Made by a program: the position numbers and the translations under genes
The notes under the pieces: model-generated
What the model saw: only the letters and a program-made list of their open reading frames with translations
Told to the model about the DNA's origin: nothing
Database searches by the model: none
Source of the DNA: Bryoerythrophyllum caledonicum
Taxonomy: Eukaryota; Streptophyta; Bryopsida; Pottiales; Pottiaceae
Length of the DNA: 64,000 nt
NCBI GenBank assembly: GCA_963971425.1
Contig: OZ020519.1
Location: forward strand, 15,578,028 to 15,642,027
Reading direction: 5' to 3'
Shown here: positions 1 through 64,000 of the stretch, in pieces
Numbering within the stretch: position 1 is the stretch's first letter
Layout: each line of letters begins with the position of its first letter

Positions 1-149
1 TCCACAGTATCCGTGTAAGGGCTCTTCAATCTTGAAGTTACACTTCAAGCATAAACCTTGGAAAAACCTAAAAACGACCAATCAAAGCCATTGCATGTGT
101 AGTAGAAGACAAAAAGAACCATATCTTTAGGAGAACCTTGCCCATATTC

Positions 150-340
150 GGTTTTAGCGAGCCCTTCCACGATCCTTCATGTTAGTGTGCCAACCATATT
201 TATTGTACAGTACAGGAGGCATATCATATTCATTCAAGTTTGGCGCTTCAAGAAGCGCAACCTTGGGGGGTACTCCGAGAGCGCTAGGTAATTGGAAATT
301 AGACTCATCTGGTGGTGGTGTCTTGGTGGATTCTACTTGT
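150..340. repeat. Dispersed repeat A, copy 1
   Basis: This stretch is recognisably the same sequence as about 1318-1470 and 20425-20600. Shared landmarks are a run reading GCCCTTCCAC, a 'gtgtgccaacc' segment, a 'gcgcttcaagaagcgcaac' segment and a 'ctccaagtgcgcaagctaat'-like end followed by a GGTGG-rich tail. It lies upstream of the IFI27-like units and may be part of the amplified unit or a mobile element. No coding potential is seen. Confidence 0.55.
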
Positions 341-379
341 GAAAAAGGTAGAATGTAGTTAAAGCATACAAAAGAAATA

Positions 380-1000
380 GCTTGTATGCAGATTCTGATC
401 TAGGGGCCGCTTCACACTTGGTGGCCGAGTCGAGTGGCCGTCGATTTCCACCAATGAGATTTGCTAGAATGGCCAAAGTCCGAACTTTGGGCCTTCACAC
501 TTGTGCCCAAACTCCAAAGGCGGTCCTTCTACATGGCAACACTTATGGGTTGTTTTGGCGCCAAAGCGACGGCCTATTCAACAAAACTTGGGTCGACCAT
601 TATAGCGGACCCAAACTACAATCGAGAGCCAATCGATTATTTTAATAAAACAACAAAAAAACTGACAAGATCTGGACCATTAGATGAAAGAGGCCAAATT
701 TTTTGGCTAATTATTCTTGGCTGATTTTTTATGGCCAATTTTGATGGCTGATTTTTATTGGCTAATTTTTTAAGGGTGATTTTTTTTGGAGTATTGATAT
801 GGGGTTTGGACTTTCGACTTGGCCTTTGGGGCTTCACACCACGACCGGCCAAACCTTCAATCTATATTATTTAATGTATCTTTTTGGCAACAAAGTTTGG
901 CCTCTCGCCATAGTTTGGCCACTCGCCATAGTTTGGCCACTCATTTTAACGGACGGTCACTCAACTTGGGCATAGTGTGAAGCGGCACTAAATGCTAAGT
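380..1000. other. Non-genic spacer with short degenerate repeats
   Basis: No gene is supported here. Positions about 695-790 hold about six imperfect copies of TTGGCTGATTTTT, and about 890-945 hold three copies of GTTTGGCCACTCGCCATA. The overlapping short reading frames are low-complexity products of these repeats. Confidence 0.5.
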
Positions 1001-1317
1001 TGAGACACGATCTCCTTCATGAGACTTTTGATGTCTCTAGGTTTGCTTCGAAGCCCTTTGTTTACCGGTAGAGGGCCCAGGTTCAGGGCATCCATTGAAG
1101 ATGCTCTCAAGGCATCTCTAAAGTTTGCACTCCAAGCAAGAATTTTTTTTTTTGCAAGGGCAATTCAAAGTTCAAACTTGAAGTTTAGTGCCCTGATTCA
1201 CTCTTCAAACTTATACCAGAACCAAATCACAACCAATCAAAGGCAAAGCCATTACATGAATGATACGTCAAAGAGACAAAAGAACCATATCTATGGGATA
1301 ATTTAGCCCATATTTGG

Positions 1318-1470
1318 GTCTAGCAGGCCCTTCCACAGTCCTTCATGTTGGTGCGCCAACCGTGAACCGTTATTAGAGGATCCACATAATTTTTCATCCA
1401 AGTTTGCCGCTTCAAGTGCAACCGTGGGATGCTCCAAGTGCGCAAGCTAAGGTAATTCCCCTCATTACCG
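1318..1470. repeat. Dispersed repeat A, copy 2
   Basis: Same family as 150-340 and 20425-20600. It contains the 'gcgccaacc', 'gaggatccaca' and 'gctccaagtgcgcaagctaa' landmarks in the same order and spacing. It precedes the promoter region of the first IFI27-like unit, as copy 3 precedes the fourth unit, so it may mark the start of the amplified segment. Confidence 0.55.
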
Positions 1471-1824
1471 ACCAAAATCCCTAACCGACACGTATAAAAT
1501 TGGGGTATTTCCAACCCACTTCCTTACCGTGACCACCCATTCACATCCAATTGGAGGTTTGCTATTGGTCACAAACCCTTACTTTGATCGGCGATTGTAG
1601 GAGGTACCTATTGGCTACCATTGGCTAAACATGACAACACACTTTGAAAATTCATAACTACTTCACATATATTCGGAAAATTTTGAAATCACTTACGTTG
1701 AAATTGTGGTTCTGTTGGCTACTTATGAAAAATAAATGTATTCTTATTTCTTCACCCTACACAATCCGTCCTGAGTCAGGCACTGTTTGGTTTCAATGTT
1801 TATTTTCGTATGAATGACCTGGGC

Positions 1825-2078
1825 AGTACTGAGCAGCTCTTAGAAAATGGGTTCTCGGTGTCATCGGCTTCGCAGTAAAGGGGCTGGCCTGTAGCGAAAA
1901 GTATCGCAGCGTTCTGGCAGAGCATCTTCGGTGCCGTGAAAGCTAGATTTCTGTTTTCATTGTTTCAAAGTTTGCGATGGCTTGATGCTGATGGGGAGTC
2001 TGATTTTTCAGTCATTACGGCTCTCTTCAAGGAAGTTTCATTTTGGTTCTTCGGTTCAGGTTTCCTGATCTGCATATA
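1825..2078 (+). pseudogene. Degenerate IFI27-like exon in unit 1
   Basis: This aligns with the better-preserved exon at 8344-8508. After one frame change it reads an AAFWQS segment, a GAVKARFLFSLFQS segment and a short tail. These match the GF..(A/G)..S..AA..QS..G.V.AGSLF..LQS pattern of the IFI6/IFI27 (ISG12) family. A possible splice acceptor (cctgggcag) precedes it, as in the second copy. It has frameshifts and no plausible start, so I call it a dead remnant of a second IFI27-like subfamily. It sits about 1 kb upstream of the intact gene at 2954. The assignment rests on pattern only. Confidence 0.5.
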
Positions 2079-2403
2079 GTAATATAGTTTAGTACAGTTT
2101 GAGGCAACGGACTCGGTCTGTCATGAGGCGTCTACGAAGACCTGAGCTCTTTTCATTGAGTTTTACGTAGTGTGAGCGACTACAGAGTGAGAATGATATG
2201 CAGGAGCACTATCTGATTTCCTCACTCAAGATGCTGTCATGTATGTGTCCAGTATCATGGTGATTAACCATTCCCTGGTGTATTTAGAAGTGTCCAGTAT
2301 CATGGTGATTAAATGTATGAAAACCCGAATGTTTGTAACCTCTGTACATACTATTGTCTACCCTCCCGTATCATCTCAAAATTCTAGTACTCAGATACTT
2401 AAC
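2013..2403. repeat. 391-bp perfect duplication, copy 1
   Basis: Read base by base, positions 2013-2403 and 8530-8920 show no difference, while sequence on both sides is clearly diverged between the two units. The block lies in the promoter region of the IFI27-like gene, ending about 550 bp before its ATG. Identity this sharp inside old duplicates points to recent gene conversion or unequal exchange, or an assembly artefact. Confidence 0.85.
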
Positions 2404-2876
2404 CTGTGTACTAATATGACCTTCCTAACAGTAACTGTACTAAACATTGAACTCTGTCCCTACCAGCCCATGATGTGCCCACTGTGCTCAAAATATCACG
2501 AGGACGATTCGCTTACCGAGATGCACTTCTCCCCATTCCCTGTTAATTAAACTTGGCTTTGAAGCGGCGGTACCACCACTTCACCACAATCAAGAGTGAG
2601 CGTCTACTACAAGTGTAGAACAGATTATTACTTGGAACGTGAAGAGCCTAGGCGCGTCGCTATCAGAAAACACACGTCAGCGCTGTTTGGTCTTTGCTCC
2701 TGGAGCGGCTTGGTCTTTGAAGGTTCTGTTAGCTGTTGTTTTCTTTTCCCCGCTTGACCTGGTCATGTCTGCGTTTGTTGGCCTTGTGGCGCTTGAGTGT
2801 CCTGTGTACTGGTGCCGGTGGCACTTTGAGATTCCCCGTCTCGTTGTATTTCTGGCTTCATTAATCTAGCTATCAA

Positions 2877-2886
2877 AACACACGTC
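2877..2886 (+). promoter_or_regulatory. ACGT-core (ABRE-like) site before IFI27-like gene 1
   Basis: ACACACGTCT lies 68-77 bp upstream of the ATG at 2954. On the other strand it contains ACGTGT, which fits the ABA-response core ACGTGK. The same motif is at almost the same distance from the ATG in the fourth unit (21367-21377) and has decayed to ACGC in the second unit (about 9814-9822). No clear TATA box is seen. Confidence 0.4.
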
Positions 2887-2953
2887 TCCACTGGAGCGGT
2901 CTCTCCCTCACAATCCTGATCGATCGAGTATTGTCGCAGTGTCTGTGCGAGCC

Positions 2954-3493
2954 ATGGCAGGTCCGAGAGGTGCACTCCCTCGTGCGGCTGTCATTGGAGG
3001 AGCAGCGGCTGCCGGTGTGGGAGGAACGGCGGCGGCGGCGGAGGGCGCGTTGCTAGGCCTGCTCGGGTTCACGCCGCTCGGGCCGGCAGCGGGCTCCTGG
3101 GCCGCGGGGTGGATGAGCAGCATCGCGCTGTTGAATGGGGTAGGTGTCCCCGTGGGGTCGTGGTTCGCTGCGGCGCAGTCCGCGGCCATGGGCGGCACGG
3201 CGATCGTGGGGGCCCCGTTTGTGGTTACGTGCGTCGCGGTTGGCGCCACGGTTGGCGCCGTCGGTTGGTGGTCTCTTCAACGCGGTGGCGGCGGTGGTGC
3301 AGCAGGCGGGGGTGCTCAAAGCGGTGGCGGCGATGGTGCAGCAGGCGGGGGTGCTCAAAGCGGTGGCGGCGATGGTGCAGCAGGCGGGGGTGATCCTGCG
3401 ACAGATGTGGATGAGGAAGCGAAGCGAGAGGAGAGTTCGGAGGAGAATGGAACGGAGGGAGATTTGCAGAGTGATGAGCTTATTATGGAGTGA
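2954..3493 (+). CDS. IFI6/IFI27-like (ISG12-type) small membrane protein, intact copy 1
   Basis: A 179-aa intronless gene. The ATG at 2954 sits in GCCATGG, an ideal start context; the frame is open further upstream only through a GTG. Residues 1-35 are Gly/Ala-rich. Residues 36-107 form the family core: LGF..LGPAAGSWA, then MSSIA..NGVGV..GSWFAAAQSAAMGG, then a hydrophobic segment at about 85-106. This matches the Ifi-6-16/ISG12 pattern, known in animals for small hydrophobic proteins of mitochondrial and ER membranes. Residues 110-147 are a Gly-rich linker built from a 39-bp tandem repeat (13 residues per unit). Residues 148-179 are an acidic tail (DVDEEAKREESSEENGTEGD). The same tail is kept in the broken copy at 11260. 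Function in plants is unknown to me; membrane insertion is inferred from composition. Assignment by eye, no database search. Confidence 0.75.
   Translation: MAGPRGALPRAAVIGGAAAAGVGGTAAAAEGALLGLLGFTPLGPAAGSWAAGWMSSIALLNGVGVPVGSWFAAAQSAAMGGTAIVGAPFVVTCVAVGATVGAVGWWSLQRGGGGGAAGGGAQSGGGDGAAGGGAQSGGGDGAAGGGDPATDVDEEAKREESSEENGTEGDLQSDELIME
3277..3393 (+). repeat. 39-bp coding minisatellite in IFI27-like gene 1
   Basis: Three in-frame copies of a 39-bp unit encode the 13-residue SGGGDGAAGGGAQ repeat in the gene frame. Being a multiple of three, the repeat also keeps a second frame open, which would read an AVAAMVQQAGVLK helix-like repeat. The broken third-unit copy has a single unit, so the expansion is specific to copy 1. 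Confidence 0.8.
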
Positions 3494-3896
3494 GTCCTGC
3501 AGATGGCTGCTGATCTTGTCGATCGGAGCACCGACGCATGCCTTGTGCATGTATCAAGTAGATTTATTGTGATCAACGCTTTGGTGAACAGTTTGTAGCC
3601 TTACACATGTTGAGTATTCTGCTTTCCAGTTTTCGTGATGTGAAAATATGTAGCCGAGTTGTTGCTGATCAGAGAGATGCAGCATCCTGTGGATTTTCCC
3701 TACTCCCATGCATCAAATAGATCATACACACTTAAAGACACATAATTGAACACGTTCTGTGTTTACTCTCAGGATACCAAACGCTTCTGAAATGCTCCCT
3801 TTATCCATGTCTACATACTAAGATACTAACTTCTACGATTGGAATTGATCCAAGGTCCATGTGCTAAGCATCTAAGTTATTGCGTGATCCCATCAC

Positions 3897-4310
3897 TTGA
3901 GCTCCCTGAGCATGCAAAACCTTACACTAGTGACTACAAAGACAAGACCTACAACAACCATTGTACATAGTATGGATGAGGGTTACCATGTCCAATTCAA
4001 CCAAAAGGAAGTCTTACTCAAAGACAAATATACACAAGGCATTCTTGGTCATGGAACTAGGATGCATAAAGGTTTATTTCAATTGGATCTCTCATTGGTT
4101 CATGAGATCCACATTGTAAAAACAAGTGACCGCATGCAATCGAAAATCCTTCTTTGGCACAAACGGCTTGGACATGTTAACTTTAAGAAATTGCATGTTA
4201 TGTCTCACCAAGGTATTGTGAAGGGCTTACCCAAGTAACCTTGTGCAAATATCATTTGTGAAATCTGTCAACCAAGGTTGTCATGTTGGTGCCATGTTTG
4301 TCCGATTCGC
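3897..4310 (+). mobile_element. Ty1/copia retrotransposon fragment (pre-integrase region)
   Basis: The frame 3897-4238 encodes a 113-aa piece ending in a GAG-pre-integrase motif: LWHKRLGHVNFKKLHVMSHQ, with His and His placed as in copia HHCC fingers. After one stop, the sequence continues with C-A-N-I-I-C-E-I-C, the Cys part of the finger. No LTRs, integrase core or reverse transcriptase follow, so this is a short dead fragment between unit 1 and the MITEs. Confidence 0.75.
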
Positions 4311-4429
4311 CTGTCTAATAGAGTTCATGCCCATCGGATTCAGTCAACACGTAGTTGGCTCCTTGATAAGGTAAAAAAAGAGACGTGGTTGTCACATTGG
4401 TGCCACCTGGCTGCCATGAAGGACGTTGG

Positions 4430-4740
4430 GCGTGGATAGAATTGGTAGGGACGGGGAGGTGGGATAGGGCGCGGACGAAAGACATGGCACGGACGTTATC
4501 TTGACAGGGTACAGAATCTAGACAGAAGGCTAGGGCGCGGACGGAAGGGCAAGGCACCAACGGATGGACATGGCGCGAATGAAATGCAGGGCCGGACTTG
4601 GGGCGCAGACGAAATGCAAGGCACAAACAAAAGGGCAGGGCACGAACGCGGGTCAAGGACATAAGGCTACCTAGGCGTAGACACAAGGCCAGGGCGCGGA
4701 CGGATCGCCCTGGAGTGGACATCCTATTGGGGCGCAAACC
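4430..4740. repeat. Degenerate GC-rich short tandem repeat
   Basis: The stretch repeats motifs such as GGGCGCGGACG(G/A)AAGG and AGGGCA(C/A)GAACG at irregular 20-40 bp spacing, about ten times. It explains a 145-aa open frame on the minus strand (4315-4752), which I do not accept as a gene because its product is repetitive Leu/Ser/Arg-rich sequence with no recognisable domain. Confidence 0.6.
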
Positions 4741-4900
4741 TAATCCACTCAACGAAGTAGGGGAGCGGGGCTAGGCGGGCCTTTGAAATGCACTTGGGCC
4801 TTGACCATGGCATTCCTCCTTTCCATGGGTTCAGAAAACCATCAAATGGATGCAACTTTTATTTTTAGTTCTGACAAGATCTTGACGTACCTCAAAAAAC

Positions 4901-5076
4901 CACTATGAGAAAAGAGGGTGTTTAGCAATGTTTTGAAAAATTCCTAAGCAACGCCAAGGAGCTTGCTTTGTACATAAAACCTCGCTACAGTTGTTGCTTC
5001 TTTTTAAATCAACTTGCCCCTAGGCGTTGCTTAGGAATTTATAAAACATTGCTAAATACCCTATTTTCTTGTAGTA
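4901..5076. mobile_element. CACTA-type MITE, copy 1
   Basis: A 176-bp inverted-repeat element. It begins CACTATGAGAAAAGAGGGTG and ends with the reverse complement of TACTACAAGAAAATAGGGT. The whole sequence folds back on itself around a centre near 4985. A 3-bp target duplication AAC flanks it (4898-4900 and 5077-5079). CACTA ends and a 3-bp duplication are the marks of the CACTA superfamily. Copy 2 is at 6007. Confidence 0.8.
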
Positions 5077-6006
5077 AACACATTGATTCTATCTTTGCCA
5101 AGAAGCGGAAAGAGAATCTATATTTAAAGTATAACTTTGGACCTCAATATTAATATTGAGGTTGCACGAGGTATTTTGGAGAGATGTGCTCTCGTCCAAA
5201 TGGCATCCTCTTATTTTAGGGGGTCCAAAGGCTTTTTAGAAATTTGTTTGGCAAACTTGGAGCTTTCGGCCTCAAATTACTCTCGGAGGCCCCTTTCGGC
5301 TATTCATTGGTCCTCCATCCAAAAATAAAATAGGGGCCAAATTTTACTCCACCCCCTCCTCCAAAGGCTTGTGCAACCTCAAAATTGAGATCCTTGGACC
5401 TCTAACTGTAAACTCTGACATTTGTACTTCGCGACAACTTGAGGAATAATAATAATGTGAGGACGGTTCTGTTATATAAGCACAAGTAGCCTATAAGACC
5501 GTCATTTTGGCCCCCATTTATCGTGTTGGATACTTGATCAAGCACCAAAAATCAAATAACCAGTCGAGTTGCATATCTGCTTTATGAATAAACTACTCGG
5601 GCGCCGCTGAAAGGACGCCAGCGCTTGCCCGGGTAGCCCCCTTTGTAATTAAGTTGTTATCAAACTTAAGGGGGGATGATGCCATGGACTCGGGGAGGGT
5701 TGGGTTTGAGTAATATGGGCTTAACAAACTAATATTCTCTGTCATAACAATGACAACTTTCTCATAAGAGAATCACACGAATGCAATTGGCTGGAAACTT
5801 TGAGGGGAAAGGGGCGGAGATGGAGTCCATATCACTAAAGTTTGACGATGGTTTTGGGGCGTTGATGGAGTCCGTATCAGTGACGACAACAGAGCTTGTA
5901 TTGTAGACGATGCTGACCAACGTGACCCTATAGAACTTTGGCAGTTATTGGAATCGGAGTGGATGGTAATTTTCTAAAACAACAGGATGGACTTCTTGCT
6001 TGAACA
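5077..6006. other. Spacer without recognised genes
   Basis: No conserved frame, RNA gene or transposon end is recognised. The short open frames do not resemble known proteins. Around 5580-5640 there is a local GC-rich patch. Confidence 0.4.
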
Positions 6007-6180
6007 CACTACAAGAAAACAAGGTGTTTAGCAACGGTTTGAAAAATTCCAAATAAACGCTTAGGGGCTTGTTTTGTACATAAAACTACGCTGCAGCCGT
6101 TGCTTCTTTAAAAAGCAAGCATCTAGGCATTGCTTAGGAATTTTTCAAAATGTTTCTAAACACCCTGTTTTCTTGTAGTG
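6007..6180. mobile_element. CACTA-type MITE, copy 2
   Basis: A 174-bp foldback element with canonical ends: CACTACAAGAAAACAAGGTG at the left and the reverse complement of CACTACAAGAAAACAGGGTG at the right. It is flanked by the 3-bp duplication ACA (6004-6006 and 6181-6183). It is the same family as 4901-5076 but with better preserved ends, so it probably inserted later. Confidence 0.9.
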
Positions 6181-6469
6181 ACAACATAGTCCAGGAATAC
6201 GACAAGCTCTTGACCACCTCATGCAATCACAGATCTTGAGCTTTGTATTGAACGAAGATTGACCATCGAGGAAAACTTGATCCGCTGCTCGTAGAGATCA
6301 TTTGGGCTCGGACGACCTCCCTATGCGAGTAGGGACGCACGACAACGAAGGAGGCCCAAGTGGCACCATTGATAGTCCGATGAATATCAACTTGGTGTAG
6401 TAAATATATGTATAATCTGAGTGTTTAATGTAGTAATCTTTGTATATGTAGTTTTTCTCATCGAACTTA

Positions 6470-8170
6470 TAAATAGAAAGTTATGCCATCTCAAAGGAAT
6501 ATTTGTGGAGTGCGGGAACGTCCGGCAACTCCAAATACTCTTGCTAGATTACTCCATTAAATGTGATATTTTCAATATTAGCTAGAAATATTATTTTATT
6601 TCATATTGTCAAAAAACTTTCTTGTTTTTAATGGAAAAGTGCATTTATCCCAAGTCAAAGATTTTCACAATACACTTTCTTTTCCATATAAAACTTAAAG
6701 ATCTTCATATTTTCTACTTTATATTTTTTTTACTACAAGATGTGGTGTAAACCTTCCTGCCAACAATTCGGATTATCATTTTAAAACATAATAAGTTCAC
6801 AAAAAACAAAACATGAAATTGGCACTTTTTGAACCTCCACTCTTTGCACAATTGTTTTGAATTTGCTACACCCCTTGTCTACCTCTAAAAATTGGTGTAC
6901 AAGGAGCTAATATCATGATCAACATGATAATATAAAATTTAGACCTTGTGTGGTGCAAACATTTGACACCAAGTTAAGTCAAAGTTTCTTGATCCCCTCA
7001 TCACAAGGAAGAAAATGAACCATTTTCTCTACTTCAAACACTATAATCTTTCAATAAGTGGGGTCAAAGTTGATGAAATTTTGTGAGTATGTTACTTAAC
7101 CCCTAAAGGACCAAGTGTCCGTTGGCGGGGCGATTTTGATTTTGTGCAGGTTTCTAAAATTTGAAATAAATAAATAAATTTGGAAATTGTTATCCGAGAT
7201 TTTCCTTGATAAGAGCTTTGTGGAGGTATTTTTATTATTTTTTTTGGCTCATGGTTTTGAAAGTTAGTACCACTCAAAGTTAGAAGTGGGGACTCCGGAC
7301 AACTCCAAAATTTTGATAGAAGTTTCTATTGACAATTTGACATTGAGATTTTTCATTCAAGTAGAAAATATTACCTTCTTTGAATATTTTTTAAAAAAAA
7401 TAATGTCTTTAAAGTTTAGTGTTAGAAAAACATTTTAACTCAAGCCAAACATTTTCACACATTTCGGGCAAGCGGGGAAAAAAACTTCATCTTTTCTACA
7501 TAAAACCTAGAGATCTTTATATTTTTCACTTATTATTTTCTCAGCAACAGTATGTGGTGAGAACCTTCTTATTGACCGTTGGGATCATCATTCTAAAACA
7601 TATTAATTTCACAAAAAAATTGAACGTGAATTGACTATTTTTTAACCTCCACTCCTTGCACACTTGTTTTGAATATGCTACACCCCTTCTTTACCTCTAA
7701 AAATTGGTGCATAGGGAATTAACATCATGCTTAATACAATGGTAAAGGATTTAGACCTTGTGTTGTGCAAAAATTTGATACCAAGCGAAGTCAATGTCTG
7801 TTGATCCACTCAACGCAGGGAAGAAAATGAACCATTTGTTTGACTTAAAACACTGTAATCTTTCAATCCGTGCGGTCAGAGTGTATGAAATTTTGTGAGT
7901 ATGTTACTTAGTAAGTCTTAATTGAGATCCTACAATAAAAACTATTAATAGAAGGTTCTATTTCCTTCCTTACTCATTGCACTAGAATCAACAATTCTAT
8001 TGTGATTTTGGTGTGAAATTGTCACAATCCTTTAGGGGTTAGTAATCTTTAGTTGAGATCCTACGGTTAACCTAGAAATAAAAGTGTTCATTTCCTTCCA
8101 TATCCATAGCACTAGAATTGACAGTTTTGAAGTGTATTTGGTGTGAAAATTGTCAAGGAAATATAGGGGT
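6470..8170 (+). mobile_element. TA-inserting MITE family C, outer copy C1 (split)
   Basis: A 5'-truncated member of a roughly 945-bp non-autonomous family present several times here. It runs 6470-7096, is interrupted by a second member (7099-8039), and resumes at 8042-8170, where it ends AGGGGT followed by TA. Interior landmarks shared with the other copies include 'ccacactaatttttagaggtag'-type sequence in either strand and a 'gcggtcaaagt..atgaaattttgtgagtatgtt' segment. It has no coding capacity. Confidence 0.8.
7099..8039 (+). mobile_element. MITE family C, copy C2 nested in C1
   Basis: A 941-bp element with terminal inverted repeats ACCCCTAAAGG...CCTTTAGGGGT. A TA dinucleotide flanks both sides (7097-7098 and 8040-8041). 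Because it sits inside another copy of its own family, the empty site can be read from C2 itself ('gttacttagtaag'). This shows that the duplicated target is TA, not TTAA. TA targets and simple inverted ends fit a Tc1/mariner-type (Stowaway-like) MITE. Confidence 0.88.
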
Positions 8171-8343
8171 TAAAATGTGGGCGTAAGTTATGTTTTTGAA
8201 GCATCAACGTGTCTTGAAGCCCTACACGGAGATCATGGTGACCACCACTTGTTGGAATTGGAGTGCCTAGCTTGTTGAGCCTGCTTACAGTATTTACTGT
8301 AGTGTAAGTGTCATGACGCCTGGTGAGATTGTTGTTGGCCTGG

Positions 8344-8508
8344 GCAGTACTGATCAGCTTTTTGAAATGGGTTCTTTGGCTCTTCGGCTTCGCAGCGAAG
8401 GGGCCTGCAGCGAACAGTGCCGCAGCGTTCTGGCAGAGTTGCATCGGTACCGTGAAAGCTAAATCTCTGTTTTCACTGTTTCAATCGTTTGCAATGGCGT
8501 CTTTCTGA
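8344..8508 (+). pseudogene. IFI27-like exon of a second subfamily in unit 2
   Basis: A clean frame reads VLWLFGFAAKGPAANSAAAF followed by WQSCIGTVKAKSLFSLFQS and FAMASF, then stops. The order GF..(K/G)GPAA.S.AA..QS.IG.VKA.SLFS..QS is a close match to the IFI6/IFI27 core, and is closer to the animal-type consensus than the genes at 2954 and 21447. There is no in-frame ATG; a candidate acceptor (cctgggcag) lies just upstream at about 8341-8349, so it may be one exon of a spliced gene or an orphan remnant. Its counterpart at 1825-2078 is more decayed. I see no first exon, so I treat it as partial or broken. Confidence 0.55.
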
Positions 8509-8529
8509 TGGGGAGTCTGATCTTCCAAT

Positions 8530-8920
8530 CATTACGGCTCTCTTCAAGGAAGTTTCATTTTGGTTCTTCGGTTCAGGTTTCCTGATCTGCATATAGTAAT
8601 ATAGTTTAGTACAGTTTGAGGCAACGGACTCGGTCTGTCATGAGGCGTCTACGAAGACCTGAGCTCTTTTCATTGAGTTTTACGTAGTGTGAGCGACTAC
8701 AGAGTGAGAATGATATGCAGGAGCACTATCTGATTTCCTCACTCAAGATGCTGTCATGTATGTGTCCAGTATCATGGTGATTAACCATTCCCTGGTGTAT
8801 TTAGAAGTGTCCAGTATCATGGTGATTAAATGTATGAAAACCCGAATGTTTGTAACCTCTGTACATACTATTGTCTACCCTCCCGTATCATCTCAAAATT
8901 CTAGTACTCAGATACTTAAC
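8530..8920. repeat. 391-bp perfect duplication, copy 2
   Basis: Identical to 2013-2403 as far as I can read. It ends abruptly at 8920, where unit 2 continues with a different sequence (gaagacagg). A second, diverged version of the same promoter segment follows at about 9117-9600, so unit 2 carries the region twice: one perfect and one diverged copy. Confidence 0.85.
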
Positions 8921-10014
8921 GAAGACAGGACCTGATTGAGGATCACATCCTCGCTTTTTGATAGTTTGGTAGCTGTGAGGTGTGGCCACAATTTGAATCA
9001 TGTTTAGGCTGTAAGATGTTTTGATTAATTGCACGTTCAGTTGCCTGGAATGTTATCTCCTCATGAAGCTCAGTTGAGTTTCATAATCACATGTGTGTAT
9101 TTTTGAATGTAGATCTGAGCTCTTTTGATTTCGTTATACGTAGTGCAAGCGACTACAGAGTGAGAATGATATGCAGGAGCCCTATCTGATTTCGAATCAG
9201 CATTCCCTCGCACAAAATGCTGTCATGCATGTATGAATCATTCCCTGGTGTATTTAGAACTCTCCGGTATGGTGATTAACTGTGCCATGCTGATTAAATG
9301 TATGAAACCCGAATGTTTGTAACGTTCTCTGTACTAATCTCTACTGTTCCGTATCATCCCAAATTTTAGTACTGGACAGATACGTAACCTGTGTACTAAC
9401 GTGTCCTTCCCAAGAGTATTGTACTAAACATTGGATTCTGTCCCTACCTGCCCAAAATGTGCCTACTGTGCAGAGTATCACGATGACGATAGGTACATCT
9501 AGATGCACTTCCCCCTCTTGGTTTGAAGCGTCTCCGGTAGTACGGTAGCACCACTGCACCACAATCAAAAGTGAGCGTCTACTACAGTGTAGAACAGTTT
9601 ATTACTTGAAACGTGCAGAGCCTTTGCGCGCGGAGGTCAGAAAACACACGTCTCCTCTGCTTGGTCATCGGAGGTTCTGTTGGCTGATGATTTCTTTTCC
9701 TCGCTTGATCTGGTGTCTGCGTTTGTAGGCCTTGTGGCGCTTGGCCATTTCCTTGGCCTGGTGTAGTTCGTTCTAATTCCAGCTTCACAAATCTATCTCG
9801 AATCGGGTTATTAAAACACACGCCGCTTTTTTACCAAACGTGTTGCTGTTTACTGACTGGAAACCTGGAAAAGCACACTTTTGTGTCTGTTGTGACGAAC
9901 TTCACTCACCCTCATTGCGGAACATCAGAAATCAAGAGAAAAACAACAGGTTTGCTACTTGTGCTCTCTCACAAGTCTGACCAATCGAGAATTGTCGCAG
10001 TGTCTGAGCTAGCC

Positions 10015-10506
10015 ATGACAGGTCCGAGAGGTGCAAATCCTCGTGCATCTTTCATAGGTGGACCAGTTGGCGCCGTCGTGGGGGGGACGATGGTAGTGGC
10101 CGAATGCGCGGTGTTAGGCATGCTCGGGTTCACGGCGCTCGGGCCGGCAGCGGGCACCTGGGCGTCGATGACGCAGAGCAGCTTCGCGGTGGCGAATGGG
10201 GTAGGCGTCATCGCGGGGTCGTGGTTCGCTGCGGCATAGTCGGCGACCATGGGCGGCGCGGCGATCTTGGGCGGCCCGTTTGTGGTTGCTTCGCCGTGGT
10301 GGGCGCCGTTGGACGGTGGTGGTTTCGTCGTAGATGGTAGGGAGTGGCTCCAGCTGATGGATAATGATAGTGTCGAACGCAGCAACGACGCTGCGTTTGC
10401 GCTTTCCAGTTCTCGTGATGTGGAAGTACTACATGTATCGGACTTGATTCTAATCAGAAAGATGCAGCATCCTTTCATGAGCAGGGAAGGTGAAGCACTG
10501 CAGTAA
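10015..10506 (+). pseudogene. IFI27-like copy 2, broken by a nonsense codon
   Basis: The ATG at 10015 is in the same context as copies 1 and 4. The frame reads MTGPRGANPRASFIGG, the core LGFTALGPAAGTWA and ANGVGVIAGSWFAAA. It then hits TAG at 10237-10239, where copy 1 has CAG (Gln). After the stop the same frame continues AMGGAAILGGPFVVA. It then departs from copy 1 because of a small deletion after 'gtggttgc', and runs on without homology to 10506. The acidic tail is missing. The upstream ACGT site has decayed to ACGC. All this indicates loss of function. Confidence 0.8.
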
Positions 10507-10529
10507 TATTTTGTGTTTTTGCTGACGAC

Positions 10530-10960
10530 CTGACATGTATGACTTCCGCACACTGTTTTATCTCGTAAGCATTGCTTTCGTTTTGAAAGGGAAAGGGAAA
10601 AAGAGTAGGGAGTAATTGCCATGCAAGGTAAATTCAACATGCCAAAGCCATGTGCGTGTTGAACTTGATTCGATGGTTGTATACACGTTATTGATGGTTG
10701 TGTAGGCAGTTGTAGTTTTTCTGCAAATCTCTTCACTGTATGCAGATTGTAAGTGCACTTTAAAATCTTTCAGCTGATTCTGGGTATCATTTATTACGCA
10801 AGTCGAGAAAATGTTATGCAATGGTTCAAGATAGACATCACATCTGTCTCGGTGTGGTATTTGACCTCAAAAGAGACCAAAGTTCTTGCTCTCGAACTCT
10901 GCCTTCATGACTAGGAGTGTAAACGACGAACTGATTTCGATTGGCACGAGGTTTACTAAA
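10530..10960 (+). other. IFI27-ELIP spacer, unit 2 (ELIP lost)
   Basis: This matches 21810-22170, the spacer between the intact IFI27-like copy 4 and ELIP, and 15880-16240 in unit 3. Shared landmarks are 'atgacttccgcac', 'gccatgcaaggt', 'aacatgccaaag', 'tgtatgca(g/a)att..aagtgcact' and 'gacatcacatctgt'. In unit 2 it is followed by unit-3 promoter sequence rather than ELIP, so an ELIP copy was either deleted or never included. Confidence 0.7.
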
Positions 10961-11259
10961 CCTGTGTACTATAGAAATAATATGGCCTTTCAAACAATAC
11001 TGTATTGTTCAATTCACTCTCGTATCATCCCAAAAGTCTACTACAATAGATGTATCTGATTACAGATGATAAACCTGTGTATTAATATGGCCTTCGCAAC
11101 AGTACTGTATTAAACATTGGACTCTGTCCCTACCAGCCCATGATGTGCCCACTGTGCAGACTATCACGAGGACGATTCGCTTACCGAGATGCACTTCTCC
11201 CTATTCCCTGTTAATTAAACTTGGCTTTGAAGCGGCGGTACCACCACTGCGCCGTGACG

Positions 11260-11482
11260 ATGAGCAGAATCGCGCTGGGGAATGGGGTAGGCGTCACGGC
11301 GGGGTCACGATCGCTTTGGCGCCGTCGGTTGGTGGTCTCGCAAACGCGGTGACGGCGGTGGTGCAGCAGGCGGTAATGCTCCTGCGACTGATCTGGATGA
11401 GGAAGCGAAGCGAGAGGAGAGTTCGGAGGAGAATGGAACGGAGGGAGATCAGCAAAGTGATGAGCTTAATATTATGGAGTGA
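11260..11482 (+). pseudogene. IFI27-like copy 3, internally deleted
   Basis: Upstream promoter-type sequence (about 11040-11250) jumps straight into the middle of the gene at MSRIALGNGVGVTAGS. A second deletion removes the segment equivalent to about residues 70-100 of copy 1, and the reading frame shifts. The 3' part still encodes the acidic tail DLDEEAKREESSEENGTEGD in the original frame, with a single unit instead of three of the 39-bp repeat. The ATG-to-stop distance is not a multiple of three. It is a pseudogene, but it proves that the Gly-rich linker and acidic tail are ancestral. Confidence 0.8.
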
Positions 11483-11907
11483 GTCCAGCAGATGGTTGTC
11501 GATCGGAGCACCGACACTGCATTTGTGCATGTATTGAATGTATAGGCGTTGCATTACCTGAGCGTTGGTGACCACTTGTGCCGAACGATTTTGTGATTAA
11601 TGATTGGCCACACGTACGTTATGCTTCTTCTTTCAATTTTCGTGATGTGGAAATACTGTGTGCACAGTGGCAAGAAGAAATATTTGTACTGTACAGTACC
11701 CGGAAGAAATGTTACGAGATTTCCAGTAATTTTTCAAAAACATGTACTAAAGAGATACTTTAGAAGCTCCTACGAACTTAAAAATTCATGGAATTTTATA
11801 CACAAAATTGCAATTGAAAGCTTTTGGACTCTATTTCAATAACGAAATTTGCTTTCATAGAAAAAAATCCAAAATCAACACACAATTTGCTTTCTCCTAT
11901 ATAGTGT

Positions 11908-13193
11908 TCAAAATCTAGTACTACCACCTTTTGCACTAATTACTTCCTTCATACGTGCAGGCATGGTAGCAATAAGGGTTTGCAAAATGTCTGAAGGTAT
12001 CTCTTCCCATACTCTATGAAGAGATTCCACCAATTCTTCTTTATTGTGTGGCCGGGATGTACTCTGAACTCTGTCTTTCACTATCTACCATAAGTTTTCT
12101 ATTGGGTTTAGATCTGGAGAGTTGGTTGGCCATTTCAATTTCTTTATGCCATGAGCTTCTCTCCACAACTCTAGCAACTTGTTGTGGTGAACCGGAGCGC
12201 CATCCTCCATAAATGGCCATATTCATTAAATTGAGACTTTTCAGAGATTTTGAGACAAAATGCTAGTTCTTGAAAATTCATTTAAAAAAATAATGACTAC
12301 AACAAAAAATAAATAATGCTCAAATAGTGATTCTATAATGAAAATCTAAAAGCTCATGTTGTTATTTATTTATAAAAAAATACTAGTAAAGAGATAAAGC
12401 GGTTTATCCTTGAGTCGAGGATAAAATTGAGACTGCAAAAAGTCTCAATTTAACGAATATGACGTTATAAGTATAATGTCTTCTCGATGATCATGGAGAA
12501 AATAAAACCCGCTTAAAGTGCCTTTGTAAATAAGATCAACAAAATCACTTGCACTTCTACTCTATGGAGGTATGATTACTAAAGGAGACTTTTCAAAGCC
12601 ACTAAAAGCACCCCAAACCATCACTGAAGTACGTCCAGACTTAATAATAGGTGTTAAACATTTAGATGAATATCTCTCATATGCCTTTTGCCACACTCTA
12701 ATTTGTCTAGAATTCCTTCCAATTTCAAAAGATGATTCATCGGTCCAAATAACCTTCTTCCAATCCTCCTTAGTCCAGTTTTTATACTTTCTAGGAAATT
12801 CTAGCCTATCTGCTTTGTGCTTCTCATTGAGAAAAGGTTTTTTTGCTGCAACGAGGTTTCTGTAACCAAGGGTTTTCAAAGCGTTCCTTACAAAACGAGT
12901 ACTAACAGGTGCAATACTTGCCATCTGATTTGTAATCTCTGTGAGTGATGAACGACGATCATTATTAAGGAGGCGTTCTAAGTGTTTCAAACTACGCTGT
13001 ATAAATTTTTGAGGCCTACCCGAGGACTTTGGTAACACTACAATTCCTCGTTTCTTAAAACTTCCTAAAGGCTAAAACACCATAAATAGTGGAAGATGGC
13101 ATCCCTAACTCTCTTGCGCACACCTCTCATTCCACCTTTATGCATTCCAACCACTTCTCCTTTCTCAGCATCTGTCAACGCTCTAGTCTTCAT
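11908..13193 (-). pseudogene. Tc1-like transposase remnant of transposon 1
   Basis: Read on the minus strand, a start region MKTRALTDAEKGEVVGMHKG begins at 13193 and loses frame near 13080. The frame 13038-12562 then carries paired HTH remains, a WTDESSFEIG motif (first catalytic Asp) and VMVWGAFSG. After the inserted MITE, the sequence continues MEDGAPVHHNK (second Asp) and SPDLNPIENLW (Glu of DD34E), then an in-frame TAG, and ends KGGSTRF with TGA at 11908-11910. At least one frameshift, one nonsense codon and the insertion make it inactive. Confidence 0.88.
12221..12460. mobile_element. MITE nested in Tc1-type transposon 1
   Basis: Ends are ATATTCATTAAATTGAGACT at the left and its near-exact reverse complement at the right (19 of 20 match). 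It splits the transposase between the conserved segments before and after the second catalytic Asp. A target duplication could not be fixed with certainty. Confidence 0.75.
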
Positions 13194-13669
13194 CTTTCTC
13201 AACAGATTATGCCACTCAACCTACCCGCAACACCAAACTAACTTGTTTCAACAAAAATAATACACCTCACACTAAACCAAGTCACAAATTCACATACAAT
13301 CATGTCAAAAGTTACCCCCACAACTTACAATGCAATCACAACACAATATCACATACATATCTTCTTAAAAAACAGTGGTCCAAAACATTGTCATGCCGCA
13401 ATGAGGTCCAATGCAAGCCGGTGCATGAAAAACGTGTGGACACACGTTTGGATAGGGCAATGGAGAACTATAACTTTACATGGGTTTTTTATATAATTAT
13501 CCACATACAAGTTACTTTTCACAACATTACTCTTAGTCCTACAAATAGGTGAAAATCCCAAGGCAATTGCTCACAAATTGAACTGCTAGTGGTCACTTGA
13601 AGTTCACTATCTGTAATCTAGTATAATTGGAGTAAAGTAAAAATCCCGTAACATTTCTTCCGGGTACTG

Positions 13670-15209
13670 ACAAGAGAAGCTTTTTTAGAAAATCAACTAC
13701 CAAATCTACATGAACTCTCATAAAATAACAAGAACACAACCATAAGAGCGTATAGTTGCAATAATCATAAACCACAAAGTTTTCAATGAAAATATGATCT
13801 AGAAAAACACACAATAATTCAAATGTGCAACAAGCTTGTACGATTGGTTATGCTCAAATTCATTTTTATTGCATATCAAATTGAAAACTAGACTATAGAA
13901 TTCTAAACACCTTTACAACTCAATGATTCAACTCATAAGCACTCACATAACTATTGTATAGTTACTATAACCTGAATGTAAGTATAGTTACTATCCGCCA
14001 AGTCACTTATCCGGTCTAGTCACCCTTACCTCCAAAGTCAACTTCATCTCTCCCAAAATTCCTTCTATCAACATTGCAACTCCGACAACAACTCCAAAAT
14101 AACTCAAAAAAGAACCGCTCCCAAATACAAGCGCTCCAAAAACCTCCAACACTCCGCTGCCGTTGTCTCTGCAGTGCTAATGCTGCTTCCGCTGCCGTTG
14201 CTATTACGCCTCCGCAGCACCTCCACGCCGTCTACACCGTCTACAGACCTTTGTACATCTGCCGCATCTACAACGTCCACAACGTCTCTTTTCACAACAA
14301 GTAATCTCTAGCACTAAATTCCAACAACTAAAAACTAGATTCTTGTCAAGTAATGAAGATCAAAACTCTTCTTTTTACTCTATTCCTATAGAAATGATCC
14401 AAAAAATAAAATAAAAAAAAGAAGCTGCATCTAAACTTTGTATTACATGGCAAACCGCCAACATCAACAAGGCCTTTAAGCCAGACATCCTTTCAACTCT
14501 CCCTTCTACACCCAAATCTGAACTTGACAAGAATAAAGGTGACATGGGCGGTTTAGGGTTACAACCACCCCAAAACAATCCTTAAATAACCCTTTTCACA
14601 CCTCCAAACTTGCCTAATGTTAATTCAGCCCTATTAAGTCCAAACTAGGCCCCTCGTAGGCTAAACTAATAATTAAACTATACTACCAACCCCTAAAGAG
14701 TCAGTTAATCATCATCGTTGCCATATGCCATGACACAGTTGATCAATTCAATCACTAAGTTGTAAAGGTGTTTTGTAATCTATAGTCTAGTTTTCTATAG
14801 TTGATATGCAATAAAAATCAATTTGAACATAAAATTTTGTACGAACTTATAGCTTATTTGAATTATTGTGTGTTTTTCTAGATTGTATTTTTGTTGGAAA
14901 CCTTGTGCTTTATGCTTGTTGCAACTATACGCTCTTGTGGTTGTGTTCTTATTATTTTATAAGAGCTCATGTAGATTTGGTAGTTGATTTGCTAAATAAA
15001 ACTTGTCTTGTACAACTATTTATGCTTGCCAATGTATAATCAGTACAAGTAGCATATTTTGAGGGTGTCAATGTTAATTAGGTGCCATGTGGTGTACTAA
15101 TTAAAGTTGGCCCAAAAAATCTCTTATCAACCCACCAACTACACTACAATCTAGTATCTACACAAATTGGAGAGATGCTTCACTGTCCAAAAACTTATGC
15201 TTCCCACTG
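13670..15209. mobile_element. Non-autonomous Tc1 derivative with an inverted internal end
   Basis: The left end (13670-13935) matches the left end of the complete Tc1 element at 51795-52080. The right end (15055-15209, finishing TGCTTCCCACTG before TA) matches the right end of that element. The transposase is missing. Inside, 14757-15038 is an inverted copy of the left end, finishing with the reverse complement of CATTGGCAAGCATAAATA. The left-most about 20 bases were lost where it abuts transposon 1. The middle (about 13940-14750) is unrelated, locally GC-rich sequence of unknown origin. Confidence 0.75.
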
Positions 15210-16340
15210 TAGCTGGCATGTTTATAATAAAAAAAGGTGCAACATCCTTCCATTAGCAGGAATGTAGGTGAACCACTATTTTGTGTTATGGTTTTGGTGA
15301 TGACATGACATGCATGACCTCCGCACAATGTTTCATTTCTTAAAAATTCAGTACCCTAGGTGAAGGGCACCTTCGGCTATAATTAATTCAAAAAAGGCAT
15401 GCCAAATTATTTAGGAAATTATTGAGTGAAAATGCCGAAATTGAAGAGAATATTAATACACAAAATCTTTGGACTCTAAGGACATCAATGGGGAGTTATG
15501 GCTTAGAAAGCCTTGATTCTTGGAAGTGTGTGCAAAAGAGTTCCAAGTAGGGAGCTTGTGGTCTTAGGTTCAATCCCCTTGGCCGTCAAAATAGGCTAAC
15601 TATAGTAAACTGAGAACTCCAACAGGAATCTGCTAAAATTTCTTTTAGAAAGCTGAACCCACTTTTTTGACTTTAATTAATTATTCGGCGTCCAAGTGCC
15701 GAAGGTGCCCTTGACCTACGGTACTAGAATTGTTGTTCCCACATAGGTAACCATTTAGACGTTACTTTCAAGACGGTCCAGACCATTCACCCTTGATTAA
15801 ATAGTCAAACCAAGTTTTGAGGTACAATAATATTTTTGATATTGTTTAGACCTCCAGTTCTAGTAGTGATTGCTTTCTCTGTGAAAGGAAAAGGAATAGT
15901 AAGCAATTGCCCTACAAGGTGATCAATATGCCAAAGCCATGAGCGTACAGTACCTAATTTTATCTCTATATCACTCGTTATATTGGTTTATAGACAGTCT
16001 TACTGCCTTGATTCTGTATAAATCTTTTAATCGTATGCAAATTGTAAGTGCATTATAAAGAATATTAGATTTTTGGTGACATTTATTACACAAGTAGAGA
16101 AAAAATATGAAATCGTTCAAAACAGATATTATGTTATATGTCACTGTGATATCTGTTAGTGTCAATTTTGTCTTCATTACCCTTAGTGAACGGAGAAAAA
16201 CCTTTCAATTGGCATGGATCGATCGCAAGACAAGGCGACGTCAATGCCCTTGTATGCAGACAGATAGGCTGTAATTCCACTCCCTACTTACAACCTCGCC
16301 ACTCACACATAGGCAAAGCGCATCCTGCAAATTACTAAAG
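15210..16340 (+). other. Unit 3 resumes: IFI27 3' flank and ELIP-upstream spacer
   Basis: Position 15235 onward matches the sequence after IFI27-like copy 2 (about 10455-10560), so the two Tc1-type elements split unit 3. Positions 15880-16240 match the IFI27-ELIP spacer. Positions 16245-16335 match the region upstream of ELIP at 22246-22325 ('ttccactccc', 'caacctcgcc', 'aaagcgca(c/t)cctgcaaat'). No ELIP coding sequence follows. Confidence 0.7.
15355..15720. mobile_element. MITE with long inverted repeats
   Basis: Left end CCTAGGTGAAGGGCACCTTC, right end the reverse complement of CCGTAGGTCAAGGGCACCTT, each followed by a GC(C/G)-rich segment and ATTAATTA. GTAC occurs at both outer edges and may include the target duplication. 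It inserted into the spacer of unit 3. Confidence 0.75.
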
Positions 16341-16344
16341 ATAA

Positions 16345-17955
16345 ATTTATTGAATGAAATTAAGAATTGAAAAATCATATTGTTAAAGTTAAAGTTTTTA
16401 AAAGGTGGATTTTTTATATCTTTTCTTTCCAAGTGCTCCATGTATAATTTTCTATGATATGTTTACAATTCATAAGTCAAATTTGATTATATTGGGTTCC
16501 AAAAGATGTACTGAAAGTGTATGCAAGCCCCTCAAGCCCCTCTAGTTTCAGATATAATTTTAATATTATTTGGCCTATATAATTTGATTGAATATATTAT
16601 ATTAATTTTTGAAGTTTCTAATTGGTGTATAGAAATGCTCATCAATTGTAAAATAATCATCATGCCTTCTACCCTTTACGGGTTTACCACATTTTGATTT
16701 TATGGACTCAGAAGTGGAATTATTGTGAGGAAGGATTTCCACATTTAAATGCCCTTTTAAAATTAATTATGTTGTCCTTCTCTACAATATACATGCATTT
16801 TCATTCTACATATGAGAGTTGCCATAGAGCACACATGGATTTTCATTCCACACATGAGAGTTGCCATAAAGCACACCTTAGACATGCGAGATCTCAGGCA
16901 TAATGAAAAATCTCTTGAATGGGCTTTATCCTCGGTGGTTTTAAGTCCATGCTATGGCATTCAAATACGGTGGGTGTTGGTTTGAAGACAACCATCAGCA
17001 TTACATTGGATGCCAAGGTAGCAATTAAAGTGCATCCCGACCATGATTGGACTTCAAGCAAAGATTGAATATTGTTTGCAAGGGCCCTCTAAACTTGGGG
17101 TACCCCATGATTTACACTTCAAACATAAACCAAAATAAAATCACTACAACCAAAGTCATTATATAAATCGTAGAACACAACAAAACCATAACTTTAAGAG
17201 CATCTTGCCCATAGAGTTGACTCAATTTAAATGTTAATGGTTGAGAGCAGAAAAAATCATATCACTTACAAAAAATAATACATATCAAAGATAACGTTTA
17301 TAAGACTTTAAAAATAAATTAATAACACATATTGAAAATAACATTAATAAGACTTTTTAAAATGAGTTCATAAAATTTATTGAAAATAAAACTTAAAAAA
17401 CCTAAAAAATAACACATCAAAAATAATTTTATAACGAAAATAAAAGTAAATGTTGAAAATAAAATTAAAAAAAAATAGTAAATCAACTAAGTTGATTTGA
17501 AGAATGAATCTATCATGGTTTGATGAGATTCCTTCACACACCAACAACAAACTTCATTTTAAAGTGCTCGGATATGCTTGACGTGTGAAAGAACGTCATT
17601 TGGTCTTTGTTACAAAGTCTTCAAAGTCTCAAATGCACACTCTCCATCATTAAATCCTACAGCTCTTTTGCCATATCATCATCATCTACCATAACGTCAT
17701 TTAGATCACATTCTTGATATTCATAAGGTAGCAAATCTATAATATCCTCATTAGTAAGTTCATAAGGATTATTCATATCAAACTTCAGCTCGTAATTGAA
17801 AAATTTATGAGCCCCGTAGTGTCATTTTCCTTACGTTGAGATGATAACAATGTAAGTTAATCCAACAAAGCCCCAATGTCATCAACCTCTTTCAAACGCT
17901 TAGTTTCTTCATTATCATTTTCAACAAAATGTGAAATACCAATATAGCTCCAACA
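16345..17955. other. AT-rich spacer
   Basis: No gene is recognised. About 16790-16880 holds two copies of a 'catttcattc.acatatgagagttgccat' segment. About 17240-17470 is very A-rich with repeated AAAATAA motifs. About 17040-17220 weakly resembles repeat A. Confidence 0.4.
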
Positions 17956-17959
17956 ATTC

Positions 17960-19153
17960 AAAATTGTTGATACACTAACTCCAATACGCCATGCTCTCTC
18001 AACCATGATCATAGCTTGATACACATCAATTGCAAAAAAAATCTACCACGATACAATCTATTTAATGTTTGAATCACCAACTTCTAGTAATGGATTTGAA
18101 TGATGCAATCATGTCTGTAACTATAGATTGAAAGCAAATATTTTGTGGTATTTGGAGAATAATTGCATCACTCTCAACTATATATCTACATATGACACTT
18201 GATGTCTAAAAATTTATCAACGAGCAAGAGTACTTTCTCTTTTTTGGTCATCACCATCCTCCTCTTGAAATCTAGTATGAACCGCATAAAAAAATTTGTA
18301 GTCATCCATGCTTTTTTATTAGTGGCCCACATAATACCCAAGTTCTATGGATTCTAAATGTGTCTGGAAGTGAAAGCTCGAGGCTTTAGATACTAATTTA
18401 TAACCAATGGAGGAAGATAAATGCTTCCATCACCATTTGCAGTGAGTGCCACCGTAATACGCTTCTTATGCTTCTTCTTCCTAGATACTTGCTTTGTAAT
18501 TAAAGTATAATACAATGGTTCTAATTTGTAAAAGAAATTAGTCTTGTCCATGTCAAAAACATCACCGATGTAGTATTGAGATACAATAGTCCTCAATATC
18601 CTCCATTTGTTTCGAAATCGTTGCCGAACTGTCCGCTCCTGCATCTTTTTCTTGGCAAATATAACCCTGAATTTGAAATCTCTTCTTGAACTTCTCTATC
18701 CAGCCATTCAAAAATTGAAGCTCCTTTTCACTTACATCTCTTAATAACAACGCATATAACCTCTTTGCCGCAGCTATCACAAGATTATAAGATAAAGTGA
18801 TCCCCTTCTCATGCATTCTCGTGAACCAAGTGAAAGTAGTAACTTGCCTCCACTTTTGGACATTGAGCCTTTGTCATACTCTTCAAATTACCCAAGTTAC
18901 CTACACCAACAACTGTAATAATCAATCATTTTTGTTTTGATAGTCTACTAATAGTCATCTGAGAAGCTAAAGCATTGAACTTAGCATTTGCCCACCCACA
19001 CAAAGCCTTGTTGGTAATCTTGTAATGTGCAGCCAAAACTCCCTCATGATGAGAAATATTTTTTTCTTGATCCTGCAATGTGAACTCGCAACTCTTGCCC
19101 ATTGCAATCCTTGACAGAGGCTCAACAATTGAAACAGGAAAAAGGGAACTCAT
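17960..19153 (-). pseudogene. pogo/Tigger-type transposase remnant
   Basis: Read on the minus strand from an ATG at 19153. The N-terminal helix-turn-helix (FTLQDQEKNISHHEGVLAAH) ends in MTISRL, as in pogo/CENP-B proteins. A second CENP-B-like domain follows (ITLSYNLVIAAAKRLYALLL, FLNGWIEKFKKRF). The DDE_1 catalytic part then appears: YYIGDVFDMDKTNFFYKL (first Asp), RKKKHKKRITVALTANGDGS, PPLVIN, and downstream LLVDKFLDIK and a degraded PNTTKYL segment. Several frameshifts and stops separate these blocks and the third acidic residue is not preserved. No terminal repeats were identified. Confidence 0.82.
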
Positions 19154-20420
19154 AAGAAACTTACTATGAACTCTTTAGAAAGAAGGTGGGAACATCATGG
19201 AAACAATTTGGGAATGGCATGGGAACAGGATGGAGCGCTTTGGGAACTCGATGTGAATGTAGTGCCGGTATACCAACGAGATAAACCAACGGACTCCTTG
19301 TAAACCAAATCGAGTTGTAGGGATAAACTGGCTTGGTTGTTGGAAGCCCAACCTGCACATTTTGGGCCGAGATCGGTTTATCTAAAGCCTCTATTTGGGT
19401 GTCATGTGCGTATGCTTTCTATCCCAATTTCCCCCCTCCTCCCTCTATCCCGACTACCCCCTCCTTGACCTAACTTGACCCTCTTCACCGCTCTAACCTC
19501 ACCCTCCCTTCCAATAGCCCTTTCTCAATCTCAACTCCGTGGCTCTCCCTAGCCAACTTCCTCTAAAGTAGAGGCACCCAATTCCAATTATTTAAGCCAA
19601 TTCGGGACTTAAATGACATTGTGTGTCAAAAATATTTATGTAGAAAGATGCGGAATTAGGAATGAAACTCAACAAATATTTTTTCAAACTTACTGACAAA
19701 GATTTGGAATTGATATAGAATTTAAATGCCCAAAAACCACCAGAGCCCATAATCAAACTCTAGAGTAGGTGAGATTTGGTGCCTTCCTTCATCCAATGCC
19801 AATAAGTGAGAGTGAGTGAAAGAGAGAAGACATGCCATGGATAACCAACTCATGGAGGGTACCCAATACTGATCCGCCTTGTTCGACTTTTGAGGCAATG
19901 CCACCAGTGAGAGCTCAATTGAGGTGGAGCAACCCAAAATTGCACACATCATGACCCAATGCCGATAATGACTGGTGTTTCCAGATTATGAGTTATCGGT
20001 TTTGGGTCACTTCATGCACCATTTCAAGCATTTGCCATTTTCATGCACCATGCCATGCTGGCCCATGCATACTCTACTGATCGGAATTGAGTGCCTCTAC
20101 CTTGCCACTAAGCTATAGAACAATGTCCCAACTCTCTCGCCCACTTCATTTTTTAATTGAAAATGCAAACAAGTTAAGTGCAAAAGATATGGTTTATTAG
20201 ATAAAGGAGCATCAAAACTTTTGGCTCAAATGTACCACATGTATCATGTCGTTTTTTCAACTAAATTAACACTTACAAAGGTGAAATCAATAAAAGAGGG
20301 AGCAAAAAATGTCACAGCACATCACATGTAACACTTCGTAGTATTAATTTTTTGGGAGCAAAATTTAAATTTCATAACATTTATCAAATTATAACATATG
20401 GAGAGGTAAAATTTAGTGAG
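19154..20420. other. Spacer without recognised genes
   Basis: About 19185-19260 contains a run of GGGAA(C/T) motifs ('gggaac', 'gggaatggcatgggaac'). Otherwise no domain, RNA gene or transposon end is recognised. Confidence 0.4.
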
Positions 20421-20424
20421 GGTG

Positions 20425-20600
20425 GATTTTAGCAGGCCCTTTACGTTAGTGTGCTAACCATATTTTCTTAGAGGATCCACAAAATTTTCATCTTAGTTTG
20501 GCGCTTCATTCTTACTAGAAGTGCAACAGTGAGGATGCTCCAAGTGCGCAAGCTAATTGGAAATGAGACTCGTATGGTGGTTCGTCGGTGGCGGTGTCTA
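20425..20600. repeat. Dispersed repeat A, copy 3
   Basis: Matches 150-340 and 1318-1470, including 'gatgctccaagtgcgcaagc'. It directly precedes the unit-4 promoter segment (20640-20810), which matches 8178-8340 of unit 2. Confidence 0.55.
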
Positions 20601-21446
20601 GGTGGATTCACAGACTCACCTTGCATTTTCTGTCCAGATGTGGGTGTAAGTTGTGTTTTTGAAACATCAACGTGTCTTGTAGCCCTACACGGAGATCATG
20701 GTGACCACCACTTGTCGGAATCGGAATGCCTAGCTTGTTGAGCCTGCTTGAATTTATTGAAGAGTAAGTGTCTTTACGCCTGGTGAGATTTGTTTCTCAG
20801 TACTGACCATTCAACTTTCGCCGCGTGCTGACATGGTTCATGTGCACAGAGGAGGAGCGGCTCGAGGCGGATCCCCAATCTCACCTAGCCTATTGACGTC
20901 GGTGAAGCTGGATGCCGGCGCCTTATTGCAGCTTGCAGTCATTGGGGCAGTCTCTGTAAGTTGACGTACACTCTGTTGATGTATTTGTTTGGATAAGAGG
21001 ACTATGCTCAGACAGTCAGGTGTATTTAAGCTGAAACTTAACCCTTTCTGAACCACTTCGTTTTGTATCATCTAGTGCATCAAAGTATTGCAGCGTTGTT
21101 TGAGCCACTTTGTTTTGAATCATTTAGTCCTTCTAGGTAATGCAGCGCTGTTTGAACCACATTCTACACTGACATAGTGTTGAGTCCGGCACTGTTTGGT
21201 TCCGATCTTATCATTTGCTTGCATTTTTCAGTGTAGAATGTATCTGTTTTCAAATTAGCTTGCCCTTCTTAAGATGCTGTTATTTATGAAATAATTCCTA
21301 GGTGTATTTTGAACTGTCCAGTTTCACGGTGATCCAATGTATGAAAACCCGAATGTGATAAGAAAGCACACACGTCTACTCTGTAGTGGTCCCTCCGGGA
21401 TCACAAGTCTGACCGATCGTGAATTGTCGCAGTGTCTGTGAGAGCC

Positions 21447-21517
21447 ATGGCCCGTTCTGCTGATGCACTCACTCTTGCGGCTCTGAAGGGAGGGACAGTG
21501 GGCGTCTGCGCGGGAGG

Positions 21518-21555
<38 letters not shown>

Positions 21556-21800
21556 AGGGCTCGGTGCTAGCCTCGCTCGGGTTCGCAGTGGGCGGGCCGA
21601 CAGCAGGCTCCTGGGCGGCGGGGACGATGAGTAGCATCGCGCTGGGGAATGGGGTCGGCGTCACTGCGGGGTCGATGTACGCTGCGGCGCAGTCGGCGGC
21701 CATGGGCGGCGCGGCGATCCTGGGGAGCCCGTTCGTGGTTACGTGCGTCGCGGTAGGCGCCGTATGTTGGTTTGGGCCGGCGGCGTTACTTATGATGTAG
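21447..21800 (+). CDS. IFI6/IFI27-like small membrane protein, intact copy 4
   Basis: A 117-aa intronless gene. The ATG at 21447 is in the GCCATGG context conserved with copy 1, and 60 bp of the leader are shared (TTGTCGCAGTGTCTGTG). Residues 25-36 are a pure 12-Ala tract from a GGC repeat. The core is residues 43-108: LGFAVGGPTAGSWAAG, MSSIALGNGVGVTAGSMYAA, AQSAAMGG and a hydrophobic segment with FVVTCVAVGAV. It matches copy 1 almost residue for residue, then diverges. A deletion joins the gene to its former 3' flank, so the Gly-rich linker and acidic tail are gone and the end is CWFGPAALLMM. ELIP begins 835 bp downstream on the same strand. Probably a membrane protein; role unknown. Confidence 0.72.
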
Positions 21801-21809
21801 CATGCATGA

Positions 21810-22240
21810 CTTCTGCCTACTGTTTCATTTTGAAAGAACCGCTTACATTGTGAAAGGGAAAAGAGTATTACGTAAATGCCATGCAAGGTGATCAACATGC
21901 CAAAGCGCGCCATGTGCGTATTGAACCTAATCTTATAATTATATACACTCGTTGTATTGGTTGTTTCGGCTGTGGTACGTTTGTGCAAATCTTTTTTACT
22001 GTATGCAAATTTTAAGTGCACTACACAAAGACTTCCAGCTTCTGTATCATTCATTATACAAGCAGAGAAAAGAAGTAAAGACATCACATCTGTCAGTATA
22101 GTATCTAGCCTCAAAACAGACCAAAGTTTTCTCTCGAATTCTGCCCGGGAGTGAAAAGAACGGGGAGAAAGCGTTCGACTGCCACGAGGTTGATCGATCA
22201 GTTGACAACGGCGACGTCGCGACTCCTACATGCTGCCATG
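21810..22240 (+). other. IFI27-ELIP spacer, unit 4
   Basis: The reference copy of the spacer that is also found at 10530-10960 and 15880-16240. Three spacers but one ELIP show that the array units were once longer than their present gene content. No coding sequence is seen. Confidence 0.7.
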
Positions 22241-22340
22241 TCGGCCGTCTATTCCACTCCCCGCTTGCAACCTCGCCACACTTGCATATAGAAAAAGCGC
22301 ACCCTGCAAATATTTACCAAAAGCTGCAGCCACAACAAGG

Positions 22341-22420
22341 CCACGTCCAACTCCAAAGCGCACTTGTTCACCACAGCCACGTCGCATCCACATGCCCACT
22401 TTCCAGGGAATACCTACGTG
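22341..22420 (+). promoter_or_regulatory. ELIP upstream ACGT-core cluster
   Basis: CCACGTCC (22341-22348; ACGTGG on the other strand), CACGTCGC (about 22379-22386) and TACGTG (22415-22420) lie 80-160 bp upstream of the TATA box; GACGTC is at 22213-22218. ACGT cores are bound by HY5 and ABI5-type bZIP factors, known regulators of ELIP genes in flowering plants. Use of these sites here is inferred. Confidence 0.4.
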
Positions 22421-22500
22421 ATATTCGACGATACTGCCGCAATATCGTCTTAATACACGGCTGGCATCGGTTATCACGAAACCATGTGAGAGTCCGGTGT

Positions 22501-22507
22501 TATATAT
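22501..22507 (+). promoter_or_regulatory. ELIP TATA box
   Basis: TATATAT at 22501-22507, 128 bp before the ATG at 22635. This would place transcription start near 22530-22535 and give a leader of about 100 nt. It is the only clear TATA element among the genes of the array. Confidence 0.55.
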
Positions 22508-22634
22508 GCAGTATTGAAGAGCCGTAGTTGTATCTCAACATTCGCTATCGATCATCTCTTGAGTGTCTGAACCAGCTGGAAAGCAGTACAACGTTGAAGA
22601 ATCAGTCACACAGCAGGAAGTTACGGTCTTCACC

Positions 22635-23342
22635 ATGGCAGCGATGGCGTCGCAGATGAGGAGTGTGTGTGCCATGACGGGAGGAGCTCTCGGAGGGATC
22701 GCCTTGCCTTCACGAAATGTGAGGGCCGCGAGGATGCCTTCGCTTGTGCCAGGGCGTGTAGTGCGGTGTGAGGCGTCGCCGGAGGACCGGTACGTGAACC
22801 CGATCGACCAGGCGACGAAGAAGACGATCACGCGGGAGGAAGTGCTGCAGAACCAGGCGACGAACGAGTCGGAGCAGCGGTCCATCTTCGGGGAGAAGCC
22901 TTCGCCCGGCACGCCCTACGGGCGCCCGGAGGTGGAGCGGCGCCCGGAGACCGGCGACACGTCGCCGTGGAGCATTTTCGCGTTCGACGGCGCCGCGCCG
23001 GAGACGATCAACGGCCGCCTGGCTATGCTGGGGTTCGTGTGGGCGATTATCGGCGAGAAGACCACCGGGCTGTCCGTGGTGGACCAGGTGTTCAGCCCCG
23101 GGAGCACGGGCTTGATCTGGTTCCTGGCGTCCGTGCAGATCCTGACATACGCGTCGCTCGTGCCGATCTTCAACGCGCGCGAGTCCACCGATGCTCGCGG
23201 CTTCGGACCATTCCGGGCCAAGGCTGAGCGCTGGAACGGCCGCGCCGCCATGATCGGGTTCGCGTCGCTCCTGCTCACCGAGCTCGTCATTCAGGGCCCG
23301 CTCTTCGTCCGCATCTTCAACAGCGGCGGCTTCCCTGCCTAG
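22635..23342 (+). CDS. ELIP: Early light-induced protein (ELIP), chloroplast thylakoid
   Basis: A 235-aa intronless protein of the chlorophyll a/b-binding superfamily. ELIPs bind free pigments in thylakoid membranes under light or dehydration stress and limit photooxidation. The start is the ATG at 22635 (CACCATGGC). Residues 1-45 look like a transit peptide, Ser/Arg/Ala-rich and ending VVRCEAS. Residues 50-112 are a hydrophilic stromal linker. Helix 1 (about 119-142) carries ETINGRLAMLGF and helix 3 (about 196-217) carries AERWNGRAAMIGF, the paired ExxNGR pigment-binding motifs; helix 2 is about 159-179. Length and motif order are normal for ELIP. No intron occurs, as in several expanded stress ELIP families. 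It follows IFI27-like copy 4 on the same strand. The long minus-strand open frame over it is a GC artefact. Confidence 0.95.
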   Translation: MAAMASQMRSVCAMTGGALGGIALPSRNVRAARMPSLVPGRVVRCEASPEDRYVNPIDQATKKTITREEVLQNQATNESEQRSIFGEKPSPGTPYGRPEVERRPETGDTSPWSIFAFDGAAPETINGRLAMLGFVWAIIGEKTTGLSVVDQVFSPGSTGLIWFLASVQILTYASLVPIFNARESTDARGFGPFRAKAERWNGRAAMIGFASLLLTELVIQGPLFVRIFNSGGFPA

Positions 23343-23344
23343 AT

Positions 23345-24480
23345 TGCCCCACATTATTGTAAAGCGTTTTTGCACTATAGTTTGAGTTATGTAAGAGCCT
23401 GACATTGATATGAGCTGTTGAATATTGATGTATATACTTTCGGTCACATTGATGTAGTAAATCGATTCTTACGCTCCAGACGTCTCGCTGTGTAAATTGA
23501 ATGGCGTTATGACATTTTTCTCATATATAGTCTGCACCGATCACTTGTAGATGAAACCAGAGGAAACGGATTCTACATATCAACATAGTCTGACATGAAA
23601 ATACTCATCACTTTGGCAGCTCCATGCTTGCCAAAATGAGATCTTGAGTTCCAAAATTCTTTTCATCTAAATGTTTCATTCCCTTCATCACATCAAAGTC
23701 TTTTGGGATGTTGGGGTCGGTACCCTGTGCGAAGTTACCACTGTAATCTTCTAGACGTGTCTCTACAGAAAAATGAATGATTAAAAAGAGAAATTTTCTG
23801 CTGAATTTCACTTATAAAATTGTGACAATGGTACAGCTCCCCTGGTTTGCGTGTGTGAGTGTCAGGGTATCAATCATGTGTGGTCCAGACCTTCTCCTTA
23901 TCATGATCCATACGAGATGTGTATTTGGATTTGCAGGTGCGTCCGCAGCTCGTCGTCCTTCACTCGACCAGGTGAGCATCGTACTTTATAATGGTTATAG
24001 TGATAATCTCACTTCCTCAAGTGGAGATCGCCAGTTTCCTGCAATTTTTTTCAGTTTGGGGAGACAATTGGGAAACTGGTTGTAGGAATAAACATCTCCA
24101 TGAGAGCCACAATTCTGTGAAAGTAGTCGGGTTCATTTTTTCTTGGGACACTCTAGAAGCAAGCTTCTCTGAAAGGCGAATCAAGCTACTTGGCTTATCT
24201 CTTTGCTGAAAGTGGAAGTAGGTTGAATTTTCACAATCTTTGGCTTAAGTCCTAGTTCTTTGTATTTTGGTGCTGAAATTTCAGCCAAGGTCGTAAGGCT
24301 TCTAATTCCCATGTGCTTGTCTTCTACTAAGTTACTTGCCGCTTGTTATGAAGGAACATCAGAGTGATAGACCTCAATCGGAGAACAATTGGAGGCTGTA
24401 GTTTTGCTAGATTGGAACCCTAGTTCCAAAGTTGAGGTTACTAACGAAATTGACGTTCGGCAGTTTGTTGGGCAGCGTAC
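23345..24480. other. Spacer between ELIP and the isochorismatase gene
   Basis: The first 120 bp should hold the ELIP 3' UTR. Around 23935-23975 a short segment is bordered by TTTGCAG and GTGAGC, which look like splice sites. It may be a noncoding leader exon of the next gene, but the gap cannot be resolved by reading alone. Confidence 0.35.
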
Positions 24481-24481
24481 G

Positions 24482-25782
24482 ATGGGAGAAAACCAAGCCT
24501 CAAAATGGAAGAAAACTGCCCTAATTGTGGTGGACATGCAGGTCTCGATTCCATCCTCTAGCACCCTTTAATACACTAACATTGTGGATACTAAGAACAT
24601 TGATTTGTAATTCCAGAATGACTTCCTCAATCCGGGGAGTTCTTTGCTCGTGGCCGGAGGACCTGCTGTTATCCCTGCAGTTGTGGAGGCGGTCGAAATC
24701 GCTCGAAACAAGGGTGCTTTTGTTGTCTGGGTACGTGTTCTTAAACCCTGAACCCTAGACCTGAAAAGAGAGATTCTCTGGAGCATGACAGTTTAGAAGA
24801 TCCCAACTCAAGCTACACGTTGATGTTTTGGATGTGATTTCTTTGTTGATTTTTCAGGTAGTTCGGGAGCACCATGAATCCGGGAGAGATGTGGAGTACA
24901 TACGGAAGCACCTGTACGATGGCACAAGCGGCCCAGTGATGAGGGGCTCCGATGGCGCCGCGTTGGTGGCCGGTCTGGTGGCCAAGCCGGGAGAGCACAA
25001 GATCACGAAGTACAGATTCAGTGCGTTTTTCGCCACTAATCTGGACCTGGTGCTGCGCAGGGAAGGCATTGAGCACGTCGTCGTTGCAGGTATGCTCGTA
25101 ATTTCCCCCTCAAACTTTACAGCACATCAAATGAAGTTTGTAATACTTATATATGACCTAGATTATATTTATGTGGCAGCCAGTTACTTTCAGAAAATTT
25201 CCTGGTCACCGATGTGAGTGTAAATATCACTGGCAGGTGTTCAGACGCCGAATTGTATACGCGCAACTGCTTTCGATGCTGTGGCGCATGACTACCCATC
25301 TGTGACGGTACTCTCGGATGCAACCGGAGCTCAGAACGATGCCATTCATTCTGGTACATCTCTCTCTCTCCCTCTCTGCAACTTTCATCTGAGACTTCTT
25401 CAAGACATCTCTCTCTCTGCAACTTTCATCTGAGTTTTTTTCTAGACATCTCTCTCTTCCTATTGCAACTTTCATTTGAGTTTTCTTCAAGACGTCTCTC
25501 TCTCTCTCTGTCTACATTTTTCGTTTGAGTTTTCATCAAGAATACTTTCTTTTTCTACTTGCTACGTGTTCATTTAGACCTTCCTTAACAATTTTTTGAC
25601 TTAGTTTTCTTCTGGAGTGTGTTAGATACCACTCACTTACAAGTTCCTGTGGTGTTGTTCTTGCAGCGAATTTGTTGGACATGCGGAATGTGTCGATTGC
25701 GACATTGACTGTGGCAGAATGGGCAGCATTTAAGGAGGATGTGAATGTGACCTCGATAGCTGTGGCACCTGAGATGGCGTGA
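24482..25782 (+). CDS. Isochorismatase-like hydrolase (plant nicotinamidase-like, At3g16190 type)
   Basis: Five exons: 24482-24541, 24617-24730, 24858-25089, 25237-25353 and 25667-25782, giving 212 aa. All introns are GT-AG and the joins keep frame. The ATG at 24482 gives MGENQASKWKKTALIVVDMQ, the usual N-terminus of the family; upstream in-frame sequence has no ATG. The Asp-Lys-Cys triad is visible: D18 in VVDMQNDF, K109 in TKYRFSAF and C142 in AGVQTPNCIRATAFDAVA. REHHESGRDVE and the TNLDLVLR segment agree with Arabidopsis At3g16190, described as a probable inactive nicotinamidase. The fold cleaves amides or vinyl ethers; the substrate of this clade is not established. No transit peptide is evident, so it is probably cytosolic. 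Likely an ordinary single-copy gene. Confidence 0.9.
25355..25550 (+). repeat. Minisatellite in intron 4 of the isochorismatase gene
   Basis: About four imperfect units of 45-50 bp, each consisting of CATCTCTCTCTC, GCAACTTTCATCTGAG and TTTTCTTCAAGA. It lies wholly inside the intron 25354-25666 and explains the CT-rich open frames seen on the minus strand. Confidence 0.8.
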
Positions 25783-25787
25783 GGACC

Positions 25788-25822
25788 TTACCCTAAACCC
25801 TGAACACTGAACCCTAAACGTG
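25788..25822 (+). other. Telobox-like CCCTAAA cluster
   Basis: Directly after the isochorismatase stop, the sequence reads ACCCTAAACCCTGAACACTG and then AACCCTAAAC. This contains the plant telomere-type unit CCCTAAA twice. A similar 'aaccctgaaccctaga' lies in intron 2 (about 24750-24765). Such teloboxes occur in plant gene regulatory regions or as interstitial telomere repeats. Confidence 0.5.
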
Positions 25823-25905
25823 GTTATAGCTTCTGTAGGTCACAGTTTGGCCTTCAAAAGCGTGGAATGTAAAGTCGGTTGTATATTGGTTGCATGAGTG
25901 TTGTC

Positions 25906-26719
25906 AATCCCTAAATTTCCTTCTAGTTTGATTCACACACTTCAAAACTCTTTGATTCTCGTCTAAATTTTCTTCTAGTTTGATTCTCACACTTGAAATA
26001 ATTATATTTCTAGTTTTAACCGTAGGAGCTCCTTCAACACTTAATAAATAACATACTCACAAAATTTCATCAACTTTGATTGCATGGATTTAAAGATTAT
26101 AGTGTTTCAAGTTCAAAAAATGGTTCATTTTCATCCCTACATTGAGTGGATCAGCAGACTTTGATTTCACTTGGTGTCAAAGTTTTGCACTACGCAAGGT
26201 CTAAATATCATATCATCATGTTGATCATGATATTAACTCCTTGTACACCATTTTTAAGAGGTAGGAAGGGGGTCCGGTCATATTCAAAAAAATTGTGCAA
26301 GTAGTGGAGGTTTAGAAAGTGCTAATTCATGTTTTAAATTTTTGGGAACAAAATATGATTTAGATTGATAATCCAAATAAGGTCTAGACCACGTTTTGTA
26401 AAAGAGAAAAGAAAAAGTGAAAATTTATGAAGATCTCAAAGTTTCATTCGGATAGAAGAAGTTTTTTTGGTTCCTTGCCAATCAATAGAAAAATCTTCGA
26501 CAGTGGTGATGTGTAAAAATCTTTGACTATGGATATAATGCATTTTTCCACTAAAGACAAAAAAATGTTTTTTGATAACATGAAAGGAAATAATTTTATT
26601 TGCTATTATTGAAAATCTCAAAATTACTAGAGTGTCCTAGAAAAAGTTTTTGGAGTTGCCTACTGAGCCCGCACTTGACAGTTTTTTCTTTAAGATGGCA
26701 TAACTTTTTTTCTCATCTT

Positions 26720-26720
<1 letters not shown>
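25906..26720 (-). mobile_element. MITE family C, copy C3 (truncated)
   Basis: Begins AATCCCTAAATTTCC and continues in reverse orientation through all the family C landmarks ('acatactcacaaaatttcatcaactttg', 'gagtggatcagca', 'gtacacca.ttttta.aggtag', 'agatggcataa'). It stops at an (AAT)n run at 26721, so the distal 130-150 bp are missing. Confidence 0.75.

Positions 26721-26772
<52 letters not shown>
26721..26772 (+). repeat. (AAT)n microsatellite
   Basis: An uninterrupted run of about 17 AAT units. It sits exactly where MITE C3 is truncated, so it may have grown from an A/T-rich break or repair junction. Confidence 0.95.
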
Positions 26773-26773
<1 letters not shown>

Positions 26774-26774
26774 C

Positions 26775-27270
26775 GATCTAATGTTTGTTAAGTGGAGTAC
26801 CTAGGTGAAACCTAAGAGATACTCTTTGGAACAAAGCCTTCTAGAGAAATCACTTTGTCATTTGAATGTGCCTTTAGTATTAAATGTGCCCTTTCACTAG
26901 ACTTCTACTTACAGTATAAAAAAATTAGTGAATTTTACTATGTCCAAAAATGAGAAAAATGATTTGAACACATACAATTCTAAAACTATTATTTCTATAC
27001 ATTAATATTGATAAATTAATATATTTCATACCAAAAAAGGTGGTGAAGCCATGTGCACAATTTCGGTAACCTAGTAAAGCCACATGGAGGAATTATGGGG
27101 ACTTAACTAGGGATTCCTCATGCTATTGGACAACAAGGGTCCCCAATTTAGAGAACAAAAAATTCCTTGACTCTTCATCATAAGGAATAATATTAAAAAG
27201 ATAAGCTTCTAAAGGACACTATCAATGAAGATATGGTTGAAGATATGTTTGAAGAAAAAATTGTTATCAT
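26775..27270. other. AT-rich spacer
   Basis: No gene or known repeat is recognised between the microsatellite and the satellite island. Confidence 0.4.
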
Positions 27271-27275
27271 AGCAA

Positions 27276-28620
27276 GAACCTTGATGACATTGAAAAGACG
27301 TAAAATATGTTGATAGCACTTCCTATACTAATCGCCCTAATCTATCCAACTTAAAAAGACATACGTTCTATCAACCAAGTAACGACAAACCTTTAAATAA
27401 CCAAAGATACCTTATTTCAATAATTAAAAAGGCACAAGATACTCCTATGAAGGATATTAATAATTACACCAATCTAAACCAAGTGAAAAGATACAAGATA
27501 AGTTGTACGCACTTCTTATATTAATTGCCTTAAGTTACCAACCTGAAAATGACACACGTGTAGTCAATCAAGTAACGACAAATCTTTGAACAACCAAGAC
27601 ACATTATTCCAAACATTGAAAAGACACACGGTACTCCTATGAAGGACACTAGCAATCATACCAATCCAAATCAAGTGAAAAGACACAAGATACGGTGTCA
27701 GCACTTCTTAAATTAACTGTCCTAAGATATCTGATTTGAAAAGACACGCGTGTAGTCAATCAAGTAACCACAAATCTATGAACAACCTAAGATACTTTAT
27801 TCCAAGCATTGAAAGGACACAATGTACTCCTATGAAGGACACGAATAATTACACCAATCCAAATCAAGTGAAAAGACACAAGGTGCGCCGTTCGCACTTC
27901 TTAAATTAACTACCCTAAGTTATTCGACCCGAAAAGATACACTCATTTAGTCACTCAAGTAACAACAAATCTTTGAACAACCAAGGACACTTTATTCCAA
28001 ACATTGAAAAGACACACGGTACTCCTTTGAAGGACACTAACAATCATACCAATCCAAACCAAGTGAAAAGACACAAGATACGGTGTCGGCACTTCTTAAA
28101 TTAACTGTCCTAAGATCTCTGACGTGAAAAGACACGCGCTAGTCAATCAAGTAACGACAAATCTTTGAACAACCCAAAATACTTTATTCCAAACATTGAA
28201 AAGACACAACGTACTCCTATGAAGGACACGAATAATTACACCAATCCAAATCAAGTGAAAAGACACAATATATGCCGTCCGCACTTCTTAAATTAAGTGC
28301 CCTAAGTTATTCGACCTGAAAAGATACACTTAGTCACTCAAGTGACAACAAATCTTTAAACAACCAAAGACACTTTATTCCAAACATTAAAAGATACAAG
28401 GTACCCTTTTGAAGGACACTAACAATCATACCAATCCAAACCAAGTGGAAAAGACACAAGATACGGTGTTGGCACTTCTTAAATTAATTGTCCTAAGAAA
28501 TGTGACGTGAAAAGACACACGCTACGACAAATCTTTGAACAACCACATACACCTTATTCCAAACATTGAAAAGACACGAGATATCCTCTAAAGGACATTA
28601 ACAATCATACTTATCCAAAT
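27276..28620 (+). repeat. 192-bp satellite island with alternating A/B monomers
   Basis: The landmark AATCTTTGAACAACC (or close variants) recurs at 27388, 27581, 27773, 27968, 28160, 28351 and 28528. The spacings are 193, 192, 195, 192, 191 and 177 bp. Monomers alternate between two types: A with 'acactaacaatcatacc', 'tacggtgt.ggcac' and 'gtcctaaga'; B with 'gaataattacacc', 'c.gccgt.cgcac' and 'ccctaagttattcgacc'. That is a dimeric higher-order repeat of about 385 bp. The block has about seven monomers and no coding capacity. Confidence 0.9.
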
Positions 28621-28624
28621 CTAG

Positions 28625-29950
28625 TTTTTATATTATTGGCTTGCAAATTGATAAGTATGATCATTGTTTCTTGAAGAACCAAAAAAGAAGTTTCAAACAT
28701 CATAGGTTGCTAAAGAATGTGTTGAAGATTGGTTTTAGTAGCAAGATTATGAAGTTTTGTCCTTAGTGGTGACAATAATATAGATCAATTTATGTTGAAG
28801 ATTTAGAAAAATCATGATTTAAAAATTTATGATAGATTCAATATTGCTGAAAAAGTGTGTTTTTAAAGTTCTAAACAACCAAATATCTCTTTTCAGAACC
28901 TTGTGAGGTTCTAGTGGTGTCAATTTCTAACAATCTTCTTTGGGGTTTTTACTATAAAATGCCACTATAAAAGCTCCATGCGAGAATAATTCTTTTTAGA
29001 ACCAGCATTTGATAAAAAGAATATGCTTTTCAAAGTAATTTTTGCAGGACGGCAATCTTTATACCAAGATACTCCCAAAAAATTTGATATTTTATATTTG
29101 ATTAATCAACATAACTACCTTAAAGAATTTCACCACAAAAAATAAACTTTCTATAGTGCAGGATTCTACACCAAGAGATTTTGCACCTATTTTTTAACCT
29201 CAGGAATACATAGTAATATTTTTAATTCGCTTTTAAGATTTTATGTGAGCTGAGATCACAAAAACAAACCCAAAAAAAGTGTTCAATGTGATTTTAAATC
29301 CAGGCACATGCTAACTTCATTGAAGCGATCATAAACAGTCATCTATTTTTTAATGTTGAAACACAGTGAGACACCTACAAACAACAGTTCTGTAATCAAC
29401 TGGGTTCTTTCAGTTACCATGAGCCCTAAAATTATCACAGTCAAAGGTGGTCCAGCAATACACGCTCGTCAACTCTAAACCCATGCATGCAAATTACATC
29501 GTCTCATTGATGAAATATAACGTCACTCACATGTCAGGGCTCATTATATCCCCTCCATATACCCGAAATCTAAGCCCCAGATTGGTTGTCGATCTAACAC
29601 TTAGTGGAAACTGGATGTCTAAGAGTTATGGGCATTCCTCAGAACATGGAGAGGAACAGAAGAGCCAGAAGTTCAACCACACGAAGGAAATCCTAAACCA
29701 CCGGTTGCACGCAGCGGGGGCCATGTCGCAACATTTTCCGGAGCCTGACGTACAAGGTTATGCATTAGATGACCCCAGCCACAAGTTCTAAATGTCAACC
29801 GCCTTCTGCATACATAGCTGTTCTACCACTTCCTTTCTCAAGAATCTAATACCTGAGTGCTATGCCATCTCCTTCACAAAAGCATCTTGTACACAAAACT
29901 GAGCGACATAGAAGCAACTCCTCAGATTATGCTCACTGCGTCACCTCCCG
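28625..29950. other. Spacer downstream of the BAH-PHD gene
   Basis: AT-rich to about 29400. The more balanced segment 29440-29950 has a 114-aa plus-strand frame without recognisable domains; it probably includes 3' UTR of the minus-strand gene. Confidence 0.4.
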
Positions 29951-29952
29951 TG

Positions 29953-32336
29953 TCACCTCTTCCGTCGCTTAGCATCAGGCTGTATCTCAAATTGCAGTAT
30001 GTTCAGATCATGGAATTGATGAAAGATCAAAGTCAACTGAATTAAATCTCCACCTACGTCTAAAACCTCACATTGATGAGTACAAAATTGGAGTGACCAG
30101 GTGGGCATATGATCCTTTCACGACGGCTCATGCCATGTAAAAAACATTTGAGTTGACAGTCATACCTTGCCATGGTCAGGAGTAGGTGAGCTTCTAGGAG
30201 ATGACTGCCGCACCTTCTTCTCTCCAGGTTGTGAAGTGCAATCAGGGCAAATGAACTTTTCCATTTTCTTTACCTGATCTGGTGTGAAACTCATGCAAGA
30301 TGGGTGGAACCTACGTGCAAAATCAACACAAATTATGGCATCTCGAAGGACACTTGAATGATTCACAAGAACAAGATCGAATACAACCTGTTAGCGACCT
30401 ACAACGATAATTCACGACCTGTCAAACCATCACTGGGCAGAACAATCTAAGGTACATGCTCGAGATTCGACAGCTTCTTTAACGTTGCTTTGCAGCGCTT
30501 GCAGAACGAGGAAAAGAAACATGTGACCTACCAGTCTTTGCAGATTTCACATTGCACCATCAAGTCGTCAGGATTGTACGGCATCTCACACTTGCAGTAA
30601 CTGGAATCAATATTCAAGAGCACAAAAAACAACCATAAAGTCAGCAATACAGGCTCAGTAAAAGAAGATTCTCAATCGAAAAAGCCAATATGTACTACTC
30701 CTAGATCGTGAAAGAGAGAAAGAAATAAACCGCGGCATTTGTGAATAAAACATTTCCCACAGAAATCTGTTGCTGAAACCAGAAGTCCAAGCTTACTAGT
30801 CAGGCTTCGATGATGGCGTTGCATCCGAGGTCACAATTCCGGTAATCCCTGTTACCAGTCTATTTTCCATAGATACTACTCTCAGTTACTTAGACAGAGG
30901 ACAAGGCACTTACACAGCAACTCGATCAGGAGTAAACCCGCCTGTAGATGCTTTATACTCGAAGCGGCAGAAATAGTCCTCTGCACCAACACTTTCCAGC
31001 TTTGTGTAATTTTTAAACGTGTGCACTATGCATTTCCCCTCAATGGTGTCAGCGCTCTGAATGTCATAGTGATCCGAAAGAAAGAGCTCCTTCGACCCGT
31101 GAAACTGCCTCCTGCCTCCCATCGATTCTTCCGGCCGGTAATACCATCTTACCCGGACTTTGGCGTTGTTTTTAGCATCAGCCTCGATTTTCTCTATCTT
31201 GGCAACGTACGGTGGTTTCTCCGGATCTTGCTGACGCATCAAGACCGTATCTCCCACTGTATCAAACATGATTTCACAACACTGTAAGATTGTGCTGGCA
31301 AAAAAGGCTCCTGAACTTCTTTTTACTTGCTGAAATATATCAGTTAAACGACTGCATCGACGACTATTTAGAAACTCGAATATCTCAACAAACGACTACT
31401 GATATGAGAACTCGTCTACAATAGATTGTGATTGGAACATTTAAGGATTACAGTACAAATATCGAGTTTAATGGGGAAAGGCACCTTCAGATCACTGACA
31501 ATGCAGACGATCGTCAATATCAAGGTGCAGAGAGAGGGATCATTGACAATGCAGCTCAAGAGAAGAGAGGCAAGTCATGGAACTCCCTGTATAACTGACT
31601 TCATTCGTAAACTAACTGAGCAAGTTTCAACGGAAACCGAGGTTCTAGTGCCCGAAAGAAACTGTAACTACCGCATTCGTCAGCACACCCGGTATACTTT
31701 CAGCAGTTTCTTGGCATGACTTTCAAAGCTCTAGGTGAATGGACCAGAAAGTTCCTATCTTGATAAGCTGAGAAGGAAGTTCAGCGGCTACACTGAAATT
31801 GCTAGGACCTGCACTTCAAAGGCTGAGACATCAAAACCAGTAAACCAGGTCTCTCAGGTTCATTAACTAGCTCGATAAATGCTATCGTCAGTCGACACTT
31901 TCAAGGACGGGGAACTAGCAGCATTATATTACCGCTTCAGGCGTACTTCGGTCCCTTTGAAAGTAACGAACATAATCCAAAACTTGTCGAAAGCTTTTAA
32001 TGCATGACAGCATAATGCTGCTCTCTTTCCCTCACCAGAAAGTGCAGCATTTCTCTGACGCTAAACTGATGCTTAAATTGCTTCTACAGCGACAAAAGCT
32101 CTTATAACAAACAATAGATAATGACACTTTCCTCACCAACTCGCAACGATATTCAAAGACTCGCCGCTCTCCTTTCCTCACATGCAACCAGGATCAGAAA
32201 ACAAAAACAAAAAACGAGGCTCGTTCGTTGGAAACGAAGCTCGACACAAATTCCGCTGCTCACCTTTCACGACTTTGTGCGTGCCTTTCACGGTGTACGA
32301 GTCGAGAGATTTCTTGACGCCTTTGGACTTCGCCAT
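29953..32336 (-). CDS. EBS: BAH-PHD histone reader of the EBS/SHL family
   Basis: Minus-strand exons 32336-32264, 31256-30914, 30600-30532, 30310-30166 and 29979-29953 give 218 aa with all GT-AG joins in frame. The short first exon encodes [20 protein letters not shown]. The BAH domain (about 25-138) contains [38 protein letters not shown] and [20 protein letters not shown]. The PHD finger (141-186) shows the C4HC3 set: [20 protein letters not shown], then FHPSC and ICPDC. The C-terminus PDAKRRKR is basic, as in Arabidopsis EBS. EBS and SHL read H3K27me3 through BAH and H3K4me2/3 through PHD, and repress flowering and other developmental programmes in the nucleus. VGAED and DRVAVYCKC favour EBS over SHL. 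The linker after the PHD is short. Intron 1 is about 1 kb. Confidence 0.95.
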
Positions 32337-33400
32337 CCCGCCGTCGCCTCCTACTATCCCTCGCTACAAAAAGCCTTGATAAATATGCGCACTTCCTAAA
32401 ACTTCTCCTCCGACGTCCTCCTCATGAATCACGCCTCACCTCCCGTCCGAAGCCGCATTCACGCTCTCCCGAGCCGGCCATAGTCAAAACCACAGGCGCC
32501 ACTCGCCACACGCCACCAAACCCCGCGAAGAATTGCGCCTAAGACGCCAAACGACGGCGAGCCGTTCGAGGACACCGTCGCCGCCCGCCGAGACAATGAA
32601 CACAACCTCCGCAAACCGGCGGCATCAAAGCTCTTCGCTGGCTTGCCCTCTCCGCAGCTATGGCGACGAAGACTGTTCTTCCCCCGAACGAGGTGGCCTC
32701 GCCATTCCCCCCCTTCCCTCCCTCCGCAACTCAAATTCTATGCTCTACCTAGATCTCGTCCAGGTAATCTTCCCCAAGCGTAGATATTCTCACCGCTCTT
32801 CCCGTCCCGCTTTACCTCTAGAATCTACGAACGCACCTTCGCATCGAGATCCGTAGATCGTGGTCGAGCTTCTAGATGCGTCTCCAGGGGTTTCACGTTC
32901 TGTACGCCTCGGGGAGATTCGGCCGATGTTCGTACTGGGTACATCGTGATCCGGGAAAAGGTGGATTTCTTCAAGGTCTAAATCTTCCGGGATTTTGATT
33001 GATTTCTAGGAAATGGTAGATATTGTTCTTTGTGAACGTCAGTTGAAGTTTGTTTTTTAATTTTCATTCTTGTTTATTTCTATTTTCATTTTTCATGTTT
33101 TTTTTTTGAATTTTAAGTTTAGCGCATTGGAATTTTGACTAGGATTTTCCTTCAAGGAGAGAGAAGATTTCACAACCGGGAATTGAATTGCCGACCACTC
33201 TGAGTCATCCAAAGTTTCTACAAGATACTTACTTTTTCAATTTTGATATTGCTATTTTTTTACTCTTAGATATGGGAGAATTTTGTGGTCTTTTAACTAG
33301 AATTCTTGTGAAGTACTAAAGAGTTCGGTGTTCTTAACGCTCGTTAAAAGTAATTTTAGTTGTTTTTGATCTTTTTTGAACTTATCATAGATCTTTTGAG
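32337..33400. promoter_or_regulatory. BAH-PHD gene promoter and GC-rich upstream region
   Basis: Positions 32337-32900 are GC-rich compared with the surroundings and should hold the leader and promoter of the minus-strand gene. A divergent ATG at 32662 in good context (GCTATGGCG) opens a 30-codon frame ending TAG; a splice-donor-like GTAATC lies after it. It might be a bidirectional noncoding transcript start, but no protein is recognised. From 33000 on the sequence becomes AT-rich and empty. Confidence 0.35.
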
Positions 33401-33638
33401 ATGATTTTAACCCCTAAAGACCAAAAGTCATTAGGTGGGCTTCTAGTGGTTTTGGGTAGCTTAGACCAATGTCAATTTAGATCATGAATTTTTGAAATTT
33501 ATACTAGACATGTGGGTAAGTAGTAGTTTTGTGGGAATTTTTTTGCAGACAAATGTAAAAAACTAAAGTTACAAGGTTTTGAATTTCAAACAGGGAAAGT
33601 AGGCAGGGCAGGTAGGATACTAAAGAGCTGAAAAGTAC

Positions 33639-33750
33639 TACTGTAAAGCTGATCAGAACTGCATGTACTGTAAAGCTGATCAGAACTACATGTGCTGTAA
33701 AGCTGATCAGTACTACATGTGATGTAAAGTTGAATAGTACTATTGTAGAC
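33639..33750 (+). repeat. 27-bp minisatellite inside MITE C4
   Basis: Three and a half copies of TACTGTAAAGCTGATCAGAA plus CTGCATG, the last ones diverged. It replaces the interior sequence found at this place in other copies. Confidence 0.85.
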
Positions 33751-34294
33751 TTGAATAGCGCAATTTATTGTGGCTGGTTGTAGTGAAAGAAAGTTCTTGG
33801 CAACCTTCATTGTCTTTTCATTTTGTAACGTGTAGAAACTAAGGATTCTGCTTTTTTCTTTTTGTTTTAATAGAAGAAGACACAACGATTCTACTTGCAA
33901 TTTGGATTTTGAATCCAGAAATTCCAAAAAAAATTGCTTTTCTAAGTAAATGGCTACTTTCTAGACCCACAGTCATTGCAAGTCCATTTTTCTCATCCAA
34001 TACACCTCTATTACTTGTGATATTTAGCATGCACTGACCTAGCACAAGGTAGTGTATGGATCTATAAAATTTATGCAGTGTTTAGTGGAAAAATATGCCA
34101 TTATCTTGAGTCAAAGTATGTTGATCATGTCTACATAGGAAGAAAATAACCATATTTGACTCTTCAAATGCATGTATTTTACAATCCGTATCGTCAAAGC
34201 TTACAAAAGTTTTGAATGTTTACTTGTAGTATTTACAATGAAGATCCTAGGCTTGAAAGTAGTAAAAAGTTGTTTCAATTAGTTTTGCAATATC

Positions 34295-34648
34295 TCCTAG
34301 GGCACCACGGCCTTGGTGTAGTGGTTTGGGTCATAGCACACCGGTGAGGTGGTTGTGAGTTCAAGTCCTATTGCCGGCATGGTGCCTACCACCATAGTCC
34401 ACCCAATTATGGTGGGGTCCTAAGGCCTCGTCATAGGGGGACCCACAAAGCCCTTGGGAAAGATGACATGTCGGTTGTCTGTAAGGCAATTAGTATAGAG
34501 AAGCGTTTTGTGTAGAAAAGTGTTTACCCTCGAGAGGGGGGAGTAATTCTATTACACTAGCCTATGTATTGTGGCCATGTGCTTAGTGAAGAGAATGAAC
34601 AAACACTATATTTATGCCGGTCTCCTTAAGAGACTAGAGTTCTTCTTC
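34295..34648 (+). mobile_element. tRNA-derived SINE, full-length copy
   Basis: A roughly 354-bp element. It has an internal RNA polymerase III promoter: box A TGGTGTAGTGGT (34314-34325) and box B GAGTTCAAGTCC (34357-34368), spaced as in tRNA genes. The target duplication TTGCAATATC flanks it (34285-34294 and 34649-34658). The 3' end is a TTCTTCTTCTT-type tail. It inserted into MITE C4. Related copies are at 36607, 46562 and 55796. Confidence 0.88.
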
Positions 34649-34724
34649 TTGCAATATCCCATCTTAGAGAGGCAGTTTTGTGGTGGTTTTGGTGAAACAT
34701 AGTCTCAGTCCTTTGGGGTTACAA

Positions 34725-36594
34725 ATGATTGACAACAAGAAAACAAGAAAATTCAATCACTTCTTGAAATATCTGATTTATTTCATAAAGAATTTATTTT
34801 CTAGTTAGACTTATTGCTTGAAATGAAACATAGTTCTTATTGTTAAAAAGGTTCAAATTTATTTTTTTTAAAACAAAAAAATCACATTTAAAAACTTAGA
34901 ATTTGTAAACCAAATTATCAAGATGTTGACTTAGGAAAGATATTAAACGTTATCAAACCATAAATTTAGGAGAAGAAAAGTAATGCTTGTTCATTAGATG
35001 GTTTAACTCTTTAAAATATTTTTGTTGGAGTTTCTTTTTGAATCCCTTCAAATAAGTCAATAATATTATTTTACTATAATGGAAAACTCAGCAAATGTTT
35101 ATTACAAATGAGCCCAAGGAACTACTTGTCATGGTAAGGATGTGGATAAATTTCGTAATTTAAAGTTATATGCACAATTTTGAAATTAAATCTTTGTGGT
35201 TGTGGTGAGGCACAATTGTTGTACAATACATACCCTCATAATTTGACATTCTTAAAAAATCTAAGTATTATTTCATTAAAAAAAACATCCAAAAAATGCA
35301 AGTATCTTATGCTAAATTTATTCTTAAAATTTGGAAAATAGTTTGAGTAATATTTTATCAAGTTGCAAAAAGAAATGTATTTGTCTTTAAGAAAAAATTA
35401 GCTATATGTTAGGAAAAAGAAAGCTCTAATCAAATAATTATGAAAGAAAGATAAAGAATTAGATATCTTAAATTTTTAGTGGCTTATATTAAGTGGAATT
35501 AATGTTTATTTAGTAGCAGAACCTATGATTGTTGGGTATAAGTTTCAAAGATAAATGTATAATGGGGTGACGCTCAAAATGGCGTTTTTGCATTTTGAAA
35601 TTTCTCTTCTACCTACTTTGACACCCTCCTTAGGACTAAAAAATTGCTATTTTACCATGAAACTTTTGGCACAAGATCATCTTTGTGTTGATAACATATG
35701 TGCCAACTTTTAAGACCAAAAAATCTACATTTAAAAATATTTGAAATCTACCAACATGTGTAATTGTGAGCCATTTACTATTGCCAACTTTGACACCCTT
35801 CCTAAGGCTGTATTTTTTTAATTTACCATAATTTTTTTGGCAAAAGATCATCTCTATGTTTACAACATGTATGCCAAATTTCAAGGCTACAAAATGAATA
35901 CAAAGAAAGATATTCAAAATTGTTTTTCATAGTTACAGGTGGCAGTGTAAAGTTGGCAGAAGTGAAATGGTTTCCCGGATTATTTCTCACAACTACACAT
36001 GTTGGTAGATTTTGATTTATTATAATTTTAATTTTTTGGATCTTTTCGACTTGAATTTAAGCACACATGTAATCAACATAGAGGTGGTTTCATGTCAAAA
36101 TTTTAAGGGAAAACATAACAAATTCAATCTTTGGAAGTGTGTCAAAGTTGGCATGCGTGAAATTTTTCTCACAATTATACATGTTGGTAGATTTTTTTTT
36201 TGTGGATCCCTTTAATCCTTATAAGGATGTAAGAAATGTAGCTAGGGAACTTTTCTCATAGCTATACATGTTGGTAGATTTTGAAAATCTTTTTTTGTAT
36301 TCATCTTTTGGCCTTGAATTTTTTATTCTATAAGGATTAGAAAAACAAAAGAAAATTGATTATTACAAAATTTATTGAATTTCAATATATATGTATATAT
36401 AAATTTTAAAAATTTTAAAATTTCAAGGATAGAAGGAATTTTGCATGAAGAAGGTTGAATAAACAACAATTTGAAGGTAGATGAAAGCAAAAATTGATTG
36501 ACAATGATATAGTAGTAGCTTCTACCATGCCCTAATAACAAATATAAAGATATTGATCACTTTGGAACTTTTATTGTCAAAATGAGATTTTGGG
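34725..36594. other. AT-rich spacer with small dispersed repeats
   Basis: Within 35560-36320 a segment containing ACATGTTGGTAGATTT and a linked 'tttgacaccct' element occurs about five times, in both orientations. No gene is recognised. Confidence 0.5.
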
Positions 36595-36606
36595 TTGTGA
36601 AATACA

Positions 36607-36924
36607 AAAAAGAAGAAAAACTTCGGTTTCCGGAGGGGACCGGCATGAATGTGGTGTTTGTTCATTTTCTTCAGTAAGCCAATGGCCACACGACGTAGGT
36701 TGGGGTTAGAAAGTAAACACTTTTCTACACTATGTGCTTTAGAGACAACCTACATGTCATCTTCTCGAAAGGCTTTTTGGTATCCATACAACGAGGTCTT
36801 AAGACCCCCTACCATAGTTGGGTGGGCTATAATGTTGGGCACTGCGCCGGCATGGGGACTTGAACTCACAACCACCTCACCAGTGTGCCATGATCCAAAC
36901 CACCACACCAAGGCTATAGTGCCT
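36607..36924 (-). mobile_element. tRNA-derived SINE, minus-strand copy
   Basis: Reads on the minus strand with box A (TGGTGTGGTGGTTTGG) and box B (TGAGTTCAAGTCCCC). The flanking duplication is TTGTGARATACA (36595-36606 and 36925-36936). It ends in a TTTTTCTTCTTTTTT tail. Length 318 bp. Same family as 34295-34648. Confidence 0.87.
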
Positions 36925-36939
36925 TTGTGAGATACACAC

Positions 36940-37456
36940 TATATAATTTCCAAAAGGCACTTTTAATTGCCAAAGTTTCAAAAAATAATTGACATGGTGA
37001 ATAACTCCATGGATCTCATCAAATAAAGCGGAAAGTGTCATACAAACAACAGATTCGCTAGTACAAGGTTAGAACAATAAATAATTTGATCAAGGTTATT
37101 ACTTAGTTCATATATGGTTTTTGTATATTATAATATACATTCACCATCAACCACCAAATGAGGATTGAACCTTGCCACATCAATACTTATACCAACATCT
37201 CTTCATATAAAATTTATAATGTCCTCCTATCTACCATATTCTACAATATCTACCATATTTTGAGACAATAGTAATGTTGTTTCTTCAAGCCGTAAATGTC
37301 CAATGTGTTGTTGTGGTCAGTACCCTCTATTGGACAATGTAGAGGAGGTTGTAGCCCGTTGAAACAAGTGTGGTATTGAATACTACGACCAAGTGAGTAG
37401 TTGAAAAACTATTAAGGGATTTGCGATGTCGCACTTTTGGTGGGAATATAGACGGG
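36940..37456. other. AT-rich spacer
   Basis: No gene or recognisable repeat. Confidence 0.4.
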
Positions 37457-37860
37457 TGTTAGGGACATGACTTGTGGAACTTTCTAGTTCCTTTTACTTT
37501 AGATTAGGCTTTAACCTTATAAATCCTTTTAGTATGCTTTTACTATAGAATTTACTTTTACTTCATAAACTCTTTTACTTTAGATTAGAAAATATATGTA
37601 GGGATTGAGGCTGAAGAGTCCTTTAGTCTCGACAAGCTGTCAGGGACACAAGAATACTAAACAAAAACTTTGGAAACTAGAAAAGGTTTTGAGATGAAAA
37701 TTGATATGAACTCGGATTAAATTAATGAGTACATGAACAACAAGAAGAGAGGTGAGAGAGTGCTCCAAGAGATGCGTTGTCAAGACTGAAGGATCCTTCA
37801 ACCTCGACCCTAATATATATTTCATAATCTAAAGTTCAAGGGTTTCTAAAGTATGAGCAA
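37457..37860. mobile_element. LTR-type end with inverted arms
   Basis: TGTTAGGGACATGACTTGTG at 37457 is the same terminus as at 42697 and 46473 (both reading on the minus strand). After it, an 'ttactttagattag..aaatatatgtagggattgaggctg' segment at 37560-37635 is repeated inverted at 37785-37850. I read this as LTR sequence of a gypsy-like family in a rearranged head-to-head state. Confidence 0.5.
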
Positions 37861-39599
37861 GTTCTAAGATAAAGGCAAAGTAAAAGGATTTCTAAAGTTA
37901 AATCCTAATTGTTGTTGTCTAGTGGTTCGTAATTCTCAAAGTTAACCAAAATTAACCTCAAACAAGCCCACCTAACCAGATCGTTTCTAAGGACTTTTAT
38001 CGTGTGCCAAACTCTCTAAATCTTAACAACACTTCACACTTAATACCTCAACACATCCCAGAGGATGGCTTCCCCAGTACCTTAGTAACCGGTAACAAGT
38101 ATCCACAAGTGTTTAGTTAAAACTCTGTTGAACGTCAGAGTAGTTTTCCGGTAAGTTTTTACAGTGCCCGGAAAGTCACTACCCTCCGTTCTCGCAGTCC
38201 AGATGCTACAACATCGAGAATCTAACTCCACACCTTGAAAGAACTAAAAGATTGCAGTCAGTTTACCGGTCTTCACAATCCACCAAAAACTAGTCCTGAT
38301 AAACCAATCACGCAAGACCGGGTTTCAACTACAATCACACCTAATGAATCAAACAAAGAAGATACAAGAATCACATCAGCCTAATGCTAAGCAAATCACA
38401 TAAGCAAGACAACTTTCCATGGGGATCATCGGACCTCATCCACTATAAGAGTAGAAATCCCGAAATACTTCGGACTCAGGCTTAGGCGGGATCACTCCCG
38501 GTATACCAAAAGGAGGGATATCACCCCTCCTCCTCACCAATCCAAACACTTCCCACTTAAAGGAGGCTATCATAAATAGCCGTTGACTCCCTGGATTCCA
38601 TCCGAGAAGCAACTCTTCCCAGTCTCACTGGCAAAGGGTTTGGAGTAGATCCCGGATCTTACTCCACTTATCTAACTTGGATATCCTACATCCTCTGGAA
38701 GCCTCTACTCACGTTCAATCATATAACATTCAACAAGCCACAACCTTGTACATCTTTGCAAAGACTCACTAGGAGGATTCAACCCTCTTCACCTCTACTT
38801 ACACAAGCTCAACAAAAGACTCTAGACACATGCAATGAAGGCAAGTTACAAGCAAAGAAACAAAGAGAAGAGTATTTAACAAAAGAGCCCAAGGCTCTTT
38901 ATTACACAAAGACTACTAGCTACCCTCCAAAATTAGATCCCCAAAAGGTGAGAATGGCATCTAGAGAGTGCACAAAAATCAATAGTTACCCTCCAAAACT
39001 AGATCCACAAAATGACAAAATTGCATCCAGATCCTAAAATCAAGGGTAGCCTAGTCACTGGCGGATTACTGATAGAGCGGTAAACTAGAAGACTCTCGGT
39101 CCGAGACCGAAAAAACATTTCCTAACAAAATTAAGTAGCCGAAGAAATCACTCAAGTGGTAGTGACCGGGTGAGCAATGGGGCCCCATCGACATTACTAC
39201 TCTCACCCTAGTGTCTAAATCTAGCAACTTTAACAATATCCTATCAACCGATGGGATAAATCAACAATAACACATAACATATAACAAAGGCTCAACCGGA
39301 AGACTTATCCGGATCAGTGGAATTATCTTCCGGTTGATCCATAGGAGATTGTCAAGAAGGTTGGGAGTACTTATGAATACATGGTCAAGAGAATCCACCG
39401 GAAGGTTGGATGTCTCAATTGGGAGGTCTACCGGTGGATTGGATGTATCTAGAGATACATGGAGAGCCTCCATGAAATCAACAACCATGGCTATCGAAGA
39501 CTCTACAAAGAATCCGGTGGTGAGAAAGGGAGGTCAACCGGTTCCTTCCCGGTAGATTTTATGGGGAGGCCTTCTTTCTTCTCGTAAACTTTCAGACCC

Positions 39600-40810
39600 C
39601 ACTCCTTGGAGGATGGAGAATCCACCAACTCACTAGAGTTTGAGTGGGTGTATCATTCTTCTCTGAAGAGAGAGAATTATCATAGAAAAATCTTCTCTTC
39701 TTCCGGGGCAGCTCCGGGCTTGCAATGGAATGGAGGCATTCGTTTGACCAGCAAGCAACTCGGTCAACGCCACCATGGTCTCTTGAGCCGTGATCTTCAA
39801 ATCATGGTGTTCCTTCTGGGAGGTCCGGAGATCATTCTTCATCTTGGTTAGTGTTCCCAGTTCTCCCGGGCTGCAGGCAAGATGTCGCGGTTGTCCTCCA
39901 CTCCAAATACCTTCCGGAGGGTCCTTTGAAGACTCCTTGCCTCCATAAGCTCCATCTCAATCTGTTGGACCTCTCGGGTCACCTCCCGGGAGAACTTGGC
40001 TATGTTGTCCACGAGAGTGAGACTCTTGGATGACCGGGGTAGTGGTGGTGGTTTCTTCCGGTGAGACTGGGAGGTCCATCCCTCACTCCAGATTGCCTGA
40101 GATGAAGAGGCTTCCCATGGAATTGCGAGTAACGCCAATCAAAGCTCCGTATGTTGGAGAAGAGCTCGGGGGGCATGATCTTGAGAAGCCATCCCTTGTC
40201 TCCACATCCTCTTGTCTTCCGGCTCCAGACAATGGTGATGCTCATACAAGTGTATGAGATATGGAGTCAAGAAAGTCTTCGAGCATCCACCTTGTTGAAT
40301 TGCCCGGAGTTGAGGAAAAATTGCCTCAACCAACAAAGACCCCCAATCCGGGGAGGAATCCTTGAAAAACGCATGTATATAGGTGGTGGCTAACCGGGCT
40401 GTGACTCTTTCACGTCGTTTGGAGGAAAAAATTGATTTTAGAAACTCAACCACCCTCGTCAACCGGTGGTTCGTGAATTGGTCACTCCGGTAGCACTCTG
40501 ACACATCGTAAGAACTCGACACGTGCTCGTCCAACAGCTCCCGATTGACTCCGGGTGTCCACCCCTCCTTTCGACGAAAAGAATACACCTCGCGCCATAC
40601 TTCCGTAGTCCATGACCGGGGATTAGCCCAATGGACTCTTCGGGGCGTCCCGGGAGGTTGCAACTCTGCCACCGCACGTCCCTTCTAGAAGACCCAAGGC
40701 TTCTTGTATAGTCCTCTGCAACCCATCCGAATGATGTCATCCCCTAGTTGTTCCCTTTTCGCAATCTGCTCCCACTTGTTCAGGTCAACCTTCGAAAGCA
40801 TCAGTGATAC
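39600..40810 (-). pseudogene. Degenerate gag-like frame of a non-autonomous LTR element
   Basis: On the minus strand, a frame starting MLSKVDLNKWEQIAKREQLG near 40801 stops once. It continues as a 177-aa segment (40672-40139) rich in Trp, Arg and His (WREVYSFRRKEGW, LLVEAIFPQLRAIQQG), then as a coiled-coil-like part (LVDNIAKFSREVTREVQQIE) with further frame breaks to about 39600. I do not recognise a domain. Position between gypsy-type LTR ends suggests a large retrotransposon derivative (LARD); this is inference. Confidence 0.4.
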
Positions 40811-41137
40811 TGGTAGAACCATATTGCCCGAGATGGACTAGCTTTGTGAAGTGTTTGTACCTCCACCAATCTCCCTATCAACTTATCACCGAACTCCGGT
40901 CCGGCCCAGAAAACATAAGTATGCCAGACAACCGGTGTACTTTCTCCGGAAAACTTTACTAGACTAACATGGATGTAGATATCGCACGTATCTAGTAACA
41001 CGACAAACAAAACAACATCACAATTGATCCCTTCAAGAAGATGACTTGGGAAAACAAGAAGTCGAAAGGGGGTTTCTTGGTAACCGGGAAGACCGGGAAA
41101 AAAATAGAAAAATTAGGCAAGACCCAGAGATGAGGGG

Positions 41138-41225
41138 AGAATGGAGAAAACATACAAGAATACTTTTGTCACAGGGCCGGAAGAATGGAGAAAACATACA
41201 AGAATACTTTTGTCACAGGGCCGGA
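41138..41225 (+). repeat. 44-bp tandem duplication
   Basis: Two exact copies of a 44-bp unit starting AGAATGGAGAAAACATACAA and ending ACAGGGCCGGA. It lies in otherwise non-coding retrotransposon-derived sequence. Confidence 0.85.
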
Positions 41226-42696
41226 ACAATGGAAAACAAACGAAGAGACATGAAGGTAGACTGACATGTGCAAGAAACCAAGACCTAGGACATACAAGGT
41301 CTAGATAGAGTCTTCCAGTAGACTTTTCTCTAGATTGGAGAGGAAGTAACCGGAGGTCACCCCGGTAGAAAAAGAGAGAAGGGAATTAACAAACAAGAAA
41401 GTTTGAACAAACAAGAAAAACTCAATTATTTGGCAAGAATCACCTTTTCCACAACTTCTTGCCACCTCCTTATTGCACCCGCAACCTCCTTCAAATTGTG
41501 GTCTTGTCTCTTGAATCTTCTTGCCGCGGCCGTGAACCTCCTTGTACCACCTCCACGCGTAGGAATCTCCACCATCGTTGTCAAAAAGCCTCCTCCACCA
41601 CCAAACCCTAGGTTTGACACTTCAAATCCTAGGTGCCACCAACTCCTCCAAAACTCTAGCTTCCGCGCACCTCCTTCATCACCTTCAAGACCTCCGTGAA
41701 AAGCCTCCTCCAACACCTTGAAATCTCGTTCAAAAGCCTTCTTCTTCAATTTCTTCTTCTTCCACTTCTTCTTGTTGCACTAAACCCCAACTCCCAAGAA
41801 GAACTAAATTTTTCTAAAGGAACCTCAATAAAAGAAAGAGAGGGAGAAACTACAAGAGAAAGAAAAATTTAGAGTGAGGGGAGAGATATGCTGGAGAGAG
41901 AGGGTTTGGTTTTGGAAAGGGGGGTCGGGGAAAAGAGCTGGTGCCGAGGTCTGTTGAGGTCGGGGTCTAGGAGGCTGGGGGGGAGTCGGTCGTAACCGGG
42001 TGGATTGAGACCCGTGTGGGATCGAGGCCCGGTCCGGCCTGGTTGGTTTGAGACCCGGCCCCTGCTCCGCTACTACTGATACACGGCTTGTTGTCCGGGT
42101 GATATTCGAGTACCTCGAGTATCCAGCCTATACCCGGACTGATACTCGGCTTGAGCCATATCCGGATAGGGTTGATACCCGGATAATTTATTTTAAAAAA
42201 ATTTAAATTTTATTTTATTCTTTTTATTTTATTCTTTTGTCTATTTCCTCATATAAAATGAAGTGTCGATAAATGGGGACTTCAACTTCTACAACAATAA
42301 CGCAAAATCTAAACAACTACTACTAACACTACAAAGTATACTATCTAGTTGATAAGGACTTTGACTAGTCAATTTAGTCTTAAGTGGTGATTTGGACTTT
42401 TGTTCCGGAGAATCCTTCATGGCATTCTTTCTAGGTCTTTCTAGACACAACTTTGGTAGTTTTAAGGCCCAATTTTTTCACCATTTTAACACTAATTAAC
42501 TAGTTAAACATTCACCGACTTTCACTAATTATTATACAACCTACTTCTACGCAATACTAACTATTTTTCCGGTTATTGAAGTCTAAAAATCACAATTAAC
42601 TCATTTTTTTGGGCAACCAAGTGTGAATTTCAGACTCCCACACTAATCTAAATTAAAAAGAACTAGAAGGTTCTAGAGGTCATGTCCCGAACATTA

Positions 42697-44680
42697 CCTC
42701 CCTCTCGAGTGACAAGTTCCAAGAGGAGCCTAAGGCTTATCCGATAAAATCGATGAAACTCCTACACCAATTTAGACCCGTTCGCAAGGTTTTCAGCAAG
42801 TTCCCACGTTTGTTCGTTGATATCATAACCGGTACAGTGTACGAGATACTTCAACTAGCCCCACCTTCGTCGCGAGTCTAGTACTTTTTTCACATCATAT
42901 TCTTCGTGATTCTCAACCTCAATACTAGGCGGTGGCTGTTGTACTCTTCCTGGAAAAGATGACTCTCAATAAGGTTCTAAAAGAGTGACATGAAAGACAG
43001 AATGTACCTTCATGGTAGTTGGCAGCTCAAGACAATATGCCACTAGATTGATTTGCTTCTAAATGACGAATGGTCCCAATCTCTGATAATCCAACTTGTC
43101 ACAAGGTCGCTTGGTCTTGATATTCCGTCAAAGAAGCCATACTTTATCTTCAACTTGAAAAACATGTGCTTGGTTGCAAAATTTGTTTGCAGATGTTTTG
43201 TAAGACTATTGGGCGGCTTGCTGTTGAAGCTTCAAAACATCTTGAATTTGAGATAGCTGCTGTGCAAAGTCATCCGCTGTTGGGTTGCTATTTGCTGGTG
43301 AACTCAATAGATTAAGCTTTGGATGATAACCATAACTAGAATAAAATGGTGTTTGTTGAGTTGAAGTAGAAAGAGTATTGTTGAAAGCAAACTCTGCTAG
43401 CGTCAAATATGTTGTCCAGTTGTTTTGGTGATATTTGATACTATATTGTAAATACTGCTTAAGAACTTGATTAAGCCATTCTGTTGACTGTCAGTTTAAG
43501 GATGAAAAGCTGAAGAGATGTTGATATCCACTCTCAATATCTCAAGAAGAGATCCCCAAAACTTTGATACAAATAGGATTCCCCGACAAGATACAATATT
43601 GTCTGGTAGACCATAATATTGATATTCATTATAAAAAAATAGTCTTGTCGTGTCTTCACTTAACAAAGACTTCTTGCTAGGGACAAAGTGTGCGATCTTT
43701 GTAAACCGATCCACCACAACAAAAATATTGTCAAATGAATTTGATGACAACAAATCTGTAATGAAATCCATAGAGAGCAAAGACCATGGCCGGCGTGAAA
43801 TAGGCAATGGTTGTAAAAGATCGTAAGGGTGATGCCGAGGATTCTTGGACCTTGAACAAATGTCACAAGAGGTAACAAAATTCTTCACATCCTACCACAT
43901 TTTGGGCCACCAAAAATCTCTAGAAAAAGTTCCAAAGTCTTGTAGTATCCAAAGTGATCCACAACTGGGAAGTCATGGCAATATTGAAGAACTCAAAGCC
44001 GTGTCGGACCTTCTCGGATGAATAAACGTTCTTCAAAGTATGACAAATCTCCCTCCCCCTAAAATTTATCGTCTTTACCAAGGTGACACTTGATGTCGAG
44101 GGCCACATGATCCTCATTGGTTGCGATGTGCACTTTGTCAAGGAAGCCAACATCAATAGGTGTTGGTATAACAGTAGCGCAAAGGAAAAATCATTTTGGC
44201 TACAACAAAGTTGTACGGTATCGATCAAATGTTGCCTCTCCAACTTTGGGCGCAAGATACAATCTTCTTGATAGAGCATCAGATAGTCCTTGTTGCTTCC
44301 CCAATTGATAAGTGATAACAAAATCAAACCGGGATAGCGACATGTTCCATCGAGCTTGGCGCCAATTCAAAACACGAGATGAGATAAAGTACTTCAAATT
44401 TTTTTGTGATTTGTGTATACAATCACTGGGTGCGCAACTCCTTCAAGAAAATGATGCCACTCATGAAAAGAATCCACAATACCAACAAGTTTTTAAAGAT
44501 GGATCTCATAATTAATTTTGGCAGCAAAAAATTACGAGAGCAAAACACAATTGGATGAAGCTTCTCATCCTCCCCCATCTCTGAAAGTACAATTTCTAAA
44601 GCAAAATCCGAGGCATCAGTCTCCAAATAGAATGTCTTTGTAAATCCGGGTGTACTAACAATTTTAGAGATTGCGGTTTA
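42697..44680 (-). mobile_element. Ty3/gypsy pol fragment (RNase H and integrase) with polypurine tract
   Basis: On the minus strand: an RNase H start METDASDFALEIVLSE (44626), then a short remnant with frame breaks, the integrase zinc finger end CDICSRSKNP, the integrase core MDFITDLL, VVVDRFTKIAHFVPSKK and GLPDNIVSCRGILFVSKFW (43888-43496), and the FAFNNTLSTSTQQTPFYSSY segment (43406 onward). It ends with a polypurine-type tract CTCGAGAGGGAGGTAA directly before an LTR start (TGTTCGGGACATGACC) at 42697. Multiple stops; inactive. Confidence 0.85.
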
Positions 44681-44841
44681 TCTCCTCTAATGTGATATCT
44701 CATTTTGTCACAACATTTGAGTCTTGCTCTTCTTCTCAGAGCAGTAGACAACCGCTCTTCTTGAAGATTTGAAGGTTTAAAGGTTGCAATTTATCCTCCA
44801 CTAAGCCAAGATTTTATTTTCAATTATTCTGGTATTTTAGT

Positions 44842-46473
44842 ATGGCTGGGAATCAAGACTTTATTATGCATGAATCCGTCGAGGCTAAGTTAGAAGCTAT
44901 CCTTAATACTATCAACACATTATCGGTCCAGACCACAACGATTGAAGGTGACTGTCATTGGTGGCTTTCAACAACATCAATCTCCCGCCAACGTGGAGGG
45001 AGGAGCTCTGCCTGTGATTCAACAAGATCCACTACCACAACGGAAGGAACCTCGCGTAAGCCTGCCTATGAAATTCGATGGCACACGCTCCAAGTTTTGA
45101 AGATTTGTCAATCAAATTCTGTTGATAACCGCCTTCTACTCGAAGTGCTATCCAATAGAAGTTGGATTGATTGGGACGTTGCTTACGGGACAAGCTTTAT
45201 CATGGTTTGCTCCCTTTGTTGAGAAAGGTTCACCCATCTTGAACAACTTTGATACTTTTTTTGGAGGCCTTTGCGGAAGCATTTGGAAAACATGAAAAGG
45301 CTCGTTGGGAAAAAACAAAGACTTGGTCCCTACGCCAAGGAACACGTTCTGCATTGGCTTACAACTTAGATTTAAGACAACTTGCATGCGACATCAACTG
45401 GAATGTAGCAGCGCTTACGAGCCAATTCTATTGGGCTTGAAGGATACGTTGATTTGATGTCGTCACTCCCTCACCCGCAAACGCTCAATGAGGCAAGTAG
45501 TCAAGCAATCAAGTGTGACAACCGACTCTTCCAATGTTGCCACGACCGGAGCTCGTAAACTCCAAAAAAAGAGCAGACAATCTGACAAAACTCATCTATG
45601 TCAGCAAACACTCAGAGTTCTCATTTGGAGGTTGCAGATATGCAAATTGACGCAGTATGTATCAAACATCTTACTCCAGAAGAAATGAAGCGTCGGATAG
45701 AGGAAGGACTATGCTTGTATTGAGGCGAAGGAGGTCACAAAGTCCCCAAATGCACAATAAAGCCGAATCAACGTATTATCAAGACCAAATCTAGGAAAGC
45801 AAAGATGCCCGGCGGCAATAGAAATCGTGCAGTTGGATAGTTCAATTTGACAACAACATTTAGGTTCCTCTCTTTGCGCTCAATCTGCACCTTGTTTTAC
45901 AATTCCCTTGTTTTTTGGTCCTCAAAATCTGAAAACCACTACTTTGTTAGATTCACGAGCATCTGCTTGTTTTCTACTTGAAGAATTTGTCAAGAGTCAT
46001 AAATTTCCTCTAGTCTAGAAATCTCATTCCGTCCATGTAGAAGTGATTGATGGACGACCTTTGTCCTTAGATAGTGTTATCAATGAAACAATGCCCTTAG
46101 AAGTGACTTTTGAAGGCCATAGTAGCCAAATTATCTTCAATGTCATTAAAACCCCATCAAGTTCTATCATTCTTGGTCTCTCTTAGTTAGAAAAATACAA
46201 CACATCTGTAGACTCGAAGTTGCAAAAGATGACTTTCCCCTTTCCTTTGGAACATCCAAACAAAAACCCTGTTAGAAAACCTGTTAGCAAATGTGTTAGA
46301 AAATCACGAATGAAGAAATCCCTCTTCATTGGTGCAAGGGCGTTCGTAAGCTCGTCCAAGGAAGGCACATCATTTGTCATCTATGTGGCTCAACTAGTGA
46401 AAAAAAGACCTCAGTAGCCACTATTTTGGAGCAGTAAAAGAAACTAGAAGGTTCCAGAGGTCATGTCCCTAAC
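44842..46473 (+). mobile_element. Ty3/gypsy gag-protease fragment, opposite orientation to pol
   Basis: Plus-strand gag starts MAGNQDFIMHESVEAKLEAI at 44842. A zinc knuckle C-L-Y-(stop)-G-E-G-G-H-K-V-P-K-C lies at about 45711-45753. A retropepsin-like LLDSRASACFLLEEFVKS follows at about 45940 (DSR in place of DSG). Frame breaks are frequent. At 46435-46473 it meets the reverse complement of the LTR start. Gag-protease and pol therefore point away from each other, with a breakpoint at about 44690-44840. Confidence 0.8.
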
Positions 46474-46561
46474 AACAAGACGTGGAAATGCAACCAAGTG
46501 TCTTATAGTTATAGCTTCATTGTTTTGTATAAATGCTTCCAATATATGTAAAGAATTTTGG

Positions 46562-46675
46562 TCTTCATAGGAGGCCGGAGTGAATAAAGTGTCTATTTGT
46601 TCCACCACTAAATCCATGTCCACTAGACAAAGGTTTAGTAGTATGGAACTATTCTTCCTTATCGAGGGTCGACAC
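46562..46675 (-). mobile_element. SINE 3' fragment
   Basis: Matches the 3' part of the SINE family on the minus strand ('gaggccggagtgaataaagtg', 'ccaccactaaatccatg', 'agtagtatggaacta'). Compare 55796-55924. Confidence 0.7.
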
Positions 46676-46909
46676 TATGGAACCAAAAACCAGTAGCCAG
46701 TAACCAATAACCAAAAACCAAGGATCTACTAGAGCCACAAGGCTCCATTCCAAGAAGTGATCTTTAAAGATTAATTGTGTGTTTTAAGAGGTTTCAAGGT
46801 GTATCATGTAAATTTGGGAGGGGTTGGTTATTTTCTAGTTTGGATTTATGTAGAAATATGGACAGTGCATGATGGATAGCGATAGTGTTAATTTTTGTGA
46901 ATGTATATT

Positions 46910-47940
46910 TTATTGGATTGAGGGGATATTGAATGTTTCTTCAAGACTTTTCATAGAGGGGATAAGGGCAGTAGCTCTAGCTCCAACGGCAATGACAATA
47001 ACGGGGTCAACTTTCCATCCAAGGGCTGTAATGTCATTAACAAGTGGTTGGTATTTATTGATTTTGATATTGACTGCTTTTGGGGAAAATCTATCATTAC
47101 AATATTTGACTTTAATAAATTGGATAGTAAAGTTTGAATTTATGTGGTCCGGTGGGGGGTCTTTACATGGTAGTCCTTTGACGCATAGTATGTCTGGTTT
47201 AAATCTAGCATTACAGTGACATCTTTGGATTCCACTTGTACATACAAGTAGCCATGATGGGACCGTATTTTCTTGTGGTTTGTTGTTGAAGGTTCCAACA
47301 TTCATAAGTATAAAGCAACGTGATTTATTGGAGGATATTATAGTTTGCGGATTTCCCATACCGCTTTGTTGTGTCTTTTGACAATTAGGGAGTGTATATG
47401 ATGGATTTGGCATTTGAAGAGTATAAATAACCATGTGTCTGGGTCTGTGGATGCGCATATTGGGCATGTTATGGATGAAAATCTTTCAATACCAAAGAAG
47501 AGTTGTTTGCGGGCATTTCCCATATACTGTCCAATACAAAATTTGATAATATATGTTTTTTGTGAATTTGTAATTGTGGGATTTTTCCAAAAGTTTGTAG
47601 AGAGTTCATTAATGATGTTGTAATTACTGGTCCATTTATCTATGTTAGGGAAGTTTTGTAAGATTAGATCGAGGTTATTAATTAAAAAAAAATTGAGGTA
47701 TTTATCCAAAAATTTGATGGAGCCTTTGTCTCGGGTGTCTTCCATAGAAGACCAACTTCCTCTTTGGAGATAGTATGGGGTAGCATGGGCATACTCATGT
47801 GGGTGTTTGACATTTCTATGGGATTTACCTAGTTCATCTTTGGCTAGTTTATTCGCTTGTTCGTTTCCTTTTATATTAACATGTGCTCTATTTTTATGGA
47901 GGGTTGTAGTTTGTGTGCAATTTTGTAACATTTGAACCAT
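46910..47940 (-). pseudogene. LINE RNase H-like part and Cys/His C-terminal domain
   Basis: The frame 47940-47338 contains AHVNIKGNEQANKLAKDELG, the end of an RNase H domain (GNE.A..LA). It then has a region ending CPICASTDPDTWLFILFKCQ plus IHH, a CCHC-type finger found in LINE proteins. The frame 47467-46910 adds CHCNARFKPDILCVKGLPCK, INSNFTIQFIKVKYCNDRF and NKYQPLVNDITALGW. This last domain recurs on the plus strand at 60257 but I cannot name it. Confidence 0.7.
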
Positions 47941-48583
47941 AGATGTTAGTATGGCTTGGTCGGGGTGGCTATTATGGAGGGTAGGGTGTATTATTTGTGT
48001 GTTTAATAGGTATAATACGTTTTATGGAGGACCATAATTTCTGCTCTAATGATGTTTTGAAGTTTGTGGAGTCTTTTGGATATTATTATTTCTTTGTTTG
48101 AGTTGTATATACCATATCCAACTTTTTCTCCTTGCCTTTTGTTGGTTCTTTGAAGGAACCATCTATATAGTAACTATATGCGGAGGTGAATTTTAAGGGG
48201 GTATGGTCACGATATGTGGGGAGAGAGGGTGGTGTAGCGAGGTGGGTTTTTATGTCGTGTTTGCATATTCAAGATAGGACCATTTTTTGCTACAGTTCAC
48301 TGGGGTTTGGGGAGGTGTTGGTGGAGCTATTTCTGTATATATTTGGCTTATGTTGAGGTTATTTGTTATGTAGGTAAGTGTGGCAAGTTGTTCCAAGGTA
48401 CGACTGTTATTATTTTGATGGTGAATGCATATTTTTTGAATGGTAGATGGTTTGAGTCTAGGTTTATTTGATAATTTGGGTGGTAGAGTGGATTCTTCAT
48501 ATAGTACCGTGTCTGCCTCGAATAGAGCTACGATGTGAGAGTCTTAGAATGGGTCTAAGTTTGAGTTAAAGTTTTGGAACCTG

Positions 48584-49072
48584 TTATTGTGTGATGATAA
48601 GAGTGGAAGTAGAGTTTGGATCATTTTTGGCTGCAAGTCTTGCCCGATGTATTGCTTGTTGTGTTTCTTCTATATTGTGGGGGTGTGCAATACCATTTCC
48701 AGTCCATTTGTGGTCAAAGGCGCTTTCTAGTGAGCCAAAATTTTTGTCATGCCATGGAAAGAGGTTTTGTTGGGATAACCATTTGTTGTAGGTATTGTTA
48801 TTGTGTTGCCATTGACATAAAAATTTGGTATCATTCTTTATAATTTTGTTTGAGTCAATATGTTTTCTATGTTTATGGTCAATAACAAGATTTATGGGGT
48901 ATGTAGATGAGTTTTTGAGGACGTATATTGGGGGGGAGGAAGGAGTAGATGCAGAGTGTTGAAGGGGGTGAGTTGGCAAGGGGTTGTTTTTGGTTGGATG
49001 TTGTTGTTGGTGGTCATATATGTGTTTTTGAGTGTGTAGGAGGTTGGATGTTTGGAGCACGGTGAGACGCAT
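48584..49072 (-). pseudogene. LINE linker segment
   Basis: A 162-aa His/Gln/Thr-rich frame ending with KWLSQQNLFPWHDKNFGSLE. No known domain is recognised; it lies between the reverse transcriptase and RNase H parts of the same LINE and is probably part of that polyprotein or an adjoining fragment. Confidence 0.4.
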
Positions 49073-49557
49073 GTATTAGGTCATTTGGGGTAGCAAAATA
49101 GTTGTTGGACAATATTAAGGGCGCTTTACTAGTTTGGACGGTGTTTCATGAAATGTTTTGAAGACATTGTGCTCGATAATGTGTGTTTCGTCTAGTAGTG
49201 TAATTTGTTTTAAGTCAATAATATTTACTGATAAAAGTTTTTAAAAGAAGTGTTGGTTGATTCTTGTATTGTTTTGGATTTCTTGTAGCCACATTTGTTC
49301 CAAAGATAATGATTTTAAGAAGAAATTCATGAATGTGCTTTTAAGGTAAACTGTTGCTTCATTTTTTTAATAGAGAAAATGTACGGGTGATTGGTGATAT
49401 GATGCAATCGGCTTTGTTTATTCTAGGGATGTTCTTAGCACCACTATATTTGGCGAGGATAGGGTCGGTGAGTTCTTTGTAGATCTTGCCAAGCCTACCT
49501 TTGTTGTTGAGTGCATTTTGAAGTTGTTCTCCTATAGATTAGAGGTAAGCATTTTCA

Positions 49558-50495
49558 ACCCCGAAATTTCCAAGAGTCCCCTCGGGGGACTATAGAAGGT
49601 TCGGGCATGTCCATGTGGTGTCAATTAATAACATTTATTTTTGAAATTTATACAGAAGATGGACATTTCCAACAGATTTGTGTGAGTCCAACTTTTTCCT
49701 CAATCCAACATTTGATGAAAAAGTTATAGGGTTTTGAAGTTCAAATGGGGAGAGCGGGGAAGTCGGGGAACTCCAATAACTTTTGCTAGGACACTCAATT
49801 GAATGTGAGATTTCAGTACTAGCAAATAATAATATTTCCTTTTAAATTGTAAAAAAATATCTCTTGCCTTTAGTGAAAATAAAGCATATAAATCCAAGTC
49901 AAACATTTTCACACATTATCACACATTGTCTAACAAGGTACCAAAACACTTCGTCGTTTCCACATTAAACTTAGAGATCTTCTTATTTTCACTTTTTGTT
50001 TTTTCTGTAGCATTATGTGGTGTGAACCTCCATTGACCGTTTGGATTCACATTCTAAAACATATTAAATTCACAAAAAAATATAACATGAATTGACATTT
50101 TTTGAACATCCACTACTTACACAATTTTTTTGAATATGCTACACCCCACCTCTACCTCTAAAAGTTGGTGTACAAGGAACTATTATCATCCTTAACATGA
50201 TGAAAATGAATAAGACCTTGTGTAGTGCAAATATTTGACACCAAGTGAAGTCAAAGTCTGCTCATCAACTATACCCACGGAAGAAAATGAACCTTTTTCT
50301 ACTTCAAACACTGTAATCTTACAACCCGTGCGGTCAAAGTTTATGAAATTTTGTGAGTATGTTATTTAGTAAGTCTTTATTGAGATCCTACGGTTAAAGT
50401 TAAAATAAAAGTTTTATATTTCTTCTTTACTCATTGCATGAAAACTAGCAATTTTGAAGTGTTTTGGTGCGAAATTGTCAAAGAAATTTAGGGAT
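49558..50495 (+). mobile_element. MITE family C, copy C5
   Basis: A 938-bp copy starting ACCCCGAAATTTCC and ending AATTTAGGGAT before TA. It contains the palindromic 'agtcccctcgggggact' near its left end and all family landmarks. It inserted in the LINE between the reverse transcriptase and the RNase H parts. Confidence 0.85.
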
Positions 50496-50784
50496 TAAGG
50501 GAAAAGGCTTATAGTTTAGATCAATTTGTGGGAGTTGAGTTATGACATTTGAGAGACATTTGGGGAGGCCACAAATGAATTTTTGTATAGTTATGATTTT
50601 TTTGTCCAGTTTTTTATTACAGGCATGAAATTTGGAACTGCGTACTAGAATCTGTAAGCTACTCCCCATCTAAGAATGGTGTCTACCATTATTACTTTTT
50701 GTTTCATAGTAGCTAGGCATGTTACTAGTTCTTTGCATTGTTTAGTAGGTTTAGCGGTAATGATGTGAGTTTGTATTTTCTACT

Positions 50785-51771
50785 TTAGTGAGGAGACAAG
50801 ATTTGTGCGAAGGTATATGTATGCTTTGTTTTGATGTAATATAGGGATGGGTTGGTTACAATATTTGATGTTAGCGCTTTGTTAAGTGCTTTGAATGCAG
50901 TGGGGTTCATTTTGGATTTGTTTGGACGCCCCGTAGCGGCACACTTTTGGGTGCCTACATCCATACCAGACCACTCGCAAAATTTGTCAATTTTATTGAA
51001 TTGGATTTGTAGTGATTGGGGTTTACCAACTATAACGGCAAGGTCATTGGCATAAGCGGCCGAGTTTATGGTGATTTGTGATGCTTCAAATGTTAAGATG
51101 TTATTTTCTCTTTGCATCCACCCTAGTAGTGATTCTAAGAAATTAATGAATAAATATGGACTTAAGGTATCCCCTTGTATAGTTCTGCGTTGTATGGGGA
51201 TGGGACGAATTGTTCCAAAATATTCTCCAATATATGAGGTGGATGAGTGAGAGTAGATGTTTTCAAGTAGTGCAACTACGTCTACGAGATATCCGAGGTC
51301 AGACATAATTGCTAGTAATCTTGCGTGGTCAATACAACCAAATGCATTTTTGAAGTCAATATATAAAATATCTATGTCTTGGTTTGTAAATTGTGCGACT
51401 TCAAGTGCAGCTAATATAATTTGGAGTTGTCTAATAGTACTACTTTCCGCACAAAAACTTTCTTGGCTATTGTGTAAGATTTGGTGTTTTCTCTGTACGA
51501 GCATACTATCGAAGTGAATGTGCTTGTAAAGAGTTTATAGATAGTGTTGGCTAAGGCACTGGTCTATGCTTGGGAAGCATAGAGGGGTCACCTTTTTTGT
51601 ATAGGAATATTATAAAGCTAGTTTCCATGAGGCAGGGACTTGTTTTTGTTTGTAGAAGTGAGAAAAATAGGTAGAGAAGTTTGTGGAATTTTGGAGGCAT
51701 TAGTTTTAATATGGAATTTGGAATGTGGTCTTGTCATGGGGCTCTGTTGTTTCCTAGATTTTGAGGCATGT
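50785..51771 (-). pseudogene. LINE reverse transcriptase
   Basis: Upstream motifs ILKLMPPKFHKLLYLFFSLL and ETSFIIFLYKKGDPSMLPKH (51771-51505, one or two stops) lead into a 239-aa open frame. It has DILYIDFKNAFGCIDH (palm motif A), IQRRTIQGDTLSPYLFINFL (motif B) and INSAAYANDLAVIVGKP (motif C, YAND in place of YADD). This order is diagnostic of non-LTR reverse transcriptase. Confidence 0.88.
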
Positions 51772-51777
51772 AACATA

Positions 51778-53411
51778 CAGTGGCAAGCATAAATAGTCGT
51801 ACAATAGAAGCTTCTTTAGAAAATTAGCTACCACATCCACATGAATTGTCATAAAATAGCAAGAATATAACCATCAGAGTATATAGATGCAACAAGCATA
51901 AAACACAAAGTTTTCAATAAAAGTATGAACTAGAAAAACACACAATAATTCATATGTGCAACAAGCTTGTCCAACTCTTTATGCACGAATTCATTTGATT
52001 GTATATCAGCTATAGAAAACAATATATTAAGTCACAATATAACTATATGACTCAATGATTTAGCTCTTAACCACTCACAAGCCCTACCACCGTGTATATC
52101 CACCTTTTGCATGGTAGACATCAAGAGCTCTTTGAGGCATAGAGCGTATCAACTTCCTGACAACATCAACCTCTATTTTGTACCAAATCTCTTGAATCTT
52201 CTCCCACAAGTCACTTTTTCTGGTAGGTTTCCTCTCAAACCTCCTCATAAGACGATCTACTTCATTCCAAAGATGTTCTATTGGATTGAGGTCAGGTGAT
52301 TGTGGAGGATGCCCAATAGTAATAAACTTTTGAGCACGCAACCAATCTACAACATAATGTGCAGTGTGCTTTGGGTCATTGTCGTGTTTAAACAAAACAT
52401 GATCTTCTTCTAAACCTTGCACTTGTATAGTGCCCATAAGTTCCGTCTCTAAAATATTGCGATATACATATTTATCCATCTTCCCTTCAATCAAATGAAG
52501 CTTGCCAACTCCTTCCCAACTCATACAACCCCAAACCATTATGCTTCCTCCCCCATATTTGACTGTAGGTTGTACGTGCTGATCCAAAAGACGCTCTCCA
52601 CTCTTTCTCCAACAATATTGACGTCCATCCGAGCCAAAAAGATTGAACTTTGATTCATCAGAAAAAATGACATGACTCCAAAATTCCCAAGTTGCATGTT
52701 TGCACTTCTTTGCCCACTGCAAACGACGAGCTCGATGCTTCTTTGTCAAAAGTGGCTTCTTGGTCTTCACACATGCTCTTAGCCCTTGCCTCCGAAGACT
52801 TCTTTTCACCGTATCATCACTCAATCGCATACCCTCACATCGTAATGCACGTCCTACAGCTGCAGCTGTACTAGTATGTGGATCATTTAACCTCCTCACA
52901 ATGTCACGGTCACCACGTTCATCAAGAATTCTAGGTCTACCAGGTGAAGCTTTGTCTTTCAAGGTCTCTCTCTCACGAAACCATCGCACTATGTCAGAAC
53001 AAGTGCTTCGAGGAATGCCTGAAAGTGCTGAAATCTCTCTATATGAGTTCCCTTGCTCATACATTTCAAGAACTGTTCTGCGATCATTCTCAGATCTTCT
53101 AGGAGCCGTGGCTACTCTGCACGGGCCTCTCCAAATCTTACAAAAAAAACTCACAACAAAAAGCTTTACGTAATGAGAAGATTATGGTGTGTAGAACTTG
53201 TGAGCATAATAAGTCGTACGCACCTCTTCATGATCTTTGCATGTATAATCTCTACAAGTGTCAAATTCTAAAGGAGTCAATGTTAATAAGGTGCCATGTG
53301 GTGTGTTGACTAAAGCAATCCCAAAAAATATCTTACAAACTCATTAATTATGCTACAGTGGGCATATTAATGAGAGATGCCTCTCTGTCCGGTTAATTGT
53401 GCTTGCCACTG
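51778..53411 (-). mobile_element. Complete Tc1-type transposon 2
   Basis: A 1634-bp element with inverted ends CAGTGGCAAGCATAAATAGT (51778) and the reverse complement of CAGTGGCAAGCACAATTAAC (ending 53411): 12 bp perfect, then partial matching. TA flanks both sides (51776-51777 and 53412-53413). The transposase frame is open from end to end. It inserted in a LINE reverse-transcriptase region. Relatives of its two ends bound the element at 13670-15209. Confidence 0.93.
52084..53154 (-). CDS. Tc1-type DD34E transposase, open frame
   Basis: 356 codons without interruption. The N-terminal paired HTH has EMYEQGNSYREISALSGIPR and a second HTH with DDTVKRSLRRQGL; a GRPR hinge lies between them (residues 72-75). 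The catalytic residues are D166 (FSDESKFNLFG), D258 (FKHDNDPKHTA) and E293 (SPDLNPIEHLWNEVD), with 34 residues between the last two. VMVWGCMSWEGVGKL is also typical. It cuts and pastes its element at TA sites. The frame opens at GTG; the first ATG is codon 31 (53064), which would cut into the first HTH, so the true start may be spliced in or lost. Unexpected in a land plant, where mariner DD39D is usual. Confidence 0.9.
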   Translation of the reverse strand: MSFFCKIWRGPCRVATAPRRSENDRRTVLEMYEQGNSYREISALSGIPRSTCSDIVRWFRERETLKDKASPGRPRILDERGDRDIVRRLNDPHTSTAAAVGRALRCEGMRLSDDTVKRSLRRQGLRACVKTKKPLLTKKHRARRLQWAKKCKHATWEFWSHVIFSDESKFNLFGSDGRQYCWRKSGERLLDQHVQPTVKYGGGSIMVWGCMSWEGVGKLHLIEGKMDKYVYRNILETELMGTIQVQGLEEDHVLFKHDNDPKHTAHYVVDWLRAQKFITIGHPPQSPDLNPIEHLWNEVDRLMRRFERKPTRKSDLWEKIQEIWYKIEVDVVRKLIRSMPQRALDVYHAKGGYTRW

Positions 53412-53875
53412 TATGTGGCTCAGTCAAAGTATGAATGCAGTGGGATTTGTGGTTCACCCCGTTTGTGTATAGTGAAGCCGTTGAGGTCATGCCATGGATA
53501 TTGTCTTACAGCACATGGACATGTAGGTGGATGGTCTGGTAAATAGTTGCATGTGGATATGGTAGGTCAATTAATTTTTATTTGCTGATAATATATCTTA
53601 TTTGCGATGTCTTCAAGGCTAGTTAAGATAATGTTATGTTGATTCGTCATACGATCTAGCACTCAGATTCATTATTTTAAAAAATGCTTATGTTAATTTT
53701 CTTTGGGCTAGTTTCATATAGTTGTCTGTATTTAGTGATGGCTTGTCTGATATTTCTTTGGCAAATATGCTTCCAAGGTTTACATCTAACGGTCGTTCCA
53801 CCATTCACAGCATGGCAAGTTGATTGGACTGAAGCAATGACCTCCACTACCCGAGCCAATCGCACAATAGATTAC

Positions 53876-54045
53876 GTAACGCCCGCCCGCGTTTTCGTCC
53901 CGTTCATGCCGGCGAACATTATAACCTGGAATATCCGCGACAACAGGGCATTATAGAACCTCACGGCCTAAAGCCCGGTTTGCAGATATGTGCGGGCAGT
54001 TGTAAGAAAATAATCATTCAATTTTCAAACGCGGGCAGGCGTTAC
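53876..54045. mobile_element. GC-rich inverted-repeat element
   Basis: GTAACGCCCGCCCGCGTTT at 53876-53894 and its reverse complement with one difference at 54027-54045 bound a 170-bp segment. Its GC content is much higher than its surroundings. It may be a small MITE; no clear target duplication. Confidence 0.6.
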
Positions 54046-54439
54046 GCCGGGTGAGGCTCGGCCGGGAGGGCCTCACCCTATACAACACTTCGAACATGCA
54101 ATCGCATGATCACAATCCTCCTTGGAAAAGTCGAACAAGTAGCTTGCGCTCTAATCTCCAATCGATCACTGATGCCGTAGGTTTTGATTTTGGCGAGTCA
54201 ATGTCCATACGACTCCCGTTGGTCTAACGATTAAAACATTCAGGTATTCACAACCCATTATCTTCCAATAGATAGTTTCATCAAGGTACCTCAAACTTAT
54301 CTTGATGGATGTCAACACAAAATCCTCCATTCAAAACACCATTTTTCCTCCCAATGACATCTTTCCAACTACCTCATGTGTTGTGAATACCTCTAATATT
54401 ACAGGTGTTGGATGATATGACGATTCATCATGTCTGCTC

Positions 54440-54690
54440 TTTTAAAAGGACCGATTCCTTAAACATCAACATCGAAGAATGCTCACGCAGCACCACATTC
54501 AAGAGAGTGCACCGACTTCTTAAACATCAACATCGAAGAATATTGCTCACACAACACCACATTCAAGTGCACCGATTTCTCAAACGTCATTAACACCGTA
54601 GACTGCTCACACAGCAACACATCCAAGAGAGTGCACCGATTTCTCAAACATCAACATCGAAGAATATTGCTCACATTCAAGAGAGTGCAT
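54440..54690 (+). repeat. Minisatellite of about 65-70 bp units
   Basis: Four imperfect units containing TGCTCACACAGCACCACATT, 'caagagagtgcaccga' and 'tctcaaacatcaacatcgaa'. It explains the repetitive frames seen on both strands. Confidence 0.85.
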
Positions 54691-54699
54691 CCAGCTTGA

Positions 54700-55595
54700 A
54701 ACTTCATGAAGCGGTACTGTCGAAGGACATGCTCCTCCCTGCGCGCGCCGCCTAGTGCTTCCGTGTTCGCCAAGCCAAGGACAGCGTTCCAGCAAGATCT
54801 TCCCGCCCTCTCAAGCAGCACTTTCTGCAGCTTTTCATTCACATGATTATCAAGACGTGCCGAGTAAGTCGCTCGGGTGGACGTCCTGTATGCGTGCATG
54901 TACCCTAGAAATGATTTCTAAGTGGCAGACACTCTGTACTGCAGCTACGACACCAGTAATAACTATAACAATAATCAATAAACTCTTCGCCAAGAATTAG
55001 AATCATTCCAGATTGATCAAACTAAAGTATAATATATATCTTGCGGCTCTTCCTCGGTTTTTCTGCAGTTCTTTTGACAAACCGTCGATCTCAAACGCGA
55101 AACATACACGGATTTCATTTGCGATTGATCACACGCGCAGTCATGGAGATCCATGTCTGTGAAGTCCACCGTATCGACGCAACCGGCTGAAAAACCACGC
55201 ATCTCTCCGTCGTCTTCACCATCGCCAGGAGCTTCATCGTTGCCCTACCCTCGACGAACGGTCCGGATCACGCGTCGGTCATCGTACGGCCGTAGTTTGA
55301 ATGGAAACGGATAGTTGAAAAAGCCAGAGCTGGGAACGGGGACATGGGAACATGGAGCAGGAGAGCGCGAGGTACATGAATTTGCCCAATTCCTGACATG
55401 GGAATGCCATGATAATTATTACCCTTAATAATGACACTAATTTCCAAGGCACTCTCTATTTTGCAAAACCTGAAAATTAGTCAGGGCTGAAATTTTGACC
55501 AAGGTAGAAGATACTTTCATACACACTTATCAATTTTGTACATAATTGATTCCCCATGGAGAATGTCCAAAAATTTTGGAGATTGAAGAGATTTG
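54700..55595. other. Spacer, locally GC-balanced, no gene recognised
   Basis: 54720-54900 and 55020-55360 are less AT-rich than their surroundings and resemble gene-flank DNA, but no frame has a recognisable domain. Confidence 0.35.
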
Positions 55596-55685
55596 CCTAA
55601 GTGATACCCATGTAATGCCTAGGTGATACTCAATGTAATGCCCAGGTGATACTCATGTAATGCCTAGGTGATATTCAATGATATT
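55596..55685 (+). repeat. 22-23 bp minisatellite
   Basis: Four copies of CCTAGGTGATACTCATGTAATG or close variants. Confidence 0.85.
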
Positions 55686-55795
55686 GATTGTGTCCGAACC
55701 ATTGCGATTGGGAAAAATAATGAGTTTTAGGTAGGTAGGTGCCGGAAGTGACCATTGTGTACGGTATTTCCATTGGTTAAAACCCTACAAGATAC

Positions 55796-55924
55796 CGAAG
55801 AAGAAGAACGCCGGTCCCCGGAGGAGGCCGGCGAGAGTAAAGTGTCCGTTCATTCCACCACTAAGTCCATGCCCACCGGGCATGGCTTAGTAGTATGGAA
55901 CTACTTCCCCCTTTCGAGGGTGGA
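55796..55924 (-). mobile_element. 5'-truncated SINE with target duplication
   Basis: The 3' 129 bp of the SINE family on the minus strand, flanked by the exact 11-bp duplication CTACAAGATAC (55785-55795 and 55925-55935). The 3' end carries the TTCTTCTTC tail. 5' truncation with a perfect duplication indicates LINE-driven retroposition. Confidence 0.9.
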
Positions 55925-56325
55925 CTACAAGATACTTGTAATAATGACATTCTCCACAAAAGGAAAAACATTCAGACGTTCAACTATCGGTGAGAGCTCC
56001 AATTTCTATAGAGTTAAGCTTGATAACATCACCCTTGCTAATAGAACACCTTGATGTTATCACCACAAACTTTGAAATCAATTTTCCTGATTCAAAACTC
56101 CCTTGATAATATCCCTATAACCCTTGATAGTATCACATTTTCTTCAAAAAAATGGTGTGTAACTGTGACAATAACAAGATGGATGGATGGATGGATGAAT
56201 AAGAATATGATAGAGGTGACATGTTTTGTTGCTAAACTTGTCCAGTTGTTGTATTTTGGAAGTATATTTTGTGGGATCTTGTTACACCACAAATTTGTTA
56301 ATTACTTTGTTTCAACTGTCTTAAC

Positions 56326-57269
56326 CCCTAAAGGCCCAAGAGTTCCCTTGGGGGACTCTTGAAGGTTTGGGCAGGTTCCTATGGTGTCAATTTGTAACAT
56401 TCCTTTTTGAAATTTCTACTGTAGATGGACATTGCTAAAAGCTTTGTGTGACTCTAATTTATTTTTCTAAATTCGACAATTATAAAAAAGTTATAGGGTT
56501 TTGAATTTCAAATGGGGAGACCGGGCACGTCAGGCAACTCCAAAAACTTTTGCTATGACATTTCATTGAATGTGAGATTTTCAATACTAGGAAATAATAT
56601 TATTTCCTTCCATATTGTCAAAAAAAATCTCTTGTTTAAGAGGAAAATAGCATAATAATCTAAGTCAAACATTTTCACACATTGTCACACTCTCTCGGGC
56701 AAGGTACCAAAAAAACTTCTTCTTTTGCCACATACAACTTAGAGATCTTCATATTTTTTTATTCTATTTTTTCTACGATAAGATGTGGTCTAAACCTTCA
56801 TATTGACCATTTGGATTATCATTCTAAAACACATTTAGTTCAAAAAAAAAATAACGTGAATCGGCAATTTTTGGACCTCCACTCTTTGCACATTTGTTTT
56901 GAATACGCTACACCCCTTCTCTACCTCTAAAAATTGGTGTGCATGAAAATAACATTGTGATTAACATGATGGTAATGTTTTCAGACCTTGTGTAGTGCAA
57001 AAATTTGAAACCAAGTGAAGTCAAAGTCTGCTGATCCACTCAATGTAGGGAAGAAACATAATGGTTTTTTCTACTTCAAACATTATAATCTTTCAATCCA
57101 TGCGGTCAAAAATTATGAAATTTTGTGAGGGCATCAATGAATAAGTATTAATTTAGATCCTATGGTTAGATGTAGAAATAAAAGGTTTCAATCACCTCAT
57201 TACTCATTGCACTAGAACGAGGAGTTTTGAAGTGTTTTTGGTGCGAAAATGCCTTGGGTCTTTAGGGGT
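56326..57269 (+). mobile_element. MITE family C, copy C6 (intact ends)
   Basis: 944 bp, ACCCCTAAAGGCCCAAGAGT at the left and CCTTGGGTCTTTAGGGGT at the right, with TA at both edges (56324-56325, 57270-57271). It has a palindrome 'agagttcccttgggggactctt' just inside the left end. Best-preserved single copy of the family. Confidence 0.9.
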
Positions 57270-57274
57270 TAAGA

Positions 57275-58700
57275 ACCTGGCCCATGGATCTAGTTTTTTG
57301 TGATCAATGTTATATGCAGTGATGACCAAATTAGGCAATTAAGTGAGGGGCGGTTTACACTACAGACCAAGAGCCATGACCAAGGAAAATGGATTAATTC
57401 CATGGTCACACTTCATGGTCACACTTCCATGGTCACACTTGATAAAAATGTAATTTTAAAAGACCTTGGGCCTCTCACTACGTGTAAATCGAACTTGGAC
57501 CAGGTGGAATGACCATGTACTAAAAAGTAGGCATGCTGATATTTTTAATGAATGCCTAAAAGGGGCAATTTTGCCTAAAAAACAAAGAAAAAAACAAGCC
57601 AAAAAGACAAAAGGGTGGCGGCCATTGTATCTGTAGTGACGTTGGGCCCCCTCAAAAATAAAATAATAAATAAATAAATAAATAAATTTAAAAAACGACA
57701 TTTCATGCCCATGGTCTCCTCGTTCAACAATGAGAGAATCCTTTTTGCCTCTCTCACCGCAAAATCAGGGGGACCCTTCGACATTATCCATTGGGCCTAT
57801 TTTTAGGCCTTTTCAGGACCTCAAATCCTTTGGTAACTTTTCTTTTTTCCTCGTAGTGTAAACCCAAGTCATCCCGGGACGAGTTGATGGAGCCAATCAC
57901 AGATTTTAGAGGTGCATGGGACGAGTTCTTGGTCCGTAGTGTAAACCACCCCTCAGGTTCTATGTGCGCACAATATACAATCTCACATGAGTGAGAGTAA
58001 GCAATCAATTCTTATTGATTCCAATGACGACTTTTAGGTCAAAGATGATTTTGGCTTGAATTTCACACATTTTGAATGGTGTTATAAATTTGAATAGTAT
58101 TTGCATGAGGTTTGAATCTTGCCTTCCTTTGTTTGAATGCCTTGTTTGTTAATTGGTGGTGGTGTTGTGGTTTTTGGTTCTGGTGATTGGTTTGAGTTTG
58201 TGAGAGTTTTTAGATTTGAGATTTTGAAATGAAAAATCAGGAGGTTGATAGCAATGTTACGAGGAAAAAATCAATTCCAGGTGTCACATGATACAAGGTG
58301 TGACATGTTTTTGTTTCTACCATTATCTTTGTTATTTTTATAATGTTGTTTGTTACTGTTGTTTTTGTTTCTACCTTTGTTTTTGATAATACCATATTAT
58401 ACATAAAATCCTCCAAATGTGATATTATCAAATATGTCACAACTTATTTATATCACGCTTTTTGGTGAAACGAAGGGTGTGATATTATCAAGGTTAGACT
58501 GTAATTGCTAATTTGAAAAATGGCTTTTTCATTAATTATTGAAGCATATCTTTGTAGCTCCTTATTGTTGATAGAATACTTCATTTCTGTACTCATGTCA
58601 TCCACCACGCACTTGTCACCAATTTGGTAATGTTTTTATTTTAAATTATATAACAAAGAAAATGGATTGAGAATTAAGGAATTAGACACATGCATTGATG
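57275..58700. other. Spacer without recognised genes
   Basis: 57400-57435 holds a CATGGTCACACTT repeat and 57660-57690 an (AAAT)n run. No domain is recognised in the small frames. Confidence 0.4.
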
Positions 58701-58709
58701 TGAGACCAC

Positions 58710-59825
58710 TACACTAAAGATGGCTTTTAGTGTAATGGTACAAATAGTGTAGTTATCCTAGTACACTATTTGTTAATAAGTTGGTAATTAGTGTTAACCA
58801 CCATTGTCATGAATATTATCCCTCAATCGCCCACCTACCCTAGTACCCTTAGTATTTGCCCCCAATCAACCACCTATCCTAGCACAAAAAATTGTTAACA
58901 AGTTGATAAATAGTGTTAGCCCTCAATCAACCACCTACTGGCCGCCATGCATTTATTCTCCCGGTCTCATCTTCAACCTCATTTCCTTATCCTACCATTT
59001 CCAACTATTCCCATTCACATCTCTTGCATTCCTTGAAACTTTTAATGAATATCTAATGAATATTTAATGTATATTTAAATATTTAGTGAAAATTTAATAA
59101 AAATTTAATGAATGTTTAAAGAATATTTAAAGAATATTTAAAGTACATTTGTATATTTAATGTATATTTATATATTAAAAGAATAGTTAGTATATATTTG
59201 TATATATAATGTATATTTGTATATATAATATATATTTGTATACTTAAAGATTATATAGTCTATATTTGTATATTAAAAGAATATTTAATGTATATTTAAA
59301 GAATATTTAATAAATATTTCATGAATATCTAATGAGTATTTGATGTATATTTATTGTATATTTGTTGTGTATTTATTGTATATTTACGATTTTTTCCTTT
59401 TCCAGTATTCCTTTCTTTTCTCACTTTCCTTCTAAATTGAAGATCTTATTTTTTCAATCTTGTACTTGCAATTTCATTTTCCCTCTATATGTATATTTTT
59501 CTTTGTCCAATTTTTGGGATTTTCCTTTTGTTCCATATCTACGTTCTAGTTTTCCCAATTTCTCTTGCAAATTCTTGTTTTTCTACATGCACTCAAAATC
59601 TTCTTCACTTTGATGCTCAAAATGTACACATGATCATTTTCTAGGTTTCATACACTAAATGTCCACAAATAAAAAACCTTATATTCCACTATTTACTAGA
59701 ATTGACATTTAGTGTAGTAGTTGACATTCAGTGCATAGTTTTGTCTCTACACTAATTGTAAACTTTACAATTAGTGTATGGGTTTGTATTTAGTGTCCAC
59801 TACACTAAAAGCCATCTTTAGTGTA
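58710..59825. mobile_element. 1.1-kb inverted-repeat element with hairpin ends
   Basis: TACACTAAAGATGGCTTTTA plus GTGTA (58710-58734) is exactly the reverse complement of 59801-59825. Each 25-bp end is itself nearly palindromic (ACACTAAA...TTTAGTGT), so it can form its own hairpin. Short ACACTAAnTGT motifs recur inside both arms. The centre (59040-59390) is a long TATATTTAATG-type repeat. No transposase. Confidence 0.75.
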
Positions 59826-59834
59826 CATTTACTG

Positions 59835-60012
59835 AACATGTCTCTGTACATGTCTCTATACATTTTCTGAACACCACTACATGTGCATTTATGGGAGACC
59901 ACTACATGTCTCTGTACATTTATGGGACACCACTACATGTACATTTATGGGACACCACTACATGCACATTTATGGGACACCACTACATGCACATTTATGA
60001 GAGACCACTATC
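59835..60012 (+). repeat. 25-bp minisatellite
   Basis: About six units of ACATTTATGGGACACCACTA plus CATG(T/C). The unit's 'gagaccacta' variant also occurs just left of the element at 58702-58711, so that element may have inserted into this array. Confidence 0.85.
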
Positions 60013-60256
60013 ATTATAGTAGTCTTCATATCAAGTGGTACTAAATTCATGTGGATGGTATTCTAGGTGTCGCACTATGTCCAATGTACTGTAAGCTCAT
60101 TGTAAATGAACACCTGATATAAGTTGACACATGTCACTTAACTTTTTAGGACGACAATGATCTCTGTGGTCTTACAAACTGACTTGAGAGGCCACCGTCG
60201 TCTTTAAAGAATTAAAAGCCTTTGACCTCTAAATCTTAAGTTTTGCATGACACAAA

Positions 60257-60770
60257 ATGTATATTAAAATTATGTTCCCCACTATCAACCCCTTCTTTGC
60301 TAGAGATCATCAAAATGGTCCACAAGAAAACATAGTCCCCACATGGCTATTACCTAGCACCTATCATATTCAAAGAAGCCATTGCAATGCCAGATTTAAA
60401 CCATACAGACCATGTGCTTGTAGTCTACCATACAAGGACCCTCCACTAGATAACATAAATCCAAGCCTCATTATCAAATTTATCGTATTCAAATATTGTA
60501 AAGGCAAATTCTAACTTGCACCAATTGAAAATGAAACAAATAAATATCCGCCACTCCTCAATGCAATTTATGCAAGGGGATGGAAAAGTAACCTTCTCAT
60601 AATCATCACAACTTGGTATAAAAGAACTGACAACACACATCCCATCTATGACCATCATGGAAGAAAAAATTGAACTATCAACTAATCCTTAGGAAACACC
60701 TTCAAGACTATTAACACTATAGTAATCCAACATGCAATGTCTATTCTCCTCCACAAAAGACAATAAGAAA
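60257..60770 (+). mobile_element. LINE 3' fragment, plus strand
   Basis: The frame 60257-60514 reads GPQENIVPTWLL, then HCNARFKPYRPCACSLPYKD and INPSLIIKFIVFKYCKGKF, matching the C-terminal domain of the minus-strand LINE at 46910-47467. After a stop, NKYPPLLNAIYARGWKSNLL continues the match. It is a separate, diverged copy. Confidence 0.75.
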
Positions 60771-60866
60771 ATAATGAACTTCTCTTAAATTTATCCGATT
60801 TACTCTTAGACAACCGTGACAAAACCACATAACCAATATGAAAGACATTAAGTTGGTTAGTGGTTA

Positions 60867-61421
60867 ACCCCTAAAGGACCGGGCCTTGTGCATCACCAAA
60901 CCACCCAAAAAATGCCACTTTGAGATGAGATGTTATTAGGCTTATTAAAAAAAGAAAAACTATTTCAACCGTTGGATCTTTAAGGTAACTACTACAAAAA
61001 AACACGGTGAATTTTTTGTAAACTTTGACCATACAAATTGAAAGATAAATGCATTTGAAGGCTGCAAAATTGTTTTTTTCTGCAATGCCCACACAAGTTC
61101 AATGTACTTTGACTAAAGATAATGGCATATTTTTCCATTCCATTATTGCATAAACTCAATGGATCTATGTTCTACCTTGTGTTCAGTCATTGCACACCAA
61201 AAATCAAAAGTAATGGAGTTGTTTATAATAAGAAAAATGGATCTGCAACTACTAGGGGTATAGAAAGTGGCTTTACTTTGGAAAGAAATTTTAATTTTTT
61301 ACATAGAGAATAATTGTTGAATCTAATTCCGAACAATGAATAGAATTATTACGTCCTATTCCAACAATTTAAATTTAAATTTTTCAAAAAAAGTAAACTC
61401 CTTAATTTCTATGATTTTTTT
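60867..61421 (+). mobile_element. MITE family C-like fragment
   Basis: Starts ACCCCTAAAGGACCGGGCCTTG after a TTA. The interior (61080-61290) matches, inverted, the middle of C4 (about 33900-34140). The right end is not resolved because another copy begins at 61422. Confidence 0.5.
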
Positions 61422-62564
61422 ATCCCTAAATTTCCTTGACAATATCACACCAAAATCACTTCAAAATTATTAATTCTAGTGCATTGAGAAAGGAAGGTAA
61501 CATAAAATTGTATTTCTAGCTCTACCTGTGGAATCTCATTAAAAACTCTATAAATAATATCTCACAAAATTTCATCAACTTTGACTGCACGGATTTAAAG
61601 ATTATAGTGTTTGAAGTATAAAACATGGTTTGACACCATATTCATTATATTGGGAGATTTCCAGGACTTTGAAAGATATGAATGGTTTTCCTAGTAGTAA
61701 TTGTTTGTGCACTTTCAGGTTGACTCGAGTAAGATATGTACCTATATTGTACATATTGGACAGATTGCAATGTGCAAATTCACCATACATTTGCATGTTT
61801 AGTTCAACTGAAGCTTCAAATATTATTTTCTGAGTATATCTAATATAATGAATATGGTGTTGTTCATTTTCATCACTGCGTTGAGTGGATCAGCAAAATT
61901 TGACTACACTTGGTGTCAAAGTTTTGCACTACACAAAGTATAAATTTTAAATCACCACATTGATCATGATATGAACTCCTTGTACACCGATTTTTAGAGG
62001 TAGAGGAGGGGTATAGCATGTTCAAAAAAATTGTGCAAAAAGTGGAGGTTGAAAAAGTGCCAATTCATGTTTTAATTTTTTGGAAAAAAACATGTTTTAG
62101 AATGATAATCCGAACGGTCGATAAGAGGGTTTACACTATGTCTTGTAACAAAAAAAATAAAAAGTGAAAAATACAAAGATCTCAAAGTTTTATGTAGAAA
62201 AGAAGAAGTTTTTTCACTTGAAGTGTGGCAATGTGTGAGAATCTTTCACTTGGCATAAAATGTGTTTATTCACTAAAGACAAGGAATGTTTTTGACTATA
62301 CGAAAGTAAATAATATAACTTGCTAGTATTGAAAATCTCAAATTTACAAGAGTGTCCTAAGAAAAGTTTTGGAATTGCCTGATGTGCCCGCACTCGGCAA
62401 TTTTTTCTTTAAGATGGCATAAATTTTTTTTACAAGTCCCACATACATCTTGTCTTCTTGCATCTTTGTACAAATTTTTAAGAATTGTAAATACAAATTG
62501 CAACCATGAGAACATGCCCGAGATTTGCAAAAGCCCACCTCGGGACTTTGTTCATTTAAGGATT
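61422..62564 (-). mobile_element. MITE family C, copy C7 with nested MITE
   Basis: Reverse-oriented copy starting ATCCCTAAATTTCCTTGAC and ending AAATGAACAAAG..TTTAAGGAT before TA. A 228-bp element (61633-61860) is inserted. Without it the length is about 915 bp, near the family size. Confidence 0.75.
61633..61860. mobile_element. Small MITE nested in C7
   Basis: ACACCATATTCATTATATT at the left and its reverse complement at the right bound a 228-bp segment that interrupts the family C landmark 'aaaaatggttcattttc'. Confidence 0.75.
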
Positions 62565-62569
62565 AAGTG

Positions 62570-64000
62570 AAAACATTGAAGGTAGCCAAGAACTTTCCTT
62601 CACTACTACCCACCTCCAAAAAGTGCAATTGTCAACTCTATAGTAGGACTATTCATCGTTATAGTATACTCCACACTTGCCAAATGAGTCGAGCTCTGTA
62701 AGTTTGTAGCATCATAACTTTTTTCCCATAAGTACAAAAAAAAAAAAAAAATTCCTTGCAAAGGGAACCAATATTCTGATTTGCAGTAAAGCTTTCAAGA
62801 AGTAATCTTCAAAAATGGATTTTTAGAAATTTGTCCAAGATTGATATGTCCCCCGCAGGAACGAATTGTCTTGTAAAGGTTAACAACCACTTATTTATTA
62901 GCATAATTAAAAATCTTAGTCTTTACCACATGATTGGACTTGTTGGTTGGTACAAGTTTCCTACTATTGCATTGCCAATTTTTTACTATTGTAGTGTCAA
63001 ATCACTACATATCACCACATTTGTTTGAACAAGTTCATTGGATTTCAAACCATCACCACGTATGTGGAATAAATGCCCAGTTAGACTAAATAAAATTCCA
63101 AACAAAATACATTTATACCCCCTTACATCACTCACATCTTTATTAGTCACTTCTCACTTTTCATCATTGTCATCAATTGACACATGTTACTTGTTACGTG
63201 TTACTAGTTACTAATTCAATATTGTCTACCTTCAAGATCAAGGAGTAGTTTCAAATTGCTAACTTGTGTCTACAAGACATAGACTTGGTGGTAAACAAAC
63301 ATAATCTCCATCCATGCCAACCTCCTTTGGAAACTAGAGATCTGCTTTTCATACCTTCAAGAACAACTGACCATTTTTTGATAGCAAAATATATCCGTTG
63401 CCTATATGATGTTCTACATAATCTATAACACTTGTAGATTCTTCCATGGTCCAAATTTGCTTGTCCTTAAAGGGTTAATTTATATGACATCTTTTACATC
63501 AATTATTAATCAAAGGCTATAGCTTTTGATATAAGAGATTTTATTATACAAAAAAGATAAAGATCAAATTTATATCAACATATCTCTACAATAGTAATGG
63601 GTAAAGCATTCATAGATTGTCAAAGCTATAATATCTACAATTAGCTCAGACCACACTAATAATTATTTTCAATATAGATAATCTAAGACTAATTTATATT
63701 GACTATTACATTGTTTATAAAATACACCATCTACTAATACTTTGGATATGTTTGGAATCTTTACATGAGATAATATACACATAAGATAGGTGGTTCCAAT
63801 TCATCTCTTAATGAATATGAAATATCCATCTATTTGATTCATTCTAACAAGTGCTTTCATTAACATGAAGGAAATAGACATAAAAATCTCATTAGAGATT
63901 CTTGTTTGAAATTAATGATAGTTTTTCCTACACCTAAATACTATAAAGTCTATAATGTAACGTTGCACACATTAATATTGTTTTTTTTTGTAAAATTATA
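62570..64000. other. AT-rich end of window
   Basis: No gene, RNA or clear repeat is recognised in the last 1.4 kb; short open frames show no domains. Confidence 0.4.

Follow-up and report, generated by a model that had tools for sequence, protein, structure and literature searches.

Ifi-6-16 (IFI6/IFI27-type) genes in a clustered and partly decayed set in the moss Bryoerythrophyllum caledonicum

IFI6 and IFI27 are human genes strongly induced by interferon, and the founding paper of their family (Ifi-6-16, also ISG12 or FAM14) is said to be that of Parker and Porter in 2004. In excerpts of published studies, animal members are described as mitochondrial and are linked to apoptosis and virus control (PMC10175689, PMC5850085, PMC9144789), with conflicting results on the antiviral action of IFI6 on hepatitis C (PMC5850085). 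An excerpt of a fungal secretome study includes a table with a protein that has both Ferritin_2 and Ifi-6-16 domains (PMC10051545); among the open-licence papers searched, the Pfam accession PF06140 occurs in this one alone. Among the matches listed in that literature, judged by titles, abstract starts and term counts, there was no plant study of the family.

Copies in the window and elsewhere in the genome

The window is a stretch of 64,000 nucleotides, part of contig 7 in an assembly of 437 Mb and 894 contigs. An initial annotation, made from the letters of the window, reported four places with a shared IFI6/IFI27-like motif (2954, 10015, 11260 and 21447). We recovered all four, two as open genes (C and G), one interrupted by TAG (E) and one as a fragment (F), and found the set to be larger: it extends to two copies ahead of the window, to contigs 3, 10 and 12 with four genes in all, and to relics of a second subtype, D. 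The places in the window are:

2954..3493, + strand: copy C, open in a single frame, 179 aa, with a Gly-rich linker and an acidic C-terminal tail; PF06140 41.8 bits, E 1e-10
10015..10239, + strand: copy E, pseudogene with an in-frame TAG after 74 codons; PF06140 35.3 bits
11260..11482, + strand: copy F, fragment, a piece of the core and then the acidic tail in another frame; tail match 89% identity
21447..21800, + strand: copy G, open in a single frame, 117 aa, without the acidic tail; PF06140 31.2 bits
1815..2103, + strand: D-subtype relic upstream of copy C, 86.9% DNA identity to 8336-8620; frame fragments resemble the core of the contig 3 genes
8336..8620, + strand: D-subtype relic upstream of copy E; PF06140 33.9 bits with one TGA at 8350-8517

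Ten matches, each above the Pfam cut-off, came from a family search of the assembly. Contig 7 has six of them, contig 3 two, and contigs 10 and 12 one each. Members outside the window are:

Contig 7 from 15558942, 19 kb before the window start (L010:886-1209): copy A, from the family search
Contig 7 from 15574213, 3.8 kb before the window start (L011:6127-6654): copy B, from the family search
Contig 10 (L015:4844-5083), minus strand: gene H, 80 aa, cut short
Contig 12 (L014:4746-5195): gene I
Contig 3 (L012:4476-5009), minus strand: gene J
Contig 3 (L012:8868-9536), minus strand: gene K

With the protein of copy C as query, nine matches were found in the genome, which bring in part of fragment F and the B tail; further divergent copies may lie elsewhere. 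The initial annotation had placed the array at 2954..21800; the clustering stands, while the extent does not, given copies A and B upstream of it and the relics at 1815-2103 and 8336-8620.

Contamination was rejected because the copies sit on four contigs of 23.5-38.4 Mb and a chlorophyll a/b-binding frame adjoins copy G. That frame and the match of the contig 3 genes to a protein of the moss Ceratodon purpureus also bear out the land-plant host named at the outset, and by themselves make a moss very probable. The neighbour, immediately 3' of copy G (22635-23342, + strand), is a single-frame gene whose chlorophyll a/b-binding domain scores 47.4 bits (PF00504); we read it as ELIP-like. The window also contains a GAG-pre-integrase remnant (3897-4238, + strand), a reverse transcriptase frame (50785-51504, - strand) and two Tc1/mariner-type transposase frames on the - strand, 12562-13038 and 52084-53154, the second open at 356 aa.

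Family membership

The curated cut-off of PF06140 (Ifi-6-16 / FAM14) is 29.1 bits, and nine of nine frames tested pass it (30.4-59.2 bits). In the window these are C, E and G, with the 179-aa and 117-aa products, for which a profile search had been proposed, at the scores listed above; the six further frames of the genome are A (50.2), B (46.0), H (49.9), I (59.2), J (36.4) and K (30.4). The homology to IFI6/IFI27 that was first read from the motif is thereby upheld.

Generic plant proteins rich in Gly and Ala might resemble the family by chance, and Ala plus Gly does make up 38-49% of the seven tested frames of contigs 7, 10 and 12. A better match to such proteins was the outcome that the initial annotation had named as counting against homology; instead PF06140 is the best Pfam family in eight of the nine frames, the exception being K, whose Trp-rich repeat matches Leader_Trp at 32.4 versus 30.4 bits. 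We also built an HMM from 28 named animal proteins alone. It was run on the nine genome frames, on 1000 shuffled versions per frame, on reversed sequences and on 1594 open frames (the nine included), at least 40 aa long, drawn from the window and seven fetched loci. All nine frames exceed the best of their own 1000 composition shuffles (C 28.4 versus -1.9 bits, E 35.1 versus 13.0, G 20.2 versus 6.0), and the reversed sequences are all negative. At the sensitivity used, shuffles and reversals rule out a chance likeness, which we consider extremely improbable.

Of the 1594 frames, the nine (17.2-60.2 bits) and two further ones, fragment F at 14.8 bits and the 8336 D relic at 11.8, make up the top eleven; the 12th is a D relic on contig 10 at 6.3 bits, and the remainder reach at most 4.6. 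Among the weakest of the nine are the contig 3 genes (J 20.7, K 17.2). The shuffles cover the nine frames, and one of E reached 13.0 bits, so the membership of F and D rests on DNA similarity and, for D, also on the Pfam match. The D relic at 8336-8620 is 51% identical to a contig 3 gene over 39 aa.

Three residues (G68, S69 and Q75) never vary in two alignments, one of 24 rows and one of 52, that include animal members, and eight more (G38, F39, A46, G47, S48, M54, V65 and A72) are kept at 90% or above in both. The contig 12 protein matches the sequence of the solved IFI27L1 structure 2loq at E 4.4e-08, copy G only at E 0.01. From profiles and alignments, then, the moss genes are almost certainly genuine members of the Ifi-6-16 (IFI6/IFI27/ISG12, FAM14) family.

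Duplication with flanking DNA, and decay

DNA comparison shows flanks shared between copies at 67-94% identity: A and C at 74.7% over 1123 bp, A and E at 82.8% over 1108 bp, and B and C at 78.7% over 1238 bp. The D relics lie within a duplicated pair (1815-2403 versus 8336-8920, 93.6% over 590 bp). Their subtype is without the ANGxG insert, and another D relic lies beside H on contig 10; since D relics occur both in the duplicated pair and beside H, both subtypes were apparently part of the ancestral unit. Upstream of a D relic and of copy G are blocks 89.7% identical to each other (8175-8330 and 20638-20790) that end, as read by eye, in a GGTGAG-like possible splice donor; they may represent a first exon that the D subtype has lost. 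On contig 3, J and K differ by an in-frame 63-bp unit present in 2.0 versus 4.0 copies (L012 4502-4627 and 8894-9145), a minisatellite within the coding frames that yields a Trp-rich repeat of 21 residues.

A short element, ACACACGTC, recurs upstream of the copies. Its places in the window are:

2670..2678, + strand: ACACACGTC, upstream of copy C
2878..2886, + strand: ACACACGTC, aligned 76 bp ahead of the copy C start codon
9644..9652, + strand: ACACACGTC, upstream of copy E
21368..21376, + strand: ACACACGTC, aligned 79 bp ahead of the copy G start codon

These four matches compare with 0.20 expected, and none of 100 shuffles had four. The element lies within 400 bp upstream of all six array-type copies (A, B, C, E, G and H); the loci of fragment F, of the contig 12 gene and of the contig 3 genes lack it. 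Its reverse complement contains ACGTG, which we take to be the core of ABA-response elements, and it may be common to the copies merely through descent of the duplicated flanks.

The array could be a decaying relic in which segmental duplicates arise and then die, with no present function. Half of the eight family places on contig 7 are indeed broken (E, F and both D relics, leaving A, B, C and G); in E the similarity runs on past the TAG, which is the one TAG within the longer match. Copy A stops at a TAG that falls inside its match to copy C and is therefore a core whose tail was lost. Full-length omega, like all omega values here a pairwise count without significance test, is 0.49-0.95 among A, B, C, E and G, and 0.29-0.95 in all 21 pairs of seven copies (with H and I added), dS being above 1 in every full-length pair that involves I. 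Over the core (45 codons, six copies) omega is below 1 in 14 of 15 pairs; the exception is B-C at 2.20, from one synonymous and six nonsynonymous changes. For J-K, dN is 0.059 and dS 0.082. Constraint on the recent copies is weak. Yet the core is entire in A, B, C and G, and each of the nine pairs with H or I has a core omega within 0.16-0.49. A protein search with copy C found at least four proteins with no assignment, encoded on short contigs (639-1394 bp), among the 7992 candidates sharing most words, a count that says nothing on the rarity of the array type. The same core occurs on three of these short contigs (P0002, P0003 and P0004) and the acidic tail in two of the four proteins, P0003 and P0001, the latter with its start cut and below the Pfam cut-off. 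Weighing these points, we regard a functionless relic as rather unlikely. By a small margin we favour a tandem array of Ifi-6-16 genes expanded in this lineage, which gains copies through segmental duplication and loses them through decay, and whose products would be organelle-membrane proteins acting under stress.

Origin, proposed role and likeness to known systems

A search with the contig 12 core (60 residues) gave 95 protein matches at E up to 1, of which 13 are unnamed and 82 named, the latter all animal (vertebrates and one crinoid), at 54-76% identity over an aligned part that frequently covers no more than 65-77% of the query. With the contig 3 core as query, the matches are Ceratodon purpureus KC19_7G112400, identical at 76% over the part aligned, and, at E 0.19, a protein without a name. 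The Ceratodon protein has a database annotation of PF06140, under the name hypothetical protein, so plant members are already present, though unstudied, in databases. The first reading, that such genes are unexpected in plants, should be softened as regards annotation, although the papers listed include none on the family in a plant.

Trees were built from 93 columns and are unrooted. The proposed phylogeny with fungal, protist and animal members was realized for the animals, the one of these three groups with named rows in the trees. With 52 rows, the genome copies, Ceratodon, P0001-P0004 and three other unnamed rows stand opposite the rest (96/85, bootstrap not settled). Eight rows with long branches, odd composition or short length (P0107, P0098, P0105, P0018, P0053, P0097, P0001 and P0016) were then dropped. 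In the resulting 44-row tree the 30 animal-labelled rows, namely vertebrates, one crinoid and four unnamed rows that we labelled animal (P0022, P0026, P0066 and P0093), form one side of a branch at 99/95, and the moss genes do not group among them. The array joins P0002-P0004 (99/95) and the contig 3 type joins Ceratodon (100/98), while neither the contig 12 gene nor the contig 3 type has a settled position, long branches meeting at the latter according to a warning of the tool. Neither placing the contig 12 gene with the array type (p-AU 0.447) nor placing it with animals (0.437) is rejected; nor is uniting the array, environmental, contig 12 and contig 3-type rows (0.117), which the best tree splits.

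Transfer from a fungus, protist or animal into mosses, with expansion afterwards, would account for the named matches of the contig 12 core being animal in 82 of 82 cases, with no plant, and for complete family frames that require no intron. Because the sampled animal rows form one side of the branch, the moss rows are not nested within them, and a recent transfer from a vertebrate is disfavoured by the 44-row tree. The contig 3 type is common to this moss and Ceratodon, so any transfer would be old. No prokaryotic relative was confirmed among 266 pattern matches in one GTDB scan, and no viral one among 35 and 26 in two viral scans, all made with single proteins and exact patterns. We hold transfer to be possible though doubtful.

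Hydropathy shows TM-like stretches in eight of the nine frames, H (80 aa) having none, and the moss products are probably membrane proteins. Judged by hydropathy and charge, none of the nine N-termini is a clear mitochondrial presequence. We propose small helical membrane proteins whose Gly/Ala core would pack through GxxxG-type contacts (G..AGS twice, 21 residues apart), with a soluble acidic tail in B and C; under stress they would work at the membrane of an organelle, which in animals is the mitochondrion or ER, and might tune membrane permeability or cell death. The twofold G..[AS]GS pattern at lag 21 is found in 98 of 116 sequences (a redundant set largely found through this core) and fits A, B, G, H and I, not C, E, J or K; in 11 sequences 4 to 1273 of 2000 shuffles reach the twofold G..AGS, which makes it weak in most. 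A role at organelle membranes in stress or cell death, drawn from homology and hydropathy only, is offered tentatively, as somewhat less likely than not.

Secreted or membrane-active antimicrobial peptides, in place of organelle proteins, would also be small, Gly/Ala-rich and multigene with variable tails, and copy A ends in a basic stretch with a net charge of +7. We know of no antimicrobial-peptide activity in the Ifi-6-16 family. The Ferritin_2 plus Ifi-6-16 protein in the excerpted fungal secretome table (PMC10051545) speaks for secretion, the acidic net charges of B (-10) and C (-12) against an antimicrobial peptide, and we think this reading distinctly unlikely.

The moss genes would bear on whether the effector predates the interferon pathway. 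Mosses may have kept and multiplied a stress- or pathogen-induced cell-death effector of organelle membranes; if so, a classic interferon-stimulated family would be an ancient eukaryotic module, wired to interferon later by animals. This broader view is speculative and we consider it unlikely. A plant with, to our knowledge, no interferon system and with eight open family frames would make the core function testable free of interferon signalling, and gene replacement is routine in mosses (Physcomitrium).

Among described systems, shrimp LvIFI6-16 resembles the moss genes by description, not by sequence: in the excerpt available it is a non-vertebrate member, although an animal one, that is virus-induced and tied to apoptosis genes (PMC9144789). 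Ceratodon KC19_7G112400 is 61% identical to J in the alignment, with the last ten residues near-identical; it differs in having a related Trp-rich C-terminal part without the exact 21-residue unit (twice in J, four times in K), and is not of the array subtype. With animal IFI27, IFI27L and IFI6 the moss genes share the core GFT..G.AAGS.AA..MS..A.ANG.GV.AGS..A..QS, a small product predicted to be hydrophobic and a multigene arrangement, and B and C share an acidic end with human IFI6, which also ends acidic. Where animal members read NGGGV, the moss array copies read NGVGV; the array copies also have a Trp-rich core, with long acidic tails in B and C and a Gly-rich linker in C.
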